DNA of 64,000 bases, from positions 2,132,001 through 2,196,000 of the forward strand of contig NZ_UHIO01000001.1 of assembly GCF_900460315.1 (NCBI RefSeq), given 5' to 3'. The notes beneath the pieces are model-generated. The model searched no databases. It saw only the letters and a list, made by a program, of their open reading frames with translations, and was not told the origin of the DNA. Shown here in pieces: positions 1-64,000 of the stretch (its first letter is position 1; every line of letters begins with the position of its first letter). This stretch comes from Veillonella criceti. GTDB lineage: Bacteria; Bacillota; Negativicutes; Veillonellales; Veillonellaceae. Made by a program: the position numbers and the translations under genes.

Positions 1-632
1 TGGGTAAACACATGAGTGATTTACGTATTATTTCTTGTCACCTTGGTAATGGTTCTAGTGTGGCTGCTATTAAAGCAGGTCGTTCCATTGATACATCCAT
101 GGGCTTCACACCACTATCTGGCTTGATTATGGGTACTCGTTGTGGTGATATTGACCCAGCTATCGTGCCTTTCTTGATGGATAAATGGGATATGACATAC
201 CATGAAATCGACGCTATTATGAACAAAAAATCTGGCGTACTTGGTATTTCCGGTGTATCCAATGACTTCCGTGTGATTGAAGAAGCTGCTGAAGAAGGTA
301 ACAAACGTGCTCAATTGGCACTTGATATGTTCCATTACAAAGTTCGTTCCACAATTGGTGCGTATGCAGCTGTTATGGGCGGTGTAGATGCTATCGTATT
401 TACGGCTGGTATCGGTGAAAACGGTATTGGTAACCGTGATGCTATCTGTAATGGCTTAGAATACCTTGGCACTCGTCTTGACCGTGAACGTAACAACGTA
501 CGTGGTAAAGAAACTGAAATCAGTGTAGAAGGTTCTAAAGTTAAAATCTTTGTAGTTCCTACTAACGAAGAAATCATGATTGCTCGTGATACTAAACGTA
601 TTACAGCAAGTCTTGTAATGAAAAACTGGTAA
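1..632 (+). CDS. ackA: acetate kinase, C-terminal part (5' end outside window)
   Basis: Acetate kinase interconverts acetyl phosphate + ADP and acetate + ATP, the energy-yielding last step of acetate fermentation in the cytoplasm. The reading frame is open from base 3 and continues beyond the left edge, so the Met at base 12 is internal. Visible are the ASKHA-kinase blocks [36 protein letters not shown] and [13 protein letters not shown] near the C-terminus, which match the family closely. About 210 of the usual 400 residues are present. A hairpin follows at 667-692, so it is probably the last gene of its transcript (commonly pta-ackA, not visible here). Confidence 0.95.
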
Positions 633-666
633 TTACATATTCGTGTGAACGAAATATAACACATAC

Positions 667-692
667 GCGCAGTACCTTAGCAGGTACTGCGC
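667..692 (+). terminator. hairpin after ackA
   Basis: A perfect 10-bp stem (GCGCAGTACC / GGTACTGCGC) with a 6-base loop lies 35 bases after the ackA stop. The T-tract that follows is poor (gttgtagttta), so termination may be partial. Confidence 0.6.
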
Positions 693-730
693 GTTGTAGT
701 TTATAGTCTAATCGGGGGTAAGGATAAACG

Positions 731-1315
731 ATGAAATTATATTTGGCTTCTGGTTCGCCACGGCGACGAGAACTATTAGATCAATTAGCTATTCCTTTTA
801 CAGTCGTAAAAAGTACCTATGAAGAGCATAATGAACAATATGAATCGCCATATGAGTTGGTGGAACAACAAGCTTTAGGTAAAGCCTTAGAAGCGGTGCT
901 ACCTGAGATTACAGCTAATGAAACTCCTTATGTTGTGCTAGGTGCTGATACGATAGTTGTACATAGAAATCATAAATTAGGCAAACCAGCCAATGAGATA
1001 GAAGCTAAGACTATGTTACAGGAATTGTCTGGTGAATACCATGAGGTCGTTACTGGTGTTGCCCTTTGTCGGTATGAGGGAGCACATCAACTAGTTAGTC
1101 AAAAGGTATTTCATGTGCGAACGAAAGTTTATTTCTTTCCACTCAGTGATAAAGAGATTATTGATTATGTGGCTACTGGTGAACCACTTGATAAAGCGGG
1201 TGCTTATGGTATTCAAGGCAAAGGCGCGTATTTAGTAAAAGGGATTGAAGGGTCTTATACCAATGTGGTGGGATTGCCAGTAGAAATGGTAGCTAGAGAA
1301 TTAACGCAATGGTAG
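731..1315 (+). CDS. maf: Maf family nucleoside triphosphate pyrophosphatase
   Basis: Maf proteins hydrolyse non-canonical or particular NTPs (dTTP/UTP-type house-cleaning) and have been linked to septum formation. The 194-aa product has the N-terminal signature LASGSPRRRELL (residues 5-16), the central VVLGADTIV motif and VTGVALC, and normal family length. The start is preceded by a gggggtaagga ribosome site. It sits just upstream of radC and the mreBCD cluster, the classic maf-radC-mreB order of Firmicutes. The last codons and the stop lie inside a 23-bp tandem duplication (1286-1338), so the C-terminus may differ from relatives. Confidence 0.93.
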   Translation: MKLYLASGSPRRRELLDQLAIPFTVVKSTYEEHNEQYESPYELVEQQALGKALEAVLPEITANETPYVVLGADTIVVHRNHKLGKPANEIEAKTMLQELSGEYHEVVTGVALCRYEGAHQLVSQKVFHVRTKVYFFPLSDKEIIDYVATGEPLDKAGAYGIQGKGAYLVKGIEGSYTNVVGLPVEMVARELTQW

Positions 1316-1338
1316 CTAGAGAATTAACGCAATGGTAG
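1286..1338 (+). repeat. 23-bp tandem duplication over the maf stop codon
   Basis: A 23-base unit starting atggtagctagag occurs at 1286-1308 and again, identical, at 1309-1331, followed by the first 7 bases of a third copy. The maf stop (1313-1315) is in the second copy. Confidence 0.95.
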
Positions 1339-1362
1339 TAAAATAGGGGAGACGATATATTC

Positions 1363-2061
1363 ATGAGAGCGATGACAACGGGCTGTGTTCGAGAATGGCA
1401 GCCTTGGCAACAACCGCGGGAGAAGTTTTTTCAATTAGGACCTAATAATGTAAGTACGGAAGAGTTATTGGCGATTTTATTGCGTACAGGGCGGCCTGGG
1501 GCTTCTGTATTAGAATTAGCGAAGGAAGTGTTGCATACCGTACAACATGGTGCGTATGGACTCAATGAAATTACAGTGCAGGGTCTGCAAACTATCAAGG
1601 GGATTGGCCGTGATAAGGCTGTTACTGTGTGTGCAGCTATTGAATTGGGACGACGGCTAGGGCAATTAAAAGTCAAACAACGCTATGAGGATTTTAGTAA
1701 TCCTAAAGCCGTTGCATCCTATGTTATGGAACGATTGCGATATGAAAAGGAAGAACATGTATGCGCTGCTTTTTTAAATTGTAAAAATAAGTTGATTACG
1801 ATTGATACGATGTCTATTGGTGGGCTCACTGGGAGTTTGGCGGAACAGCGAACCGTGTTCCGCCAAGCTTTGCAGGCTAATGCGGCCAGTCTAATTTTAA
1901 TCCATAATCATCCATCAGGCGACGCCACCCCTAGCGAAGATGATGTGACGATTACAAAGGTGTTTATTAAAGCGGGTTTGGTGATGGGCATCCCTGTGCT
2001 TGATCATATAATTATTGGTGATGGCATATATACCAGTCTTTGTGAAAAAGGGTTGTTATAA
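1363..2061 (+). CDS. radC: RadC family protein (JAB/MPN domain)
   Basis: A RadC-like protein of 232 aa: an N-terminal helix-hairpin-helix part (TIKGIGRDKAVTV, about residues 66-80) and a C-terminal JAB1/MPN metalloprotease-like domain with the zinc motif HNHPSGDATPSEDD (about 181-194), the JAMM pattern. The name comes from an old link to DNA repair that has been questioned; the true role is unknown. The chosen ATG follows a ggggagac ribosome site; an ATG three codons later is possible. It lies between maf and mreB, its usual place in Firmicutes. Confidence 0.93.
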   Translation: MRAMTTGCVREWQPWQQPREKFFQLGPNNVSTEELLAILLRTGRPGASVLELAKEVLHTVQHGAYGLNEITVQGLQTIKGIGRDKAVTVCAAIELGRRLGQLKVKQRYEDFSNPKAVASYVMERLRYEKEEHVCAAFLNCKNKLITIDTMSIGGLTGSLAEQRTVFRQALQANAASLILIHNHPSGDATPSEDDVTITKVFIKAGLVMGIPVLDHIIIGDGIYTSLCEKGLL

Positions 2062-2084
2062 TTGAAGAACTCCTATGTGGTTGG

Positions 2085-2114
2085 TTGATTTATCCTTGCT
2101 GGCAATAGTATAAT
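2085..2114 (+). promoter_or_regulatory. sigma-70-type promoter of the mre cluster
   Basis: TTGATT (2085-2090) and TATAAT (2109-2114) are separated by 18 bases, 32 bases before the mreB start. Confidence 0.55.
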
Positions 2115-2146
2115 TAAGAGATGAGTTAAGTAAGGAGACTAAACAA

Positions 2147-3184
2147 ATGATTCGTATATTTTCGTCCTTAGGACGAGACTTAGGCATAGATATAGGCACA
2201 GTTAATACACATATCCATGTACAAGGACGTGGTGTTGTTTTATCTGAGCCATCATTAGTAGCGACTGACACTAAACAAGAGGGCATTGTAGCGGTAGGGG
2301 CGGATGCAGAACGTTTGTTATTACGCACCCCTGATATGCTTGATGAAATGCGTCCTTTACGGGATGGTTTTATTGTAGATTATCGGGTAATGCTTACGAT
2401 GCTTCGCCATTTTATGAATAAAGCATCTCGCTCAGTAGGGCGTACGCGCGTGATTATGGCCGTTCCTTGTGGGATTACGGATGTAGAAAAGCGGGCTATG
2501 ACAGATGCTATTATTCAAGCTGGTGCACGGGAAGCCTATTTGTTAGAAGCCCCTATTGCAGCGGCCTTAGGTTGCCATTTACCTGTATTTGAAGCTTGTG
2601 GGAGTATGGCCGTTGATATTGGCGGGGGAACTACTGATATTGGCGTTATGTCTTTAGGTGGCAAGGTAATAGCGCATTCTGCCCGTATTGGCGGCCATGA
2701 TTTTAATGAAAGTATTTTACAGTACATAAAAAATACCTTCTCTGTTATGGTGGCGGTAGAGACTGTAGAAGCGATTAAATTAGAATTAGGTACAGCGTTA
2801 CCACCGCAAGAAGAAATGGAATTATCTTTTTTAGGCCGCGATATTGCGAATGGTCTTATGAAGCGGATTATAATTCGTAAATCAGAAGTTTATCAAGTGA
2901 TGCAGGAAACCTTGCAACGCATTGTAGATGAAATTAAATCAGTTGTGGAACAAACACCGCCTGAACTTGCTGCTGATATTATGGAACGGGGTATGATTTT
3001 AACGGGGGCTACAGCGCTTATGGAAGGGCTAGGACAGCGATTGAGTGAGGAATTAGGAATTCCTGTACAAGTGCCACCAGAGCCGGGTTTTGCAGTGGCT
3101 GTGGGTTTAGGTCAGGCGGGCAAGGAATTTGCGCGCATGGAACGCTTTATAATTGCCTCGAAGAATCGGAAAGGAAGGGCGTAA
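2147..3184 (+). CDS. mreB: rod shape-determining protein MreB
   Basis: Actin-like ATPase that forms membrane-bound filaments and steers the elongation machinery of the cell wall. The 345-aa protein has the family length and actin-fold nucleotide motifs: LGIDIGTVNTHIHV near the N-terminus (phosphate 1) and VDIGGGTTDIGVMS near residue 155-168 (phosphate 2). AAGGAGA precedes the ATG. It overlaps mreC by one base (TAATG). Its presence is notable if the host is a coccus, as the Veillonella-like context suggests. Confidence 0.96.
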   Translation: MIRIFSSLGRDLGIDIGTVNTHIHVQGRGVVLSEPSLVATDTKQEGIVAVGADAERLLLRTPDMLDEMRPLRDGFIVDYRVMLTMLRHFMNKASRSVGRTRVIMAVPCGITDVEKRAMTDAIIQAGAREAYLLEAPIAAALGCHLPVFEACGSMAVDIGGGTTDIGVMSLGGKVIAHSARIGGHDFNESILQYIKNTFSVMVAVETVEAIKLELGTALPPQEEMELSFLGRDIANGLMKRIIIRKSEVYQVMQETLQRIVDEIKSVVEQTPPELAADIMERGMILTGATALMEGLGQRLSEELGIPVQVPPEPGFAVAVGLGQAGKEFARMERFIIASKNRKGRA

Positions 3185-4101
3185 TGTTTTCATCAGAACG
3201 ACGTTTAATTGCTATAGTAGGGCTTTGTTGTGTATTCTTAGCCCTATTAGGCTATGCTTGGAAACAACGGACGAGTATTCCCTATGTAACAGTACCATTT
3301 GAGCGGATTACAACACCTTTTACATATGGCGCTTCACGGTTCTTAGGAGCTATTCATACGGGCATTTCTGTTATTGATACAGCTATTAATGGCACGAAAG
3401 AAATGGATGCTATTCGGGAAGAAAATGCGCAACTAGAGCAAAAGATGACTAATTACGATGAAGTGGTTGCTGAGAATATGCGCCTGCGCCAATTGTTGTC
3501 GTTTCAGAATAGTCATCCTCAATTTGATATGATGGCGGCGGCCGTGGTGACTCGTGATGTAGGTACTTGGACTAATACCTTTACTATTGATCGTGGTAGT
3601 GAGGATGGCATTGAACCTAATATGGCGGTAGTTATTCCTGGTGGGGTCGTTGGTTTTATTAGTGACGTGTATACGCATTCGGCACGGGTTCAGACAATCC
3701 TTGATCCCCGTACTGCCATTGGGGTTATTGTACAGCGACCTGAATCGCGGGTAGCATCTATTGTAAAAGGCAATGGGAGTAATCCTGATGAGCCTTTATT
3801 GGTGAATGTGGCTCGTGACGGGGATGTGTTGACGGGTGATACGCTGATTACGTCAGGCTACGGTGGCATTTATCCTAAAGGTCTTTTAGTTGGTCATGTG
3901 GCTCGTATTGATAATGACTCAGAAGGATTTGTGAAAAATGCTGTTGTTCAATTATCCGCTGATTTACGTAATGTAGAAGAAGTATTTGTCATTCTTCGTT
4001 CCCGTGAAGGGGAGTTAGATAAACCAAGTTTAACACCTAAATTGGTACCTCAGACACAGCGTGACCAAGTAGAAGGGGTTAAAGGAGCGACAAAACAATG
4101 A
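3184..4101 (+). CDS. mreC: rod shape-determining protein MreC
   Basis: Bitopic membrane protein that links cytoplasmic MreB to periplasmic PBP2 and activates the elongasome. The 305-aa product has one transmembrane helix (about residues 8-25), a coiled-coil stretch rich in Glu/Gln (about 72-105) and the beta-barrel domain with VTRDVGTWTNTFTIDRGS and GVVGFISDV. It is cotranscribed with mreB (1-base overlap) and mreD (4-base overlap). The C-terminal 25 residues are a polar tail. Confidence 0.94.
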   Translation: MFSSERRLIAIVGLCCVFLALLGYAWKQRTSIPYVTVPFERITTPFTYGASRFLGAIHTGISVIDTAINGTKEMDAIREENAQLEQKMTNYDEVVAENMRLRQLLSFQNSHPQFDMMAAAVVTRDVGTWTNTFTIDRGSEDGIEPNMAVVIPGGVVGFISDVYTHSARVQTILDPRTAIGVIVQRPESRVASIVKGNGSNPDEPLLVNVARDGDVLTGDTLITSGYGGIYPKGLLVGHVARIDNDSEGFVKNAVVQLSADLRNVEEVFVILRSREGELDKPSLTPKLVPQTQRDQVEGVKGATKQ

Positions 4102-4589
4102 GAACTATGATTTATATACTCATGGGCGTTTTTACGTTTCTTATTCAGGCCAATGTATTTCCTATGTTATTTCGCCAAGGCTGGTTACCTAATTTGATTT
4201 TAGTATGGGTTATTGTACTGGCACTGATTAAAGGACGCCGTATTGGTTTGATGGCAGCTATTGTCGGTGGCTTGGTGCATGATATACTCATATCTAATTC
4301 CTTTGGGTTACATTTTTTCCCTTATATTGCTGTGGCTTATTTGGTAAGCATTTGGTCTCATAGCGTATATGAAGAACAATGGTATGTTACCTTTGCTTGG
4401 GTATCGGTAGCCACGATAGTTGATATGCTGGTGCGCATAGGTATGTTATGGCTAGGCCGTGAAGATATATTGATTGGCACTTACATTTGGCATCACATTT
4501 GGCCCGTTTGGTGGCTCAATGGATTGCTGGGGATTATGATTCATGAAATTCTCTGGAATATGGAAGAGAAAGATGAATATATTTGGTAG
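4098..4589 (+). CDS. mreD: rod shape-determining protein MreD
   Basis: Small integral membrane partner of MreC in the elongasome. The 163-aa protein is very hydrophobic with five or six predicted membrane spans and the MreD-like GLVHDILISNSFGLH segment. The assignment rests on hydropathy and on its fixed place between mreC (4-base overlap) and PBP2. Translation is probably coupled to mreC. Confidence 0.9.
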   Translation: MRTMIYILMGVFTFLIQANVFPMLFRQGWLPNLILVWVIVLALIKGRRIGLMAAIVGGLVHDILISNSFGLHFFPYIAVAYLVSIWSHSVYEEQWYVTFAWVSVATIVDMLVRIGMLWLGREDILIGTYIWHHIWPVWWLNGLLGIMIHEILWNMEEKDEYIW

Positions 4590-4613
4590 TACTTTATAAT
4601 AGGAGGCATCGGC

Positions 4614-6518
4614 GTGCTTGAAGCATTATATAAAAAGAATAAAAAAGGCCGTTTTGATGCCTTAGCATATACAGTGATGGCAATTTTTGTCATCTTGGTG
4701 ATTCGCTTGTTTTACTTGCAGATTATGGATGGCGAGTATTATCACACAAAGGCAGAAGGCAATCGATTGCGCATGGTATCGGTGACGGCCGCTCGTGGTG
4801 TTATGTATGATCGCAATGGGCAAATTGTAGCGGGTTCACGACCAGCTTATACGGTATCTATTGTGCCAACCGGTAAGGATATTGATCCTGCCGAATTAGA
4901 GCGTTTGGCCACGATGCTTAATATTAAGCCTGAAACGATTCAAAGTAAGATTGCTGATCATAAAGGGGGCTATGAACCCATCCGGTTGGCTACGGATATT
5001 ACGATGGATAGGGTGACTATGATTGAGGAACATCGACATGAGTTGCCGGGCGTATCCATTGAAGTAGAACCATTGCGTTATTATCCGTATGACTCCTTAG
5101 CTTCTCAGTTATTTGGCTATGTAGGCGAAGTGAGTGAGGATGAATTAAATGAGATTAAAGCTGAAAATCCTGAAACTACAGTAGGTCCAGGTACAATTTT
5201 AGGTCGTTCTGGCTTAGAAAAAATGTATGATGATGTATTGCGAGGTACTGATGGCGGTAAACAGGTGGAAGTTGATGCTACGGGCCGGCCTGTAGCAGAA
5301 GTAGGGCGTAAGGATACGATTCCGGGGCGTAACATTCACTTGACGATTGATTTACCATTGCAAAAGGCGGCTGAAAAGGCGGTGGCGGATCAATTAGCTT
5401 CATTGCGTTCACAGGGTATACCTGCTCGTGGGGCGGCCGTAGTTGCTATGGATCCTAATACGGGTGCAGTACTCGCTATGGTTAGTGCTCCAGGTTTTAA
5501 CCCTAATTGGTTTGCTCGTGGCATTACTTCGGCGCAGTGGAATCAACTCAATACAGATCCTAATCATCCTTTTGATAATAAAGTTATTTCTGGTGAATAT
5601 CCACCAGGGTCACCTTTTAAAATTGTTACAGGCGCCGCCGCATTAGAGTTAAAGAAAGTGACGCCTAATGAAATGATTTTCGATAGTGGGCGTCACTGGT
5701 TAATTGACAAACGAAATGCAGAAGGTGAAGCCTTAGGTTGGCTTGATTTTAATACGGCATTAGCTAAATCGGATAACGTGTATTTCTATGAAATGGGGAA
5801 TCGCGTAGGGATTGAAGAATTAGATCGGTTTGCCAAACTGTTTGGTTTAGGTGAGAAAACTGGCATTCGGCTCTATGGTGAGTCTAGTGGTAACTTAGCT
5901 AGTCCGGAATATAAGCGCAAAGTATTTGATCAAGACTGGTATTTAGGGGAAACCTTTGATGCGGCCATTGGTCAGTCCTTTACTCTCGTAACGCCTATTC
6001 AAATGGCGGTACTTATGTCGGAAGTGGCGAATGGGGGTATTCGCTATCAACCATATGTAGTAAGCCGTGTAGATAATAGTGATGGTACTCCGGCTGAAAT
6101 TTTTGGCCCTAAAAAAATAGGGGTATTGCAAGTGTCTAAAACGGTAATGGATTTAATTCGCAATGCGTTGCGTGATGTTACTGCTGAAGGTGGTACGGCC
6201 GGCTCTTTATTTAAAGGTTGGCCCATTGAAATTGCCGGTAAAACAGGTACGGCCGAAAATGCTACGGGACGTGACCACGGTTGGTTTGTAGCTTATGCAC
6301 CGTATGATAAACCACGTATTGTAGTGGTTGCTTTAGTAGAACAAGGTAGTTTTGGCGCTGGTTCGGCGGGGCCTATTGTAAAAGATGTATTAGCAGAATA
6401 TTTTCAGATTAATGAAGGTAAAGGACCTAATAATGCTAATGGCACAGCTGGTGCTGGCACTAATACGGCAACGGGTACGACTACGAATGATACCGTTACA
6501 GGGCCCAAAGTTCCATAA
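4614..6518 (+). CDS. mrdA: penicillin-binding protein 2 (elongation transpeptidase)
   Basis: Class B penicillin-binding protein that cross-links peptidoglycan during side-wall growth with RodA. The 634-aa protein has an N-terminal membrane anchor (about residues 18-38), a dimerisation domain, and the transpeptidase domain with SPFK (SxxK, near residue 331), SDN (SxN) and KTGTAE (KTG). Translation begins at GTG behind AGGAGGCAT. The C-terminus is a low-complexity Gly/Thr/Asn tail of about 30 residues (NANGTAGAGTNTATGTT), not needed for catalysis. It sits in the mreBCD-PBP2-minD-rodA operon. Confidence 0.95.
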   Translation: MLEALYKKNKKGRFDALAYTVMAIFVILVIRLFYLQIMDGEYYHTKAEGNRLRMVSVTAARGVMYDRNGQIVAGSRPAYTVSIVPTGKDIDPAELERLATMLNIKPETIQSKIADHKGGYEPIRLATDITMDRVTMIEEHRHELPGVSIEVEPLRYYPYDSLASQLFGYVGEVSEDELNEIKAENPETTVGPGTILGRSGLEKMYDDVLRGTDGGKQVEVDATGRPVAEVGRKDTIPGRNIHLTIDLPLQKAAEKAVADQLASLRSQGIPARGAAVVAMDPNTGAVLAMVSAPGFNPNWFARGITSAQWNQLNTDPNHPFDNKVISGEYPPGSPFKIVTGAAALELKKVTPNEMIFDSGRHWLIDKRNAEGEALGWLDFNTALAKSDNVYFYEMGNRVGIEELDRFAKLFGLGEKTGIRLYGESSGNLASPEYKRKVFDQDWYLGETFDAAIGQSFTLVTPIQMAVLMSEVANGGIRYQPYVVSRVDNSDGTPAEIFGPKKIGVLQVSKTVMDLIRNALRDVTAEGGTAGSLFKGWPIEIAGKTGTAENATGRDHGWFVAYAPYDKPRIVVVALVEQGSFGAGSAGPIVKDVLAEYFQINEGKGPNNANGTAGAGTNTATGTTTNDTVTGPKVP

Positions 6519-6551
6519 AGGGAAAGAAGTCTAAAGGAGAAAGGAGTAGCT

Positions 6552-7544
6552 ATGGGAAAAATTATAGCCATTATGTCAGGTAAGGGTGGCGTTGGTAAAA
6601 CCACGTTGACTGCTTATGTAGGTGCGGCATTAAATCGTCGAGGGTATCGCGTACTCATTACGGATGCCGATTTTGGCATGCGTGATCTTGATTTAGTGCT
6701 TGGCAAGGAAAATGATATTTTCTTTGATGCTGTTGATATTTGGAAAGACCGTTGTAATAAAGATAATGCTATGGTACCTTTGCGTGAAGGGTTTGATTTT
6801 TTACCAGCTACTCAAAGCCGTCGTTGGGAAGATGTGGGCCGTAAAGGGTATGGTAAGTTAATTAAAAAAATTGCGAAAGATTATGACTATGTAATCATTG
6901 ATGCGCCAGCCGGTATTGGACGAGGTAATGAAGCTATTTTTAGAGTGGCTGAACAGTTATTACTAGTGGCTGAACCGATGTGGGTTTCCTTGCGGGCTGT
7001 ACAGCGAGTTATGCAATTATGCCATGAAGAGCGTTTATTTAATTATGGTTTGGTGTTAAATAATGTGGGCCGTAGTGAAGCGGCTGTACCTGTTGAGGAA
7101 GCACTACAAAGTTTACAAGTAGAAAACTTAGCTACCATATGGCCTCACAGTGCTAATATTTTGAATTGGTCGCAAGCCGGGGTCCTTCATGAAGAATGCG
7201 ACGAAGCCATCGAAACTATGATGGAACCATTATTAACCTATCTTGAGTCAGATACGGCTTGGGAAGAAACTGATATTTTGGAACGGTGGCATTCCTTGTT
7301 TGACGTGCAGAACGTTGATGAAGAGGAAGCGATTACTGAAACAGATACAGATACAGATACTGATGAGTCTGTTGAGGTAGCTATGACACCAGAGAATAAA
7401 ACTGAGACTATTGAGCTAGTTACAGAGACTCAAGCTAATGAGGTTGAACAACAAAACGAAGAGCCCCCTAAAAAAACAAGTTTTGGGTCGCTTTTAAAAC
7501 GTCGGTTTGCGAGTTTTTGGAACCGTGGCGGACGTTTTCGCTAG
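6552..7544 (+). CDS. minD: MinD/ParA-like ATPase with acidic linker and basic tail
   Basis: Deviant Walker A ATPase: SGKGGVGKTT at residues 9-18, DADFGMRDLDLVLG (Switch I) and DYVIIDAPAGIG (Walker B), all typical of MinD, the membrane ATPase that positions the division site. After about residue 255 comes an acidic linker with a TDTDTD repeat, then a basic, aromatic C-terminal tail (FGSLLKRRFASFWNRGGRF) that could be an amphipathic membrane-targeting helix. It lies between PBP2 and rodA, where many Negativicutes-type operons carry minC-minD-minE, but neither minC nor minE is here. Another ParA-family function is possible; the membrane role is inferred. Confidence 0.8.
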   Translation: MGKIIAIMSGKGGVGKTTLTAYVGAALNRRGYRVLITDADFGMRDLDLVLGKENDIFFDAVDIWKDRCNKDNAMVPLREGFDFLPATQSRRWEDVGRKGYGKLIKKIAKDYDYVIIDAPAGIGRGNEAIFRVAEQLLLVAEPMWVSLRAVQRVMQLCHEERLFNYGLVLNNVGRSEAAVPVEEALQSLQVENLATIWPHSANILNWSQAGVLHEECDEAIETMMEPLLTYLESDTAWEETDILERWHSLFDVQNVDEEEAITETDTDTDTDESVEVAMTPENKTETIELVTETQANEVEQQNEEPPKKTSFGSLLKRRFASFWNRGGRFR

Positions 7545-7553
7545 GAGGTATAT

Positions 7554-8657
7554 ATGTGGCATAAAATCTGGCGTGAATGGGATTGGACAGTAGTAATTTC
7601 TACAGTTTTGCTCATTTGCGTAGGGCTTGTCATTATTGGCAGTGCTACCCATGTGAACCGAGAAGGTTTAAATTTTACAGATTTAGTGAGTAAACAAATT
7701 TTATTTTTCTTTATTAATGCAGTCATTGTTGTACTTATGCAATGGTTTGATTATCGCCGTTTGCGGGCGTGGGGACGACCTTTATATTTCGTTACCATAG
7801 TTTTACTATTAGCCGTTATGTTCATTGGGACGTCAGCTCTAGGGGCTCAGCGGTGGATTCAAATTGGGCCAATTACGATTCAGCCTTCTGAATTTACAAA
7901 ATTGCTTATGATTATTAGTATGGCTAAAATGATGGAACATCGAGTGAATCAGTTAAATACGTTCCGCTCTTTGGTGCCCATAGTAGTGTTTGTAGGGATT
8001 CCGGCGTTATTAGTGTTTAAACAACCTGACTTAGGAACTTCCTTAGTATATTTGGCTATTCTTTGTGGGATGCTTTTTGTAGGTGGCATTCGAATGCGCC
8101 TTGTTCAAATTATTGTAGGCGTAGCGGTGGTACTAGCTCCACTAGGATGGTTTATTTTAAAAGAGTATCAGAAGCAACGTATTTTGGTTTTCTTAAACCC
8201 GAATATCGATCCTTTTGGCGCTGGCTATCATATTATTCAGTCTAAAATTGCCATTGGCTCGGGTATGATTTTAGGTAAGGGCTTATTTGAAGGTACGCAG
8301 AGCCAGTTAAACTTTTTACCAGAAAATCATACAGATTTTATTTTTTCTGTAATCGGCGAAGAATTAGGCTTTGTAGGTTGCGTTATTGTGTTAATTTTGC
8401 TATTTACTTTAATTTATCGCAGTATTGTCATTGCTCGCAGTGCTAATGATACCTTTGGGATGTTGTTGGCCACTGGCATTGGCTCTATGTTAGTGTTCCA
8501 AGTATTAGTTAATATTGGTATGACTACTGGGATTATGCCTGTTACAGGGATTCCACTACCATTCATTAGTTATGGTGTCAGTGCATTGACGACGAATATG
8601 ATTAGTGTTGGTTTATTGCTCAATATTGCTATGCACCGGAAAAAATTAATGTTCTAG
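7554..8657 (+). CDS. rodA: SEDS glycosyltransferase RodA
   Basis: Polytopic membrane peptidoglycan polymerase of the SEDS family, partner of PBP2 in elongation. The 367-aa protein has about ten hydrophobic spans, the family signatures IGPITIQPSEFTKL and KQPDLGTSLVY, and the C-terminal block TGIPLPFISYGVSALTTNM. AGGAGGTATAT precedes the ATG, 9 bases after the minD-like gene. RodA rather than FtsW is chosen because it sits in the mre operon. Confidence 0.93.
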   Translation: MWHKIWREWDWTVVISTVLLICVGLVIIGSATHVNREGLNFTDLVSKQILFFFINAVIVVLMQWFDYRRLRAWGRPLYFVTIVLLLAVMFIGTSALGAQRWIQIGPITIQPSEFTKLLMIISMAKMMEHRVNQLNTFRSLVPIVVFVGIPALLVFKQPDLGTSLVYLAILCGMLFVGGIRMRLVQIIVGVAVVLAPLGWFILKEYQKQRILVFLNPNIDPFGAGYHIIQSKIAIGSGMILGKGLFEGTQSQLNFLPENHTDFIFSVIGEELGFVGCVIVLILLFTLIYRSIVIARSANDTFGMLLATGIGSMLVFQVLVNIGMTTGIMPVTGIPLPFISYGVSALTTNMISVGLLLNIAMHRKKLMF

Positions 8658-8677
8658 GCTAATCCTATACCTTATAT

Positions 8678-8707
8678 TTGGCGAAGGTAACCGTTATATT
8701 GTATAAT
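8678..8707 (+). promoter_or_regulatory. candidate promoter for the radical-SAM/rng operon
   Basis: TTGGCG (8678-8683) and TATAAT (8702-8707), 18-base spacer, lie in the 114-base gap after rodA and 65 bases before the next start. Confidence 0.45.
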
Positions 8708-8771
8708 AAGAATCTGTACATGATATATCGAATGTTATAGATGTTATGATAGAGTTTGAATCGGAGGTCCT

Positions 8772-10655
8772 ATGGTTCAATTAGATGCTAGCTGGTTGCA
8801 ACATGTGCAAAAACCGGCCCGCTATACTGGCGGTGAATGGAATAGTGTTGTGAAAGATCACAAAGACATGGATGTGACCATGTGTTTTGGTTTTCCTGAT
8901 GTATACGAAGTGGCTATGAGCCATTTAGGAATTAAAATTTTATACTCCTTATTAAATGAATTACCATATGTGGCGGCTGAACGAGTTTGTGCACCTTGGC
9001 ATGATATGGAAGAGGAGATGCGCAAGCGCAACATTCCATTATTTTCTTTAGAAACAAAAACACCAGTTAAGGATTTTGATTTTCTCGCCTTTACTTTACA
9101 GTATGAAATGAGCTACACCAATATTTTAAATATGTTAGATATGGGGGGGATTCCGTTTTATAGTAAGGATCGTGACTTATCCTTCCCATTGATTACAGCG
9201 GGTGGTCCTTGTGCGTACAATGTAGAGCCTATTGCTGACTTTGTCGATATTGTTAATTTGGGCGAATCAGAAGAACATATTGTAGAGATGGTAGAACTAT
9301 ATCGCCAAGAAAAAGCTGCTGGATTCCCTGGGGGGAAAGAAGGCTTGCTTCGTAAAATGGCACAAATTCCAGGTAACTATGTACCATCTTTATATGAGCC
9401 ACAATACACAGCTAATGGCGATTTTAAGGGCATGAAAGTATTGGCTGATGAAGCGCCTGCAGTGGTTAAAAAGCGTATTATTGAAGATATGGACAATTGC
9501 CATTATCCAACGAAACCAGTAGTGCCATACATTGATGTAGTGCATGATCGGGCTGTGTTAGAATTGTTCCGCGGTTGTACACGTGGCTGTCGTTTCTGTC
9601 AGGCGGGTATGTTGTATCGTCCAGTCCGTGAACGTTCGCCAGAAAAATTGGTGCAATTGGCAAAAGAAATTATTGCTAATACGGGCTATAATGAAATTTC
9701 ACTTATGTCTTTAAGTTCAGCCGATTACTCTAAGCTACCAGAATTGGTAGATATGTTAATGGAAGAATTTAAAGATAAGCAAGTGAGCGTTAGTTTGCCA
9801 TCTTTGCGTATTGATGCGTTTTCCATTGATATTGCGAAGAAAGTACAACAGGTTCGTAAAAGTGGCTTAACCTTCGCACCAGAAGCTGGCTCGCAACGCA
9901 TGCGTGATGTTATTAATAAAGGGGTAAGTGAAGAAGATTTAATCGCTGCTTGTACGAATGCGTTTAAGTCTGGATGGAATACTGTGAAATTGTATTTCAT
10001 GATGGGCTTACCTACTGAAACAGATGAAGACGTAGCCGGTATTGCTGATTTGGCATATAAAGTGTTAGATTTACATCGTGAAATTACCGGTAAACGAAAT
10101 GGTAAAGTCACAGTGAGTGTATCTTTCTTTGTTCCCAAAAGCCATTCACCGTATCAATGGTATGGCCAGCAATCAGTGGAAGAAATTCATCGTAAACAAC
10201 AATATTTGAAAACCTTAATTAACAACCGAAATATTTCCTATCATTATCATGATGGGGCAACGGGTTACATGGAAGCTGTATTTGCTCGAGGGGATCGTCG
10301 TTTGAGTAAAACGTTGATAGAAGCTTGGAAACTCGGTTGTAAATTTGATGGTTGGACAGAGTTCTTCTCCATTGATAAATGGATGCAAGCCTTTAAAAAT
10401 ACAGGGATTGATCCTGATTATTATGCACGGCGAGATCGTGATTTTGATGAGCCATTACCTTGGGATCATTTGGATGATACTGTGTCTAAGAAATATCTTA
10501 AAATGGAATGGGATAGAGCGGTTGAAGCAACATTAACGCATGATTGTCGCCGTTTACCATGTAATGGTTGTAATGTATGTCCTGAATTAGATACTGCTAT
10601 TGTTGATTATAAGGAGGGTGGCCGTGTTGAAAAAGTTACGTTTGGCCTTAAGTAA
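8772..10655 (+). CDS. B12-binding radical SAM protein (TIGR03960-like)
   Basis: A 627-aa radical-SAM enzyme with an N-terminal cobalamin-binding-like half (VYEVAMSHLGIKILY region) and a radical-SAM domain whose cluster motif is CTRGCRFCQAG (CX3CX2C, near residue 270). The cysteine-rich end CRRLPCNGCNVCPEL suggests a second metal site. The family is widespread in Firmicutes, always beside a DUF2344 protein and often ribonuclease G, exactly as here, but its substrate is not established. The downstream start overlaps this 3' end by 32 bases, so the pair is probably translationally coupled. Confidence 0.88.
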   Translation: MVQLDASWLQHVQKPARYTGGEWNSVVKDHKDMDVTMCFGFPDVYEVAMSHLGIKILYSLLNELPYVAAERVCAPWHDMEEEMRKRNIPLFSLETKTPVKDFDFLAFTLQYEMSYTNILNMLDMGGIPFYSKDRDLSFPLITAGGPCAYNVEPIADFVDIVNLGESEEHIVEMVELYRQEKAAGFPGGKEGLLRKMAQIPGNYVPSLYEPQYTANGDFKGMKVLADEAPAVVKKRIIEDMDNCHYPTKPVVPYIDVVHDRAVLELFRGCTRGCRFCQAGMLYRPVRERSPEKLVQLAKEIIANTGYNEISLMSLSSADYSKLPELVDMLMEEFKDKQVSVSLPSLRIDAFSIDIAKKVQQVRKSGLTFAPEAGSQRMRDVINKGVSEEDLIAACTNAFKSGWNTVKLYFMMGLPTETDEDVAGIADLAYKVLDLHREITGKRNGKVTVSVSFFVPKSHSPYQWYGQQSVEEIHRKQQYLKTLINNRNISYHYHDGATGYMEAVFARGDRRLSKTLIEAWKLGCKFDGWTEFFSIDKWMQAFKNTGIDPDYYARRDRDFDEPLPWDHLDDTVSKKYLKMEWDRAVEATLTHDCRRLPCNGCNVCPELDTAIVDYKEGGRVEKVTFGLK

Positions 10656-11319
10656 GGGCGAAGCTATGCGATTCTTGTCGCATTTAGATTATGCACAAGC
10701 TGTAGAACGCATGATTCGACGGGCTACCATTAAAATGGCCTATTCAGAAGGTTTTAATCCGCATATGAAGATCAGTTTTTCTTCGGCGTTGGCCTTGGGG
10801 ATTACAGCTGAAGTAGAATATTTAGATATGGATATTGTTGAAGATTTGTCCGTCGCTGAAGTTACAGACCGATTAAATCAAGTGGCACCGCCTGGGTTAC
10901 AGGTGCTTGCAGGTCGTGAAATGCCTGATAAGGTAAAAAAATTGATGGCTATTTGTAACTATGCTGTGTATGAAGTGTCTGGCCCCGTAACAGCTGATGT
11001 AGATTGGAATAATTTGTTGAAATCTTTTAATGAAGCTACTGAGATTGCTTATGAAAAGGTGACTCCTAAGAAAACACGGACTATTGATGTCAAACATTTT
11101 GTAAAAGAGCCTATTACAGCTAAGCTTGAAGGTAATCGGGTTACCTTGACTATGGGAATTGGTATTTATCCCGAAGGGACTATGAAGCCTGGGGATGTTT
11201 GGCAATTAGGCCGTGATGCTTATGGCTGGCCAGTAACGGATGGATATTCAATCCATCGTAAAGCGATTATGGTAGAACGGGACGGGCAGTTGCTATCACC
11301 TTTAGATGTGACTATATAA
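10624..11319 (+). CDS. radical-SAM-associated DUF2344 protein (TIGR03936-like)
   Basis: Partner of the preceding radical-SAM protein. The product (about 231 aa) begins LKKLRLALSKGEAMRFLSHLD and contains FSEGFNPHMKISF-like residues (YSEGFNPHMKISFSSALALG), hallmarks of this family. GTG at 10624 is chosen because AAGGAGGG (10611-10618) lies 6 bases upstream; earlier in-frame TTG/GTG codons precede that site. Function is unknown; the conserved pairing suggests a common RNA- or tRNA-related reaction, which is inference. Confidence 0.85.
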   Translation: MLKKLRLALSKGEAMRFLSHLDYAQAVERMIRRATIKMAYSEGFNPHMKISFSSALALGITAEVEYLDMDIVEDLSVAEVTDRLNQVAPPGLQVLAGREMPDKVKKLMAICNYAVYEVSGPVTADVDWNNLLKSFNEATEIAYEKVTPKKTRTIDVKHFVKEPITAKLEGNRVTLTMGIGIYPEGTMKPGDVWQLGRDAYGWPVTDGYSIHRKAIMVERDGQLLSPLDVTI

Positions 11320-11350
11320 GAATTATGGCATAGGTAAAAGCTTTGCTGAT

Positions 11351-11382
11351 GTAAGAACGTAAGAATGTAAGAACGTAAGAAA
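11351..11382 (+). repeat. four tandem octamers before the rng ribosome site
   Basis: The 8-base unit gtaagaaN is repeated four times (last base c, t, c, a) and runs directly into the AAGGAG ribosome-binding site of rng. Confidence 0.9.
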
Positions 11383-11392
11383 GGAGTTTGCC

Positions 11393-12823
11393 ATGAAACG
11401 AATTGTAGCCAATGTAATGGCTGAAGAAATTCGTATGGTTTTGTTAGATGAAGCGAATCAGCTCATTGATACAGCGTTTCATAGACCGAGTCGCGAAGAA
11501 ACGATTAACCATATTTATAAAGGGATAGTACGCAATGTATTACCTGGTATGTCGGCTGCGTTCGTAGATATTGGACTTAAACAAAATGCCTATTTGAATT
11601 TGAAACAAGGCAAACAGACTAAGGCCATGGGCAAACTCCATGTAGGGCAGACTGTATTAGTACAAGTTGTCAAAGAAGAGATGTTAGGCAAAGGGGCTCG
11701 CGTTAGTGCTGACGTTAGTTTGGCTGGCCGCTTTATGGTGCTATTACCTTATTCTGATGGCTTGCATATCTCAAAACGTATTACAGACGATGCGTTGCGG
11801 GCTCAATTGGCTGAATTGGCCGCTCCTTATTTAGCCCGGGGATGTGGATTTATTTTGCGTACCGCTGCGGCCACAGCTTCCGCAGAAGCGCTTCAAGGGG
11901 ACATGGAATTTCTTTGGAATACCTGGGTTCAACTACAAAATCGTTATAAAGTGGCTAAAGGCGCTACGGAATTATATAGTGATGCTGATTTTTGGTTTCG
12001 CTTGATTCGTGAATACTTAAGTCGTGACGTTAGTGAAATTATTGTTGATGATAGAGGCGCTTATGAACATTTGCGTGATTTACTAGAGGTTACGAATATG
12101 TTAGATACCGTTAAGCTCATTTGTCACGAAGGAGCAGAGCCTGTATTTAAGGAATGGCAAATCGAAAGTCAACTCGATACATTACTTAATTCACGCGTTG
12201 ATTTGCCATCAGGAGGCTTTTTAAAAATTGATACTACAGAAGCTTTGACGGTCATTGATGTCAATTCAGGTCATTATACTGGTCGTTCAGGTACTGCCAG
12301 TGAAGTGGCCTTAGAAGTCAATCGTGAAGCGGCCCAAATGATTGCTCGACAATTACGGTTGCGTGACATTGGAGGTATCATTATATGTGATTTTATTGAC
12401 TTACCTAAAAAGACACAACGAGAAGCTTTGGTAGCTTATTTAACTGAGTTAGTCCGTAAAGACCCTATAAAAACAGTGGTATGTGGCATTACGTCCTTAG
12501 GTCTAGTAGAAATTACGCGCAAGCGAGAACGGCAAGGATTACAGACTATTTTGTATGATACTTGTTCACAATGTGGTGGCACGGGGCAATTACTATCGGC
12601 TGAAACGGTATATTTACAAATTGTAAGACGGTTACGCGAATTATATAGAGCGGGGCGTTTGAAATCAGATATTCTTATTGAAGTGAGTGAGGATGTAGGT
12701 CGTTATTTTACCAAAGCGGTTATAGCGCAGTTGGAAGGTGAATGTAAGCGTACGATTCGTCTTGATGTGCAGTCAACAATGAATCGAGAAGCGTACTCCT
12801 TATTAGCAGTTAATGAAAATTAA
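11393..12823 (+). CDS. rng: ribonuclease G (Rng/RNase E family)
   Basis: Endoribonuclease that processes rRNA and starts mRNA decay. The 476-aa protein shows an N-terminal S1-like fold (VLPGMSAAFVDIGLKQNAYL), the DNase I-like catalytic region with VIDVNSGHYTG and DFIDLPKK (the Asp residues that bind Mg2+), and the Zn-link motif CSQCGGTG. Length fits RNase G, without the RNase E scaffold. The same genome also encodes RNase Y (42490-44025), so two mRNA-decay initiators coexist. AAGGAGTTTGCC precedes the ATG, next to an octamer repeat; a strong terminator follows. Confidence 0.93.
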   Translation: MKRIVANVMAEEIRMVLLDEANQLIDTAFHRPSREETINHIYKGIVRNVLPGMSAAFVDIGLKQNAYLNLKQGKQTKAMGKLHVGQTVLVQVVKEEMLGKGARVSADVSLAGRFMVLLPYSDGLHISKRITDDALRAQLAELAAPYLARGCGFILRTAAATASAEALQGDMEFLWNTWVQLQNRYKVAKGATELYSDADFWFRLIREYLSRDVSEIIVDDRGAYEHLRDLLEVTNMLDTVKLICHEGAEPVFKEWQIESQLDTLLNSRVDLPSGGFLKIDTTEALTVIDVNSGHYTGRSGTASEVALEVNREAAQMIARQLRLRDIGGIIICDFIDLPKKTQREALVAYLTELVRKDPIKTVVCGITSLGLVEITRKRERQGLQTILYDTCSQCGGTGQLLSAETVYLQIVRRLRELYRAGRLKSDILIEVSEDVGRYFTKAVIAQLEGECKRTIRLDVQSTMNREAYSLLAVNEN

Positions 12824-12856
12824 GAAGACTTAGGTTGCTAAGTCTTCTCTTTTTTT
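12823..12856 (+). terminator. intrinsic terminator after rng
   Basis: An 11-bp stem (agaagacttag / ctaagtcttct, 12823-12833 and 12838-12848) with a 4-base loop is followed by ctttttttat. Confidence 0.9.
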
Positions 12857-12942
12857 ATATAATATATAGGTTATCATTGCGCCCGATTGTTTAGGTGTAG
12901 ATACCGTAGAATTGCCCTAATCTTGAGAGAGGATGTCCGTAT

Positions 12943-13515
12943 ATGTCGATTTGGGAATTATCTTTGATTGCTATAAGTTTAGCTTTAGATGCCTTTGCCG
13001 TAGCTGTCGCTAAAGGACCGTGTTTAACGGATCGTGAAATTGCTAAAAAAGTAGGCATGCCTGTGTTATTCGGTGTATTTCAGATGATTATGCCAATTAT
13101 CGGTTGGCTTATTGGTGCTCAACTAGCAGGTAACATAGATGCGTATGATCATTGGATAATATTTGGTCTGTTAGCCTATTTAGGAATTAATATGATTCGA
13201 AATGGCAAAAAGGAAGAACGCGATGAGGACGATTTAATTATTTGTAGTCTTTTAACTTGGCGTGAAGTCTTAGTATTGGCCTTAGCGACTAGCATTGATG
13301 CGCTAGCTATAGGCTTAACGCTGGCTTTCTTTGATATAAATATTATAGCGGCTACCAGTCTCATTGGGATTGTGGCGTTTGTATTATCTTTAGCTGGCGT
13401 ATATTTGGGGCAACAGCTTAAAAAGATATTTGCTGGTGAGGCTGAAGTTGTTGGGGGCGTTGTATTAATTCTTATCGGTCTAAAAATATTGTTGCAACAT
13501 TTACAAATTATTTAA
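12943..13515 (+). CDS. mntP: manganese efflux pump, MntP family
   Basis: Small membrane exporter of Mn2+. The 190-aa protein has six hydrophobic spans and the two-fold DUF204 pattern, with SLALDAFAVAVAKG in the first half and TSIDALAIGLTLAF in the second; the Asp residues in these motifs are those expected to bind the ion. It is flanked by terminators on both sides, so it is a single-gene unit. The 85-base leader (12857-12942) is too short and lacks the features for a yybP-ykoY Mn riboswitch, which often controls this family elsewhere. Confidence 0.9.
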   Translation: MSIWELSLIAISLALDAFAVAVAKGPCLTDREIAKKVGMPVLFGVFQMIMPIIGWLIGAQLAGNIDAYDHWIIFGLLAYLGINMIRNGKKEERDEDDLIICSLLTWREVLVLALATSIDALAIGLTLAFFDINIIAATSLIGIVAFVLSLAGVYLGQQLKKIFAGEAEVVGGVVLILIGLKILLQHLQII

Positions 13516-13578
13516 GTAAAATAATAGTCATGGCTCGCTGTTAGTGGGCGTCTATCTCTTATGGTTTCAATAAATACT

Positions 13579-13609
13579 CGCAGTAAGTAGTTGACTTACT
13601 GCGTTTTTT
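13579..13609 (+). terminator. intrinsic terminator after mntP
   Basis: A 10-bp perfect stem (cgcagtaagt / acttactgcg), 5-base loop and six Ts. It separates mntP from the ribosomal-protein operon. Confidence 0.92.
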
Positions 13610-13639
13610 CATGTAAAATAAATTAGTCATAGTTTGGGT

Positions 13640-13745
13640 ACGCCCAGCTATTGCAGCCGCGTGGAGAGGTTTGTAAATGTCCCTCATTCCATCAGGCATG
13701 AGAGAATACCGTATTCAGCGAGTTCGAAAACAAGGAGGTGTCACA
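13640..13745 (+). promoter_or_regulatory. candidate L21 leader RNA before rplU
   Basis: The 130 bases between the mntP terminator and rplU hold no gene. They contain short inverted pieces such as gggtacgccc and ctcattccatcaggcatgag (stem ctcat / atgag). Firmicutes often have an autoregulatory L21 leader here. I cannot confirm the consensus by eye; the bounds are approximate. Confidence 0.35.
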
Positions 13746-14057
13746 ATGTACGCAATCATTAAAACTGGTGGTAAACAATATCGCGTTGCTGAAGGCGATG
13801 TAATTACTATCGAAAAATTGGAAGCAGCTGCTGAAGAAACTGTAACGTTTGACGAAGTATTAACTGTAGTTAATGACAGTGATGTTAAAGTAGGCGCTCC
13901 ACTTGTGGACGGTGCAAAAGTAACAGGTACAGTACTTGAACATGGTAAAGCGAAGAAGATTTTAGTTTTCAAATATAAAGCAAAATCCAACTATCGTCGT
14001 CGCCAAGGTCATCGTCAACCATTCACAAAAGTTCGCATTGAATCCATTCAGGCATAA
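13746..14057 (+). CDS. rplU: 50S ribosomal protein L21
   Basis: Structural protein of the large ribosomal subunit that binds 23S rRNA. The 103-aa product begins [18 protein letters not shown] and ends with the Arg/Lys-rich [17 protein letters not shown] segment typical of L21. ATG 13746 is chosen because AAGGAGGTG lies 7 bases before it; the open frame extends 23 codons upstream but that part is leader. It is the first gene of the rplU-prp-rpmA operon; the prp start is 3 bases after its stop. Confidence 0.97.
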
Positions 14058-14060
14058 GCT

Positions 14061-14375
14061 ATGATTCAGATTCAAATTAAACGTAATGAGGCACAACAGA
14101 TTGTAAAGTGTCACATTAGTGGACATGCTGATTATGATGAGCATGGCTATGATATTGTATGTGCGGCTGTCTCTGTGTTATCTTGTACGGCTATCTTAGG
14201 GCTGCAAGATATTGCTAAACAGGCAGGAACATATAACAATCATTCTGGTGAATGTACCATTTCATTAGAAGGGGATATCACTGAGAATGGACAGGCTATA
14301 TTGGCTACCATGAACCTTGGTTTACAAGAGATTGTTAGACAATATGGTGATTTTGTATCACTAAGTGAAACATAG
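14061..14375 (+). CDS. prp: ribosomal-processing cysteine protease Prp
   Basis: Protease that removes the N-terminal leader of ribosomal protein L27, an essential step in Firmicutes and relatives that have it. The 104-aa product (YsxB/DUF464 family) shows the conserved His in SGHADYDEHG (about residues 20-29) and the catalytic Cys in DIVCAAVSVLS (about 31-41). It lies between rplU and rpmA as usual, and its substrate L27 here indeed carries the cleavable leader, so enzyme and substrate are matched within one operon. Confidence 0.93.
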   Translation: MIQIQIKRNEAQQIVKCHISGHADYDEHGYDIVCAAVSVLSCTAILGLQDIAKQAGTYNNHSGECTISLEGDITENGQAILATMNLGLQEIVRQYGDFVSLSET

Positions 14376-14387
14376 GAGGTGAACGGA

Positions 14388-14672
14388 ATGTTTACTTTTG
14401 ATTTGCAATTATTTGCACATAAGAAAGGTGTATCTAGTACACGTAATGGTCGCGATAGCGAATCCAAACGTCTTGGCGTTAAATGCCATGATGGTTCCGT
14501 TGTAAAAAGCGGTAACATCATCGTTCGTCAACGTGGTACTCATTTCCACCCTGGTACTAATGTAGGTATTGGTAAAGATGATACTTTATTCGCATTAGTT
14601 CCTGGTAAAGTTGCTTTCGAACGTGCTGGTCGTTATAACCGTAAAGTTAGCGTATACCCAGTAGAAGTGTAA
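14388..14672 (+). CDS. rpmA: 50S ribosomal protein L27 with Prp-cleavable leader
   Basis: L27 sits near the peptidyl-transferase centre. The 94-aa precursor starts [20 protein letters not shown]; the LQLFA-H junction matches the Prp site (after the Ala of LQFFA in other Firmicutes), which would leave HKKGVSS as the mature N-terminus. ATG 14388 is used rather than GTG 14379, because the GTG is part of the taGGAGGTGA ribosome site. A strong terminator follows. Confidence 0.96.
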
Positions 14673-14682
14673 GTAAATAATA

Positions 14683-14723
14683 AGTCCCTATTAACTGAGT
14701 TATCAGTTAATAGGGGCTTTTTT
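14683..14723 (+). terminator. intrinsic terminator after rpmA, convergent with merR
   Basis: A 12-bp stem (ccctattaactg / cagttaataggg) followed by gcttttttt. Its T-tract overlaps the stop codon of the minus-strand merR gene by two bases, so the hairpin may serve both converging units. Confidence 0.9.
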
Positions 14724-15147
14724 ATGTTATAGTAGATTTTTTCTTAGCAATTAAAGATTGAATATATTCATGATTCCAGGTGCCTGCACCACCTTTTGAA
14801 AGATTTTTATAGTGATTGACTTTTTGATTCAGTATGTCGAGTTGTACTTGTAGTTCGTTTAATTGTGATATAGTTTTATCGCGTTGTTCTTGCATTAATT
14901 TGAGGCGTTCGGAGAGGGTGACATCTCCTTTTTTGTATAAATCAAAATAGTGCTTTATCTTTTTTAAATTCATTCCTGTATCACGAAGTACTAAAATCAT
15001 AAAAATCCATTCTAAATCATTGTCATCAAATAGACGCGTGTTTGCTTGCGAACGTTTTGCATAAGGGATTAACCCTAAATCATCATAATAACGAATTGTG
15101 TGAACTGAAAGTTTAAAAATTTTAGCAACATCTTTAACAGTATACAT
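14722..15147 (-). CDS. MerR family transcriptional regulator
   Basis: DNA-binding activator of the MerR type, 141 aa. The N-terminal winged helix-turn-helix is clear (YTVKDVAKIFKLSVHTIRYYDDLGLIPY, residues 2-29), then a wing (RLFDDNDLEWI) and a long coiled-coil dimerisation helix (about 76-115). No Cys pair of metal sensors is visible, so it more likely senses an organic or redox signal. It follows the Old Yellow Enzyme-like gene by 34 bases on the same strand, and the promoter upstream of that gene has the 19-base spacer that MerR proteins act on, so autoregulation of the pair is likely. Confidence 0.9.
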   Translation of the reverse strand: MYTVKDVAKIFKLSVHTIRYYDDLGLIPYAKRSQANTRLFDDNDLEWIFMILVLRDTGMNLKKIKHYFDLYKKGDVTLSERLKLMQEQRDKTISQLNELQVQLDILNQKVNHYKNLSKGGAGTWNHEYIQSLIAKKKSTIT

Positions 15148-15181
15148 ACTTACTCCTAATAATTTAAAATTATTTTTTCTT

Positions 15182-16285
15182 TTATAAAATTCTGTCTGGG
15201 TTGATAGCCGCTAAGAACTCAAAGGCGCCATCAGAAATTTGCAATGTATCTTTTTCGATAGGCGACATAGTATGGCGGATTGAATCATCTTGGTGAGTAA
15301 GAATTTTTTGAATCCAATGTGGATCTAGTAAAATAGCAGAACCTATAGCTGCTATATCAGAGTGTTGTAGGGCGGCTTCTAAATCTTTACGAGTATGGAT
15401 TTGGCCTACAGAAATTAAAGGGATACGGCCGTTAATTGTTTCATAAATATATTGTAGCATGGATTTCTCTTGATAGTCTGGTAGATTTGTTTTTCCGTGA
15501 AAGTATGTTAGTGAGAGATGCAAATAATCAAGATCTGTGTCAGCTAATTTATCGACTAGCCACAGAGTTTCTTCTAAATTATAGCCTGGGGTAGTTTCTT
15601 CACGCGGTGAAATGCGATAACCTACAATAAAATTTTGTGGTGCTAATTCATCCACTGTTGCTAAAACTGCATCAACTACTTCTCTTATAAATTGATAACG
15701 CTTTTCTAAACTGCCACCGTATTTATCAGTACGTCGATTACTGTGTGGTGAAAAGAATTGTTGTAATAAGAAATGATTAGCACCATGAAGTTCTATACCA
15801 TCAAAACCAGATAAGATAGCTCGCCTTGTAGCTTCTTTAAAGTTTTGGATAATGTCTTCAATGGATTCGATGGTAAGTTCTTTAGATATTTCAGCATTTG
15901 GTCTATTGGCAGGAACTTTACTAGGTGCAACGATAGGTAGCCCTTGTAAAGTTTGGCTATTTGTCATACGTCCAGCATGAAAAATTTGTAAAATAGCACG
16001 GGAGCCATTTTCTTTAATGGCAGCGGCAAGTTTACTTAAGCCAGGAATACAGTCATCAGAATGGACACCTAGTTCTCCAGTCCAACCGATACCATCAGGT
16101 TGTATATAGGCTACTCCAGTAATGAAAAGACCAGTTTCGCCAGTTCGACTAGCATAATAGTTTATTTCGTCGTTGGTTACTTTACCGTTAAAATAACTCA
16201 TACGCGTTGTCATTGGTGCGATAGCAATACGATTTTTAATAGTGAGTCCATGTTTAAATGTGATAGGATTAGTAAATTGTTTCAT
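15182..16285 (-). CDS. Old Yellow Enzyme-like NADH:flavin oxidoreductase
   Basis: FMN-binding TIM-barrel reductase of 367 aa. Seen are the N-terminal NPITFKHGLTIKNRIAIAPMTT block, QIFHAGRMTN, the substrate/FMN motif GFDGIELHGANHFLLQQFFSP with the two conserved histidine-region residues, and SNRRTDKYGGS. Such enzymes reduce activated C=C bonds of enones and electrophiles or nitro compounds; the actual substrate here is unknown. Only the OYE barrel is present, with no C-terminal Fe-S/FAD dienoyl-CoA reductase part. Control by the adjacent MerR gene points to an inducible stress or detoxification role. Confidence 0.9.
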   Translation of the reverse strand: MKQFTNPITFKHGLTIKNRIAIAPMTTRMSYFNGKVTNDEINYYASRTGETGLFITGVAYIQPDGIGWTGELGVHSDDCIPGLSKLAAAIKENGSRAILQIFHAGRMTNSQTLQGLPIVAPSKVPANRPNAEISKELTIESIEDIIQNFKEATRRAILSGFDGIELHGANHFLLQQFFSPHSNRRTDKYGGSLEKRYQFIREVVDAVLATVDELAPQNFIVGYRISPREETTPGYNLEETLWLVDKLADTDLDYLHLSLTYFHGKTNLPDYQEKSMLQYIYETINGRIPLISVGQIHTRKDLEAALQHSDIAAIGSAILLDPHWIQKILTHQDDSIRHTMSPIEKDTLQISDGAFEFLAAINPDRIL

Positions 16286-16402
16286 ATAATACCTCCCGAT
16301 ATTAAAAAATAAGAATTTATAGAATCATAGATATTTCTATAGTTTAAAATATATAATTAATGTATATAGTGAGTAGAGGGGAAATTTGACTCTCTATAAT
16401 TA

Positions 16403-16433
16403 AGAATAAGGGCTCGAGTTAACTCGAAGTCAA
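16403..16433 (-). promoter_or_regulatory. MerR-type promoter with operator (minus strand)
   Basis: Read on the minus strand: TTGACT (16433-16428), a 19-base spacer, TATTCT (16408-16403). The spacer begins with a perfect 14-base palindrome, tcgagttaactcga (16414-16427). A 19-base spacer with dyad symmetry between the -35 and -10 boxes is the signature of MerR-controlled promoters. Predicted 5' leader to the reductase start: about 110 bases. Confidence 0.8.
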
Positions 16434-16479
16434 GTTTTCAAATATATGTAAAATAATGCAGTATCTTAGAGCCGTGCTA

Positions 16480-16508
16480 TTTTCAAAAGTGGAGAAAGAG
16501 TGTATAAT
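16480..16508 (+). promoter_or_regulatory. candidate promoter of hydG
   Basis: TTTTCA (16480-16485) and TATAAT (16503-16508) with a 17-base spacer. It would give a leader of about 150 bases. Confidence 0.45.
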
Positions 16509-16530
16509 TAATACATATTCAAGAGATTCA

Positions 16531-16645
16531 ATATAGTAGAAACGAAGTGCATACGTGGTATGCTCAACCTGAATAGACTATCAAAGTGTAGATGGTTATT
16601 GTAGCTCATATTAGGGAAAGGCGAGCGCACAGGGTTTCGCTATGG
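16531..16645 (+). ncRNA. structured leader upstream of hydG (unidentified)
   Basis: Possible RNA element: an outer pairing atag..aaac with gttt..ctat closes a junction that holds a perfect 6-bp hairpin (gcatac gtg gtatgc, 16549-16563) and a second stem (gactatc / gatggtt). It does not match any riboswitch consensus I can recall. Bounds and structure are read by eye. Confidence 0.35.
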
Positions 16646-16664
16646 TAGAGTAAAGGAGATCAAT

Positions 16665-18083
16665 ATGTATGATGTAAAATCCTCCAAGGCGGAAGAATTT
16701 ATTAATCACGAAGAGATTTTAGATACCTTAGCCTATGCTGAGGCCAATAAAGAGAACCGAGAATTGTTAGATCAAATCTTGGCAAAAGCAGCGACGTATA
16801 ACGGCTTGACTCATCGTGAAGCAGCTGTATTATTGGAATGTCCATTGCCTGAGTATAAAGAGAAATTATTTGCGTTGGCAAAGGAAATTAAACAAAAGAT
16901 TTATGGGGATCGTATTGTATTATTTGCCCCTTTATATTTATCTAATTACTGTGTAAATGGTTGCGTATATTGCCCATATCATGCTAAGAATCGCCATATT
17001 GCACGTAAGAAATTAACACAAGAACAAGTGCGTGAAGAAGTCTTAGCGTTAGAAGCTATGGGACATAAACGTATCGTTATTGAATCTGGTGAAGACCCTG
17101 TTAACAATCCATTAGAATATATTTTAGAATGTATTAAGACAATCTATAGTATTAAAAATAAAAATGGTGAAATTCGCCGTGTTAATGTTAATATTGCAGC
17201 TTGTGAAGTAGAAGATTATAAAAAACTTCATGAAGCAGGCATTGGTACGTATACTTTATTCCAAGAAACCTATAATAAAGAAAACTATGAAGCTCTTCAT
17301 CCACATGGGCCAAAGAGTAATTATGCATATCACACAGAAGCTATGGACCGTGCTATGAAAGGCGGTATTGATGATGTAGGGATTGGCGTATTGTATGGTC
17401 TTGAACATTATCGCTATGATTTTGTAGGCTTGTTGATGCATGCGGAACATTTGGAAGCTGTTTTTGGGGTAGGGCCTCACACAATCAGTGTGCCTCGTAT
17501 TTGTCCGGCTGATGATATTGATGTAGATGATTTTAGCAATGCGGTGCCAGATGATATTTTTGAAAAAATCGTAGCATTAATTCGTGTATCTACACCATAT
17601 ACAGGTATGATTATGTCTACTCGTGAAAGCCAACGTATGCGTGAACGTGGTTTAGCACTTGGTATTTCTCAGATTAGTGGTGGTTCTCGTACTAGTGTTG
17701 GTGGCTATAAAGAAGAAGAGTTGCCAGAAGATAATTCGGCACAATTTGATACAAGTGACCGTCGTAGCTTAGATGAAATTGTGGATTGGCTATTAGAACT
17801 TGGTTATGTACCAAGCTTCTGCACCGCTTGTTATCGAGCAGGGCGTACAGGCGACCGCTTTATGGCGTTAGCGAAGAGTGGCCAGATTCATAACTGTTGC
17901 CAGCCAAATGCATTGATGACATTGAATGAGTATTTACTTGATTATGCATCTGATGAAACGAAGGCGACAGGGGAAGCTGTTATTGAAAAACAACTTCATA
18001 AGATTAAAAATGAAAAAGTAAAAGAAGCATCGACTAATTATATTAAACAAATGGAACATGGGGAACGAGATTTCCGTTTCTAA
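16665..18083 (+). CDS. hydG: [FeFe]-hydrogenase maturase HydG
   Basis: Radical-SAM tyrosine lyase that makes the CO and CN ligands and an Fe(CO)2CN synthon for the H-cluster of [FeFe]-hydrogenase. The 472-aa protein has the N-terminal cluster motif CVNGCVYC (CX3CX2C, Cys 96/100/103) and the C-terminal CX2CX22C motif (CTAC near 386-389, Cys near 412) that binds the auxiliary cluster and distinguishes HydG from ThiH. Length is typical. HydE, HydF and the hydrogenase itself are not adjacent. A ribosome site AAAGGAGAT precedes the ATG. Confidence 0.94.
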   Translation: MYDVKSSKAEEFINHEEILDTLAYAEANKENRELLDQILAKAATYNGLTHREAAVLLECPLPEYKEKLFALAKEIKQKIYGDRIVLFAPLYLSNYCVNGCVYCPYHAKNRHIARKKLTQEQVREEVLALEAMGHKRIVIESGEDPVNNPLEYILECIKTIYSIKNKNGEIRRVNVNIAACEVEDYKKLHEAGIGTYTLFQETYNKENYEALHPHGPKSNYAYHTEAMDRAMKGGIDDVGIGVLYGLEHYRYDFVGLLMHAEHLEAVFGVGPHTISVPRICPADDIDVDDFSNAVPDDIFEKIVALIRVSTPYTGMIMSTRESQRMRERGLALGISQISGGSRTSVGGYKEEELPEDNSAQFDTSDRRSLDEIVDWLLELGYVPSFCTACYRAGRTGDRFMALAKSGQIHNCCQPNALMTLNEYLLDYASDETKATGEAVIEKQLHKIKNEKVKEASTNYIKQMEHGERDFRF

Positions 18084-18150
18084 TATAATTGTTAATGAAT
18101 TGCTGTACAATAAACGTTTTATATACGCTATAAACAAATAGGAATGATAG

Positions 18151-18192
18151 AGAATGAGTGGTTATAAATTGATAATCGCTCATTCTTTTTTT
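18151..18192 (+). terminator. intrinsic terminator after hydG
   Basis: Stem agaatgag / ctcattct with an inner stem ggttat / ataatc, followed by seven Ts. Confidence 0.88.
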
Positions 18193-18363
18193 ATAGTTTT
18201 AAATATCTCGTATTGAGAAAAAGAATAGAAAAGAGTTTAATTTAATTGGTAAATGATGTATAATAAAATATATTGAGAATGATAATACACTATTTTTAAA
18301 TGAATATTTTTAATATTGAGATTGAAATTCGATACCTGAATATATAAGTGAGACGAGATAGAT

Positions 18364-20355
18364 ATGAGACAGAGTAAAGCAAAACGATGGCGCTTAGCAA
18401 CAGGTAATGAACAAGCCGAACGCGAGTTAGTACGTCATTTAGGCGTATATCCTGTAGTGGCTAAGCTATTAGTAAATCGGGGCATCGATACAGTAACAGC
18501 TGGGCAAGATTTTTTATATGGCACAGTGAATGATTTATTAGATCCATATGACTTAAAAGGTATGGCCGAAGCCGTGCCCTTAATTCAACAGGCCATTGAA
18601 GAACAGCAACGAATTGTTATATATGGCGATTATGATGTAGACGGTATTACGGCGACCTCTTTGATGTATCGCTTTTTGGTACGCTGTGGAGCTAATGTGA
18701 GCTATTATATACCGGAACGTCAAAGTGAAGGCTATGGACTTAATGCAGAGGCTCTCGAGCATATTATTGAGCAAGGTACTGAACTTGTCATCACAGTAGA
18801 CTGTGGTATTAGTTCGTATGATATTGTAGAAGCAGTTCGTAATCGGCTGACTATGATTATTACCGATCATCATACAGCACCACCAGATATTCCACGGGCA
18901 GCGGCCGTCATTAATCATAAACAGCCAGGTTGTCCTTATAAAGATAAGAATTTATCTGGTGTAGGGGTGGCGTTTAAGTTGTGCCAAGCGCTTTGGCGAG
19001 AACGTACAGGCGAAGCCTATTTAGAAGATTTAGATATTGTGGCTTTGGGTACTGTGGCTGACGTAGTTCCTCTAGTTGGCGAAAATCGTATTATTGTTCG
19101 TGAAGGTCTTAAGAAAATGACAGAATCGCCAAACCTTGGTATTGCGGCCTTAGTAGAAGTGGCAGGCCTAGGGGGGCGTAAATTAACGACGGGTCATATT
19201 GGCTTTACGTTGGCCCCACGACTTAATGCAGCCGGTCGTGTAACTCATGCAACGCGAGCCGTAGAGCTTTTAATCACGAAAGATATAGCCACGGCTAATA
19301 CGATTGCAGAAGAGTTACAAGCGACGAATCAAGAGCGACAACTCATTGAACGGTTAATTCACGAAGAGGCGCGGCTTGATGTAATTAATCAAGGTGAGGA
19401 AGCGAATAAGGTCATTGTAGTGGCTGGTGAGAATTGGCACTCAGGTGTGATTGGGATTGTGGCCTCACGCTTAGTTGAGGAGTTTTATCGTCCCGCGATG
19501 GTGATTAGTATTCATGATGGCATTGGTAAGGGATCATGCCGTAGTATAGAAAATTGTAATATTTACGAAGCCTTAAAGTCGGCTGAAGATTTACTGTTAC
19601 AGTTTGGTGGGCATAAGCAAGCGGCTGGCTTTAGTATTACTGCTGAGAATATTCCTGCTTTACGTCAACGCTTAACGGCTTATTGTGAAGCTAATTTAAC
19701 GGAAGAAGACTATGTCCCTATTATTGATATTGATACGCCTTTAGAGCCGGCTGAAGTGACCGTAGAGTTGGTGGATCAAATTGAAACATTAGAGCCTTAT
19801 GGTATGGGGAATAGTACACCTGTATTTTCTATTGATCCCATAGCAGTGCAAGATGTGTTTTTATTAGGGCAACAAAAGAACCATTGCAAGATTATTTTAC
19901 AGTCACAAGTCGGGCCTTTAGATGCAATTATTTGGCATGGGGCTGACTATCATCGGGAGATTTTTCCAGATGAAAAGCTAAAGGTGGCGTTTGCCTTACA
20001 AAAAAATGAATGGCAAGGTCGCGTTTCACCACAATTAATGGTACAAGATTTAGCTCTTTTAGGGGAGCAACGAGCGCATTTAACAGCGGAAGGATTACGT
20101 GAAATGTATGTCATTGTACGCAGTGTATTCCGCAGTGCCACGGCGCCTCGCTATATTGTCGAATCAGAAGTGTTACATCGTCATCCAGAGAATCAGACCG
20201 ACAAAGAGGCTATGTTAGCCTTAGACGTTTTTAAAGAATTGGGAATTTTACAAGAAGAAGCAACGGAAGATGGGATGGCTTTGTATCGTTGGTGTCATGT
20301 GAAAGAAAAATTAGAATTGATTACGTCATTGACGTTTCTAAAATACAGTGCTTAA
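18364..20355 (+). CDS. recJ: single-stranded-DNA-specific exonuclease RecJ
   Basis: 5'-3' exonuclease on single-stranded DNA used in recombination and mismatch/base-excision repair. The 663-aa protein carries the DHH phosphoesterase motifs IYGDYDVDGITATSL (about residues 84-98), VDCGIS and TDHHTAPPDIPRA, the DHHA1 block LAPRLNAAGR and GGHKQAAGFS, and an OB-fold near the end. The C-terminal extension of about 100 residues is common in Firmicutes. A weak promoter (TTTAAT-17-TATAAT, 18236-18264) lies upstream. It starts a run of tightly spaced genes that reaches aspS. Confidence 0.95.
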   Translation: MRQSKAKRWRLATGNEQAERELVRHLGVYPVVAKLLVNRGIDTVTAGQDFLYGTVNDLLDPYDLKGMAEAVPLIQQAIEEQQRIVIYGDYDVDGITATSLMYRFLVRCGANVSYYIPERQSEGYGLNAEALEHIIEQGTELVITVDCGISSYDIVEAVRNRLTMIITDHHTAPPDIPRAAAVINHKQPGCPYKDKNLSGVGVAFKLCQALWRERTGEAYLEDLDIVALGTVADVVPLVGENRIIVREGLKKMTESPNLGIAALVEVAGLGGRKLTTGHIGFTLAPRLNAAGRVTHATRAVELLITKDIATANTIAEELQATNQERQLIERLIHEEARLDVINQGEEANKVIVVAGENWHSGVIGIVASRLVEEFYRPAMVISIHDGIGKGSCRSIENCNIYEALKSAEDLLLQFGGHKQAAGFSITAENIPALRQRLTAYCEANLTEEDYVPIIDIDTPLEPAEVTVELVDQIETLEPYGMGNSTPVFSIDPIAVQDVFLLGQQKNHCKIILQSQVGPLDAIIWHGADYHREIFPDEKLKVAFALQKNEWQGRVSPQLMVQDLALLGEQRAHLTAEGLREMYVIVRSVFRSATAPRYIVESEVLHRHPENQTDKEAMLALDVFKELGILQEEATEDGMALYRWCHVKEKLELITSLTFLKYSA

Positions 20356-20368
20356 GGAGGTGGGACGT

Positions 20369-22603
20369 ATGGTAGAAAATGAAGAAGGCAAAGTATTGGT
20401 TGATATGCCAGCCTTTAATAAAGACGTTGAATTAGCCCACCTTATGGAAATCGTTAGGGTGTATTTGGATGAGGCTGATTGTGAACTCATTATGCGTGCC
20501 TTTGAAATGGCGGATAAAGCGCATGCCCCGCAAAAAAGAGCCTCTGGAGAGCCTTATATTTTGCATCCGTTAGCTGTGGCTACCATTTTAGCTAATTTGC
20601 AAATTGATGCTACAACTGTTATTGCAGCTTTACTTCATGATGTGGTGGAAGATACCGATGTGACACTGCCACAAATTGAAGAAGCCTTTGGTAAAGAAGT
20701 CGCTTTTTTGGTAGATGGGGTAACAAAATTAAATCAATTTCAGTATCACACTAAAGAAGATCAACAGTTAGAAAATTATCGTAAGATGATTTTAGCCATG
20801 GCGAAAGACGTGCGCGTAGTTGTTATTAAACTTGGTGATAGACTGCATAATATGCGGACTTTGAAGCATATGCGCAGTGATAAACAAAAGCGAATTGCTC
20901 AGGAAACGTTGGAGATTTTTGCACCATTAGCGCATCGGTTGGGTATCTTTAATATTAAGTGGGAGTTAGAAGATTTATCGTTCCGCTATTTAGAGCCTGA
21001 TAAATATTATGATTTAGTTGAGCAAATGCAGGAAAAACGGCATGTGCGCGAAGAAATCGTCAATGACACGATGGAGCAGCTTAAAAAAGCGCTTGGTGAT
21101 GCCCATATTAAGGCGGATGTAAAAGGGCGGCCTAAACATTTTTATAGTATTTACAAAAAAATGAAAAAAGATAATCGTGATTTATCACAGATTTATGATT
21201 TGTATGCAGTGCGTGTTATTGTAGATACAATTCCTGATTGTTATGCAGTGTTAGGGATTGTTCATAATTTGTGGAAGCCTTTGCCTTATCGTTTCAAAGA
21301 TTATATTGCCATGCCTAAGTCCAACATGTATCAATCATTACATACAACGGTCATTGGTACGATGGGGCATTCAGTAGAGATTCAGATTCGTACGTGGGAT
21401 ATGCACCGCGTTTCAGAATATGGGGTAGCGGCTCATTGGCGGTATAAAGAAGGGGCTAAGAACGGTGATAAAGATTTTGACCAAAAGGTGGGTTGGCTCC
21501 GTCAAGTATTAGAATGGCAAGATTCGAGTAATCCAAAAGAATTAGTGAATGCTTTAAAACTCGATGTATTTTCTGGCGAAGTATTCGTATTTACGCCGCG
21601 TGGTGATGTTTTAAAGCTGCCAAAAGGGGCTGTTCCATTGGACTTTGCCTATCGAATTCATACTGATGTGGGGCATCGTTGTGTTGGGGCTAAAGTAAAT
21701 GGCAAGATTGTATCGCTTGATTACACCTTACAAAATGGTGATATTGTAGATATTATTACGTCTAAAAATGGAAAACCTAGCTTAGATTGGTTGAATATTG
21801 TAGGCTCTACGGAAAGTAAGAGCAAGATTCGCAATTGGTTTAAGAAAGAAAACAAAGAAGAAAATGTCGTTAAGGGTCGTGAACTTCTTGAAAAAGAAGC
21901 TCGTCGTCTAAATTATGATTGGAAAGAGCTTAATAAGCCTGGTCGACTAGATCAAATCGCTAAAGCATTAAATGCGGGGAGTGATGCGGAATTGCTGTCG
22001 GCTGTTGGGTATGGAGGGATTCCTGTCAATTCTGTATTGCTTCGCTTTGTTGATTTATATAAACGCGATTTAGCAAAGGAAGATAATCGCCGTGATACCA
22101 TGGCTTTACTTGAACGGTTAAAGACTCATGAGCCGGTGCGTCGCAAGAGCAGTACAGGTATTTTAGTGAATGGTGAGCCTGATGTGATGGTCCGTATGGC
22201 TCGTTGTTGTAATCCTGTACCAGGCGATGAAGTTGTTGGTTATATAACTCGAGGCCGCGGAGTATCCGTACATCGTGCTGATTGTCCGAATATTGGTCAT
22301 ACACCAGAAGATGTGGATCGTATGATTGAAGTGGCTTGGGATGTAGGTACTCGTGAAAACTTCCATGTAGCTATTGATATTACGGCTTATGACCGAGGCG
22401 GTATGCTCATGGAGATTATGGCCTGTCTATCGGAGATGAAAATTAATATTGTCAATATTAATGCGAAAGTCGACGATACGAAGAATGCCAATATTAGTTT
22501 AGTTATCGAAATTCGAGACGTGTCAGAATTAGATTTTGTTATGACGAAGATTCGCCGTATTCGCGATGTATATACGGTGCAACGAGCGAATGGAGGTAGC
22601 TAA
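20369..22603 (+). CDS. rel: bifunctional (p)ppGpp synthetase/hydrolase Rel
   Basis: Makes and degrades the stringent-response alarmone. The 744-aa product has the HD hydrolase domain ([23 protein letters not shown]), the synthetase domain ([28 protein letters not shown]), a TGS domain ([17 protein letters not shown]), the conserved-cysteine [20 protein letters not shown] region and a C-terminal ACT domain. Both active-site sets look intact. ATG 20369 is preferred because AAGGAGGTGGGACGT lies directly before it; the GTG at 20348 is upstream of that site and inside recJ. Confidence 0.96.
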
Positions 22604-23052
22604 TGAGAGCGGTAGTACAACGTGTCAGTGAAGCTAGTGTTACTGTGGCAGAGACTAAAGTGGGGGCTGTTTCCCAAGGTCTATTAGTTTTATTAGGCGT
22701 GGGGAAAGATGATACCGTAGCCGATGCCAATTACTTAGCAGAAAAGATTGTTAATCTTCGTATTTTTGAAGATGATGATGAGAAAATGAATTTATCCTTA
22801 CTTGATGTGGGCGGCCAACTATTAGCCGTGTCACAGTTTACCTTATATGGGGATGTACGCAAAGGTCGTCGCCCAGGTTTTGATCAGGCCGCCGCGCCTA
22901 AGGAAGCGGAAGCGTTATATGAAGTGTTTGTCAAACGTTGCGCAGAATTAGGAGTGGCCGTAGAAACGGGCCAATTTCAAACTCACATGATGGTGGCCCT
23001 TGTGAATGATGGGCCCGTGACGATTTTATTAGATAGTCAGAAACAGTTTTAA
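22603..23052 (+). CDS. dtd: D-aminoacyl-tRNA deacylase
   Basis: Hydrolyses D-amino acids (and Gly mischarged on tRNA-Ala) from tRNA, a proof-reading step. The 149-aa protein matches the family: [13 protein letters not shown] start, [19 protein letters not shown] (with the SQxTLYxD motif) and [11 protein letters not shown] near the end (the GP cis-proline motif). Its start overlaps the rel stop by one base (TAATG), a common rel-dtd pair in Firmicutes. Confidence 0.95.
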
Positions 23053-23131
23053 AAGAAAATGTAATATACAACAAGTATAAATGGAGAAACACTGTAAAGG
23101 TGTTCCATAGAGATATTGGAGAGTGATGCCC

Positions 23132-23752
23132 ATGAAGTTATATCGTATGCCCTTAGGACCACTAGGTACCAATTGCTATATTTTAGAAGATGAAACGACA
23201 CATCATTGTTTTATCACAGATCCTGGCGGTGATGGGGCGCAATTAGTGGCCGTTCTTAATGAAAAAGGGTTAGTGCCAGAGGCCGTGTTATTGACACATG
23301 GTCATGGCGATCATATTGGTGGTGTGCAAGCTGTAATTGATGCTTTTCATGTACCGGTATATATTCATGCAGGGGATGAAGCGTTTCTTACGGATAGTGA
23401 TTTAAATTTGAGCAGTGCTATGGGGCTTACCATAGAAGTCCATGGCGATATTAAATTGGTGAAAGAAGACGATGTAATTTCGTTAGGTAATCATCAGTTT
23501 ACTGTTATTGAAACGCCAGGTCATACACCAGGTGGTGTTTGTTATTATGGCGAAGGCTTGTTGCTTGCTGGGGATACTTTATTCCAAGAGTCCATTGGTC
23601 GCACTGATTTTCCGCGTAGTAGTTATGAGGATTTGATAGAGGCGATTAAGACGAAGCTCTATGCCTTGCCTGATGAAACGGTAGTTTATCCAGGGCATGG
23701 GCCTGAGACTACCATAGGTCATGAAAAGACCTATAATCCCTTTGTGCGTTAG
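23132..23752 (+). CDS. MBL-fold metallo-hydrolase (glyoxalase II-like)
   Basis: Metallo-beta-lactamase-fold hydrolase, about 206 aa, with the di-metal motif THGHGDHIGG, then ETPGHTPGG, LLAGDTLF and PGHGPETT. This is the small YqgX/YcbL-like group commonly found after rel-dtd; members hydrolyse thioesters such as S-lactoylglutathione in vitro, but the natural substrate in such Firmicutes is unclear. ATG 23132 fits the ggagag ribosome site best; GTG 23123 and ATG 23126 are alternatives. Confidence 0.88.
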   Translation: MKLYRMPLGPLGTNCYILEDETTHHCFITDPGGDGAQLVAVLNEKGLVPEAVLLTHGHGDHIGGVQAVIDAFHVPVYIHAGDEAFLTDSDLNLSSAMGLTIEVHGDIKLVKEDDVISLGNHQFTVIETPGHTPGGVCYYGEGLLLAGDTLFQESIGRTDFPRSSYEDLIEAIKTKLYALPDETVVYPGHGPETTIGHEKTYNPFVR

Positions 23753-23764
23753 GCGGTGAGGGAT

Positions 23765-24829
23765 ATGTTAAAAAAGTCAACGCAGTATTGGCTTCGCGTG
23801 GTATTAATTGTATTGGCGGTCATATTTTTATGGGCGATAATTCCCGTACTTTGGCCGTTAATTGTATCATTTATTTTTACCCTAATTTTATTGCCTATTG
23901 TCAATGGGATTCAAGACTATATGCGTCATCGTGTAGGGGCAACCTGGTTTCCACGGTGGTTAGCTATTTTACCCGCCTTTCTGTTAGTGGTGCTAGTGAC
24001 AGCCTTGGTAATCCAATTCATTGTTTTGCCATTTATTGTGGAGTTTACTCGTTTATTGAATAATTTACCGTATTTGATTTCCCAATTGATTGTCTTATGG
24101 CAAACATTGACTTCAGGACAATGGGTGGCCTTACCGCCACAAATTGATGCTATTGTAATGAATACATTAGCCCGTATTAGTGCGTATGGCGTGGAATTAG
24201 CACAACGTGGTATTTTTGCCATCTTTTCCATAGCTACGACCATGTTAGAGCTTCTCTTGGTGCCCATTATGACGTTTTATCTGTTAAAAGATGGGCGTCG
24301 TTTGAAGACTAAGGCGTTATCTATCTTTGCGCCCCCTCATAATCGGTACCTGTTAGATGTGGTCAATCAAATTCATCGCACCATGGGTGGGTATTTGCGA
24401 GGTCAACTTGTTTTAGCGACTAACATGTTTTGCGTAACTTTGATTGTGGCGTATATTTATGATTTACCGTATCCATTAGTGCTTGCGTTATTAGCGGCGA
24501 TTGCTGAATGGATTCCTATTATTGGGCCGATTGTGAGTGCTGTACCAGCCATTGTATTGGCTTCTTTAGTAGGCCCTGCATTGGTAGTAAAAGTAGTTAT
24601 TACCTATGCGCTTATCCAGTTAATTGACGGACAGATTGTTATGCCTAAGATTATGGGGCATGTTATTAAATTGCATCCGTTAGTTATATTAACCGTCATT
24701 TTTGTAGGTGGTTATTTCTATGGCATCATTGGTATGATGACGGCCGTGCCGCTTACAGCAATGCTACAAATTGTGCTTACAAAGCTTTGGTATTTTAATT
24801 CGTTTTACAAAAAGGATGGGACCGTATGA
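23765..24829 (+). CDS. AI-2E family transporter (PerM-like permease)
   Basis: Polytopic membrane protein of about 354 aa with eight or so spans in the pattern of the AI-2E exporter family: three N-terminal spans, a soluble stretch, then FYLLKDGRRLKTKAL and the C-terminal group with IAEWIPIIGPIVSAVPA and a GGYFYGIIGMMTAVPL-like end. Members have been linked to autoinducer-2 export or Na+/H+ antiport; substrate unassigned. ATG 23765 follows ggtgaggg. It overlaps fur by 4 bases. Confidence 0.85.
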   Translation: MLKKSTQYWLRVVLIVLAVIFLWAIIPVLWPLIVSFIFTLILLPIVNGIQDYMRHRVGATWFPRWLAILPAFLLVVLVTALVIQFIVLPFIVEFTRLLNNLPYLISQLIVLWQTLTSGQWVALPPQIDAIVMNTLARISAYGVELAQRGIFAIFSIATTMLELLLVPIMTFYLLKDGRRLKTKALSIFAPPHNRYLLDVVNQIHRTMGGYLRGQLVLATNMFCVTLIVAYIYDLPYPLVLALLAAIAEWIPIIGPIVSAVPAIVLASLVGPALVVKVVITYALIQLIDGQIVMPKIMGHVIKLHPLVILTVIFVGGYFYGIIGMMTAVPLTAMLQIVLTKLWYFNSFYKKDGTV

Positions 24830-25308
24830 ACACGACATTAGAAAAATTAAAAGAACGTATCAAAGACAAAAAGTATAAATTGACGACACAACGTCAAACG
24901 ATTTTGCAAGCGTTTATTGATGCTGAAGAAAAACATCTTTGCGCTGAAGATGTGTATGTATTGGTAAAAGCGGTAGCTCCTGATATTGGTTTGGCCACTA
25001 TTTATCGTACCCTAGATTTATTTACTGAACTTGATTTGTTGAAACGTTTGGATTTTGGGGATGGCCGTAATCGCTATGAATTAAATGATGAAGAATTTGC
25101 TCATTTTCATCATCATTTGATTTGCGTAAAATGTGGTTGTGTTAAGGAATTTGAAGATGATATGTTGGAAACGTTAGAGTCAATTATTGCAAAAAAACTT
25201 AACTTTAAGACCATTGACCATCAGTTAAAAGTATATGGCTATTGCGGTGATTGCCAAGAAAAAATGAAAGCTGAAGAGGAAGCCGAGGCGGCTCAAAAAG
25301 GTGAATAA
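24826..25308 (+). CDS. fur: Fur family metalloregulator
   Basis: Metal- or peroxide-responsive repressor of 160 aa: winged helix with KYKLTTQRQTILQAF and DIGLATIYRTLDLF, then the metal site HFHHHLICVKCG, and a second CxxC (CGDC). The HFHHH motif and two CxxC pairs indicate a structural Zn site plus a regulatory site. Fur, PerR and Zur cannot be told apart with certainty; the sequence looks most like Fur. The acidic C-terminal tail (EEEAEAAQ) is unremarkable. It overlaps the upstream permease by 4 and hemZ by 8 bases. Confidence 0.85.
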   Translation: MNTTLEKLKERIKDKKYKLTTQRQTILQAFIDAEEKHLCAEDVYVLVKAVAPDIGLATIYRTLDLFTELDLLKRLDFGDGRNRYELNDEEFAHFHHHLICVKCGCVKEFEDDMLETLESIIAKKLNFKTIDHQLKVYGYCGDCQEKMKAEEEAEAAQKGE

Positions 25309-26752
25309 GTTAACCTATTCGTATAGTGGGCCATTACCACTGGGGAGTGTGGTCGCTCATTATTGTGGAGCGGCTGGGCTCACTACTTATAAGGAAAACC
25401 CTATGTGGCGTTTGGCTGGACAAGAGGACGAACATCAGTATGTGCTGTCTGTCTATCGGGACGGGCAATTCATCGCCATTTTTACAGGAGCGCACACGAA
25501 TGAAGGACGTTTGCAAATTGGTGGCCAATTATTACGATTGTTACGGACCCATCGAGGGTTACCACCTTTGGGTGATTGGGGGACTTTAGTCGGTGTTCGG
25601 CCTACCAAGTTATTTCATAAACTCTGGGATAAACTAGGATCTGCTGAGGCAGCTGTGGACTGTTTGCGTCAGCAGTATGAAGTAACCGAGCCTAAAATTG
25701 ACTTATTGCAACAAGTAGCAACGTTACAGCGACCTTATGTAGCACCCAACGCTAAAGCTGACCGTATGGTGAGTGTTTATGGAGGAATTCCGTTTTGCCA
25801 GACTCACTGTACCTATTGTTCATTTCCCTATGGGCTGATTCAAGATTATAAGCGTGTGCCGCAGTTTGTAGAGGCTTTTGTAAAGGATAGTCAGCATTTA
25901 CAAAGGGTAATAGCTGAGTATGAGTTACAGTTAAGCACGCTCTATTTAGGTGGTGGTACGCCCACAAGTTTGAGCGACGCTGATTTTGAAACGATTGTTA
26001 GCTCATTAGCTGAGTTACAGGGGCCAAACGTAACTACGAATGCCTTAGAGTTTACCGTTGAAGCGGGGCGTCCTGATTCGGTGACACCTCATAAATTGCG
26101 TGCTATGGAACGAGTTGGGGTTAATCGCATTAGTATTAATCCGCAGAGTATGCATGATTTTATTTTAAAAGCTATTGGTCGTGGGCATACAGCTAAGGCC
26201 ATTAGGGATTTATATCGCTATGTACGACAACATACGTCATTTCAGGTTAATATGGATTTTATTGCCGGTTTGCCGTATCAGACAGAAGGTCATATGATAG
26301 AAAATATGGATTATATTTGTCAGGCTATGCCTGAAAATGTTACAATTCATACATTGGCTTTAAAACGTGGTAGTCCTTTATATGAAGGGGTTGGCCGTGA
26401 AGCTATGCCTGAGGAACAGGCGGTAGAAGCTATGGTTGCCTATTGTAAAGGTCGTTTGGAAGCGGCTGGATATGTACCTTATTATGTGTATCGTCAACAG
26501 TATATGACCAGTCAAACCGAGAATATTGGTTATACGTTGCCTGGTCATGTGTGTGAATATAATATTCGCATTATGGAAGAGCGACAAAGTATTTTGTCAG
26601 TGGGGCCAGGTAGTTCATCTAAATGGATGCGGGCTCCGGAATATCGGCAGTTGCAACAACATATGCCGAAAGATGTATCAGTATATATTGATACACTCGA
26701 TACACTACTCGGTAAACGTAGTCAATTATGTAAACAATTTTGGGAGGGATAA
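25301..26752 (+). CDS. hemZ: HemZ-like coproporphyrinogen dehydrogenase (radical SAM)
   Basis: Radical-SAM protein of 483 aa related to oxygen-independent coproporphyrinogen III oxidase. The cluster motif is CQTHCTYCSFPY (CX3CX2C, about residues 165-172) after an N-terminal extension of about 160 residues that is typical of HemZ; LYLGGGTPTSLS and VEAGRPDS follow. It would act in anaerobic haem synthesis, but HemZ/HemW-type proteins are easily confused and activity is not proven by sequence. It lies directly before hisS, as in many Clostridia and Negativicutes. Confidence 0.85.
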   Translation: MNKLTYSYSGPLPLGSVVAHYCGAAGLTTYKENPMWRLAGQEDEHQYVLSVYRDGQFIAIFTGAHTNEGRLQIGGQLLRLLRTHRGLPPLGDWGTLVGVRPTKLFHKLWDKLGSAEAAVDCLRQQYEVTEPKIDLLQQVATLQRPYVAPNAKADRMVSVYGGIPFCQTHCTYCSFPYGLIQDYKRVPQFVEAFVKDSQHLQRVIAEYELQLSTLYLGGGTPTSLSDADFETIVSSLAELQGPNVTTNALEFTVEAGRPDSVTPHKLRAMERVGVNRISINPQSMHDFILKAIGRGHTAKAIRDLYRYVRQHTSFQVNMDFIAGLPYQTEGHMIENMDYICQAMPENVTIHTLALKRGSPLYEGVGREAMPEEQAVEAMVAYCKGRLEAAGYVPYYVYRQQYMTSQTENIGYTLPGHVCEYNIRIMEERQSILSVGPGSSSKWMRAPEYRQLQQHMPKDVSVYIDTLDTLLGKRSQLCKQFWEG

Positions 26753-26754
26753 TC

Positions 26755-28026
26755 ATGGGAATTCAAAAACCACGGGGCACACAAGATTTATTGCCTAATG
26801 TGATTGGCAATTGGCGCTATGTTGAAGACCGAATTCGCCGTATTTGTAAGGCCTATGGCTTTGAGGAAGTACGGACACCAATGTTTGAAGAAACGGGTCT
26901 TTTCTTACGTGGCATTGGTGAAACGACGGATGTAGTACAAAAAGAAATGTATTCATTCCCTACAGGGGATAAAAAGGAACAGACTTATACTTTGCGTCCT
27001 GAAAACACGGCTTCTGCTGTGCGGGCGTACTTAGAAAATAAGGTGTATGGTCAAGAAAATTTAACAAAATGGTTTTATATTGGCCCTATGTTCCGTCACG
27101 ATAAACCACAGGCTGGGCGCTATCGTCAGTTCCACCAATTTGGGGTAGAAGTGCTTGGTACGCAGGCACCAGCGACTGATGCGGAAGTCATTTTAATGGT
27201 CTTGCAATTATTTAAAGATTTTGGGCTGCAGGATTTAAGTGTGCAAGTTAACTCGGTAGGCTGTCCAAATTGTCGACCTGCTTATCGTGATAAATTAATT
27301 GCCTTCTTTGAACCAAAGAAAGAACAATTATGTGAAGATTGTCAGTCGCGTCTATATAAAAATCCATTGCGTATTTTAGATTGCAAAGAAGAAACTTGTA
27401 AAGCATTGTCGGTAGGAGCTCCTGAAATTCACGAAAATCTTTGTGAAGACTGTTCGGATCATTTTGAACAGTTACAGAAATACTTAACGGCGGCTGATGT
27501 TAACTATGTAGTAAATCCTCGCTTAGTTCGTGGTTTAGATTATTACACTAAGACAGCTTTTGAAGTACAATATGCGCCATTAGGCTCACAAAGTGCGGTA
27601 GCCGGTGGTGGCCGTTATGATGGCTTGGTGGAAGAATTAGATGGTCCACATACACCAGCTGTTGGCTTTGCTATGGGGATTGAACGTCTATTGTTAGCCC
27701 TTGAAAAACAAGGCTTATTGCCAGAAGAAACCATAGATCCATCTGTATTTGTAGTCGCTTTAGGTGAGGCTGCTCAAGTGGCTGGCTTTAAAATGGTACA
27801 TACACTTCGTCAGGCTTATATTAAGGCGGCTATGGATGGCGAAGGCAAAAGTATGAAAAGTCAGTTAAAACATGCTAACAAAATTAATGCAAAATATGTT
27901 ATTATAGTGGGTGACGATGAATTAGCTCGTGGCGAAGCTATCATTCGTGATATGCAAAGCAGCGAGCAAGAAACCGTGGCATTATCTGAAGTAGTGGCAC
28001 GAGTAACTTCACTAGTGAAAGGATGA
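26755..28026 (+). CDS. hisS: histidine--tRNA ligase
   Basis: Class II synthetase charging tRNA-His. The 423-aa protein starts MGIQKPRGTQDLLPN and has motif 1, motif 2 (FRHDKPQAGRYRQFHQFG), the His A motif LVRGLDYYTKTAFE and motif 3 (AVGFAMGIERLLLAL), followed by the anticodon-binding domain. ATG 26755 lies after GGGAGGGATAATC. It overlaps a possible aspS start; no T-box leader is visible, since the pair lies inside an operon. Confidence 0.97.
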   Translation: MGIQKPRGTQDLLPNVIGNWRYVEDRIRRICKAYGFEEVRTPMFEETGLFLRGIGETTDVVQKEMYSFPTGDKKEQTYTLRPENTASAVRAYLENKVYGQENLTKWFYIGPMFRHDKPQAGRYRQFHQFGVEVLGTQAPATDAEVILMVLQLFKDFGLQDLSVQVNSVGCPNCRPAYRDKLIAFFEPKKEQLCEDCQSRLYKNPLRILDCKEETCKALSVGAPEIHENLCEDCSDHFEQLQKYLTAADVNYVVNPRLVRGLDYYTKTAFEVQYAPLGSQSAVAGGGRYDGLVEELDGPHTPAVGFAMGIERLLLALEKQGLLPEETIDPSVFVVALGEAAQVAGFKMVHTLRQAYIKAAMDGEGKSMKSQLKHANKINAKYVIIVGDDELARGEAIIRDMQSSEQETVALSEVVARVTSLVKG

Positions 28027-28031
28027 CAATA

Positions 28032-29828
28032 ATGGAAACAATGCAAGGATTGCACCGTACCCATGGATGCGGTACTATCAGCGAAGAACAAGTAGGTAAG
28101 GAGGTTGTTCTTTGTGGTTGGGTAGAACGCCGTCGTGACCATGGCGGGTTAATCTTTATTGATTTGCGTGACCGTTCTGGCGTGGTTCAGATCGTAGCGT
28201 CTCCAGATCATAATTTAGAATCATTCCACAAAGCAGAAGATGTACGTAGTGAATATGTACTTTGTGTGCGTGGTAAAATTACGGAACGTGATGCAGAAGC
28301 GATTAATCCGAACTTGGCAACCGGTCGTTATGAAATGTACTGCGAAGAACTTCGTGTATTAAATGCATCTAAAACACCGCCTTTCTACATTCAAGATAAT
28401 ATTGATGTAGATGAAAATATTCGCTTGAAATATCGTTATTTGGACCTTCGTCGTCCTGAAATGCAACGCAATCTAATTTTGCGCCATCGCGTAACGAAAG
28501 CTATGCGAGATTTCTTAGATTCTCGTGACTTCCTTGAAATTGAAACTCCAATGCTCACGAAGAGCACACCAGAAGGGGCGCGTGACTATTTAGTACCATC
28601 GCGTGTTAATGCCGGTACTTTTTATGCATTGCCTCAATCTCCTCAGATTTTTAAACAAATCTTGATGGTAGCTGGTTATGAAAAATACTTCCAAATTGCT
28701 CGTTGCTTCCGTGATGAAGACTTACGTGCTGACCGTCAACCTGAATTTACACAGCTTGACTTGGAAATGAGCTTTATTGATCAGGAACAAATTTTAGCTA
28801 CCTTAGAAGGCTTGATTCAGCATGTATTTAAAGTGGCCATGGATATTGATGTGCCAGTACCAATGCCTCGGATTACTTGGGATGAAGCAATGGATAAATA
28901 TGGTTCTGATAAACCAGATTTACGCTTTGGTATGGAATTTACCGATGTAACGGACTTAGTTCGTACGACTGAATTTAAAGTATTCCGTTCCGTTATCGAC
29001 AATGGTGGTGTCGTTAAAGGTATCGTAGTGCCTGGTGATGCAGGGATTCCTCGTCGTGAATTAGACGATTTAGTAACCTATGTAAATCAATATGGTGCTA
29101 AAGGTCTTGCTTGGGCTTGCTTCAATGAAGATGGTACGATTAAATCTCAGATTATGAAATTCTTAGGGGAAGATACAATTCGTGCTATTGGTGAAAAAAT
29201 GCAGGCTAAACCTGGTGATTTAGTGCTTATGATTGCTGATAAACCAGCCGTTGTAGCGAAAGCCTTAGGTGAACTTCGTCTTGAAATGGGTCGTCGCATG
29301 AACCTTATTGACGAAGATCAATTAGCCTTTACTTGGGTTACAGACTTCCCAATGTTTGAATATGACGAAGAAGAAAAACGATATGTAGCTATGCACCATC
29401 CATTCACATCGCCTCGTGAAGCAGATATGGATAAATTAGAATCTGATCCAGCATCTGTTAAAGCCATTGCTTATGATATGGTACTTAACGGGGTTGAAAT
29501 CGGTGGCGGTAGTCTTCGTATTTATCAATCCGATGTACAGGAAAAAGTATTTAAAGCGATTGGTCTTTCCGAAGAAGAAAGTCGTAGCAAATTTGGATTT
29601 ATGTTGGATGCGTTCCAATTTGGGGCTCCGCCACATGGTGGCTGTGCCTTTGGTCTTGACCGTTTAGTTATGCTTATGGCGAAACGTCAATCAATTCGTG
29701 ACGTAATTGCGTTCCCTAAAACGCAAAGTGCAGCTGACCTTATGAGTCAAGCACCTTCCACAGTGGCACCTAAACAGCTTCGGGAACTTCACATTAAAAC
29801 AAATACCGAAAAAGAAAAATTAGTATAA
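28032..29828 (+). CDS. aspS: aspartate--tRNA ligase (bacterial GAD-domain type)
   Basis: Class II synthetase of about 598 aa: OB-fold anticodon-binding domain (VVLCGWVERRRDHGGLIFIDLRD region), catalytic motifs with FRDEDLRADRQPEFTQLD, the inserted GAD domain, and motif 3 (GLDRLVMLM). Whether it is discriminating or also charges tRNA-Asn cannot be decided safely by eye. ATG 28032 follows AAAGGATG by 7 bases; ATG 28023 overlapping the hisS stop is an alternative. A strong terminator ends this long run of genes. Confidence 0.96.
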   Translation: METMQGLHRTHGCGTISEEQVGKEVVLCGWVERRRDHGGLIFIDLRDRSGVVQIVASPDHNLESFHKAEDVRSEYVLCVRGKITERDAEAINPNLATGRYEMYCEELRVLNASKTPPFYIQDNIDVDENIRLKYRYLDLRRPEMQRNLILRHRVTKAMRDFLDSRDFLEIETPMLTKSTPEGARDYLVPSRVNAGTFYALPQSPQIFKQILMVAGYEKYFQIARCFRDEDLRADRQPEFTQLDLEMSFIDQEQILATLEGLIQHVFKVAMDIDVPVPMPRITWDEAMDKYGSDKPDLRFGMEFTDVTDLVRTTEFKVFRSVIDNGGVVKGIVVPGDAGIPRRELDDLVTYVNQYGAKGLAWACFNEDGTIKSQIMKFLGEDTIRAIGEKMQAKPGDLVLMIADKPAVVAKALGELRLEMGRRMNLIDEDQLAFTWVTDFPMFEYDEEEKRYVAMHHPFTSPREADMDKLESDPASVKAIAYDMVLNGVEIGGGSLRIYQSDVQEKVFKAIGLSEEESRSKFGFMLDAFQFGAPPHGGCAFGLDRLVMLMAKRQSIRDVIAFPKTQSAADLMSQAPSTVAPKQLRELHIKTNTEKEKLV

Positions 29829-29937
29829 TATCAGTTTGTAGGGAATAGCTGGTTAAAAGGTGTTAATGTTGCTCTCTTTTTAGACAATGAGTTAGTACTT
29901 TTTGGTCTACCATCCTTTGATATATGCTAAATAAATA

Positions 29938-29978
29938 TCAGTCGTTTGTTTCAAGACCTTGAAATAAACGACTGATTT
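29938..29978 (+). terminator. intrinsic terminator after aspS
   Basis: Long stem (tcagtcgttt..tttcaag with ttgaaa..aaacgactga) and a 3-base loop followed by tttt. The 109 bases between the aspS stop and this hairpin show nothing recognisable. Confidence 0.85.
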
Positions 29979-29996
29979 TGTTAATATAATAGTAAA

Positions 29997-30172
29997 GAAA
30001 CACCCCTGCTGTGTGCGTGTGGTATCGCAGTTTTGAGCCAACACTATTACATCGGGAGCTTGGACTCTTGTAATGGCGCTATGCCTGCAAAGGACAGTAA
30101 GATTACAAGGAAAGCACCCACCTGCTATCGCAGGATCAAAACACGGTACATATACGGCATGGTGGGGCTCTT
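29997..30172 (+). ncRNA. ssrS: 6S RNA (RNA polymerase regulator)
   Basis: About 175 nt without a plausible gene between aspS and rarA, the place of 6S-1 RNA in Bacillus subtilis. The ends pair over about 17 positions (30004-30021 with 30151-30167, several G-U pairs); an upper stem forms from ttgtaat and attacaa (near 30068 and 30112), and a small hairpin cctgc tatc gcagg (30121-30134) sits on the 3' side of the expected central bubble. A TATAAT box (29985-29990) lies about 7 bases upstream of the inferred 5' end. 6S RNA mimics an open promoter and sequesters sigma-70 polymerase. Ends are approximate. Confidence 0.78.
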
Positions 30173-30176
30173 TTTA

Positions 30177-30202
30177 GCCGCCTTAGGGCGGTTTATTTTT
30201 TT
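30177..30202 (+). terminator. terminator after 6S RNA
   Basis: Stem ccgcc / ggcgg with loop ttag, followed by tttattttttt. Confidence 0.85.
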
Positions 30203-30354
30203 ACCCAAATTTAGAGTATAATAGAAACAAGAATAATAAGAAACAGCAGCAAGAATAGATATGAGTTTCTTTAGATGAAATACTTTAGCTAGTTGGATTA
30301 TGTATTGCTAAGTTAGCGTTGATATAGATTGCTACGAAAAAGGAGCGTTTAGTT

Positions 30355-31671
30355 ATGGATAGTTTATTTGCTGAATATGAGCCCAAACGTTTTGAGCCTT
30401 TGGCTGTTCGCCTTAGACCAACATCCTTAGATCATTTTTATGGTCAAGAAAAGGCCGTTGGTAAGGGTAGCTTCTTACGGGCTATGATTGAAAAGGATAC
30501 GATTCCGTCACTATTATTTTATGGTCCTTCTGGCACAGGGAAAACGACCTTGGCAGGTATTATTGCGGCTATGACACATAGTCAGTTTGTCGTTCTCAAT
30601 GCGACAAATGCAGGCATTGGGGAGCTTAGGACGATTATAGATACAGCACGGAAGACTATTCAAAATTTACAACAACGGACGATCTTATTCCTTGATGAAA
30701 TTCACCGCTTTAATAAAAGTCAACAAGATGTCTTATTACCTTGTGTAGAAGATGGTACGATTATATTAATTGGTGCCACTACAGAGAACCCTTTCTTTGA
30801 AGTCAATCGGCCATTGTTATCACGGCTTCGCTTGATAACGCTTGAAACATTGACACCAGAGGCCATTGTGAAGGTATTGCAGCGAGCATTGACTGATGAA
30901 GAGAAAGGGTTAGGCAAACAGCAGTATAAAGCAACACCAGAAGTACTTCGTGAAGTAGGCATGTTTGTGAATGGCGATGCTCGCATGGCGCTAAATATAT
31001 TAGAGCAGGCCAGCGCTATGATTGAACCAGGTGGGGAATTAACTCTTACTGTGCTAGAGGGCGTTGTGGGGCGACGGATTTATAGCTATGATAAGAAAGG
31101 GGACAATCATTACGACACGATTTCTGCTTTTATTAAAAGTATGCGTGGTTCTGATCCGCAAGCGGCTGTTTATTATTTAGCCCGTATGATTGAAGCTGGG
31201 GAAGATCCCAATTTTATAGCTCGCCGTATTGTAATTTGTGCTGCTGAAGATGTAGGTCTAGCAGATCCACAGGCCTTAGTAGTGGCCAATGCAGCTGCGC
31301 AAGCCGCCCATTTAGTGGGATTTCCGGAAGCGCAGATTATTTTATCAGAAGCTGTGTTATATGTAGCTTTGGCGCCTAAAAGTAATAGTGCTTACATGGC
31401 TATTGCAGCCGCTACCAGCGATGTGCGTCATTATGAACATGGTGAAGTACCGGCCCATTTACGAGATACGCATTATAGTGGCGCTAGTAAATTGGGACAT
31501 GGTGTTACCTATAAATATGCTCATGATTATCCGAATGGTTATGTAAAACAACAGTACCTACCAACAGCCTTAAAAGATAGAGTGTATTATAAAGGAATTG
31601 ACCGTGGTTGTGAAAAAGAATTGTTAGCCCATTGGAGCGAACGTACAGGCGGTAAAACTTCTAAAAAGTAG
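30355..31671 (+). CDS. rarA: replication-associated recombination protein A (RarA/MgsA)
   Basis: AAA+ ATPase acting at stalled replication forks. The 438-aa protein has LRPTSLDHFYGQEKAVG at the start, Walker A YGPSGTGKTTL (about residues 60-70), Walker B LFLDEIHRFNKSQQD and sensor 1 LIGATTENPFF. The C-terminal tetramerisation part contains ARRIVICAAEDVGLADP. The ribosome site is AAAGGAGCG. The gap from 30203 to 30354 holds a TATAAT-like box (30217-30222) without a clear -35 and otherwise nothing I recognise. Confidence 0.95.
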   Translation: MDSLFAEYEPKRFEPLAVRLRPTSLDHFYGQEKAVGKGSFLRAMIEKDTIPSLLFYGPSGTGKTTLAGIIAAMTHSQFVVLNATNAGIGELRTIIDTARKTIQNLQQRTILFLDEIHRFNKSQQDVLLPCVEDGTIILIGATTENPFFEVNRPLLSRLRLITLETLTPEAIVKVLQRALTDEEKGLGKQQYKATPEVLREVGMFVNGDARMALNILEQASAMIEPGGELTLTVLEGVVGRRIYSYDKKGDNHYDTISAFIKSMRGSDPQAAVYYLARMIEAGEDPNFIARRIVICAAEDVGLADPQALVVANAAAQAAHLVGFPEAQIILSEAVLYVALAPKSNSAYMAIAAATSDVRHYEHGEVPAHLRDTHYSGASKLGHGVTYKYAHDYPNGYVKQQYLPTALKDRVYYKGIDRGCEKELLAHWSERTGGKTSKK

Positions 31672-31750
31672 TCAAGGTGTGGTATAATAAAATGCTAAGG
31701 TATTTATTTTTATAACAGATGATTACAAGGTTGAGGTGTACATATAGATT

Positions 31751-34420
31751 ATGGCAGAACAAAAGGAACGAGCGAAAGCAACGCCTCGAAAAACAGCTAC
31801 GAGACGTAAAGCGACAACCTCGTCAAAAACGACAAAAAAAACAACAGCAAATACACAGGTCCCTAAAATTCGAAAAGAAGTGAGAGGCCTTTTTACCATG
31901 CTATTTGCCTTTGTGGCATTATTAGGGATGTTTAATATTACCTCTGGTACAGTAGTAGATGTAATTGCTGGCATTTTTAAATACGGCTTTGGTTTTGGCG
32001 GTATTATTCCTTGCCTCTATGTGGGGTATGTAGGGTGGCGTATCTTATACGCTGATGAAGGTTTTAGTTTTACTAAGCGAGGCCTATTATTGAGTCTTGT
32101 TTACTTATTTGGCATTACCGTTATTACCTTATTGTTGGCAGATCCAGGTCAGGAATTATTGACAACTAAAATTGCCACTCAAGGTGGTGTTATCGGTGGC
32201 TTATTGGCCGTGTTACTACGCACCCTATTAGGTGATGTAGGGGCTATTATAGTGGCTGTTGTACTTATTTTAGGGTTATTGCTATTGATTTATCAGATTT
32301 CACTTCGTTCTGGTTTGCATAAAGCTAAAGAAAAAACAGACGTTGGGTTAGAGATTGCTCGCAATATTACAGAAGAAACAGTACATCAAGCCAAAGAACG
32401 TTATACGGAATGGAAAGAACAGCAAGCTGAAAAAAGACGGGCCTATAATCAGGAAAAAGATGAACGATTTACTAAAAGTGCGGCTGCTGAAGTGATTGCT
32501 AATGCCGCACAAGTATCCGCGGAGGCGCGCGCTGAAGCCGAAGTTGTATTAACGACAGAAACACCGAGTCAAGGTATTACCATTGAATCTTCCGTTGATT
32601 CTAATCAGATTAAAGAAGTTCTTGTTTCACAAGCTTCGCATCAATCGGATGAAAGACCGGCTGAGGAACAGGTAGCTAATATGGTGGCTGATGAGGATGA
32701 TGCGGACGATGAATTAGAAGTACCACCATTTTTGCGGGGCCCTTCATCATATCCAAGTGTGGTTGATGATTCGGCACATAGTGAAGCGGTTGAGTCTACA
32801 GCAGCTCAAGAACGTTATGAGGATGAAGCTGTAGCGATTGATGAGTCTGACATAGAAGCAGCGTCTATTACAAAACCAGTAGCGCCGAGCACGGCTAGTT
32901 TAACGGCTATGCATCCAGTACCTACTATGGATGGGACGGCCGAAGATACAGCGGCCGTGGCCGTTACTGTGGGTGGTGCACCCAAACCGCGACGCATTGA
33001 ACTGCCGTATCGTTTTCCGTCACTTACTATGTTATCTAAGGGAACAGTAAACCCTGTGACGGGGCAAGAAGTAACGCATAATGTTACGGTTTTAGAAGAA
33101 ACTTTAAAAAGTTTTGGTGTGACTGCGCGTGTAGTAAATGCAACACAGGGGCCAACGGTTACTCGCTATGAAATAGAACCGGCACCAGGTACTAAGGTAA
33201 GTAGAATTTTAAATTTATCCGATGATTTGAAAATGGCACTGGCTGCTATTGATATTCGTATTGAAGCCCCAATTCCTGGTAAATCGGCGGTAGGGATTGA
33301 AGTGCCTAATAAAAATGTAACAGCCGTTCATTTGCGTGATGTATTAGAAGCTGAAAAATTCCAAAAAGCACGTGGTGGTATTCCCGTTGGTCTTGGTAAG
33401 GACATTGCAGGCGAAGCTGTCATTACAGACCTAGCTAAAATGCCTCATTTATTGGTAGCCGGCTCTACGGGTTCTGGTAAATCTGTATGTGTAAATACTT
33501 TGATTTCGAGTATTTTATTTAGTCGTAAACCAAGTGAAGTACAGCTTATCTTAGTGGATCCTAAGATGGTAGAACTTTCGGTATATAATGGAATCCCTCA
33601 CTTAAAGGTGCCAGTAGTAACAGACATGAAAAAAGCGGCAGCTGTCTTGCGCTGGGCGGTTCGTGAAATGGAAGCTCGTTACCTTGCTATGTCAGAAAAT
33701 GGAGTTCGCAATATCAGTGGTTTTAATGAACGGTATCCAGATAAAGCAATGCCATTGATTTTAATTATTATTGACGAATTGGCAGACTTAATGATGACGG
33801 CACCAGACGTGGAAGAAGCGATTAATCGTTTAGCCGCTAAAGCCCGTGCGGCAGGGATTCATATGGTATTGGCAACACAGCGTCCATCGGTAAATGTTAT
33901 TACGGGTACGATTAAGGCTAATGTACCAAGTCGTATTTCCTTTGCCGTCGCTACGCAGATTGATTCGCGGACTATTCTTGATATGGCGGGCGCGGAAAAA
34001 TTATTAGGCAAAGGTGACATGCTCTTTAATCCAATTGGTGCGAGCAAGCCAATTCGTATTCAAGGGGCTTTCATTTCTGACGAAGAAGTGGAAGAATTGG
34101 TGGCCTTTGTTAAGCAACAAGGTCGTCCAGAGTATGATGAATCTATTGTAGAAGAAGTAGAACAAGAGCTGGTAGAAGAAGCGGATCATGATACGGAAGA
34201 ACAGGATGAATTATTGGAACGAGCGGCAGAACTTGTTATTAGTGCTGGTCAAGGCTCTACATCCATGTTGCAACGTCGTTTCAGAATTGGTTATTCAAGA
34301 GCGGCGCGTTTAATTGATACGATGGAAGAAATGCGAATTATTGGTCCGGCTAATGGTAGTAAGCCAAGAGATATATTGATGACCTTCGCAGCGGCTAAAG
34401 AGAAATATTTTACGAAATAA
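31751..34420 (+). CDS. ftsK: DNA translocase FtsK/SpoIIIE
   Basis: Septal DNA pump that clears chromosomes from the closing septum. The 889-aa protein has a Lys/Thr-rich cytoplasmic start, four membrane spans (about residues 42-190), an acidic, low-complexity linker (about 200-420), and the motor domain with Walker [15 protein letters not shown] (about 571-584) and Walker [14 protein letters not shown] (about 673). A winged-helix gamma domain ends the protein ([20 protein letters not shown]), which reads KOPS-type polar sequences. Domains are complete. Confidence 0.96.
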
Positions 34421-34431
34421 GGAGGTAGACC

Positions 34432-34881
34432 TTGTCAACCATTGGGGAAGAATTACGGCGCGAACGCAATCGTCGTGGATTAACCATTAAAGATATTGAA
34501 CAAGTGCTTCACATACGATCCGCGTATTTGGAAGCCATTGAAGAAGATAATTATAAAATTATTCCTGGCGATGTATATGTAAAGGGCTTTATTGGTAATT
34601 ATGCTGATTTGCTGGGCCTTGAACGGCATCGCATGATTGATCGTTATAAAAGTCTGATTGGGGAGCCTTTAGGCGTTCCTTTGCGGCGTATGAAACCACG
34701 GAAGTTGGCGCCTCATGAAGAAGTGGAGCGAGAAGTAGATAAAGTGGTGCCGCGCTCAAAACGCTTGAGCTATACTTCTAGGCAACAGCGTCGTCAAAAA
34801 ACATTAGCCCAAGAGCGCTTAGCTGTTGGTGTTATTATATTTTGTATTATAGTCTTTTTAGGTTGGTTATTTTTTGTATAA
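34432..34881 (+). CDS. RodZ-like membrane protein with N-terminal helix-turn-helix
   Basis: A 149-aa protein with an Xre/RodZ-type HTH domain (IGEELRRERNRRGLTIKDIEQ, then VYVKGFIGNYADLLGL) and one C-terminal membrane span (about residues 128-148) that ends the protein almost at once. RodZ/YmfM proteins anchor MreB; this one lacks the periplasmic domain, so it is a short form. Translation appears to start at TTG 34432 after AAGGAGGTAGACC. It follows ftsK by 11 bases, the usual ftsK-ymfM order in Firmicutes. Confidence 0.82.
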   Translation: MSTIGEELRRERNRRGLTIKDIEQVLHIRSAYLEAIEEDNYKIIPGDVYVKGFIGNYADLLGLERHRMIDRYKSLIGEPLGVPLRRMKPRKLAPHEEVEREVDKVVPRSKRLSYTSRQQRRQKTLAQERLAVGVIIFCIIVFLGWLFFV

Positions 34882-34916
34882 AACTAAGTTGTTGATAAAT
34901 CAAGGAGATATGTGTA

Positions 34917-36851
34917 GTGAGCGACTTTTTAATTACGGAACGGGCAGAGATGGAGGCACGTGGTTGGGCTGAGCTCGATTTTGTGTTAGTTACAGGTGAT
35001 GCCTATGTGGATCATCCGTCTTTTGCTGGTAGTGTGATTGGCCGATTATTGGAGCACCATGGGTATCGGGTGGGGCTCATTGCACAGCCTGACTGGAATG
35101 ATGTGGAGGCTTTTAAAGTATTAGGTAAGCCCCGATTAGCATCCTTAGTGACGGCTGGCAATTTAGATTCGATGTTAAATAAATTTACAGCGGCTAAAAA
35201 ATACCGACATAATGATGATTATTCACCAGGTGGTGAGAGTGGTCATCGCCCTGATCGAGCTACATTAGTGTATGCGAATCGTATGCGTGAAGCCTTTCGT
35301 GATGTACCTGTAATCATTGGTGGTATTGAGGCAAGTTTGCGCCGTTTTGCCCATTATGATTATTGGTCTGATACAGTGCGCCGGTCTATTTTGACAGATA
35401 GCAAAGCGGATGCTCTTATTTATGGTATGGGTGAAAAGCAGATTTTAGAAATAGCGGCAGCTTTGGACAAAGGACAACTTAGGGATAGGTTGCCTACTAT
35501 CAAAGGAGTCTGTTATATGGCGAAAGAAATACCTCAAGGTAAGGTAGTAGAATGTCCATCTTATGAAACGGTGAAGGCGGATAAACAGCAGTTTGCAACG
35601 GCATTTCGACAACAGTATTTAGAGCAAGATCCGTTTATTGGTAAAACGGTAGTACAACGTCACGGTGACCGCTATGTAGTGCAAAATAGTCCTGCATTAC
35701 CTTTGACACAGGCAGAAATGGATGAAGTGTATAATTTGCCATTTTCGCGACGGTGGCATCCACGTTATGATGCTAAAGGCGGTGTGCCAGCTCTAAGTGA
35801 AGTACAATTTAGTCTAGTTAGTCATCGCGGTTGTTTTGGGAGCTGTTCTTTCTGTGCGATTACGAGTCATCAAGGTCGTATTATCCAAAACCGTAGTCAT
35901 CAATCGTTAATTGCTGAAGCGGAGCGTATGATAGCGATGCCTGATTTTAAAGGCTATATTCATGATGTGGGCGGGCCAACCGCGAATTTTCGTCATGCGG
36001 CCTGTCAGAAACAGAACACTATGGGCGCTTGTCCTGGTAAAAATTGTGCAGCCCCTCATGCTTGTGAACGTTTAGATACAAGCCATGACGATTATTTAGC
36101 TTTATTAAGAAAATTACGTCAGTTGAAAGGTGTAAAAAAAGTTTTTGTTCGTTCAGGTCTGCGCTATGATTATGTCTTGGAAGATAATAATCGGCAGTTT
36201 GTGAAAGAACTTTGTGAACATCATGTAAGTGGACAGCTTAAAGTGGCACCAGAACATGTATCGAATCGTGTTACTGAAATTATGGGGAAGGCGGATAAAG
36301 CGACGTTTCTTAAATTTAAGAATTGGTTTGAAACAGCGAATAAACAGCTGGGTAAAAAACAATTCTTAGTGCCTTATTTTATGAGCTCTCATCCAGGTTG
36401 TACGCTAGAAGATGCCATTGAGTTAGCTGAATTTTTACGTGATCAAGGTATGACGCCAGAGCAGGTACAGGACTTTATTCCCACGCCTGGTAGTTTATCT
36501 ACGGCCATGTACTATACGGGAATTCATCCTTTGACCGGAGAAACTGTTTATGTAGCTAAAAATGGACGTGATAAAGCTATGCAACGGGCTCTGATGCAGT
36601 ATAAAAATCCTGATAATTATAAATTAGTGCAAGAAGCGCTTATTAAAGCGGGTCGCACGGATTTGATTGGCTTTGGCCCACAGTGTCTGATTCCGCCAAG
36701 ACCAATAAAGAGCATGGACAAAGGTAAAACTGATATATCAAAGCAACACAGCACTCGTTCACGGTCAAAGACAAAGATGAATGACCGTGGCAAAATTAGT
36801 ATAAGCAGAGGGAAGAAACGGAGTTTTTCATCTAGTAAACTTCGGCCCTAG
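34917..36851 (+). CDS. YgiQ family radical SAM protein
   Basis: Large radical-SAM protein of 644 aa. Visible: N-terminal FVLVTGDAYVDHPSFAGSVIGRLLE (family signature), GGIEASLRRFAHYDYW, cluster motif CFGSCSFCAIT (CX3CX2C, near residue 305), and CPGKNCAAPHACERL with extra cysteines. Function of the family is unknown. The last 50 residues are a Lys/Arg/Ser-rich tail (MNDRGKISISRGKKRS). GTG 34917 is used because AAGGAGATAT precedes it. Confidence 0.9.
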   Translation: MSDFLITERAEMEARGWAELDFVLVTGDAYVDHPSFAGSVIGRLLEHHGYRVGLIAQPDWNDVEAFKVLGKPRLASLVTAGNLDSMLNKFTAAKKYRHNDDYSPGGESGHRPDRATLVYANRMREAFRDVPVIIGGIEASLRRFAHYDYWSDTVRRSILTDSKADALIYGMGEKQILEIAAALDKGQLRDRLPTIKGVCYMAKEIPQGKVVECPSYETVKADKQQFATAFRQQYLEQDPFIGKTVVQRHGDRYVVQNSPALPLTQAEMDEVYNLPFSRRWHPRYDAKGGVPALSEVQFSLVSHRGCFGSCSFCAITSHQGRIIQNRSHQSLIAEAERMIAMPDFKGYIHDVGGPTANFRHAACQKQNTMGACPGKNCAAPHACERLDTSHDDYLALLRKLRQLKGVKKVFVRSGLRYDYVLEDNNRQFVKELCEHHVSGQLKVAPEHVSNRVTEIMGKADKATFLKFKNWFETANKQLGKKQFLVPYFMSSHPGCTLEDAIELAEFLRDQGMTPEQVQDFIPTPGSLSTAMYYTGIHPLTGETVYVAKNGRDKAMQRALMQYKNPDNYKLVQEALIKAGRTDLIGFGPQCLIPPRPIKSMDKGKTDISKQHSTRSRSKTKMNDRGKISISRGKKRSFSSSKLRP

Positions 36852-36878
36852 TGTGTCATAATGGAGGCAGGTAAACGG

Positions 36879-37919
36879 ATGAAACGATTTTGGCCGATTG
36901 CATTACTCATTGTGTTTGTACTTATCGTCTTTGGCGTAGGTGCACGAATAGAACAAAATAAGCAAAAAGAACGGACTGCCGTTCCTGTTAGGGCAGAATT
37001 GACAATATATTCTGATTTACCTACGAATTTGACAACCCTATTGGCGCAGCAATATGAAATGCAATATCATGTGCGTTTGAATATGTTGCCACTGACAGAG
37101 GAACAGATGGCTACACGGATGACGTTGCCCGTATCAGATCAAAAAGGAGACTTGGTACTAACTACACGAGATAACTTGGATATTGGTGTAAAATATAATC
37201 AATTAAAGCCAGTTCTTACAGAAGGAGTGGATGAAATCTCAGATCGTTTTAAGAATAACGATGCTTTCTGGGTAGGAATTTGGTATGATCCAGTTATATT
37301 TGCACAAAGCGAAGGCTTTTATAATCGTATGGGGCGCTATGTAACAGCTTGGCAGTCTTTAATATTACCTGGTGACTGGGCTGTTATTATGACAGATTTT
37401 GTAGCGTCTCGCAGTGCGGCTAATATTTTATACAGCTTTGTAGAAATAGATGGGGAGGAAAAAGGGTTACAGTATTTTGTAGAATTAAAACCTCATGTAG
37501 TGCAATATGCTAAATTTTTATCCACACCAGTTCGGTTAGCCGCGCTTGGTGAAACTGATTTGGGGATTGGCAACTACTCTGATGGGCTACAATATGCTAA
37601 ACATAAATACCCAGTGAAGATTATTTTTCCTGCCGATGGAACGCCGTATTATTTAACGGGTGTTGGTATGTTACAAAGTGTAAGTAATGAAGAAGAAGCT
37701 ACGCGCCTAGTGAAGTGGTTATTGTCTAAACAAGTGGCTCAACTGTTAGAAGATAACGGTTTTTATTATGTGCATACTAACCCTGAATTACCAAAGCCGA
37801 TTGATTCCTTAGGTCGTGAATTAGTGCTTTGGGGAACACAGGGTGGTTATACAGAAGATGGTAAAAAAGTACTGTTGAATAAATGGATTAGTCAAGTGCG
37901 TTTTAGAAAGGATATATAA
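36879..37919 (+). CDS. putative periplasmic substrate-binding protein, orphan
   Basis: About 346 aa with an N-terminal signal/anchor helix (FWPIALLIVFVLIVFGVGA) and a body resembling type 2 periplasmic binding proteins, e.g. LTIYSDLPTNLTTLLAQQYE at the start and FWVGIWYDPVIFA. This pattern recalls iron- or spermidine-type binding proteins of ABC transporters, but no permease or ATPase gene lies nearby and no lipobox Cys is seen. ATG 36879 is chosen because GGAGG (36863-36867) lies 11 bases upstream; ATG 36861 precedes that site. It overlaps rimO by one base. Ligand unknown. Confidence 0.65.
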   Translation: MKRFWPIALLIVFVLIVFGVGARIEQNKQKERTAVPVRAELTIYSDLPTNLTTLLAQQYEMQYHVRLNMLPLTEEQMATRMTLPVSDQKGDLVLTTRDNLDIGVKYNQLKPVLTEGVDEISDRFKNNDAFWVGIWYDPVIFAQSEGFYNRMGRYVTAWQSLILPGDWAVIMTDFVASRSAANILYSFVEIDGEEKGLQYFVELKPHVVQYAKFLSTPVRLAALGETDLGIGNYSDGLQYAKHKYPVKIIFPADGTPYYLTGVGMLQSVSNEEEATRLVKWLLSKQVAQLLEDNGFYYVHTNPELPKPIDSLGRELVLWGTQGGYTEDGKKVLLNKWISQVRFRKDI

Positions 37920-39268
37920 TGAGTAAAAAGTTAGGCTATGTAAGCTTAGGTTGTGCAAAAAACTTAGTAGATACTGAGATTATGCTAGGTGTATTAAAAG
38001 ATAATGGTTATGAGATTACGGATACGTTAGCTGAGGCCGAAATTATTATTGTTAATACATGTACTTTTATTGAAAAGGCAAAACAGGAGTCGGTTAATAC
38101 GATTCTTGAAATGAGTGAATATAAACAATTTGGTGCTTGCCGTGGCTTGATTGTTGCTGGCTGTTTGAGTCAGCAATACCAAGAAGAATTATTCGCTGAA
38201 ATTCCTGAAATTGATGCGCTTATTGGTACGGGCTCTTGGAATCGCATTATGGAAGCAATAGAGTCCATTAATGAAGGTCATCGAATTTGTATTATGGATT
38301 CTATTACGAATATTTACAATGAGCGCATGCCACGAATGCAGACGACACCGACATATAGTGCTTATGTGAAAATTGCGGAAGGTTGTGACAATGGTTGTAC
38401 TTTCTGTATTATTCCTAAAGTGCGTGGCTCCTATCGTAGCCGTACTATTGAGTCAATCGTGGAAGAAGTGGAACGATTGGCCGCTATGGGTGTTAAAGAA
38501 ATCAACTTAATTGCGCAAGATACGACTAGCTATGGTGCTGATTTGAATCAGGGTAAACCTATGTTAGTAGAATTGTTAGAAGCATTGATAAAAGTGGAAG
38601 GTATTCAATGGTACCGTTTACTTTATTTATATCCTAAGTATTTCACCGATGAATTATTAGATATTATTGTGCGTGAACCGAAGATTTGTAATTATATTGA
38701 TTTACCATTGCAACATATTAATGATGATATTTTGCGCCGTATGAATCGTAAGGATCGCAAAGCTGATATTGTAAATTTATTGCAGAAAGTTCGCAGTAAA
38801 GCAAGTCATGTAACACTTCGTACATCCTTAATTGTGGGTTTTCCTGGTGAAACGGATGAACAGTTTGAAGAACTTTGTGATTTTGTCAAAGAAGTGTCCT
38901 TCGATAATATGGGTGTATTTACATACTCACAAGAAGAGGGAACTCCAGCTGGCGCTATGACTGATCAAGTGCCTGAAGAGGTAAAAGAAGAACGTTATCA
39001 CACGTTGATGGCCATTCAGGCAGCTATTTCGGAAGAAAATAATCGTAATTTAGAAGGTACGGCACACGAAGCGATTATTGAAGAAATCAGTGAAGATGAA
39101 CAAGGTCATTTATTAGCTAAAGGTCGTTTAGCTTGTCAGGCTCCTGATGTAGATGGAAATATGTATATTGAAGATTGTGAAGGGTTAGCTGTTGGTGATA
39201 TTGTACCCGTTACAGTGGCGCAAGGTTTCTCCTATGATGTAGTGGCAGAGGTTCGTAAAGAAGCGTAA
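37919..39268 (+). CDS. rimO: ribosomal protein S12 methylthiotransferase RimO
   Basis: Radical-SAM enzyme that adds a methylthio group to an Asp of ribosomal protein S12. The 449-aa protein has the UPF0004 domain with three cysteines (SLGCAKNLVD, VNTCTF, AGCLSQ) for the auxiliary cluster, the radical-SAM motif CDNGCTFCIIPKVRG (near residue 158) and a C-terminal TRAM domain. The KNLVDTE/IIPKVRG signature favours RimO over MiaB. It lies in the ftsK-rodZ-rimO-cinA-recA order usual in Firmicutes, though pgsA, often between rimO and cinA, is missing here. Confidence 0.95.
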   Translation: MSKKLGYVSLGCAKNLVDTEIMLGVLKDNGYEITDTLAEAEIIIVNTCTFIEKAKQESVNTILEMSEYKQFGACRGLIVAGCLSQQYQEELFAEIPEIDALIGTGSWNRIMEAIESINEGHRICIMDSITNIYNERMPRMQTTPTYSAYVKIAEGCDNGCTFCIIPKVRGSYRSRTIESIVEEVERLAAMGVKEINLIAQDTTSYGADLNQGKPMLVELLEALIKVEGIQWYRLLYLYPKYFTDELLDIIVREPKICNYIDLPLQHINDDILRRMNRKDRKADIVNLLQKVRSKASHVTLRTSLIVGFPGETDEQFEELCDFVKEVSFDNMGVFTYSQEEGTPAGAMTDQVPEEVKEERYHTLMAIQAAISEENNRNLEGTAHEAIIEEISEDEQGHLLAKGRLACQAPDVDGNMYIEDCEGLAVGDIVPVTVAQGFSYDVVAEVRKEA

Positions 39269-39332
39269 GCCATAGACAATATGTAAGTCAAAACAAAGTA
39301 GTGAGTGCATTGCTAAAGAATCGAGGCAAAGT

Positions 39333-40577
39333 ATGATTGTAGAGTTGATTTCCACAGGTTCTGAATTATTATTAGGTGATACGATAAATACAAATGTTGC
39401 GTGGTTAGCTAGAGAGCTCAATAAATTGGGATATACGGTTGCTTTTCAAACAACGATTGGCGATAACCCAGAGCGTATGGAAGCTTGTTTTAAGGCAGCG
39501 GCTAAACGAGCGGATATAGTGATTGCGACTGGTGGCTTAGGGCCCACCCAAGGGGATATTACGCGCCCTGTGTTAGCTAAGGCCATGGGCGTAGAGTTAG
39601 AACTTAATAAGACAGCTGAAACGTTTGTTAAAGACTTTTTTAGAAATAAGGGTTGGGATATGCCCGAACCAAGTCGGCGTGAAATGTTGTTACCTATTAA
39701 TAGTGTAGCGTTAGCTAATAGTCGTGGCGTGGCACCGGGGGTGGCTGTACAATCTGAAGGCACTACTTACATTTTATTGCCTGGGCCACCAGCTGAAATG
39801 AAAGCTGTTTTTGATGAATCTGTGCGTCCGTATTTAGCTAACCATTTTGGTGGCCAAGGGGTAGTTTTATCCCATCGCTATGCTGTATATGGTATGCGTG
39901 AATTAGCTTTAGAAGCCGCTTTGATGGATTTAGTAAAAGCACAACACAATCCTACCATTGCGTTTTTAATTAAGAATGGTTATATTGAATTACGTATTAC
40001 TGCTAGTGCTACGACGATAGAAGCAGCAGAAGCTATCTTGGCTCCTTGGGATGGGATTTTGAAAGAACGGCTAGGCAATGCCTTAGGGCGTCGTTTGGAA
40101 AAATCTATGTTAGAATTAGTAAGTGAAGCCTTATTAAGTACAGGGGCTACTGTCGCTACGGCAGAATCTTGCACTGGTGGCTTAGTGGGTAAACGATTGA
40201 CGGAATTACCTGGTAGTAGCGCCTATGTACAGGGGGGCGTTATTTCGTATTCTAATGATGTTAAGCATAAAGTATTAGGTGTACCGCAAGCTGAACTAGA
40301 TGAGTTTGGTGCAGTTAGTGAAGAAGTGGCTAAATCAATGGCTATGGGCACTCGTAAATTACTAGGTACTACTTATGGCGTGTCTACTACAGGTATCGCA
40401 GGTCCTGGTGGCGCTACGCCAACTAAACCAGTGGGGCTAGTATATATTGGTATTTCAGGTCCTAAGGGAACGGTTGCTTATAAAAATGAATTTATAGGAG
40501 ATCGGGATAGTATTCGTGAAAGTACGGCCGAACGGGCCCTTTACTTTTTGTATCAGACCATAACTGAGCAAGCTTAA
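39333..40577 (+). CDS. cinA: CinA family protein (competence/damage-inducible)
   Basis: The 414-aa protein joins an N-terminal MoCF-like domain (ISTGSELLLGDTINTN, ATGGLGPTQGDITR; residues 1-170) to the C-terminal CinA domain (TAESCTGGLVGKRLTELPGSS, TGIAGPGGATPTKPVGLVYIG), the NMN deamidase domain in other bacteria. It would recycle pyridine nucleotides; in naturally competent bacteria it is also linked to recA. It lies directly upstream of recA, separated by 183 bases. Confidence 0.94.
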   Translation: MIVELISTGSELLLGDTINTNVAWLARELNKLGYTVAFQTTIGDNPERMEACFKAAAKRADIVIATGGLGPTQGDITRPVLAKAMGVELELNKTAETFVKDFFRNKGWDMPEPSRREMLLPINSVALANSRGVAPGVAVQSEGTTYILLPGPPAEMKAVFDESVRPYLANHFGGQGVVLSHRYAVYGMRELALEAALMDLVKAQHNPTIAFLIKNGYIELRITASATTIEAAEAILAPWDGILKERLGNALGRRLEKSMLELVSEALLSTGATVATAESCTGGLVGKRLTELPGSSAYVQGGVISYSNDVKHKVLGVPQAELDEFGAVSEEVAKSMAMGTRKLLGTTYGVSTTGIAGPGGATPTKPVGLVYIGISGPKGTVAYKNEFIGDRDSIRESTAERALYFLYQTITEQA

Positions 40578-40760
40578 TATAGCAAGTGCGTCATAAAGGG
40601 TATCAGTGACTGGTTTGTAGTGTAGGTCATATATTAGATTTTATTTGAGTCATATGCTAGGTGTGTATGAATTCAATTAAATAGATTTTTATTTAGAATA
40701 GGTCATATAATAATGAAAAGTCCTTTGCTCATTAATGGTAAAGGCAAGAAAGGATGTATC

Positions 40761-41792
40761 ATGGACGGTAGAGAACAAGCCTTAGATAATGCATTAAAAA
40801 AGATAGAAAAAGATTATGGTAAAGGGGCGATTATGCGCCTTGGGGATATTACGGACCGTATGAATGTGGAAGTGATTTCTACCGGCTGTTTAGCTATTGA
40901 TTTAGCTGTTGGTGTAGGTGGCTTTCCACGAGGCCGTGTCATCGAAATTTATGGGCCTGAATCATCTGGTAAGACAACGGTAGCCTTACATGCTATTGCA
41001 GAGGCGCAAAAAGAAGGCGGTATTGCTGCTTTTATTGATGCGGAACATGCATTAGATCCTGTATACGCTCGCCGTTTAGGGGTTGATATTAATAATTTAT
41101 TAGTATCGCAACCAGATAATGGGGAACAAGCACTGGAGATTACGGAATCATTAGTGCGCAGTGGTGCCGTAGATATTATTGTTGTTGACTCCGTAGCGGC
41201 TTTGGTACCAAAGGCGGAAATTGAAGGGGAAATGGGCGATGCTCATGTAGGTTTACAAGCTCGTTTGATGAGTAAAGCTCTTCGTAAATTAACGGGGATT
41301 ATTAGTAAATCACGTACTGTTGTAGTATTTATTAACCAGTTGCGTGAAAAGGTAGGGGTTATGTTTGGTAATCCTGAAACAACAACAGGTGGTCGTGCTT
41401 TAAAATTCTACTCTACGATTCGCCTTGATGTGCGTAAAGGGGAAGTTATTAAACAAAATAATGAAAACGTAGGGAGTCGTACTAAAGTAAAAGTTGTGAA
41501 AAATAAAGTAGCGCCTCCATTTAAAACGGCCGAATTCGATTTGATGTATGGTACAGGCGTATCTTATGAAGGTACGTTGATTGATATTGGGACGAATATG
41601 GAAATTATTAAAAAATCTGGTGCTTGGTATTCCTATAATGATGAACGCATGGGTCAAGGTAAAGAAGCAGCGAAAGATTATTTACGCACACATCCAGAGA
41701 TTGCTACAGAAATTGATAAAATCGTTCGTGATACATTAATGGCAGAACCTGAAACCTTTGATGTAGTCGGGGAAGAACAGCCAGAAGAGTAA
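40761..41792 (+). CDS. recA: recombinase RecA
   Basis: Forms filaments on single-stranded DNA for strand exchange and SOS signalling. The 343-aa protein begins [20 protein letters not shown], has Walker [10 protein letters not shown] (about residues 66-74), [18 protein letters not shown] and [14 protein letters not shown] (L2/Walker B region). ATG 40761 follows AGAAAGGATGTATC. The 183-base gap upstream (40578-40760) is AT-rich; I see no clear LexA/SOS box (CGAAC..GTTCG-like), and only a TATAAT-like box near 40706. Confidence 0.97.
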
Positions 41793-41829
41793 ATCAACTA
41801 GTAGTTAAGGTGGGAAAGGTAGCGCATAC

Positions 41830-42336
41830 ATGGGATTCAAACCGAGTAAAACGGAGTATACGGACATAACAGCTATGGATCAAGCTATGCGCTTCTTGGC
41901 GCCACGGTTTTTGAGTCGCTTAGAATTGACACAAAAACTACAACGTAAAGGTGTATCTAGTGAGTTAATTCATACAGTGTTACAGCGGTTGGAAGAGTTA
42001 GATTATATTAATGACGAACGATTAGCTCATGATGTATTACAATTTTATATGGCTGAAGCTAAGTATAGCGTGCAATATATTCGCAATAAAATGTTTCAGC
42101 GTGGTTTAGTCGTAGGTAATGAATTAAGTTATTATGATGAGTTTAAACCAGCTTTAAAGCTGATAATACGGCATTTTTTAGGTATATCAGCTATTACCGA
42201 CCCTGTTTGGTATGAAGAGGCTTGGCCTGAAGAAGCGCGGTTAAATCAAAAAAAAGTTATGAATTTTTTGAAAAACCGGGGATTTAGTGTAAGCACTATA
42301 CGAAATATTTGCTCACAAGTAGCTCGCTATGAATAG
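41830..42336 (+). CDS. recX: regulatory protein RecX
   Basis: Modulator that limits RecA filaments. The 168-aa protein is built of three-helix repeats: LAPRFLSRLELTQKLQRKGV, then LEELDYINDERLAHDVLQF, which match RecX. It begins 37 bases after recA, the normal gene pair. AAGGTGGGAAAGG gives a ribosome site. Length is normal for Firmicutes. No regulatory site of its own is visible. Confidence 0.88.
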   Translation: MGFKPSKTEYTDITAMDQAMRFLAPRFLSRLELTQKLQRKGVSSELIHTVLQRLEELDYINDERLAHDVLQFYMAEAKYSVQYIRNKMFQRGLVVGNELSYYDEFKPALKLIIRHFLGISAITDPVWYEEAWPEEARLNQKKVMNFLKNRGFSVSTIRNICSQVARYE

Positions 42337-42353
42337 TCTATATAGAGTTTTTC

Positions 42354-42382
42354 TTGACAGTCTTTTCATGACCGACTACAAT
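42354..42382 (+). promoter_or_regulatory. strong sigma-70-type promoter of rny
   Basis: Perfect TTGACA (42354-42359), 17-base spacer, TACAAT (42377-42382); predicted start near 42389. Confidence 0.75.
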
Positions 42383-42442
42383 TATAGTAGTCTCACGGTA
42401 GTGGGCAATTTTCAAATGTGTATGAAATAGACGGCAATCTGG

Positions 42443-42464
42443 GAGAAGCCTAGGTGGGCTTCTC
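42443..42464 (+). other. hairpin in the rny leader
   Basis: Stem gagaagcc / ggcttctc (8 bp), 6-base loop, followed by acttttat. The in-frame GTG at 42454 lies in the loop and the AGGAGGTG ribosome site lies 11 bases after the stem. Confidence 0.75.
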
Positions 42465-42489
42465 ACTTTTATATGAGGAGGTGAATCTT

Positions 42490-44025
42490 ATTTTAGAGTA
42501 TAGCATTATTGCAGTTGTAATGGTGCTCATCGGTCTTGGTGTTGGTTACATGATGCGTAAAAACATAGCTGAAGGTAAGCTGAACCAAGCGGAAACAGAA
42601 GCAGCGCGCATTATCGCTGATGGTGAACGCGTAGCTGAGTCAAAGAAAAAGGAAGCTTTAGTGGAAGCTAAAGAAGAAATTCATAAACTTCGTGGTGAAG
42701 CAGAAAAAGAAAACCGAGATCGACGCAATGAATTACAACGTTTAGAACGACGTATTCTTCAAAAAGAAGAACATCTTGATGGTAAATTAGAATCATTAGA
42801 AAAGAAAGAAGATGCGTTGCATCGTAAAGAACAAGAAGCAAAAGCTTTAAAAGAACGTACAGAAGCATTGTACGATCAACAGATGGCAGAATTAGAACGT
42901 ATTTCTGGTATGACATTTGAGGAAGCAAAAGGAATTTTACTTTCTAATGTAGAACAAGAGATTCGTCATGAAACGGCGGTCCTTGTAAAAGATTTAGAAC
43001 AACAGGCAAAGGAAGACGCGGAAAAGAATGCCCGCGAAATCATTGCAGCCGCTATTCAGCGCTGTGCTGCTGACCATGTTGCAGAGTCTACGGTATCCGT
43101 AGTAGCTCTTCCAAATGATGAAATGAAAGGGCGAATTATTGGTCGTGAAGGCCGTAATATTCGAGCCCTAGAAACCTTAACAGGTATAGATCTTATCATT
43201 GATGATACCCCAGAAGCAGTTATCCTTTCTGGATTTGATCCAATTCGTCGTGAGGTAGCGCGTATTGCGCTTGAAAAATTAATTGTGGATGGTCGTATTC
43301 ATCCTGCCCGTATCGAAGAAATGGTTGGTAAAGCTCGTAAAGAAGTGGACCAAGTTATTAAAGATGCAGGGGAACAGGCTACTTTTGAAGCCGATGTACA
43401 TGGCTTACATCCTGAAATTGTACGTATTTTAGGTCGTTTGAAATATCGTACAAGTTATGGTCAAAATGTGTTGAAACACTCTATTGAAGTTGCTCATTTA
43501 GCAGGTATGATGGCTGCAGAATTAGGCTGTGATGTAACCTTAGCTAAACGAGGTGGCTTACTTCATGACTTAGGGAAGGCGCTTGACCATGAAATTGAAG
43601 GCTCTCATGTACAAATTGGTATTGATGTAGCTAAAAAATACCATGAAAGCGTATTGGTACAGAATTGTATTGGTGCTCATCATGGGGATGAAGAATTTAA
43701 ATCTGTTGAAGCTGTCTTGGTAGCCGCAGCGGACGCTATTTCAGCTGCTCGTCCAGGCGCTCGTCGTGAAACTCTTGAAAATTACTTGAAACGTTTGACT
43801 AAATTAGAGGAAATTGCCGAGTCCTTTGATGGTGTTGAAAAATGTTTCGCTATTCAAGCAGGTCGCGAAATCCGCGTAATGGTTAAACCAGATAAAGTGG
43901 ATGAAGCAGAAGCCACATTATTAGTACGCGATATGGTTAAACGTATTGAGTCTGAATTGGAATATCCAGGTCAGATTAAAGTGGTTATCATTCGTGAAAC
44001 TAGAGTTGTAGATTATGCTAAATAG
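42490..44025 (+). CDS. rny: ribonuclease Y
   Basis: Membrane-anchored endoribonuclease that starts mRNA decay in Firmicutes. The product (about 511 aa) has a membrane helix ([17 protein letters not shown]), a long charged coiled coil (about residues 25-190), a KH domain ([19 protein letters not shown]), and the catalytic HD domain ([18 protein letters not shown]). The start is uncertain: the best ribosome site, AGGAGGTGAAT, fits an ATT at 42490 giving (M)LEYSII; the only earlier canonical codon with spacing is GTG 42454, in a hairpin loop (12 more residues). I annotate the ATT with caution. Confidence 0.9.
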
Positions 44026-44118
44026 TAGTTGCCGTTTATCTTTCGTGACTATTGGTGCATAAGAGCATAGTATATGAGTTTATTAACTACATATAGCTAG
44101 ATGTTTTAAGAGTTTAAT

Positions 44119-44184
44119 AAAAGACTACAATTGTAATCGCTTAGGCAAAGGTCATAAGGCGGTGGACAATTGTAGTCTTTTTTT
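44119..44184 (+). terminator. intrinsic terminator after rny
   Basis: Arms aaaagactacaattgt (44119-44134) and acaattgtagtctttt enclose 31 bases with a small inner stem (cgctta / taaggcg), then a T-tract. The arms match perfectly. The rest of the 44026-44394 gap holds the promoter below and a gcaaaat..attttgc dyad (44279-44302). Confidence 0.88.
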
Positions 44185-44189
44185 ATGTC

Positions 44190-44219
44190 TTGCAATTTAA
44201 TAGTAAAAAGCAGTACAAT
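44190..44219 (+). promoter_or_regulatory. candidate promoter of dnaG-rpoD
   Basis: TTGCAA (44190-44195) and TACAAT (44214-44219), 18-base spacer, give a leader of about 170 bases before dnaG. Confidence 0.45.
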
Positions 44220-44394
44220 AGATTTCCGTGTGAATATCATAAAAGATAATCAAAATTCGCGGACATGTATTTATTGTTGCAAAATCAGCATAAAAATTTT
44301 GCAGATTAAAAATAGAGATATTTGAAAAAATCTTCTTGACATAGCAGGAGAAATAATATCCTTTGTAGAAATATATATACAGAGAAATTTATTT

Positions 44395-46179
44395 ATGGGA
44401 TGTGAAGAGATGAGTAGACACTTTGATGCTGAATTAATTGAACAAATAAAAGACGCAAATGATATTGTGTCAGTGATTTCTGAGCATATAACACTAAAAA
44501 AGAAAGGTAAGAACTATTGGGGCTGTTGTCCCTTTCATAACGAAAAAACGCCTTCTTTTAGTGTGAACCCAGAAAAGGGCTTTTTTTATTGCTTTGGTTG
44601 TCATGAGTCTGGTAATTCAATAAGTTTTCTTATGAAGTATAATGGGGTGTCTTTTCCAGAAGCCATGGAGCAACTCGCTAATAGAGCTGGTATTGCTTTA
44701 CCGGAGAAAGAATTGACTGTTGGTGAATTGAAACGTAAGGAACATCGTGATGAATTGTACCGTGTCAATCAATTAGCGGCGAAATTTTTTCACAATTGTT
44801 TGACACAAACTGAAATGGGAAAGCCGGGCCTTGAGTATTTACAAAGTAGAGGCCTATCTAAAGAAACGATTGAACGCTTTCAGCTTGGCTTTGCTCCCAA
44901 TAATTGGGACAAATTATTTCGTTCGTTTCATGAGCGAGGCATTGATGAAAGAATTTTAATTGAATGCGGTTTATGTCGTAAGAATGATACGGGGCGGATT
45001 TATGATTATTTCCGCAATCGAGTTATGTTTCCCATATGCGATGGCAAGGGTAGAGTGGTTGCCTTTGGTGGTCGTGTGCTTGATGATAGTACCCCTAAAT
45101 ATTTAAACTCACCAGAATATGAATTATTTAATAAGGGTCATATGCTCTTTGCTTTTGACAAAGCGTACCGAACTATTCGGGAGAAAAAACAGGTCATTTT
45201 AGTAGAAGGGTATATGGATGTTATAGGTGCTCATAATCGTGGTGTTACTAATGTAGTGGCATCATTGGGGACGGCGTATACAAAAGATCAGGGACGATTA
45301 TTGATTCGTCAAGCTGAAGAAGTTGTATTAGCCTATGATATGGATACTGCCGGGCAGAAAGCAGCGCGTCGAGCTATTGAGCTATTACAAGATACGGAAT
45401 TTAAAGTGCGTGTGGTGGCTATGCCCGATGGCAAGGATCCAGATGATTATGTGCGCAACCATGGGCCAGAAGCTTTTTTAGAACTGGTAGCAAAAGCTGT
45501 TTCGCCATTTGAGTTTTACTTAAATAGCGCTTTAATTAGCCATGATAGTAATACGGCGAAAGGTAAAGAGGCAATTTTAGAGGAAGTCTTTCCTTTAATT
45601 AGTGTTACCAGTAATCAGATAGAACGAGAGAACTATCTGAAGGCACTGGCATTGCCTTTATGGCTTGATAATAGTACGATTTATCGTATGTTTAGACAGT
45701 ATTTAACAAAAGGCGATATTAATTTGCCTGAGTCGACACCCGATACTGCAGTATCATCGACGACTATAGGTGAAGAAGATAGACTAGTAGCTATAGCTAT
45801 AACGGATCCGTTAGCTTGGCAACGAGTACAGGCCTACTTACCGTTGGAGGATATAACCAATCCTTTGTATCAAGCTTTATTTAAAAAAGCAGGGGAACTT
45901 CTCAGTAAGTCAGGGGCGCTACAAGAAACAGCGTTGGAGGAAATGCTTACTGATGAAGAAAGAAGTGCTTACGGTCGCCTGATGGTTATAGGTGAAACGG
46001 AATTTAATGAAGCACAATTGGATGGCTATATACGCGCAGTGCGCTTGAAGTCATTACGAAATCAATATAAAACGCATAGTGTGTTAGCAGATCAGTTAAA
46101 TCGGGCAGGGGATGCTCGGTTTATAGAAGAATTAAAGTTTTGTCAAGATTTGCAGGCATTAATCAAGGAATGGACTTGA
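44395..46179 (+). CDS. dnaG: DNA primase
   Basis: Makes RNA primers for replication. The 594-aa protein has the N-terminal CHC2 zinc finger (CPFHNEKTPSFSVNPEKG, FYCFGCHESGN; about residues 41-72), the catalytic core with the TOPRIM motif VILVEGYMDVIGAH (near 264) and AYDMDTAGQKAARR, and a C-terminal DnaB-binding domain. ATG 44395 has a weak agagaaa site; ATG 44410 (MSRHFDAEL) is an alternative. It forms the dnaG-rpoD operon known from many bacteria. Confidence 0.96.
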   Translation: MGCEEMSRHFDAELIEQIKDANDIVSVISEHITLKKKGKNYWGCCPFHNEKTPSFSVNPEKGFFYCFGCHESGNSISFLMKYNGVSFPEAMEQLANRAGIALPEKELTVGELKRKEHRDELYRVNQLAAKFFHNCLTQTEMGKPGLEYLQSRGLSKETIERFQLGFAPNNWDKLFRSFHERGIDERILIECGLCRKNDTGRIYDYFRNRVMFPICDGKGRVVAFGGRVLDDSTPKYLNSPEYELFNKGHMLFAFDKAYRTIREKKQVILVEGYMDVIGAHNRGVTNVVASLGTAYTKDQGRLLIRQAEEVVLAYDMDTAGQKAARRAIELLQDTEFKVRVVAMPDGKDPDDYVRNHGPEAFLELVAKAVSPFEFYLNSALISHDSNTAKGKEAILEEVFPLISVTSNQIERENYLKALALPLWLDNSTIYRMFRQYLTKGDINLPESTPDTAVSSTTIGEEDRLVAIAITDPLAWQRVQAYLPLEDITNPLYQALFKKAGELLSKSGALQETALEEMLTDEERSAYGRLMVIGETEFNEAQLDGYIRAVRLKSLRNQYKTHSVLADQLNRAGDARFIEELKFCQDLQALIKEWT

Positions 46180-46206
46180 GAAACTATGAAGGAAAGGAAG
46201 AGCATT

Positions 46207-47370
46207 GTGGCTAAGAAGCAAACTAAATCGCGGTTAGAAGAAATTATAGAACAATTACTAGCAAAAGGACGTAAAGCAGGAGCATTGACCAGTAAGGAAA
46301 TTACGGATGCTCTTCACGAAGAAGTGGAACTTACGGCAGAACAGCTAGATGATATGTATGAAGTATTACAGAAGAGTAATATCGAGGTTATTACAGACGA
46401 CGTAGAAGTAGCCGATGATGATGAGGATATCATTGAGGAAGACGAAGTCAGTGATGAAGTACGGGAAGCTAAAGAGGTTAGTCTAGACCTTAGTATTCCT
46501 GAAGGGGTTAATATTGATGACCCTGTGCGTATGTACTTGAAAGAAATTGGCCGTGTTCCCTTGTTATCGGCGGATGAGGAAATTTTATTAGCACAGCAAA
46601 TTGAAGCGGGTGCTAAAGAAGATGCGTCCTATAAGGAAATGCGTGCTGGCGAAAAGGCTAAACAAAAATTGATTGATGCTAACTTACGTTTGGTAGTTAG
46701 TATTGCTAAACGTTATGTAGGGCGTGGTATGTTATTCTTGGATTTAATTCAAGAAGGTAACCTTGGTCTTATTAAAGCGGTTGATAAATTTGACTATACT
46801 AAAGGGTATAAGTTTTCTACTTATGCAACTTGGTGGATTCGTCAGGCTATTACACGGGCTATTGCCGACCAAGCGCGCACAATTCGTATTCCAGTTCATA
46901 TGGTAGAAACAATTAATAAATTGATTCGTATTTCACGTCAATTATTACAAGATAAAGGCCGTGAACCATTGCCAGAAGAAATTGCAGAAGGTATGGGCAT
47001 CAGTGTAGAGCGTGTTCGTGAAATTCAAAAAATTGCACAAGAACCAGTGTCTTTAGAAACACCTATTGGTGAAGAAGAAGACTCTCATTTGGGCGATTTT
47101 ATTGAAGACCAAGATGCTATTGCGCCAGATGATGCTGCTAGTTATATCTTGTTAAAAGAGCAAATTGAAGATGTATTCTCTTGCTTGACGGAACGAGAAC
47201 AGCAAGTTTTAGTGTTGCGCTTTGGTTTAAAAGATGGCAAACCACGGACATTAGAAGAGGTGGGTCAGCATTTTAATGTTACCCGTGAACGTATTCGTCA
47301 GATCGAAGGTAAGGCATTGACTAAACTTCGTAATCGAGGTAAACGAGATAAAATTAAAGACTTCTTATAA
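46207..47370 (+). CDS. rpoD: RNA polymerase primary sigma factor (sigma-70/SigA)
   Basis: Housekeeping sigma factor. The roughly 387-aa protein has a region 1.1-like N-terminus ([20 protein letters not shown]), an acidic stretch ([13 protein letters not shown]), region 1.2 ([16 protein letters not shown]), region 2 ([20 protein letters not shown]), region 3 ([13 protein letters not shown]) and region 4.2 ([18 protein letters not shown]). Short non-conserved linker fits the Gram-positive SigA type. GTG 46207 is chosen because GGAAAGGAAG lies 6 bases upstream. Confidence 0.96.
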
Positions 47371-47375
47371 TTTCA

Positions 47376-47405
47376 TTGACGGCAATAAGTTATTTTGTGT
47401 ATAAT
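47376..47405 (+). promoter_or_regulatory. promoter of the tRNA gene
   Basis: TTGACG (47376-47381) and TATAAT (47400-47405), 18-base spacer, about 30 bases before the tRNA. No terminator is visible between rpoD and this promoter. Confidence 0.65.
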
Positions 47406-47436
47406 AATTTGGTGGAGTACTACGGTATTTCCCTAT

Positions 47437-47511
47437 GGGCCTATAGCTCAGGGGTAGAGCAACCGGCTCATAACCGGTCGGTCCCTGGTTCGAACCCAGG
47501 TGGGCCCACCA
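47437..47511 (+). tRNA. tRNA with anticodon CAT (probably Ile2, possibly Met)
   Basis: A complete 75-nt cloverleaf with encoded CCA: acceptor GGGCCTA / TGGGCCC, D-stem GCTC / GAGC, anticodon stem ACCGG / CCGGT with loop CTCATAA, T-stem CCTGG / CCAGG with TTCGAAC. The anticodon CAT can be elongator Met or, after lysidine modification, Ile2. C4-G69 and C5-G68 acceptor pairs are features used by TilS to recognise Ile2, and the overall pattern resembles B. subtilis tRNA-Ile2. It is not the initiator type, which has three G-C pairs flanking the loop. Identity is inferred. Confidence 0.93.
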
Positions 47512-47526
47512 ACTTTTGTAAAAATA

Positions 47527-47565
47527 AACCGCTTATACAACGTGATAGTTGTATAAGCGGTTTTT
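47527..47565 (+). terminator. intrinsic terminator after the tRNA
   Basis: A perfect 15-bp stem (aaccgcttatacaac / gttgtataagcggtt), 6-base loop, then ttttt. Confidence 0.93.
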
Positions 47566-47670
47566 AGTTATGGTAAAATAAATATGTGAATAAAAAGGTC
47601 CAATATGTTCAGTAAATATTTTAACGTATTTATTGTTCTTAAGGATATACTAATATATTTAAGAGTAGTT

Positions 47671-47715
47671 TTATGTTACATAGTGTCATGCTATGTAGTG
47701 TTATGTTACATAGTG
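47671..47715 (+). repeat. three 15-bp tandem repeats before trmK
   Basis: Units ttatgttacatagtg (47671-47685 and 47701-47715, identical) flank a variant tcatgctatgtagtg. They end 7 bases before the AAAGGAG ribosome site. Confidence 0.88.
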
Positions 47716-47733
47716 TTATATAAAGGAGTCATT

Positions 47734-48459
47734 GTGACAATAAAAAAGCTAACGAACCGTTTAGAAGCGGTATTTACACTAATACCTAAAGCAATAGCTA
47801 TTGCCGATATTGGTACAGATCATGGTTATTTAGCGGTTGAATTAATACAACGTGGTCGTGCTGATCGAGTGGTAGCGGGTGATGTGCACAAGGGGCCATT
47901 GGAGTCCGCTAAAGCATATGTAAAATCTAATGGACTGGAAGATCGAATTGATTGTCGTTTGGGCGACGGTTTGCAGGTTACTGAGTCTGGTGAATTGCAA
48001 GGAGCCGTACTTTGTGGCATGGGTGGTTTTCTCATGCGGGATATTATTGAAGCAGGCCCTGAACTATTAGATTTTTATGTATTACAGCCTCAAAATGGGC
48101 AAGCTGAATTGCGACAATTTTTAGTGAAAAAAGAGTATAAAATTGTAAAAGAAATTTTGGTAGAAGATATGGGCAAACTATATCAAGCACTATTAGCTGT
48201 TAAAATCGAACGATTACCTGAATATGTAAGTGACATAACCTTAAGTATGCAAGATGTATATGAAAAGTTACCATTAGATTCCTTACTTTGGTCAGTGGGC
48301 GCTTTATTAGCACAGGAACGCCCGCCATTATGGAGTAAGTATATAGAGCGACTTATTTATTTACGTCAGATTGCTTTAGATAATATGTCGAAAGAATTAG
48401 CAAATACAGAAAAGTATAAACTGTTGGAAAAAGAGATTGCAGAATTGGAGGTATTATGA
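47734..48459 (+). CDS. trmK: tRNA (adenine22-N1)-methyltransferase TrmK
   Basis: SAM-dependent methyltransferase that modifies A22 of tRNAs. The product (about 241 aa) has the Rossmann SAM-binding motif IADIGTDHGYLAVEL (about residues 26-40), GDVHKGPLESAK, and the family block GAVLCGMGGFLMRDII with YVLQPQNGQAELRQFL. GTG 47734 follows AAAGGAG by 5 bases; the frame is open about 40 codons further upstream through the repeat. It precedes a Nif3-like gene, as in most Firmicutes (trmK-ylxA/yqfO order), with a 4-base overlap. Confidence 0.9.
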   Translation: MTIKKLTNRLEAVFTLIPKAIAIADIGTDHGYLAVELIQRGRADRVVAGDVHKGPLESAKAYVKSNGLEDRIDCRLGDGLQVTESGELQGAVLCGMGGFLMRDIIEAGPELLDFYVLQPQNGQAELRQFLVKKEYKIVKEILVEDMGKLYQALLAVKIERLPEYVSDITLSMQDVYEKLPLDSLLWSVGALLAQERPPLWSKYIERLIYLRQIALDNMSKELANTEKYKLLEKEIAELEVL

Positions 48460-49694
48460 TGAATGAGATATTTGATGAAACGAATGAGCAAATTGTCATA
48501 GCAAAAGAACAAACAGATAATAAAAAACAAACAGTTGTAGCAAAAGAATCGTTAACTACAGTAAAAGAAGGGGGCGCCACAGTTAGCGTAAAGCAAATCG
48601 GTCACATTGTAGAGGCTTTGGCACCTACGCATTTAGCAGAATCTTGGGATAATGTAGGTCTTATGGTGGGACAACAACAGACCGAAGTGACAGGAATTTT
48701 AACAGCCCTTGATGTAACGGATGAAGTTGTGGAGGAAGCTATCGCTAAAGGCTGTAATTTAATTGTCAGTCATCATCCGCTAATTTTTAAAGGTCTAAAA
48801 CAAGTAACGGATGATACCGCATTAGGGCGTTTAGTTTATAAATTAATTAGTCATAAGATAGCTGTTTATAGTGCGCATACGAACTTAGATATTGCTTCTG
48901 GTGGACTAAATGATTTAGCAGCGGCTCAAATTGGGCTAGGGCAAGTAACAGGCCTTGAAAAAGTCCATGAAGAAGGGCTGTATAAAATTGTTGTTTTTGT
49001 ACCCACTACGCACACGGACGCTGTATTAAACGCTATGGGCGATGCAGGGGCTGGACATATTGGTAATTATAGTCACTGTACATTTCACAGTGAAGGAACT
49101 GGCACATTTTTACCTTTAGAAGGAACACATCCATATATTGGGGCTGTTGGTGAAATTACAAAAGTAGCCGAAAATCGGTTGGAAACGATTGTTCCTAAAG
49201 CTCAATTAGCTACTGTCCTTGACGCAATGAAAGAAGCTCATCCATATGAGGAAGTGGCCTATGAAGTATATCGATTAGCTGAGCCAGCACAGGTGGCAAC
49301 AATTGGGCGCCTTGGTGTATTAGCTGATACTTTAAGCTGGGAAGCCTTTGTAGAATTAATAAAAGCTGCTTTTCCGCAAGGTCGTGCACGTTTTGGTGGC
49401 GCTAAAGTGGCGGCGATTACTAACGTTGCTCTTTGTACTGGCTCTGGTGCTGAATTTATAAAAGCTGCGGCTAAGGCTGGTGCACAGGCTTATGTGACAG
49501 GTGATGTGAAATATCATGATATGCAATTAGCTAAGGAATTGGGCATTTTGGTGGCTGATGTAGGGCATTTTGGTACGGAAGTAGGGGCGTCCTCTTTACT
49601 GGCTGCCCATATTGAAATGAAATTACGAGAACAGAGTATAACAACGATTCCTGTTCATATCAGTGAAACACAAAAAGACTTTTTCTTTGCATAA
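48456..49694 (+). CDS. Nif3-like dinuclear metal centre protein (YqfO family)
   Basis: Nif3-family protein of 412 aa, annotated in some lists as GTP cyclohydrolase I type 2. It has LAESWDNVGLMVG, the metal motif LIVSHHPLIFKG, YSAHTNLDIASGGLND, and the inserted PII-like YqfO domain (KIVVFVPTTHTDAVLNAMGDAGAG). The C-terminal GDVKYHDMQLAKELGILVADVGHF supplies further metal ligands. Biochemical role is unsettled. An N-terminal extension of about 45 polar residues (TDNKKQTVVAKESLTTVKEG) precedes the conserved domain and is unusual. Confidence 0.88.
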   Translation: MMNEIFDETNEQIVIAKEQTDNKKQTVVAKESLTTVKEGGATVSVKQIGHIVEALAPTHLAESWDNVGLMVGQQQTEVTGILTALDVTDEVVEEAIAKGCNLIVSHHPLIFKGLKQVTDDTALGRLVYKLISHKIAVYSAHTNLDIASGGLNDLAAAQIGLGQVTGLEKVHEEGLYKIVVFVPTTHTDAVLNAMGDAGAGHIGNYSHCTFHSEGTGTFLPLEGTHPYIGAVGEITKVAENRLETIVPKAQLATVLDAMKEAHPYEEVAYEVYRLAEPAQVATIGRLGVLADTLSWEAFVELIKAAFPQGRARFGGAKVAAITNVALCTGSGAEFIKAAAKAGAQAYVTGDVKYHDMQLAKELGILVADVGHFGTEVGASSLLAAHIEMKLREQSITTIPVHISETQKDFFFA

Positions 49695-49746
49695 TCGACA
49701 TCCTTAGATGTGCTATCTGTTCATATTAATTTTGAGAAAAAGATAA

Positions 49747-49775
49747 TTGACCTAATATCTTGTATCTGCTAGACT
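49747..49775 (+). promoter_or_regulatory. promoter of RNase P RNA
   Basis: TTGACC (49747-49752), 17-base spacer, TAGACT (49770-49775); the inferred start near 49782 matches the 5' end of P1 in rnpB. Confidence 0.65.
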
Positions 49776-49781
49776 TTAAGT

Positions 49782-50128
49782 AGCAAGTATGAAAGGTGAT
49801 TGCGAGCGTAAGTTCGAGGAAAGTCCGAGCTCCGCAGGGCAGGATGCCGGATAACGTCCGGCGTGGGTAACCATAGGGAATAGTGCCACAGAAAAGTAAA
49901 CCGCCGCTTTAGCGGTAAGGGTGGAACGGTGTCGGTAAGAGCGCACCAGCAATGCAGTAATGTATTGGCTCGGTAAACCCCATCCGGAGCAAGGCCGAAT
50001 AGGAAAGGGATAAGGGTGGCCCGCCTACCTTTCGGGTTGTGCCGCTTGAGCCTATAGGCAACTATAGGCCTAGAAAGATAATCACCACTGCGCAAGCAGA
50101 ACAGAACTCGGCTTATTGATTGCTTGCT
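49782..50128 (+). ncRNA. rnpB: RNase P RNA (rnpB, type A)
   Basis: Catalytic RNA that trims the 5' ends of tRNAs. Conserved blocks are seen in order: gaggaaagtccgagctc (CR I), the ggaaacggtgc-like region agggtggaacggtg, taagagcgcaccag (CR III), and the closing acagaactcggctta (CR V). The ends pair (agcaag with cttgct) as P1. The length of about 347 nt and the layout fit the ancestral type A rather than the Bacillus type B. The minus-strand reading frame across it is not a gene. Confidence 0.95.
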
Positions 50129-50130
50129 TA

Positions 50131-50158
50131 AAACCGCTCCTTGGGGCGGTTTTATTTT
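50131..50158 (+). terminator. intrinsic terminator after rnpB
   Basis: Stem aaccgctcc / ggggcggtt followed by ttattttg. Confidence 0.88.
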
Positions 50159-50268
50159 GTCTAGTCATTATCATTTAAAGAAAATGATTGATTTTTGACT
50201 AAACATTGTCGCCGTCATCATACAATTAAAAGTATACAAAGAGGATATGGTATAAGGAGGAATTAGTA

Positions 50269-50595
50269 ATGGCAGTAACAAAAATTGAAAGTTTAGAAGC
50301 TTTGGAGACCCTGTTAAAAGACTCTTCAAAAGTTGTGGTAGCTGATTTTTGGGCTACCTGGTGCAAACCTTGCGAATTGATGAATCCTGAAATCGAAAAG
50401 TTAGCGGAAGATATGAAAGATGATCTTGATGTGGTAACCATTGATGTAGAAGCACTCAAAGACGTAGCTTTGAAATACAATATCCAGGGTATTCCGACAT
50501 TGATTTGCTTTAAAAATGGTAAAGAAAAAGATCGCATTGCTGGGTATAAACCAGCTCCTATTGTAGAAGGGTTGATTCGCTCCATTATAAAATAA
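50269..50595 (+). CDS. trxA: thioredoxin with a WCKPC active site
   Basis: Thiol-disulfide protein of 108 aa, cytoplasmic by lack of a signal peptide. It has the thioredoxin fold pattern VVADFWATWCKPCELMNPE (active-site Cys near residues 32 and 35), DVVTIDVEALKDVALKYNI and the cis-Pro GIPTLICFKNG. The active site is WCKPC, not the usual WCGPC; the Lys change alters redox potential in related proteins. It forms a unit of its own between rnpB and the hydrogenase operon; AAGGAGGAATTAGT precedes the ATG. Confidence 0.9.
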   Translation: MAVTKIESLEALETLLKDSSKVVVADFWATWCKPCELMNPEIEKLAEDMKDDLDVVTIDVEALKDVALKYNIQGIPTLICFKNGKEKDRIAGYKPAPIVEGLIRSIIK

Positions 50596-50705
50596 AGCGA
50601 TAAAGTATATAGTTAACTTTCAAGAGTATAGCAAGTTTTTATGATATATTCTATAGAAATTAAAACCGTAACGTGTTATACTATCAATACTATTTAATAA
50701 AAGAT

Positions 50706-50723
50706 TTATTTAATGTTTAACAA
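50706..50723 (+). promoter_or_regulatory. candidate Rex operator before the [NiFe]-hydrogenase
   Basis: An 18-base site TTATTTA-atgt-TTAACAA matches the clostridial Rex pattern TTGTTAA-N4-TTAACAA at 12 of 14 positions, 40 bases before the small-subunit start. A TATACT box (50677-50682) lies upstream. Rex is an NADH/NAD+ sensing repressor; its gene is not in this window. Confidence 0.35.
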
Positions 50724-50762
50724 ACGGACAGTAAAGTTATTGCAAGCAAGGGGGGTCCACCT

Positions 50763-51914
50763 GTGAAAGAAAAGACAAATAGTCTGTGGAAATTGTTCCA
50801 GGAACGTAAACTCAGTCGCCGCACATTTATGAAGACCTGTGTGGCTTTGACCGCCATTTTAGGCCTACCACCAACAGTATTGAATAAAGTTGTTGAGGCA
50901 GCCGATACGAAAGAGTTGCCAACAGTTATTTGGTTACATGGTCATGAGTGTACAGGTTGTGACGAATCGTTTATTCGTTCTACATCGCCATTTGCATCAG
51001 ATGTGGTATTGAATATGATTGCTTTAGAATATGATGACACATTGGCTGCAGCAGCGGGGGCTCCTTTTGAAGCACATTTACATAAACTATTGACTGAAAA
51101 GAAAGGTCAATATGTATTAGCTGTTGAAGGTGGCGTACCTCTTGATGACAATGGTACCTATTGTATGGTAGGTGGTCGTCCTTTTGTTGATGTGTTAAAA
51201 GAATGCGCTGAAGGGGCTGCATTTATCATTGAATATGGTTCCTGTGCGGCTTGGGGCGGTGTACAGGCTGCGAAACCAAACCCTACGAATACTGTGTCAG
51301 TTTCGAGTGTCATTTCAGGTAAGAAAATTATTAAAGTACCTGGGTGTCCACCAATCCCAGAAGTTATGACGGGTGTGATTATGCATTATGCATTATTTGG
51401 TGAAATTCCACCACTTGATGTGGAAGGACGTCCAAAACAATTCTATGGTAATCGCATTCACGATACTTGTTATCGCCGACCATTTTTTGATTCGGGGCTC
51501 TTTGTTGAAAAGTTTGACGATGAAGGGGCTAAAGCTGGTTGGTGTTTATACAAGATGGGTTGCCGCGGTCCAGTTACTTACAATTCATGTGGTAACTTGC
51601 GCTGGTGGAACGGTTTATCCTATCCAATTCAATCTGGTTCTGGTTGTATTGGTTGTAGTGAAAAAGGCTTTTGGGATAATGACAACTTCCATCAACGATT
51701 ACCTCAAGTTCAAGTGGCTAATACCATTACGACGGCTGATACGATTGGTACCATTGCAGGTTTAACTGCGTTTGGTGCTGTAGTAGCCCATGGTGGTGTT
51801 ACCTTGGCTAAACATAAATATGATACGATTCAATTAGAAAAGAAATATCAAGAAGAGCTTGATGCGCAGAAGGCCGCTAAAGAACAGGCTAAGAATGAAG
51901 GAGGTAACCACTAA
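50763..51914 (+). CDS. hyaA: [NiFe]-hydrogenase small subunit with Tat signal
   Basis: Electron-transfer subunit carrying three Fe-S clusters. The 383-aa precursor has a twin-arginine signal (SRRTFMK at residues 18-24, then a hydrophobic stretch) so it is exported folded with the large subunit. The proximal cluster motif is GHECTGCDESF; further cysteines occur at GSCAAWGG, VPGCPP, and at CYRRPFF..CLYKMGCRGP and SGCIGCSEKGFWD. A C-terminal membrane helix (about 325-348) anchors it. GTG start after GGGGGG-rich site (caaggggggtccacct). One-base overlap with hyaB. Confidence 0.93.
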   Translation: MKEKTNSLWKLFQERKLSRRTFMKTCVALTAILGLPPTVLNKVVEAADTKELPTVIWLHGHECTGCDESFIRSTSPFASDVVLNMIALEYDDTLAAAAGAPFEAHLHKLLTEKKGQYVLAVEGGVPLDDNGTYCMVGGRPFVDVLKECAEGAAFIIEYGSCAAWGGVQAAKPNPTNTVSVSSVISGKKIIKVPGCPPIPEVMTGVIMHYALFGEIPPLDVEGRPKQFYGNRIHDTCYRRPFFDSGLFVEKFDDEGAKAGWCLYKMGCRGPVTYNSCGNLRWWNGLSYPIQSGSGCIGCSEKGFWDNDNFHQRLPQVQVANTITTADTIGTIAGLTAFGAVVAHGGVTLAKHKYDTIQLEKKYQEELDAQKAAKEQAKNEGGNH

Positions 51915-53815
51915 TGAAACGTGTAGTTGTAGATCCGATCACTCGTATTGAAGGTCATTTACGAGTTGAAGTCAATGTTGATGAAGCAACGGGGAAAGTA
52001 GAAGACGCGTTATCCAGTGGTACGGCTTGGCGTGGTATTGAGTTAGTAGCAAAAGATCGTGATCCACGAGATGTGTGGGCGTTCGTACAACGTATTTGTG
52101 GTGTATGTACATCGACTCATGCATTAGCTTCTTTACGCTCTGTGGAAGATGCATTAAAAATTGAAATTCCTAAGAATGCGAATTATATTCGAAATATTAT
52201 GCATAGTTGTTTAGATGCTCATGACCATATTGTACATTTCTATCACTTGCATGCGCTTGACTGGGTGAGTCCTGTAGAAGCATTAAAAGCAGATCCTGCT
52301 AAGACCGCTGCTTTACAAGAAACCGTACTTAAAACATATAATTTAAGTGGCCTTGAACCAGCTGAAACACAGTCCACTACATCGGCGTATCCAAAAGAAT
52401 TTCCTAAAGGCAATGCAACGTACTATGCAGCTGTTCAAGGGAAAATTAAAAAGATTGTTGAAAGTGGTCAATTAGGTATTTTTGCTGCACAATGGTGGGA
52501 CCATCCAGATTATCAATTATTACCGCCAGAAGTTCATTTGATGGGCGTGGCTCATTACTTGAATATTTTGGATAAACAGCGTGATATTGTTACACCACAT
52601 GTTGTGTTTGGTGGGAAAAATCCACATCCACATTATATTGTTGGTGGTATGCCTTGTTCCATCTCTATGGATGATATGAATGCGCCTGTCAATTCGGCTC
52701 GTTTAGCTGTTGTTGATGAATCGATTGCATTAGCGAAAGATTTGGTTAATTACTTCTATCTTCCAGACGTATTGGCGATTGGTCAGATTTATGCAAAAGC
52801 AGGTATGGTTGATGGTGGCGGCCTATCTAAGAAACGTGTGCTTGCTTACGGTGATTATCCAGATGAACCATACAGTGGTATTCAAAATGGTGATTATTTC
52901 AAAAAATGCTTAGTTCGTGCTAATGGCGTTGTTGAAGATTTTGGTCTTGGCGTAGATAAAGCAAAATTCATTCCACTTGAAGGGGAAGACCTTATGAATC
53001 CAGACTTCTTGTCAGAAGAAGTGGAACATTCTTGGTATGAGTATCCTGATGGTAAGAAGACAATTCATCCATCAGAAGGGGTTACGAAACCAAATTATAC
53101 AGGCCCTAAAACAGGGACTAAAGAACATTGGGAATTCCTTGATGAAACGAAGAAATATTCTTGGATTAAATCACCAACCTTTAAAGGGAATGCTTGTGAA
53201 GTAGGTCCTTTGGCTAAGTATATTATTGTATATACAAAAGTAAAACAAGGTATTATTAGTAATCCATCCTGGGCTGAACAGATGATTGTTAAGCAGATTG
53301 ATACAGTATCTTCTGTTTTAGGTGTACCTGCTCATGTATGGATGTGTAGTACCGTAGGTCGTACGGCTTGTCGTTGTTTAGATGCACAAGTAGCTGTTAA
53401 TATGAGTCAATATTTCTTTAATAAATTAGTGACGAATATTAAAGGCGGCGATACAGCTGTAGCGAATACAAAAAACTTTGACCCTAATACATGGCCAAAA
53501 GAAGCAAAAGGGGTTGGCTTAGTCGATGCGCCTCGTGGTGGTTTAGGTCACTGGTGTGATATTAAAGATGGTAAAACAAGCAATTACCAGTGTATTGTAC
53601 CAACAACTTGGAATGCATGTCCTAAGACAATTGCTAATGAACATGGGGCCTACGAATCCAATATGATGGATACGAAAGTTAAAATCGCCGACAAACCACT
53701 TGAAATTTTGAAAGGGATTCATTCCTTTGACCCTTGCTTAGCTTGTGCAACGCACTTGTATAACAAGAAGGGTGAAAAAATCATCTCCGTTAATACAGAT
53801 GCTATGTGCAAATAA
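51914..53815 (+). CDS. hyaB: [NiFe]-hydrogenase large subunit
   Basis: Catalytic subunit that binds the Ni-Fe site. The 633-aa precursor shows the N-terminal ligand motif RICGVCTSTHAL (Cys near 62 and 65) and the C-terminal motif DPCLACATH (Cys near 608 and 611). About 19 residues follow the final His (LYNKKGEKIISVNTDAMCK), the peptide removed by the maturation protease after Ni insertion. The layout matches group 1 (membrane-bound, H2-uptake) enzymes. Partner of the Tat-exported small subunit. No hyp genes lie next to it. Confidence 0.94.
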   Translation: MKRVVVDPITRIEGHLRVEVNVDEATGKVEDALSSGTAWRGIELVAKDRDPRDVWAFVQRICGVCTSTHALASLRSVEDALKIEIPKNANYIRNIMHSCLDAHDHIVHFYHLHALDWVSPVEALKADPAKTAALQETVLKTYNLSGLEPAETQSTTSAYPKEFPKGNATYYAAVQGKIKKIVESGQLGIFAAQWWDHPDYQLLPPEVHLMGVAHYLNILDKQRDIVTPHVVFGGKNPHPHYIVGGMPCSISMDDMNAPVNSARLAVVDESIALAKDLVNYFYLPDVLAIGQIYAKAGMVDGGGLSKKRVLAYGDYPDEPYSGIQNGDYFKKCLVRANGVVEDFGLGVDKAKFIPLEGEDLMNPDFLSEEVEHSWYEYPDGKKTIHPSEGVTKPNYTGPKTGTKEHWEFLDETKKYSWIKSPTFKGNACEVGPLAKYIIVYTKVKQGIISNPSWAEQMIVKQIDTVSSVLGVPAHVWMCSTVGRTACRCLDAQVAVNMSQYFFNKLVTNIKGGDTAVANTKNFDPNTWPKEAKGVGLVDAPRGGLGHWCDIKDGKTSNYQCIVPTTWNACPKTIANEHGAYESNMMDTKVKIADKPLEILKGIHSFDPCLACATHLYNKKGEKIISVNTDAMCK

Positions 53816-53829
53816 TAGGGGGGATTTAG

Positions 53830-54543
53830 ATGTTTGAACAACCGGACAAAAAGCCGTATCGCGTATTTAGTCTGTGGTTGCGTATATTCCATTGGACGAT
53901 GGTACTGTGCGTAACTTTCCTATTCTGGACAGGTCTATATATTGGTGATCCAGGGTTTAGTATGTTTGTAGGTCGTGAACCGGCAGAAGCTATTAACAGC
54001 TGGTTTTCTATGGAAATGATTCGCCGTGTTCATTTTGGTTTTGCGTTTATTTTGATTTTTGCGTTTGTGTTCCGTATTTACGGCGCCATTCGCTATCGTG
54101 GTGATCGTTTGTTACCAAAATTCCGTAGCCGTTTATATTGGGATGGTCTTAAACAAACGACGTTACATTATTTGATGTTGCCACGTCAGGAAGAACATCG
54201 AGTGCTACGTAACTCGTTAGCGCGTACAAGCTACTTGCTAGTGTATATTATGATGTTCCTTGAAATTTGTACTGGTCTTGCGATGTATTCGCAGATTAAT
54301 CCAAATAGTTGGTTGGCCATTGTGTTTAATCCAATTAATTTGATGTTTAACGAATATGATATTCATATGGTACATCACTATATTGCGTGGTTCTTCTTGC
54401 TCTTTACTGTAGCTCATGTATACTTGGCATTCCGTGAAGATGTTATGGAAGAATCTGGCGAAGTGTCTAGTATGGTATCTGGTATGAAATTCTATCCAGA
54501 AGACCCAGAAGATATTGAGGATTTATATGGTAAACGACAGTAA
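53830..54543 (+). CDS. hyaC: Ni/Fe-hydrogenase b-type cytochrome subunit
   Basis: Di-haem cytochrome b that passes electrons from the hydrogenase to the quinone pool. The 237-aa protein begins VFSLWLRIFHWTMVLCVTFLFWTGLYIGDP and has about four membrane spans with His residues suitable for haem (RIFHWT, RRVHFGF, HHYIAWFFLLFTVAHVYLAF). The charged N-terminal part and family length fit HyaC. The hydrogenase therefore links to the membrane. Its 3' end overlaps hyaD. Confidence 0.9.
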   Translation: MFEQPDKKPYRVFSLWLRIFHWTMVLCVTFLFWTGLYIGDPGFSMFVGREPAEAINSWFSMEMIRRVHFGFAFILIFAFVFRIYGAIRYRGDRLLPKFRSRLYWDGLKQTTLHYLMLPRQEEHRVLRNSLARTSYLLVYIMMFLEICTGLAMYSQINPNSWLAIVFNPINLMFNEYDIHMVHHYIAWFFLLFTVAHVYLAFREDVMEESGEVSSMVSGMKFYPEDPEDIEDLYGKRQ

Positions 54544-55033
54544 TATTACGCTCTTAGGCGTAGGTAATATATTACTCACTGATGAAGGTTTAGGTGTTCA
54601 CGTAGTGCGTCAAATGGAAGAAGAATATTCTTTTTCCCCTGAAATTAATATCGTTGATGGTGGCACTATGGGCATGGAATTATTAAGCTATATGCGAGGT
54701 ATGACTAAACTGTTGTTGGTAGATGCTGTAAATGGTGGTGAAACACCAGGCACGGTTTATGAATTTCCACACCAACAGACAGAAGATTATTTTACCGGTA
54801 ATATTTCAGTTCATGAAGTAGGGATGCAGGATATTTTACGCATTCGTGCCTTACAAGAAAAACCTCTTGAAGATGCGACAGTAATCGGTGTAGAACCTGA
54901 AAGTCTAGACATTGGGTTAATGCCAACTGAAACAGTACAAGCCGCTTTGCCGGAGGTAAAACAACGTATTATTCGGCAATTAGAAACTTGGGGAATTGAG
55001 GTAACTGAGATAACAGAGGTAACAGAGCGATGA
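54527..55033 (+). CDS. hyaD: hydrogenase maturation protease (HyaD family)
   Basis: Endopeptidase that removes the C-terminal peptide of the hydrogenase large subunit after nickel is in place. The product (about 168 aa) shows LLGVGNILLTDEGLGVHVV, DGGTMGMELLSYM and LLLVDAVNGGETPGT, with the Glu/Asp residues that sense Ni. ATG 54527 lies inside the 3' end of hyaC (17-base overlap), implying coupled translation. The matching substrate is hyaB, two genes upstream. Confidence 0.92.
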   Translation: MVNDSNITLLGVGNILLTDEGLGVHVVRQMEEEYSFSPEINIVDGGTMGMELLSYMRGMTKLLLVDAVNGGETPGTVYEFPHQQTEDYFTGNISVHEVGMQDILRIRALQEKPLEDATVIGVEPESLDIGLMPTETVQAALPEVKQRIIRQLETWGIEVTEITEVTER

Positions 55034-55407
55034 TAGAGCATTATGGCAATGTACAGGCCATTTTAAAAGAACTTCAATTAGCGTTAAAGCGTCTGCGTGA
55101 AACGGGTGAAACTCACACCATTTATATTGAAAAGACGGGTTTAACGATGGAGGAACAAGTGGAGGTCATGGAAACTTTAGGTCGTGGCTCCATTACGATT
55201 AATTTTACAGAGACCGATCAACCTGTTGAATGGTATGAAACGCAATTTTCTGGTATATGGTTAGGCACATTCCGCAATGCGCGGGATGAAGCTATTGTAT
55301 ATACCGTAGAAGTTGGTCGTTATCCAAGTCTTTGTGGTGCGTTTGATGAAGATATTGAAACGGCTGAAGACGAATTACAAACTTGGATTGATGCGGCAGG
55401 GCTATAG
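55030..55407 (+). CDS. hydrogenase expression/formation protein, HyaF/HupH C-terminal-like
   Basis: A 125-aa protein that corresponds to the C-terminal domain of HyaF/HupH: SITINFTETDQPVEWYETQFSG, then WLGTFRNARDEAIVYTVEVGRYPSL. Family members assist assembly of the small subunit under oxygen; here the N-terminal domain is missing and no HyaE neighbour is present. The position at the end of the hydrogenase operon, with ATGA overlap with hyaD, supports the call. A terminator follows. Confidence 0.75.
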   Translation: MIEHYGNVQAILKELQLALKRLRETGETHTIYIEKTGLTMEEQVEVMETLGRGSITINFTETDQPVEWYETQFSGIWLGTFRNARDEAIVYTVEVGRYPSLCGAFDEDIETAEDELQTWIDAAGL

Positions 55408-55411
55408 CTTG

Positions 55412-55464
55412 AGGCTGTAACAGATTGTAGAATGATATTCTATGAGTTTGTTGCAGCCTTTTTT
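55412..55464 (+). terminator. intrinsic terminator after the hydrogenase operon
   Basis: Outer stem aggctgtaaca / tgttgcagcct, inner hairpin tagaat gat attcta, then tttttt. Confidence 0.85.
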
Positions 55465-55910
55465 GTATGTATAAGAGCTTATTTACTTAAAGTAATCATA
55501 ATTTTATAAAAATAAGAGCATTAATATAAGTGTTGTATGAAGAAAAATAGGGAGTTAACCGATATACCATTGCTTTTATTCATGAAGTTATCACCTAAAA
55601 TGGCTTTTTTACATGAAAAACTCATGTTTGAAATTGAGTTTTCTAATGGTTGAAAAACTGAAAACTATGATTTAGTTTTCGGTTTTGAGTGAAAATAAAA
55701 ATCAAAAAGAGGTTGTATGCCCTATAAATACAAAGTTTCTAAGATGTTTAGGATTACTAATAAATAATTACAGTTAATTTAGGGAATATATGGGTTAAAT
55801 GAAGTTTTGGTACTTTCATTTTGAGTTTAGTTTTCATTGGTAAGATGTGTCCATAGGTTAGTTCAGACAACGAAACAACTAAGACAAAAGAAGCAATAAC
55901 AATACATTGC
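55465..55910 (+). other. long AT-rich non-coding region before ompM1, with hairpins
   Basis: No gene is visible. There is a 14-bp hairpin (aaaactgaaaacta / tagttttcggtttt, 55654-55686) with loop tgatt and no T-tract. Nearby, aaaactca can pair either with tgagtttt or sit inside a competing hairpin acatga / tcatgt (55611-55627). A promoter for ompM1 must lie here, but no box pair stands out. Confidence 0.6.
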
Positions 55911-56000
55911 GAGGAAACTTGGACACTCCAATTTAAATTATTATTCTTTAATTAGTCTGTTTCAGAATCTAAACAAATCTAATATTTTAGAAAATTGTTT
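55911..56000 (+). promoter_or_regulatory. ompM1 leader element (two stems)
   Basis: Block gaggaaacttggacactcc contains the hairpin ttgga cac tccaa (55919-55931), 94 nt before the start codon. A second stem aaacaa / ttgttt (55971-55976 and 55995-56000, with an inner tctaa / ttaga) ends in tttttatt right before the ribosome site ccgaaagggg. The same design recurs before ompM2. Confidence 0.6.
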
Positions 56001-56024
56001 TTATTCCGAAAGGGGCAATTAATT

Positions 56025-57317
56025 ATGAAAAAACGTTTTGCAGCCGTATTCGCAGCAACTGCTGTACTTGGTGTAACTACTGCTTTCGCAGCTAATCCAT
56101 TCTCTGATGTAACTCCTAATGATTGGGCATACCAAAGTGTAGCGCAATTAGCACAAGCTGGTGTAATCAATGGTTACCCAGATGGCACTTTCAAAGGCCA
56201 GAACAACATCACTCGTTACGAAATGGCTCAAATGGTAGCTAAAGCTATGGCGAATGAATCTCGTGCTAATGCAGAACAACAAGCTATGATTAACCGTTTG
56301 GCTAATGAATTCTCTGAAGAATTAAATAACTTAGGTGTTCGCGTTGCTGACTTAGAAAACAAAGTAGGTAATGTAAAAGTAACTGGTGACGCTCGTCTTC
56401 GTTATGAAGGTTCCGATACAAAAGGAATGATTAGCTCTGAAAATAAAGATAAAAAATCTTTATTCGATATGCGTGGCCGTGTACAATTCAATGCTAACGT
56501 AAATGACAATACATCCGCTGTTATCCGTGTAACAAGTGGTGATATGGAATTTGGCGATGCTAAAAACTCTGCTGATGTAGAATTTGATCGCGTATATGTA
56601 GCTCATAAATTTGGTAAAGATACAACCGCTGTAGCTGGTCGTTTCGGTGCTGTAGTTGGTAATGGTTTAGTATACGATGATACATTCGATGGTGCTGGCC
56701 TTACTTATGACAACGGTAACTTCTCCGCAACTGCTGCTTATGGTTCCTTCATGGAAGGCGGCTTATTTGATAATGCAGACAATAGCCGTAAATATGCTAC
56801 TGGGTATAATTTTACTGATGAAACTGCTGATAGCAACCCAACTGTTACTATCTTACAGGCAAAAGGTAAACTTGGTGAACATGCAACCTTAGGTGGTTTC
56901 TATACCTTTGGGAATAAGAACTTTGATAATGACATCTACGGTGGTTCCTTAGACCTTAACTTTGATAAAGTTTGGATCGGTGGTGAATATGCAACATTCG
57001 CTGATGAAGATGGTGTTGTAAAATCTGATGATAAAGATGCATGGGTAGCTGGTATTGGTTATGGTGACTATGATATTGCTAAACAAGGTACTTGGGGTGT
57101 TAAAGTTCAATACTTTGATGAAGGTAAATACTCTCCAGTAGTAAGCTCCACTTGGAATCAGCCATACAACAGCGATTACAAAGCTTGGATGGCTAGCGTT
57201 GATTACGCATTAGCTGATAATGTAGGTCTTTCTGGTTACTATACATTTAATGCAGAAGACCAAAGCGGTAATGAATTAGGTGATTACTACCGTGCAGAAT
57301 TAAACTACAAATTCTAA
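56025..57317 (+). CDS. OmpM-type outer-membrane porin with SLH domain, copy 1
   Basis: Outer-membrane protein of 430 aa: signal peptide MKKRFAAVFAATAVLGVTTAFA, one SLH domain (ANPFSDVTPNDWAYQSVAQL to about residue 75) that in Negativicutes binds polyamine-modified peptidoglycan and so ties the outer membrane to the wall, a short coiled coil (about 80-115), and a porin-like beta-barrel with a C-terminal aromatic residue (YRAELNYKF). ATG 56025 follows GAAAGGGG. It is a close paralogue of the next gene: the first 120 residues are nearly identical, while several barrel loops differ. Confidence 0.92.
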   Translation: MKKRFAAVFAATAVLGVTTAFAANPFSDVTPNDWAYQSVAQLAQAGVINGYPDGTFKGQNNITRYEMAQMVAKAMANESRANAEQQAMINRLANEFSEELNNLGVRVADLENKVGNVKVTGDARLRYEGSDTKGMISSENKDKKSLFDMRGRVQFNANVNDNTSAVIRVTSGDMEFGDAKNSADVEFDRVYVAHKFGKDTTAVAGRFGAVVGNGLVYDDTFDGAGLTYDNGNFSATAAYGSFMEGGLFDNADNSRKYATGYNFTDETADSNPTVTILQAKGKLGEHATLGGFYTFGNKNFDNDIYGGSLDLNFDKVWIGGEYATFADEDGVVKSDDKDAWVAGIGYGDYDIAKQGTWGVKVQYFDEGKYSPVVSSTWNQPYNSDYKAWMASVDYALADNVGLSGYYTFNAEDQSGNELGDYYRAELNYKF

Positions 57318-57410
57318 TAGAAAAAAATAGATAAATTATCGAATAGTTAGATTATGTTGAAAAATATTTTTATAAAAATATTTGAGAAAGTAATGTAACT
57401 TAAAATTCAA

Positions 57411-57445
57411 AAAAGACAGTTAACTTAAGGGTTAACTGTCTTTTT
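57411..57445 (+). terminator. intrinsic terminator after ompM1
   Basis: A 14-bp stem (aaaagacagttaac / gttaactgtctttt), 6-base loop, then ttttatt. Confidence 0.92.
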
Positions 57446-57493
57446 ATTTATTGAGAATAAAACTGATATAGGGCAGTTGAGTTTTTCAAAAGC

Positions 57494-57522
57494 TTTACAA
57501 AGTGAATTTTGTGTGATACTAT
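57494..57522 (+). promoter_or_regulatory. promoter of ompM2
   Basis: TTTACA (57494-57499), 17-base spacer, TACTAT (57517-57522). Predicted start near 57529, giving a 165-nt leader. Confidence 0.6.
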
Positions 57523-57578
57523 AGCTGTAGATTCAGTGAAGTACCAAAAGTTGTTGACTGAGAAACGTAAGTCACTTG

Positions 57579-57671
57579 TGAGGAAACATGGACACTCCAT
57601 TTAAGATTACGGAGTATTGGAAAATAACGAGTAGGGACTAAACAGAATCATTGTATATTATTTTTCTGTTT
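57579..57671 (+). promoter_or_regulatory. ompM2 leader element (two stems)
   Basis: Same block as in the ompM1 leader: gaggaaacatggacactcc with hairpin atgga cac tccat (57588-57600), again 94 nt before the start. The second stem is aaacagaa / ttctgttt (57640-57647 and 57664-57671), then tttt and accgaaagggg. The sequence between the stems is poorly conserved. Confidence 0.6.
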
Positions 57672-57693
57672 TTTACCGAAAGGGGTAATTACA

Positions 57694-59064
57694 ATGAAAA
57701 AACGTTTTGCAGCCGTATTTGCAGCAACAGCTGTACTTGGCGTAACAACTGCATTCGCAGCTAACCCATTCTCCGATGTAACTCCTAACGATTGGGCATA
57801 CCAGAGCGTAGCTCAATTAGCAGCAGCTGGTGTAATCAACGGTTACCCAGATGGCACTTTCAAAGGCCAGAACAACATCACTCGTTACGAAATGGCTCAA
57901 ATGGTAGCTAAAGCTATGGCTAACGAAGCTCGTGCAAACGCTGAACAACAAGCTTTGATTAACCGTTTAGCTGACGAATTCTCCAGCGAATTAAACAACT
58001 TGGGCGTTCGTGTTGCTACTTTGGAAAACAAAGTTGGTAACGTAAAAGTTACTGGTGATGCTCGTCTTCGTTTCCAAGGTTTTGAAGATAAAGGTAACTT
58101 CGCTCATTGGGATGTTAATGATAAAGACGAAGATGTTGTAAAAGGCGATAAAGATAAAAAATCCAAATTTGACTTCCGTGGTCGTGTACAATTCAATGCT
58201 AACGTAAATGATAATACTTCTGCAGTAGTACGTTTAGTTGGCTCAGGTGAATTCCATAACGCTAACGATTCTGGTGATGTAACTTTTGATCGTGTATATG
58301 TTGCTCATCAATTTGGTGAAGACACTAGTGCTGTAATTGGTCGTTTTGGTGCAGTTGTTGGTAATGGCTTAATTTACGATGATACTTTTGATGGTGCTGC
58401 TTTAGCATACGATAATGGTAAGATTCAAGCTTTAGCTGCTTATGGTTCTTTCCAAACTGGTAATCTATTCCAGAACTATGATAACAGTGATTTAGAAGAC
58501 GACTTCTTCATCCAAGATGCTGGTGTTGATTTCGAAAATAACACTACTAAAACTAACCCAACTGTAACGTTGTTACAAGTTAAAGGTAATTTAGGTGAAC
58601 ATGCAACTTTAGGTGGTTTCTACGCTTTTGGTAATAAAGATATTGACACTGATATCTATGGTGGTTCCTTAGATCTTCAATTCGATAAAGTTTGGATTGG
58701 TGGCGAATATGCTACATTCTCTGACGATACAATTGAAGCATTTGGTAAAAAAATTGCCACTGATGGTGAAAATGATGGCAATGATGCTTGGATTGCAGGT
58801 ATTGGTTTTGGCAACTATAACATCAAAGAACAAGGTACTTGGGGTGTTAAAGTTCAATACTTTGATTTAGCTAAACATTCTCCTGTAATTAGCTCCACTT
58901 GGAATAACCCATATAATAGCGATTACAAAGCTTGGATGGCTACAGTAGATTATGCATTGGCTGAAAACGTAGGTCTTTCTGGCTACTGGGCATTTAACGG
59001 CGAAGATCAAGATGGCAATGACCTTGGTGACTTCTACCGTGCAGAATTAAACTACAAATTCTAA
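57694..59064 (+). CDS. OmpM-type outer-membrane porin with SLH domain, copy 2
   Basis: Paralogue of copy 1, 456 aa, with the same signal peptide, SLH domain (NPFSDVTPNDWAYQSVAQLA) and C-terminal barrel ending FYRAELNYKF. Compared with copy 1 it has insertions in exposed-loop regions, e.g. around residues 128-146 and 263-290 (acidic DNSDLEDDFFIQDAGVDF), consistent with loop variation after tandem duplication. It has its own promoter and leader. An insertion sequence lies 41 bases after the stop and cuts the gene off from its natural terminator. Confidence 0.92.
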   Translation: MKKRFAAVFAATAVLGVTTAFAANPFSDVTPNDWAYQSVAQLAAAGVINGYPDGTFKGQNNITRYEMAQMVAKAMANEARANAEQQALINRLADEFSSELNNLGVRVATLENKVGNVKVTGDARLRFQGFEDKGNFAHWDVNDKDEDVVKGDKDKKSKFDFRGRVQFNANVNDNTSAVVRLVGSGEFHNANDSGDVTFDRVYVAHQFGEDTSAVIGRFGAVVGNGLIYDDTFDGAALAYDNGKIQALAAYGSFQTGNLFQNYDNSDLEDDFFIQDAGVDFENNTTKTNPTVTLLQVKGNLGEHATLGGFYAFGNKDIDTDIYGGSLDLQFDKVWIGGEYATFSDDTIEAFGKKIATDGENDGNDAWIAGIGFGNYNIKEQGTWGVKVQYFDLAKHSPVISSTWNNPYNSDYKAWMATVDYALAENVGLSGYWAFNGEDQDGNDLGDFYRAELNYKF

Positions 59065-59105
59065 TCTTATTTGATAAGGCTTTAATATGTAGTCAAAATA
59101 AAACA

Positions 59106-60511
59106 GGCTCTTTGTCAAATTTTGGGGCGCTAAAGAGATTATGCACTCTTGGAAAGGACATGCGACATAGTTGTTGCGTGTCCTTTTTTAGCATTAATGA
59201 ATAAAATCCGGTTACGAAATCGTTCAAAGTTTTGTAAACCAAACGAACACCGCTTTAGTACTTTTATTTTGTTGTTACAACCTTCTGTAAAGCCATTGGA
59301 ATAGGGTAATGTTAAGGCATTAATAATTTCGGTTCTCCAAAATGTAAATGTTTTTAAGAGTGATTGAAACTCAGGTAATTCAGAAGCCTCAACTAAGGAT
59401 AGCCATTGATCAATGGCCCATTGAATATTTTCTTTATCTTTGAATTTTAAAACATGAGAAAAGGATTGTTTTAGTGTATAGGCACGATGTAATCGGGGCG
59501 AATAATGAAACATATCCATAAGTTTAGTAAACTCTTTGTCTGTTAATGATTCAAAGCGTTTAGTTAATACTCGTTTATTGGCTTTAAATGTACGACTTAC
59601 ATTACATAATAGATTTTGCTCTACTTTGCGTACCCGCTCTAAGGCAAAGGTAACTAACCGTATTAAGTGAAATCTATCGGCTACAATTTCAGCTTGGGGA
59701 ACCAAGATTTCATAACCGAACGAAATTGAAGAGACATATCCATTGTGATGTATTTTACATTATTTCGTATATATCTAGGGAATTGAGCAAAGTATTTCGC
59801 TAGTTCCGTAGTATCTCGTTTAGGCAGAATATCTAGTATTTTATGCGTTTCTGGATCAGTAAGAATGACTTGGTATTTTTGACCAGCTGCATTGCCTTTG
59901 AATTCATCAATAGATAGTACAGGTGGTAGTGTTGAGGGGCGACTATAGTTAATTTCGTTAAAGACTCTTAGTACTTGGTTTACGCTTACATGGCAATGCT
60001 TAGCCACAGCTTGGTAAGATGTTACTTCAGAGAGTTGTTGACATATTACTTCACGAAGTCTTGGGGTTGTTCTAAGATAGCGAGAAGAAAACTCTGTTTT
60101 TTCATTGAAAGTGCGTCCGCACGTGCATATATAACGACGTTGACGATATAAGAGAAGAATGGTTTTTTCATTCGCTGTAGTATGCTGAATTTTTCGGTTA
60201 GTATAGCCTTTTATTCGTGTAGTTTGTGAATGGCAATTAGGGCATCTATGAGGACGTACAGGACTTTCTACGTAAAGTAAGTATTCTGAGCTAGTTTCAC
60301 GCATATTTTTTATATATTCTGCTTTGATTCCGAGTAAATTTCCTATATAATTAAGTGTAGACATATTGAGTAAACATCCTTTCATAATGGTTTCGTCGCT
60401 TTTATTGTAACGGATTTTATTCAATATGTCTTTTTTTATATAAAAAAGTAGGCGCCAAGAGGACACGCAGTTTGCGTTTCTCTTTAGCGCCCCAAAATAA
60501 ATTATAGAACC
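59106..60511 (-). mobile_element. ISL3-family insertion sequence, copy A (1406 bp)
   Basis: The left tip begins ggctctttgtcaaa and shares attttggggcgctaaagaga with the inverted right end (right tip reads ggttctataattta outward, imperfect). An exact 8-bp target duplication, ataaaaca, flanks it at 59098-59105 and 60512-60519. The transposase gene is on the minus strand and is frameshifted. 8-bp duplications are usual for ISL3 elements. Confidence 0.92.
59139..60364 (-). pseudogene. ISL3-family transposase, frameshifted
   Basis: Compared with copy B (62145-63383) the gene is split: the N-terminal part (from MSTLNYIGNLLGIKAEY) runs into LKL and a stop near 59681, and the C-terminal part resumes in another frame at AEIVADRFHLIRLVTFALE. 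The break is at a G-run (59696-59699 on the plus strand), where one base is missing: WFPQAEI becomes WFPKLKL. Domains otherwise complete: zinc finger (CPNCHSQTTRIKG, CTCGRTF), HTH, and DDE residues in SIDEFKG, ITMDMS and FTEGCNN. A true indel or a homopolymer sequencing error are both possible. Confidence 0.88.
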
Positions 60512-60514
60512 ATA

Positions 60515-60547
60515 AAACAACCACTTCCTTTGGGAGTGGTTGTTTTT
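60515..60547 (+). terminator. displaced terminator of ompM2
   Basis: Arms aaacaaccacttcc / gggagtggttgttt with a 3-base loop and tttt. Joining the bases before and after the IS, with one target copy removed, puts this terminator about 34 bases after the ompM2 stop. Confidence 0.85.
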
Positions 60548-60550
60548 GTA

Positions 60551-60586
60551 TGTACAGCCGATTAGTCATGCCTATTCGGCTGTACA
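60551..60586 (+). repeat. 36-bp imperfect palindrome
   Basis: tgtacagccga..tag and cta..tcggctgtaca pair over 14 of 15 positions, loop tcatgc. No T-tract follows. Nature unknown. Confidence 0.75.
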
Positions 60587-60623
60587 TATAGAAAGCGGGT
60601 TATAGGACAAAATGTGTTGCTGT

Positions 60624-60667
60624 AAAAGGCGATGAACCTAGTAGTTATCTAGGCTCATCGCCTTTTT
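60624..60667 (+). terminator. strong hairpin inside the IS left end
   Basis: Arms of 18 bases (aaaaggcgatga.cctag / ctagg.tcatcgcctttt) with one mismatch, 7-base loop and ttttt. Between the IS tip and the transposase; it could stop read-through from outside. Confidence 0.85.
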
Positions 60668-60795
60668 AAGTTTTTTTGAAGAAGTTAGAGGTCGGACAAA
60701 ATGTGTTGCTAAAAATGCTGAAAGCACTTGCAATTACTGACTTAAATGAGGTTTTATCTTCCTAGAAATAATAAATTTAGGAGGATTGCATAGTC

Positions 60796-61917
60796 ATGCG
60801 TATAAAATGTATTAATTGTGGATTTTCGTGTAAAAAGAATGGAAAGACAAGTGCCGGAACTCAACGTTGGTATTGTAATCATTGTAAGTCTTCCTTTATC
60901 TATACAATAGATAATTCAGCTAAGCAGTTAAAGATATTTCAAAATTGGTTATTTAGTAAACAAAGTCAAAAGGTAATGCCTGGTAAAGGCCATACGTTTC
61001 GTAGAAAGTCATCCGTGTTTTGGGATATATGGCCTATGCCATCTAAAATAGAAGAACAACGAAATATTGTATTTGTTGATGGAATTTATTTATCTAAGAA
61101 AGCCTGCATTCTTATTTGCTGTGACGAAAAACATGTTCTAGGATGGTATCTTTGTCGTTATGAACATTCTAAAGCTTGGGAAGCTTTATTGAGACGAATC
61201 AGAGAGCCCATTCTAGTTGTTTCAGATGGTGGAACAGGTTTTAAAAAAGCATTAAAAAAAGTTTGGCCGAAAGCCAAACATCAGCGGTGTACGTTTCATG
61301 CATTTTGTCAGGTAAAGAAGTATACAACTAGCAGGCCTAAAACTTTGGCAGGATTTGAATTATATACCCTTGCTAAAGATTTGTTACATATAGAGAGTAA
61401 AGATCAAGCTGTTATTTGGATTACTAGATTAACTAATTGGAAAATAAAGCATAAAGAGTTTTTGAGTGAAATGACCAGAGACGAATCAGGAACTCTTAGA
61501 CCTACTCATGAGCGTTTACTTAAGGCTGAATACTCGTTAATTAGACTTGTAAAAACGAATACGTTATTTACTTATCTTGAGAGTCCTTTTGCCGAGGCGC
61601 GGAACCTTCCAGCAACTAATAATCGGATTGAAGGAGCTGTTAATGCTCAACTCAGAGCCATGCTTAGATTCCATAGAGGGCTATCTATTGAAAGAAGAAT
61701 AAAAGCGGTTTTTTGGTGGTGTTATTTACACTCACCGAAACCGCTTTCAGCTTCTGAAATTTTAAAAGTAATGCCTACAGACAAGAGTATTGCGAAGCTT
61801 TATTCCGATATGAGTACCAAAGCCCAATTAGAAGCTTCAATTCCTACTTGGGGAGATGCTATTCTTTGGGGTGATTTGCATAATTATGATTCTCTTCCTG
61901 ATAATTATTGGGACTAA
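60796..61917 (+). CDS. transposase, IS256/IS1249-like
   Basis: Full-length 373-aa transposase. An N-terminal zinc finger (CINCGFSCKKNGKT, WYCNHCKSSF) is followed by a DDE catalytic domain: Asp in IVFVDGIYL (near residue 95), Asp in LVVSDGGTG (near 147), and Glu in NNRIEGAVNAQLR (near 276). This set matches the IS1249 group of the IS256 family. AGGAGG precedes the ATG. Flanked by perfect inverted repeats, so it appears active. A palindrome in its coding sequence (61702-61747) is conserved in the second copy. Confidence 0.88.
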   Translation: MRIKCINCGFSCKKNGKTSAGTQRWYCNHCKSSFIYTIDNSAKQLKIFQNWLFSKQSQKVMPGKGHTFRRKSSVFWDIWPMPSKIEEQRNIVFVDGIYLSKKACILICCDEKHVLGWYLCRYEHSKAWEALLRRIREPILVVSDGGTGFKKALKKVWPKAKHQRCTFHAFCQVKKYTTSRPKTLAGFELYTLAKDLLHIESKDQAVIWITRLTNWKIKHKEFLSEMTRDESGTLRPTHERLLKAEYSLIRLVKTNTLFTYLESPFAEARNLPATNNRIEGAVNAQLRAMLRFHRGLSIERRIKAVFWWCYLHSPKPLSASEILKVMPTDKSIAKLYSDMSTKAQLEASIPTWGDAILWGDLHNYDSLPDNYWD

Positions 61918-61944
61918 TCAGCAACACATTTTGTCCTATAACCC

Positions 61945-61999
61945 TAGAAAGCGGTCTAGGTGAGTGCATATAGCACCACCAATAGACCGCTTTTAATCG
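61945..61999 (+). repeat. stand-alone copy of the IS1249-type transposase hairpin
   Basis: These 55 bases are identical to 63544-63598, an internal piece of the minus-strand IS1249-type transposase gene (58 bases if the ata left of copy A is counted). They form aaagcggtcta / tagaccgcttt with an inner gtg.gtgc / gcac.cac stem, then ttttaat. The right side is cut by ISL3 copy B. Confidence 0.9.
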
Positions 62000-63352
62000 G
62001 CTCTTTGTCAAATTTTGGGGCGCTAAAGAGAAACGCAAACTGCGTGTCCTCTTGGGCCTACTTTTTTATATAAAAAAAGACATATTGAATAAAATCCGTT
62101 ACAATAAAAGCGACGAAACCATTATGAAAGGATGTTTACTTAATATGTCTACACTTAATTATATAGGAAATTTACTCGGAATTAAAGCAGAATATATTAA
62201 AAATATGCGTGAAACCCGCTCAGAATACTTACTTTACGTAGAAAGTCCCGTACGTCCTCATAGATGCCCTAATTGCCATTCACAAACTACACGAATTAAA
62301 GGCTATACTAACCGCAAAATTCAGCATACTACGGCGAATGAAAAATCAATCCTGCTCTTATATCGTCAGCGTCGCTATATATGCACGTGTGGACGTACTT
62401 TCAATGAAAAAACAGAGTTTTCTACTCACTATCTTAGAACAACCCCGAGACTTCGTGAAGTAATATGTCAACAACTCTCTGAGATAACATCCTTCAAAGC
62501 TGTTGCTAACCATTGCCATGTAAGCATAAACCAAGTACTCAGAATCTTTAGAGAAATTAAGTATAGTCGGCCTAGCAACTTGCCAACCGTATTATCTATT
62601 GATGAGTTCAAAGGAAATGCAGCGGGTCAGAAATACCAGGTCATTCTTACTGATCCAGAATCTCATAAAATACTCGATATCTTGCCCAAACGAGATACTA
62701 CAGAATTAGCTAAATACTTTGCTCAATTTCCTAGATACATTCGAAACAACGTAAAATACATTACTATGGATATGTCACTTCAATTTCGTGCTGTTATGAA
62801 AACTTGGTTCCCTCATGCGGAAATTGTAGCTGATAGGTTCCACCTAATACGCCTAGTTACCTTTGCATTAGAACGTGTACGTAAGTCAGAACAAAATTCA
62901 TTATGTAATGTAAGTCGTACCTTTAAAACCAATAAACGAATACTAATTAAACACTTTGAAGCATTAACAGATAAAGAGTTTAACAAGCTTATGGATATGT
63001 TCCATTATTCGCCACGATTACATCGTGCCTATTCACTAAAACAAGCATTTTCTCGCGTTTTAAAATTTAAAGATAACGCAAATTTACAATGGGCCCTCGA
63101 TCAATGGCTCTCCTTAGTCGCTAGTTCTGATTTACCTGAATTTCAATCACTCTTAAAGACCTTTAACTTTTGGCGAAATGAAATTATTAATGCCTTAACT
63201 TTACCCTATTCAAATGGCTTTACAGAAGGCTATAACAACAAAATAAAGGCTCTTAAACGTTGTTCGTTTGGTCTACAAAACTTTGAACGATTTCGTAACC
63301 GGATTTTATTCATTAATACAGAAAAAGGACACGCAACAACTACGTTGCATGT
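61999..63352 (+). mobile_element. ISL3-family insertion sequence, copy B, 3' end interrupted
   Basis: The left tip ggctctttgtcaaa and attttggggcgctaaagag match copy A. The element runs rightward until an IS1249-type element starts at 63353; the remaining right end and its target duplication would lie outside the window. First 8 bases to the left: ttttaatc. Confidence 0.88.
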
Positions 63353-63383
63353 GGGTTATAGGACAAAAAGTGTGTGTGGCTAA
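62145..63383 (+). CDS. ISL3-family transposase with altered C-terminus
   Basis: Transposase with an open frame from MSTLNYIGNLLGIKAEY (ATG 62145 after AAAGGATG; ATG 62124 possible). Zinc finger (CPNCHSQTTRIKG, CTCGRTF), HTH and DDE residues (SIDEFKG, ITMDMS, FTEGYNN) are intact. The end is chimeric: after KGHATTTLHV the frame passes into the inserted IS1249-type element and adds GYRTKSVCG before a stop, in place of the native ending (HVLSKSA in copy A). The catalytic core is unaffected, so the enzyme may work, but the IS right end is separated from it. Confidence 0.88.
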   Translation: MSTLNYIGNLLGIKAEYIKNMRETRSEYLLYVESPVRPHRCPNCHSQTTRIKGYTNRKIQHTTANEKSILLLYRQRRYICTCGRTFNEKTEFSTHYLRTTPRLREVICQQLSEITSFKAVANHCHVSINQVLRIFREIKYSRPSNLPTVLSIDEFKGNAAGQKYQVILTDPESHKILDILPKRDTTELAKYFAQFPRYIRNNVKYITMDMSLQFRAVMKTWFPHAEIVADRFHLIRLVTFALERVRKSEQNSLCNVSRTFKTNKRILIKHFEALTDKEFNKLMDMFHYSPRLHRAYSLKQAFSRVLKFKDNANLQWALDQWLSLVASSDLPEFQSLLKTFNFWRNEIINALTLPYSNGFTEGYNNKIKALKRCSFGLQNFERFRNRILFINTEKGHATTTLHVGYRTKSVCG

Positions 63384-64000
63384 TCCCAATAAGTAGGAAA
63401 TTCTGTAGATTTATGAAGCTCATTCCATGCAAGTCCATCACCCCATTGAGGGATAGAATAATCTACTTTATTTCGTTCATTAAATCGTTGATAGATAAGC
63501 GAAATAGATTCATCTGTGGGCATAACTTTTAATATTTCAGATATAGAAAGCGGTCTAGGTGAGTGCATATAGCACCACCAATAGACCGCTTTTAATCGTC
63601 TCTCAAGAGATAATCCTCTATGTGATCTTAACATATCTCTTAATTGTGCGTTTACGCCACCCTCTATGTAGTTATTAGTTGTAGGCACTGAAATATCTGC
63701 CATCTCAATAAAAGTAAATAAAGTATGCTGTTTAACAAGCTTTAATAAGGAACTTTCAGCTTTTAATAAACGCTCATGAGTAGAGCGTTTATTACCATTT
63801 TCATCGGTAGTCATTTCTTGGAGAAACGTATTATACACGGTTCTCCAATTTCTTAGTTTTTCAATCCATGCACAAGCAGATTCTGATGTTTTCACCCAAA
63901 ATAACTCACGTGCAATCAAATATAAATCTCTACCCGCCATTGTCTTAGGGCGACTTGTTGTATATCGTCTAACTTGGCAAAAAGCATGAAATAAACATCT
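63380..64000 (-). CDS. transposase, IS256/IS1249-like, C-terminal part (5' end outside window)
   Basis: The frame stays open to the window edge (codons for HAFCQVRRYTTSRPKT precede the Met at 63940), so only the C-terminal part is seen. It aligns with the copy A transposase throughout: SRPKTMAGRDLYLIAREL, THERLLKAESSLLKL, NNYIEGGVNAQLR (catalytic Glu) and WWCYMHSPRPLS. The sequence is clearly diverged from copy A, so this is a different subtype rather than a recent duplicate. Confidence 0.88.
   Translation of the reverse strand, partial: RCLFHAFCQVRRYTTSRPKTMAGRDLYLIARELFWVKTSESACAWIEKLRNWRTVYNTFLQEMTTDENGNKRSTHERLLKAESSLLKLVKQHTLFTFIEMADISVPTTNNYIEGGVNAQLRDMLRSHRGLSLERRLKAVYWWCYMHSPRPLSISEILKVMPTDESISLIYQRFNERNKVDYSIPQWGDGLAWNELHKSTEFPTYWD
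63541..63598 (-). other. hairpin within the IS1249-type transposase gene
   Basis: 11-bp stem tagaccgcttt / aaagcggtcta with inner stems, inside the codons for KAVYWWCYMHSPRPLS. Copy A has the matching structure at 61702-61747 (aaagcggttt / aaaccgcttt). Confidence 0.75.

Follow-up and report, generated by a model that had tools for sequence, protein, structure and literature searches.

A terminator-like hairpin maintained within the transposase codons of IS1249 elements

Two IS1249 insertion sequences, copies A and B, lie in the window (the 64,000-nucleotide stretch of the Veillonella criceti genome that was analysed), and in both the transposase gene encodes a long hairpin under nucleotide-level selection for its pairing. 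Judged from its sequence, this hairpin is probably a bidirectional, intrinsic-terminator-like element set within the transposase codons, where it would halt untranslated, chiefly antisense, transcription. Both transposases score above the 300-bit cut-off of the IS1249 group of the IS256 family (NF033544; 486.6 bits for A and 467.2 for full-length B; Table 1), and the target duplications of about 8 bp (TAGAAAGC for A, TTGCATGT for B) and inverted repeats of type GG[GC]TTATAGGACAAAA are those of the group, but the in-gene hairpin is limited to a Bacillota clade among the rows examined.

The codons for K-A-V-[FY]-W-W-C-Y-M-H-S-P-x-P-L-S form the hairpin, at a distance of about 195-240 bp from the element's right end. 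The initial annotation had noticed that the WWCY.HSP codons fold in both copies, and on either strand the fold is far below that of dinucleotide shuffles: -21.6 and -20.4 kcal/mol on the two strands for A (z -5.9 and -5.0), and -31.1 and -29.1 kcal/mol for B (z -8.0 and -7.5). The paired stem changes it had reported between the copies, T-A to C-G and T-G to A-T, were found as well, together with a third (T-A to C-G) beside the loop. An extension of the stem to AGAAG-CTTCT was rejected, as it falls outside the consensus fold drawn from 21 of the 22 representative genes.

Table 1. Features of the hairpins and the surrounding insertion sequences in the window.
Feature	Positions	Strand	Remarks
IS200/IS605-type left-end remnant beside stand-alone hairpin	60562..60587 (borders approximate)	-	recurs in other genomes of the family
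Left target duplication of IS1249 A, TAGAAAGC	60589..60596	.	ends analysis and sequence
IS1249 copy A	60597..61944	+	1348 bp if duplication is 8 bp; 2-bp ambiguity at ends; from ends and duplication
Left-end terminator-like hairpin of IS1249 A	60628..60662	+	-20.3 kcal/mol; tail 4.3 (row L003)
IS1249 transposase gene A	60796..61917	+	NCBIfam NF033544, 486.6 bits (cut-off 300)
Hairpin in transposase gene A	61702..61747	+	fold z -5.9; in row L003, first of 362 windows (synonymous z -4.8), with a tail score of 4.3 on the antisense strand
Right target duplication of IS1249 A, TAGAAAGC, at foot of stand-alone hairpin	61945..61952	.	ends analysis and sequence
Stand-alone hairpin, remnant of B-type transposase gene	61948..61993	-	matches B exactly over 55 bases
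ISL3 element copy 2, interrupted by IS1249 B	61999..63352	+	5' end with distal-type inverted repeat
Terminator-like hairpin of ISL3 element, target of IS1249 B	63329..63352	-	L011 5330-5353; duplication TTGCATGT at 63345-63352
IS1249 transposase gene B, extending beyond the window	63380..64000	-	full gene L011:5381-6493; full protein NF033544, 467.2 bits (cut-off 300)
Hairpin in transposase gene B	63547..63592	-	fold z -8.0/-7.5; synonymous z -6.1, rank 1 of 369 (row L125)

Relatives were found partly via the peptide KAV[FY]WWC, a pattern that fixes amino acids and not codons, and 80 of 176 were kept. The synonymous-recoding set, from which identical genes and open frames shorter than 200 aa were dropped, held 63 distinct genes; in 45 of them the 48-nt hairpin folds at -21.6 to -29.1 kcal/mol (synonymous z -2.6 to -7.1), always ranks first among the 48-nt windows of its gene, and is matched by at most 4 of 300 synonymous recodings, and in the remaining 18 the signal is absent. 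In 22 representatives under about 80% identity, used for the codon and tail tests, the perfectly pairing codons AAA, GCG and CCG are present in 22/22 and CTT in 21/22; the mean usage of these four codons in the same genes is 0.61, 0.14, 0.24 and 0.26, and 3, 6, 8 and 0 of 16 outgroup sequences use them at those positions. The valine codon covaries with the codon facing it (mutual information 1.11 bits; 0 of 20,000 permutations as high, a count that, like the Z values given below, is overstated because the representatives share ancestry). Two other covariation measures, pairs altered on both sides (3) and further pair types (9), were reached by 80 and 327 of 500 shuffles, respectively. The initial annotation had raised the prospect that pairing might be no better than codons predict, and by recoding and covariation it exceeds that expectation. 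Its suggestion that protein constraint could explain part of the conservation has in its favour that the peptide KAV[FY]WWC is one of two conserved stretches picked as search patterns, but a hairpin that is itself a by-product of protein constraint, or of chance, is hardly credible: it was rejected on the rarity of recodings that fold as low, the invariant minor codons and the covarying facing codons, and the outgroup codes for the same KAV[FY]WWCY without the fold.

Like an intrinsic terminator, the in-gene hairpin is a stable stem-loop with a G+C-rich foot. Beside the stem, U is in excess of synonymous choice across the 22 representatives on both the antisense (Z 4.5) and the sense strand (Z 4.4), compared with -1.0 and -0.7 at the same positions of the outgroup. 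Tails that are U-rich on both strands beyond synonymous expectation make the hairpin resemble a bidirectional intrinsic terminator, and they lend support to the early suggestion that it might terminate transcription in both directions. In a scan along the gene, whose value is undefined at one or more offsets, 2 of 301 offsets attain the summed U excess: that of the hairpin itself and that of the codon after it. The hairpin was scored as an antisense terminator-like site in all 30 rows of the hairpin clade (tail 2.7-4.3), as a sense site in 25 of them, and as neither in 10 rows of elements that have no hairpin. A second terminator-like site is found at the left end, at 28-64, in 20 of the 30 rows, and in the other 10 the scan listed none there. 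A strict promoter and terminator scan (5 T in 8) did not pick up the in-gene hairpins, whose tails are moderate. For a separate regulatory RNA, another function proposed at the outset, no evidence was found: no Rfam family reached its gathering score, and the best of three matches at E up to 1 scored 25.2 bits, with the gathering score at 50.

The hairpin marks one Bacillota clade, where it occurs in 29 of 31 rows of a tree from which 12 named near-copies and rows below 290 aa were left out. It is absent from the 16 outgroup rows, mostly Coriobacteria, and from two rows inside the clade, L050 and L069; the scan found no other terminator-like site in L050. That all these elements manage without the hairpin is a point against the terminator reading. 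No plasmid copies were found at E 1e-3, and among 299 genomes sampled across the phylum the single one with a match at E 1e-60 was the window's own. Among the titles and opening parts of abstracts that literature searches brought up, none described the in-gene hairpin.

A stand-alone copy of the hairpin is also present in the window, as the initial annotation had correctly recorded: the piece at 61945-61999, outside any full transposase gene, is identical to copy B over 55 bases, within an ungapped repeat of 60 bases with one mismatch. One side of it meets the ISL3 end at 61999; on the other, an IS200/IS605 left end adjoined it until IS1249 A inserted. Positions 64 to about 96 of the query used for this left end recur in other genomes of the family, with a core common to 40 distinct sites, and an intact element with such a left end carries an IS200/IS605 tnpA. 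The target duplication of copy A does stand at the foot of the hairpin, as had been proposed, and spans 8 bp, or 10 bp if the bordering GG is counted. A B-type gene would have been hit at the feet of its hairpin by IS200/IS605, by ISL3 and then by IS1249 A, leaving the stand-alone hairpin behind. The whole nest is present twice in the genome as an inverted duplicate of at least 8.2 kb (99.9%), and the two stand-alone copies of this genome therefore represent one event. No dispersed stand-alone copies were found in 28 genomes of the family, where other hairpin places coincide with transposase matches, with two exceptions: G020 C19 is a degenerate fragment of a transposase, and in G024 C15 a contig end truncates an IS1249 end. 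A stand-alone mobile repeat, MITE or REP-like, was rejected on this count, and the notion of a functional stand-alone copy gives way to debris of nested insertions.

The idea that the hairpin is a target site was borne out as a fact of insertion, since IS1249 A, the ISL3 end and IS200/IS605 ends all lie at its feet. Perfect duplications of 8-10 bp flank 46 of 65 distinct IS1249 end pairs; the site tests used these 46 and set aside the other 19, some of which are wrongly paired ends. Weak hairpins (-10 kcal/mol, no T-tract) lie within 8 nt of 18 of the 46 duplications, against 25% of intergenic positions, a marginal result (p 0.026), and terminator-like feet, a criterion adopted after that result was known, lie within 8 nt of 15 of 46, against 2.5% of control positions. 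A looser recount gave 23/46 versus 486/2050, and in a shift test 12 sites were found at the true position, 12 at -4 and 2-8 elsewhere. Two IS200/IS605 groups insert 3' of hairpins (38/40 and 21/24 sites, against 82/596 and 75/480 controls) in a set from which repeats, short flanks and variant ends were dropped, and in which some sites may represent one ancestral insertion in related species. Three of these IS200/IS605 targets are the transposase hairpin; besides the window's genome, two others of the family have IS200/IS605 insertions there. Distal flanks of ISL3 carry a hairpin in 7 of 11 cases, one being the stand-alone hairpin itself, against 35 of 220 controls. These counts indicate that terminators are a shared insertion target for the IS200/IS605, ISL3 and IS1249 elements in these bacteria. 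Group IIC introns insert at terminator hairpins, and the target, a stem-loop plus T-tract, is the same here, but the elements are IS200/IS605, ISL3 and IS1249, and one target is inside a transposase gene.

Such clustering at terminator-like feet, with IS1249 A, an ISL3 end and three IS200/IS605 ends at the hairpin, might suggest a landing pad or decoy, kept as a mimic of favoured terminators that steers insertions into existing copies and not into host genes. We consider this unlikely. A single IS1249 insertion into the hairpin was seen (of seven junction matches in 28 genomes, two fell within the hairpin, both of them the window's own), the outgroup elements L100 and L101 also lie at hairpins but have no in-gene hairpin themselves, and an insertion would truncate the recipient transposase, so that it is difficult to see why being hit would be selected for. 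A combined form, in which a terminator mimic in the transposase gene arose as a self-directed landing site, or now serves as one, and also insulates the element, is likewise doubtful; if a landing-site reading were true, terminator-seeking elements would be drawn to existing IS copies, limiting copy number and sparing host genes.

Also improbable is control on the sense strand, by which the folded hairpin in the transposase mRNA would attenuate expression, stall ribosomes or protect the message. The strong sense RNA fold and the U-enriched sense tail agree with it, but G-U pairs are not favoured on that strand (39/624 sense, 38/634 antisense, 32 rows), the antisense fold is equally far from the synonymous null (mean z -4.8, against -4.4 for sense), and antisense tails are the higher in 24 of the 25 rows scored on both strands, with one tie. 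Mostly Watson-Crick pairing is what a DNA-level element would demand, such as a cruciform or protein-binding palindrome required in cis for transposition, but that reading is very unlikely: it leaves the U-rich tails on both strands unexplained, the outgroup elements, L050 and L069 lack the hairpin, and no likeness to the inverted repeats was apparent by eye.

As a bidirectional terminator-like element, the hairpin would free RNA polymerase from untranslated transcripts, above all antisense ones entering from the right flank, and on the transposase mRNA translating ribosomes would keep it from folding. The sense tail is U-enriched too, which would cost the element its transposase unless translation suppresses termination. 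A place inside the gene may be needed because the stop codon lies near the end of the element (27 bases in copy A). Together, the in-gene and left-end hairpins would shield IS1249 from outside transcription. Transcriptional insulation of insertion sequences is of a known kind, and the IS1249 hairpin is a variation on that theme. In IS10 and IS50, RNA structure hides the start of transposase translation, guarding against outside transcription; there, as proposed here, RNA structure keeps the element unaffected by outside transcription, but in IS1249 it is a terminator-like hairpin near the 3' end of the coding sequence. In experiments with tR2, a terminator placed late in a coding region was found to be repressed; terminators close to stop codons were repressed by ribosomes, an effect that was lost once translation was uncoupled (PMC4824070). 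Those terminators were in engineered constructs, whereas the IS1249 hairpin occurs naturally, is conserved, and owes its maintenance to codon choice.

Here a single stretch of DNA encodes a transposase and at the same time a terminator-like hairpin, a clear natural case of two codes in one place, in which codons covary even among distant relatives. It suggests that a terminator could occupy the interior of a gene as long as translation shields the sense message. Given the convergence of IS200/IS605, ISL3 and IS1249 on terminators, their insertions could be used as a natural readout of terminator action in the cell.

The codons for K-A-V-[FY]-W-W-C-Y-M-H-S-P-x-P-L-S in the IS1249-type transposase genes form a long hairpin. 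The initial annotation reported it in copies A and B, and it is real: on either strand, the stretches over both hairpins are far more stable than their dinucleotide shuffles. Of 63 distinct IS1249 transposase genes, 45 carry the hairpin, at -21.6 to -29.1 kcal/mol. In all 45 no other 48-nt window of the gene folds more stably, and the hairpin outdoes recodings that preserve the protein with codons sampled from that gene (z -2.6 to -7.1; 4 or fewer of 300 reach its energy). No such fold was found in the remaining 18 genes, where the best within-gene rank was 5 (L069, from a Lachnospiraceae genome).

Codon choice indicates that the hairpin is selected at the nucleic acid level. With K-A-V and P-L-S fixed, the Watson-Crick pairs of the foot require AAA, GCG, CCG and CTT, which were present in 22, 22, 22 and 21 of 22 representatives (under about 80% identity); those genes use GCG, CCG and CTT as minor codons (usage 0.14, 0.24 and 0.26), and in 16 outgroup genes the four pairing codons numbered 3, 6, 8 and 0. 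Synonymous conservation along the transposase gene peaks at the hairpin part. In the upper stem of 29 distinct hairpins the valine codon tracks the codon opposite: GTC faces AGA in 9/9 rows, GTT faces AAA in 4/4 and GAA in 3/4, and GTC faces GAG in 7/8, where folds indicate pairing in a shifted register, with single rows of GTG facing AAC, GTA facing AAT and GTA facing GAT. The exception is L077, the sole AAG row, which has GTC and pairs poorly. Mutual information between the two codons was 1.11 bits (0 of 20000 permutations as high), although common ancestry of the rows weakens this and all other covariation and codon counts. With the register fixed, 94.0% of cells were paired and the covariation score exceeded all 500 shuffles; 80 of 500 shuffles reached the count of pairs changed on both sides (3), and 327 of 500 that of further pair types (9).

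A tree of the transposases had 47 rows. On it, the 29 that carry the hairpin group with two that lack it, L050 (Veillonella sp. CHU740) and L069, across a branch with 100/100 support. None of the other 16 rows has the hairpin; 15 are from Actinomycetota (Coriobacteria and related groups) and one is from a Clostridiales genome. Presence and absence on this tree need three changes, which could be a single gain with two losses. Many Veillonella are among the named relatives.

Terminator action would call for U after the stem. The 15 nt beside the stem held 7.45 U on the antisense strand (6.15 expected from synonymous choice, Z 4.5) and 5.09 on the sense strand (4.11 expected, Z 4.4); at the same place the outgroup gave Z -1.0 and -0.7, and in a scan along the gene the hairpin's sum was reached at offsets 0 and 1 only, of 301. 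A whole-element terminator search recovered the hairpin, at about 1105-1145 of 1345, as an antisense site in 30/30 hairpin-clade rows and also as a sense-strand site in 25/30, the antisense tail being better in 24 of these 25 and equal in one; it found the site in 0/10 rows without the hairpin. The search also found a second terminator-like site, at bases 28-64 and inward of the left inverted repeat, in 20/30 hairpin-clade rows, and further weak sites in a few rows. G-U pairs were similarly rare on each strand (39 and 38 in 32 rows, two of them outgroup), which argues against selection for a sense-only RNA. The initial suggestion of a bidirectional terminator gains support from the U-rich tails and the consistent antisense site, but the in-gene hairpin was missed by a stricter scan that asked for 5 T in 8; we favour a bidirectional terminator-like element, with termination itself predicted.

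IS1249 copies tend to lie at terminator feet. Of 46 sites with perfect duplications, 15 have the duplication centre no more than 8 nt from the foot of a terminator-like hairpin, compared with 2.5% of control positions from those flanks; the excess was marginal under a weak hairpin definition. With shifted sites, counts were 12 at the true position, 12 at -4 and 2-8 elsewhere. One IS1249 copy appears to be inserted in another, within the latter's left-end terminator-like hairpin (L127, G025:C3, on the upstream side of the transposase). Two IS200/IS605 groups (e.g. L195-L244 and L250-L278; tnpA matching Y1_Tnp at 141 and 138.5 bits) are stricter, with the left end directly 3' of a hairpin in 38/40 distinct sites (control 82/596) and 21/24 sites (control 75/480), respectively. 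ISL3 distal ends faced hairpins in 7/11 cases (control 35/220).

The transposase hairpin itself is several times among the targets of such elements. The window, which spans G000:C1:2132001-2196000, ends in an insertion-sequence nest adjoining two genes that we take to be porin-like. A stretch of 8.2 kb or more that includes a porin-like gene and the nest recurs, 99.9% identical and inverted, near the contig's other end.

Features of the insertion-sequence nest and its surroundings (window positions unless stated)
Feature	Position	Strand	Remarks
Tandem similar genes	55995-57317, 57694-59064		presumably porin-like; up to 89% identical in parts
Duplicated block	58000-64000 and beyond (L011 1-8232)		inverted copy at G000:C1 about 10836-19066 (L012); near both contig ends
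ISL3 copy 1	59106-60511	transposase -	
Palindrome TATGTACAGCCGA..TCGGCTGTACATA	60549-60588		around IS200/IS605 left-end remnant; remainder of element gone
IS200/IS605 left-end remnant	about 60562-60587
IS1249 copy A	60597-61944	+	transposase 60796-61917
IS1249 left end, example	about 60600-60715		inverted-repeat core GGACAAAATGTGTTGCT again ~90 bases further inward, past left-end hairpin
Stand-alone hairpin	61948-61993		short
ISL3 copy 2	starts 61999		interrupted by IS1249 copy B
Repeat of ISL3 copy 2	61999-62031		distal type on transposase-proximal end
IS1249 copy B	starts 63353	transposase -	continues past window end

The stand-alone hairpin is boxed by the IS200/IS605 remnant and the distal-type end of ISL3 copy 2, and IS1249 copy A inserted at its foot after both. 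It is therefore debris, cut out by terminator-favouring elements; a separate functional unit gives way to nested insertions, the outcome that the initial annotation had itself named as counting against it. Genome G020, which belongs to this family too, has a decayed IS1249 transposase whose hairpin borders on the same IS200/IS605 end, and in L095, from Veillonella rogosae, a member of the second IS200/IS605 group lies just 3' of an intact hairpin. We read these cases, the window's included, as independent, because they involve different transposase copies in different genomes. The duplication of IS1249 copy B, TTGCATGT, lies in the ISL3 element's own terminator-like hairpin. The proximal repeat of ISL3 copy 2 differs from the type GGTTCTATAATTTATTTTGGGG of the other copies seen, which suggests recombination between ISL3 copies.

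We infer that polymerase entering from the right flank would make an untranslated antisense RNA in which the hairpin could fold and stop transcription, while on the sense strand ribosomes trailing the polymerase would hold it open; the left-end hairpin would guard the element's other side. The translation gate is plausible because, in PMC4824070, an engineered terminator placed late in a coding region was repressed, and repression of terminators close to stop codons was lost once translation was uncoupled. The copy A stop codon lies 27 bases from the element end, and this short distance may be the reason for a second terminator inside the gene. Like the translation gate, the antisense emphasis and the benefit to the element are inferred.

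Membership in IS1249 is ordinary. Titles and abstract openings, mostly outside subscription journals, contained no description of the hairpin, of IS1249 at terminators or of these IS200/IS605 groups at terminators, which is weak evidence of novelty. The two IS200/IS605 groups, at terminator-like hairpins in most sites seen, are worth a study of their own. To our knowledge, the in-gene hairpin is a new variation on the known shielding of insertion sequences: both would act against outside transcription, but here the shield would be terminator-like and inside the transposase gene.
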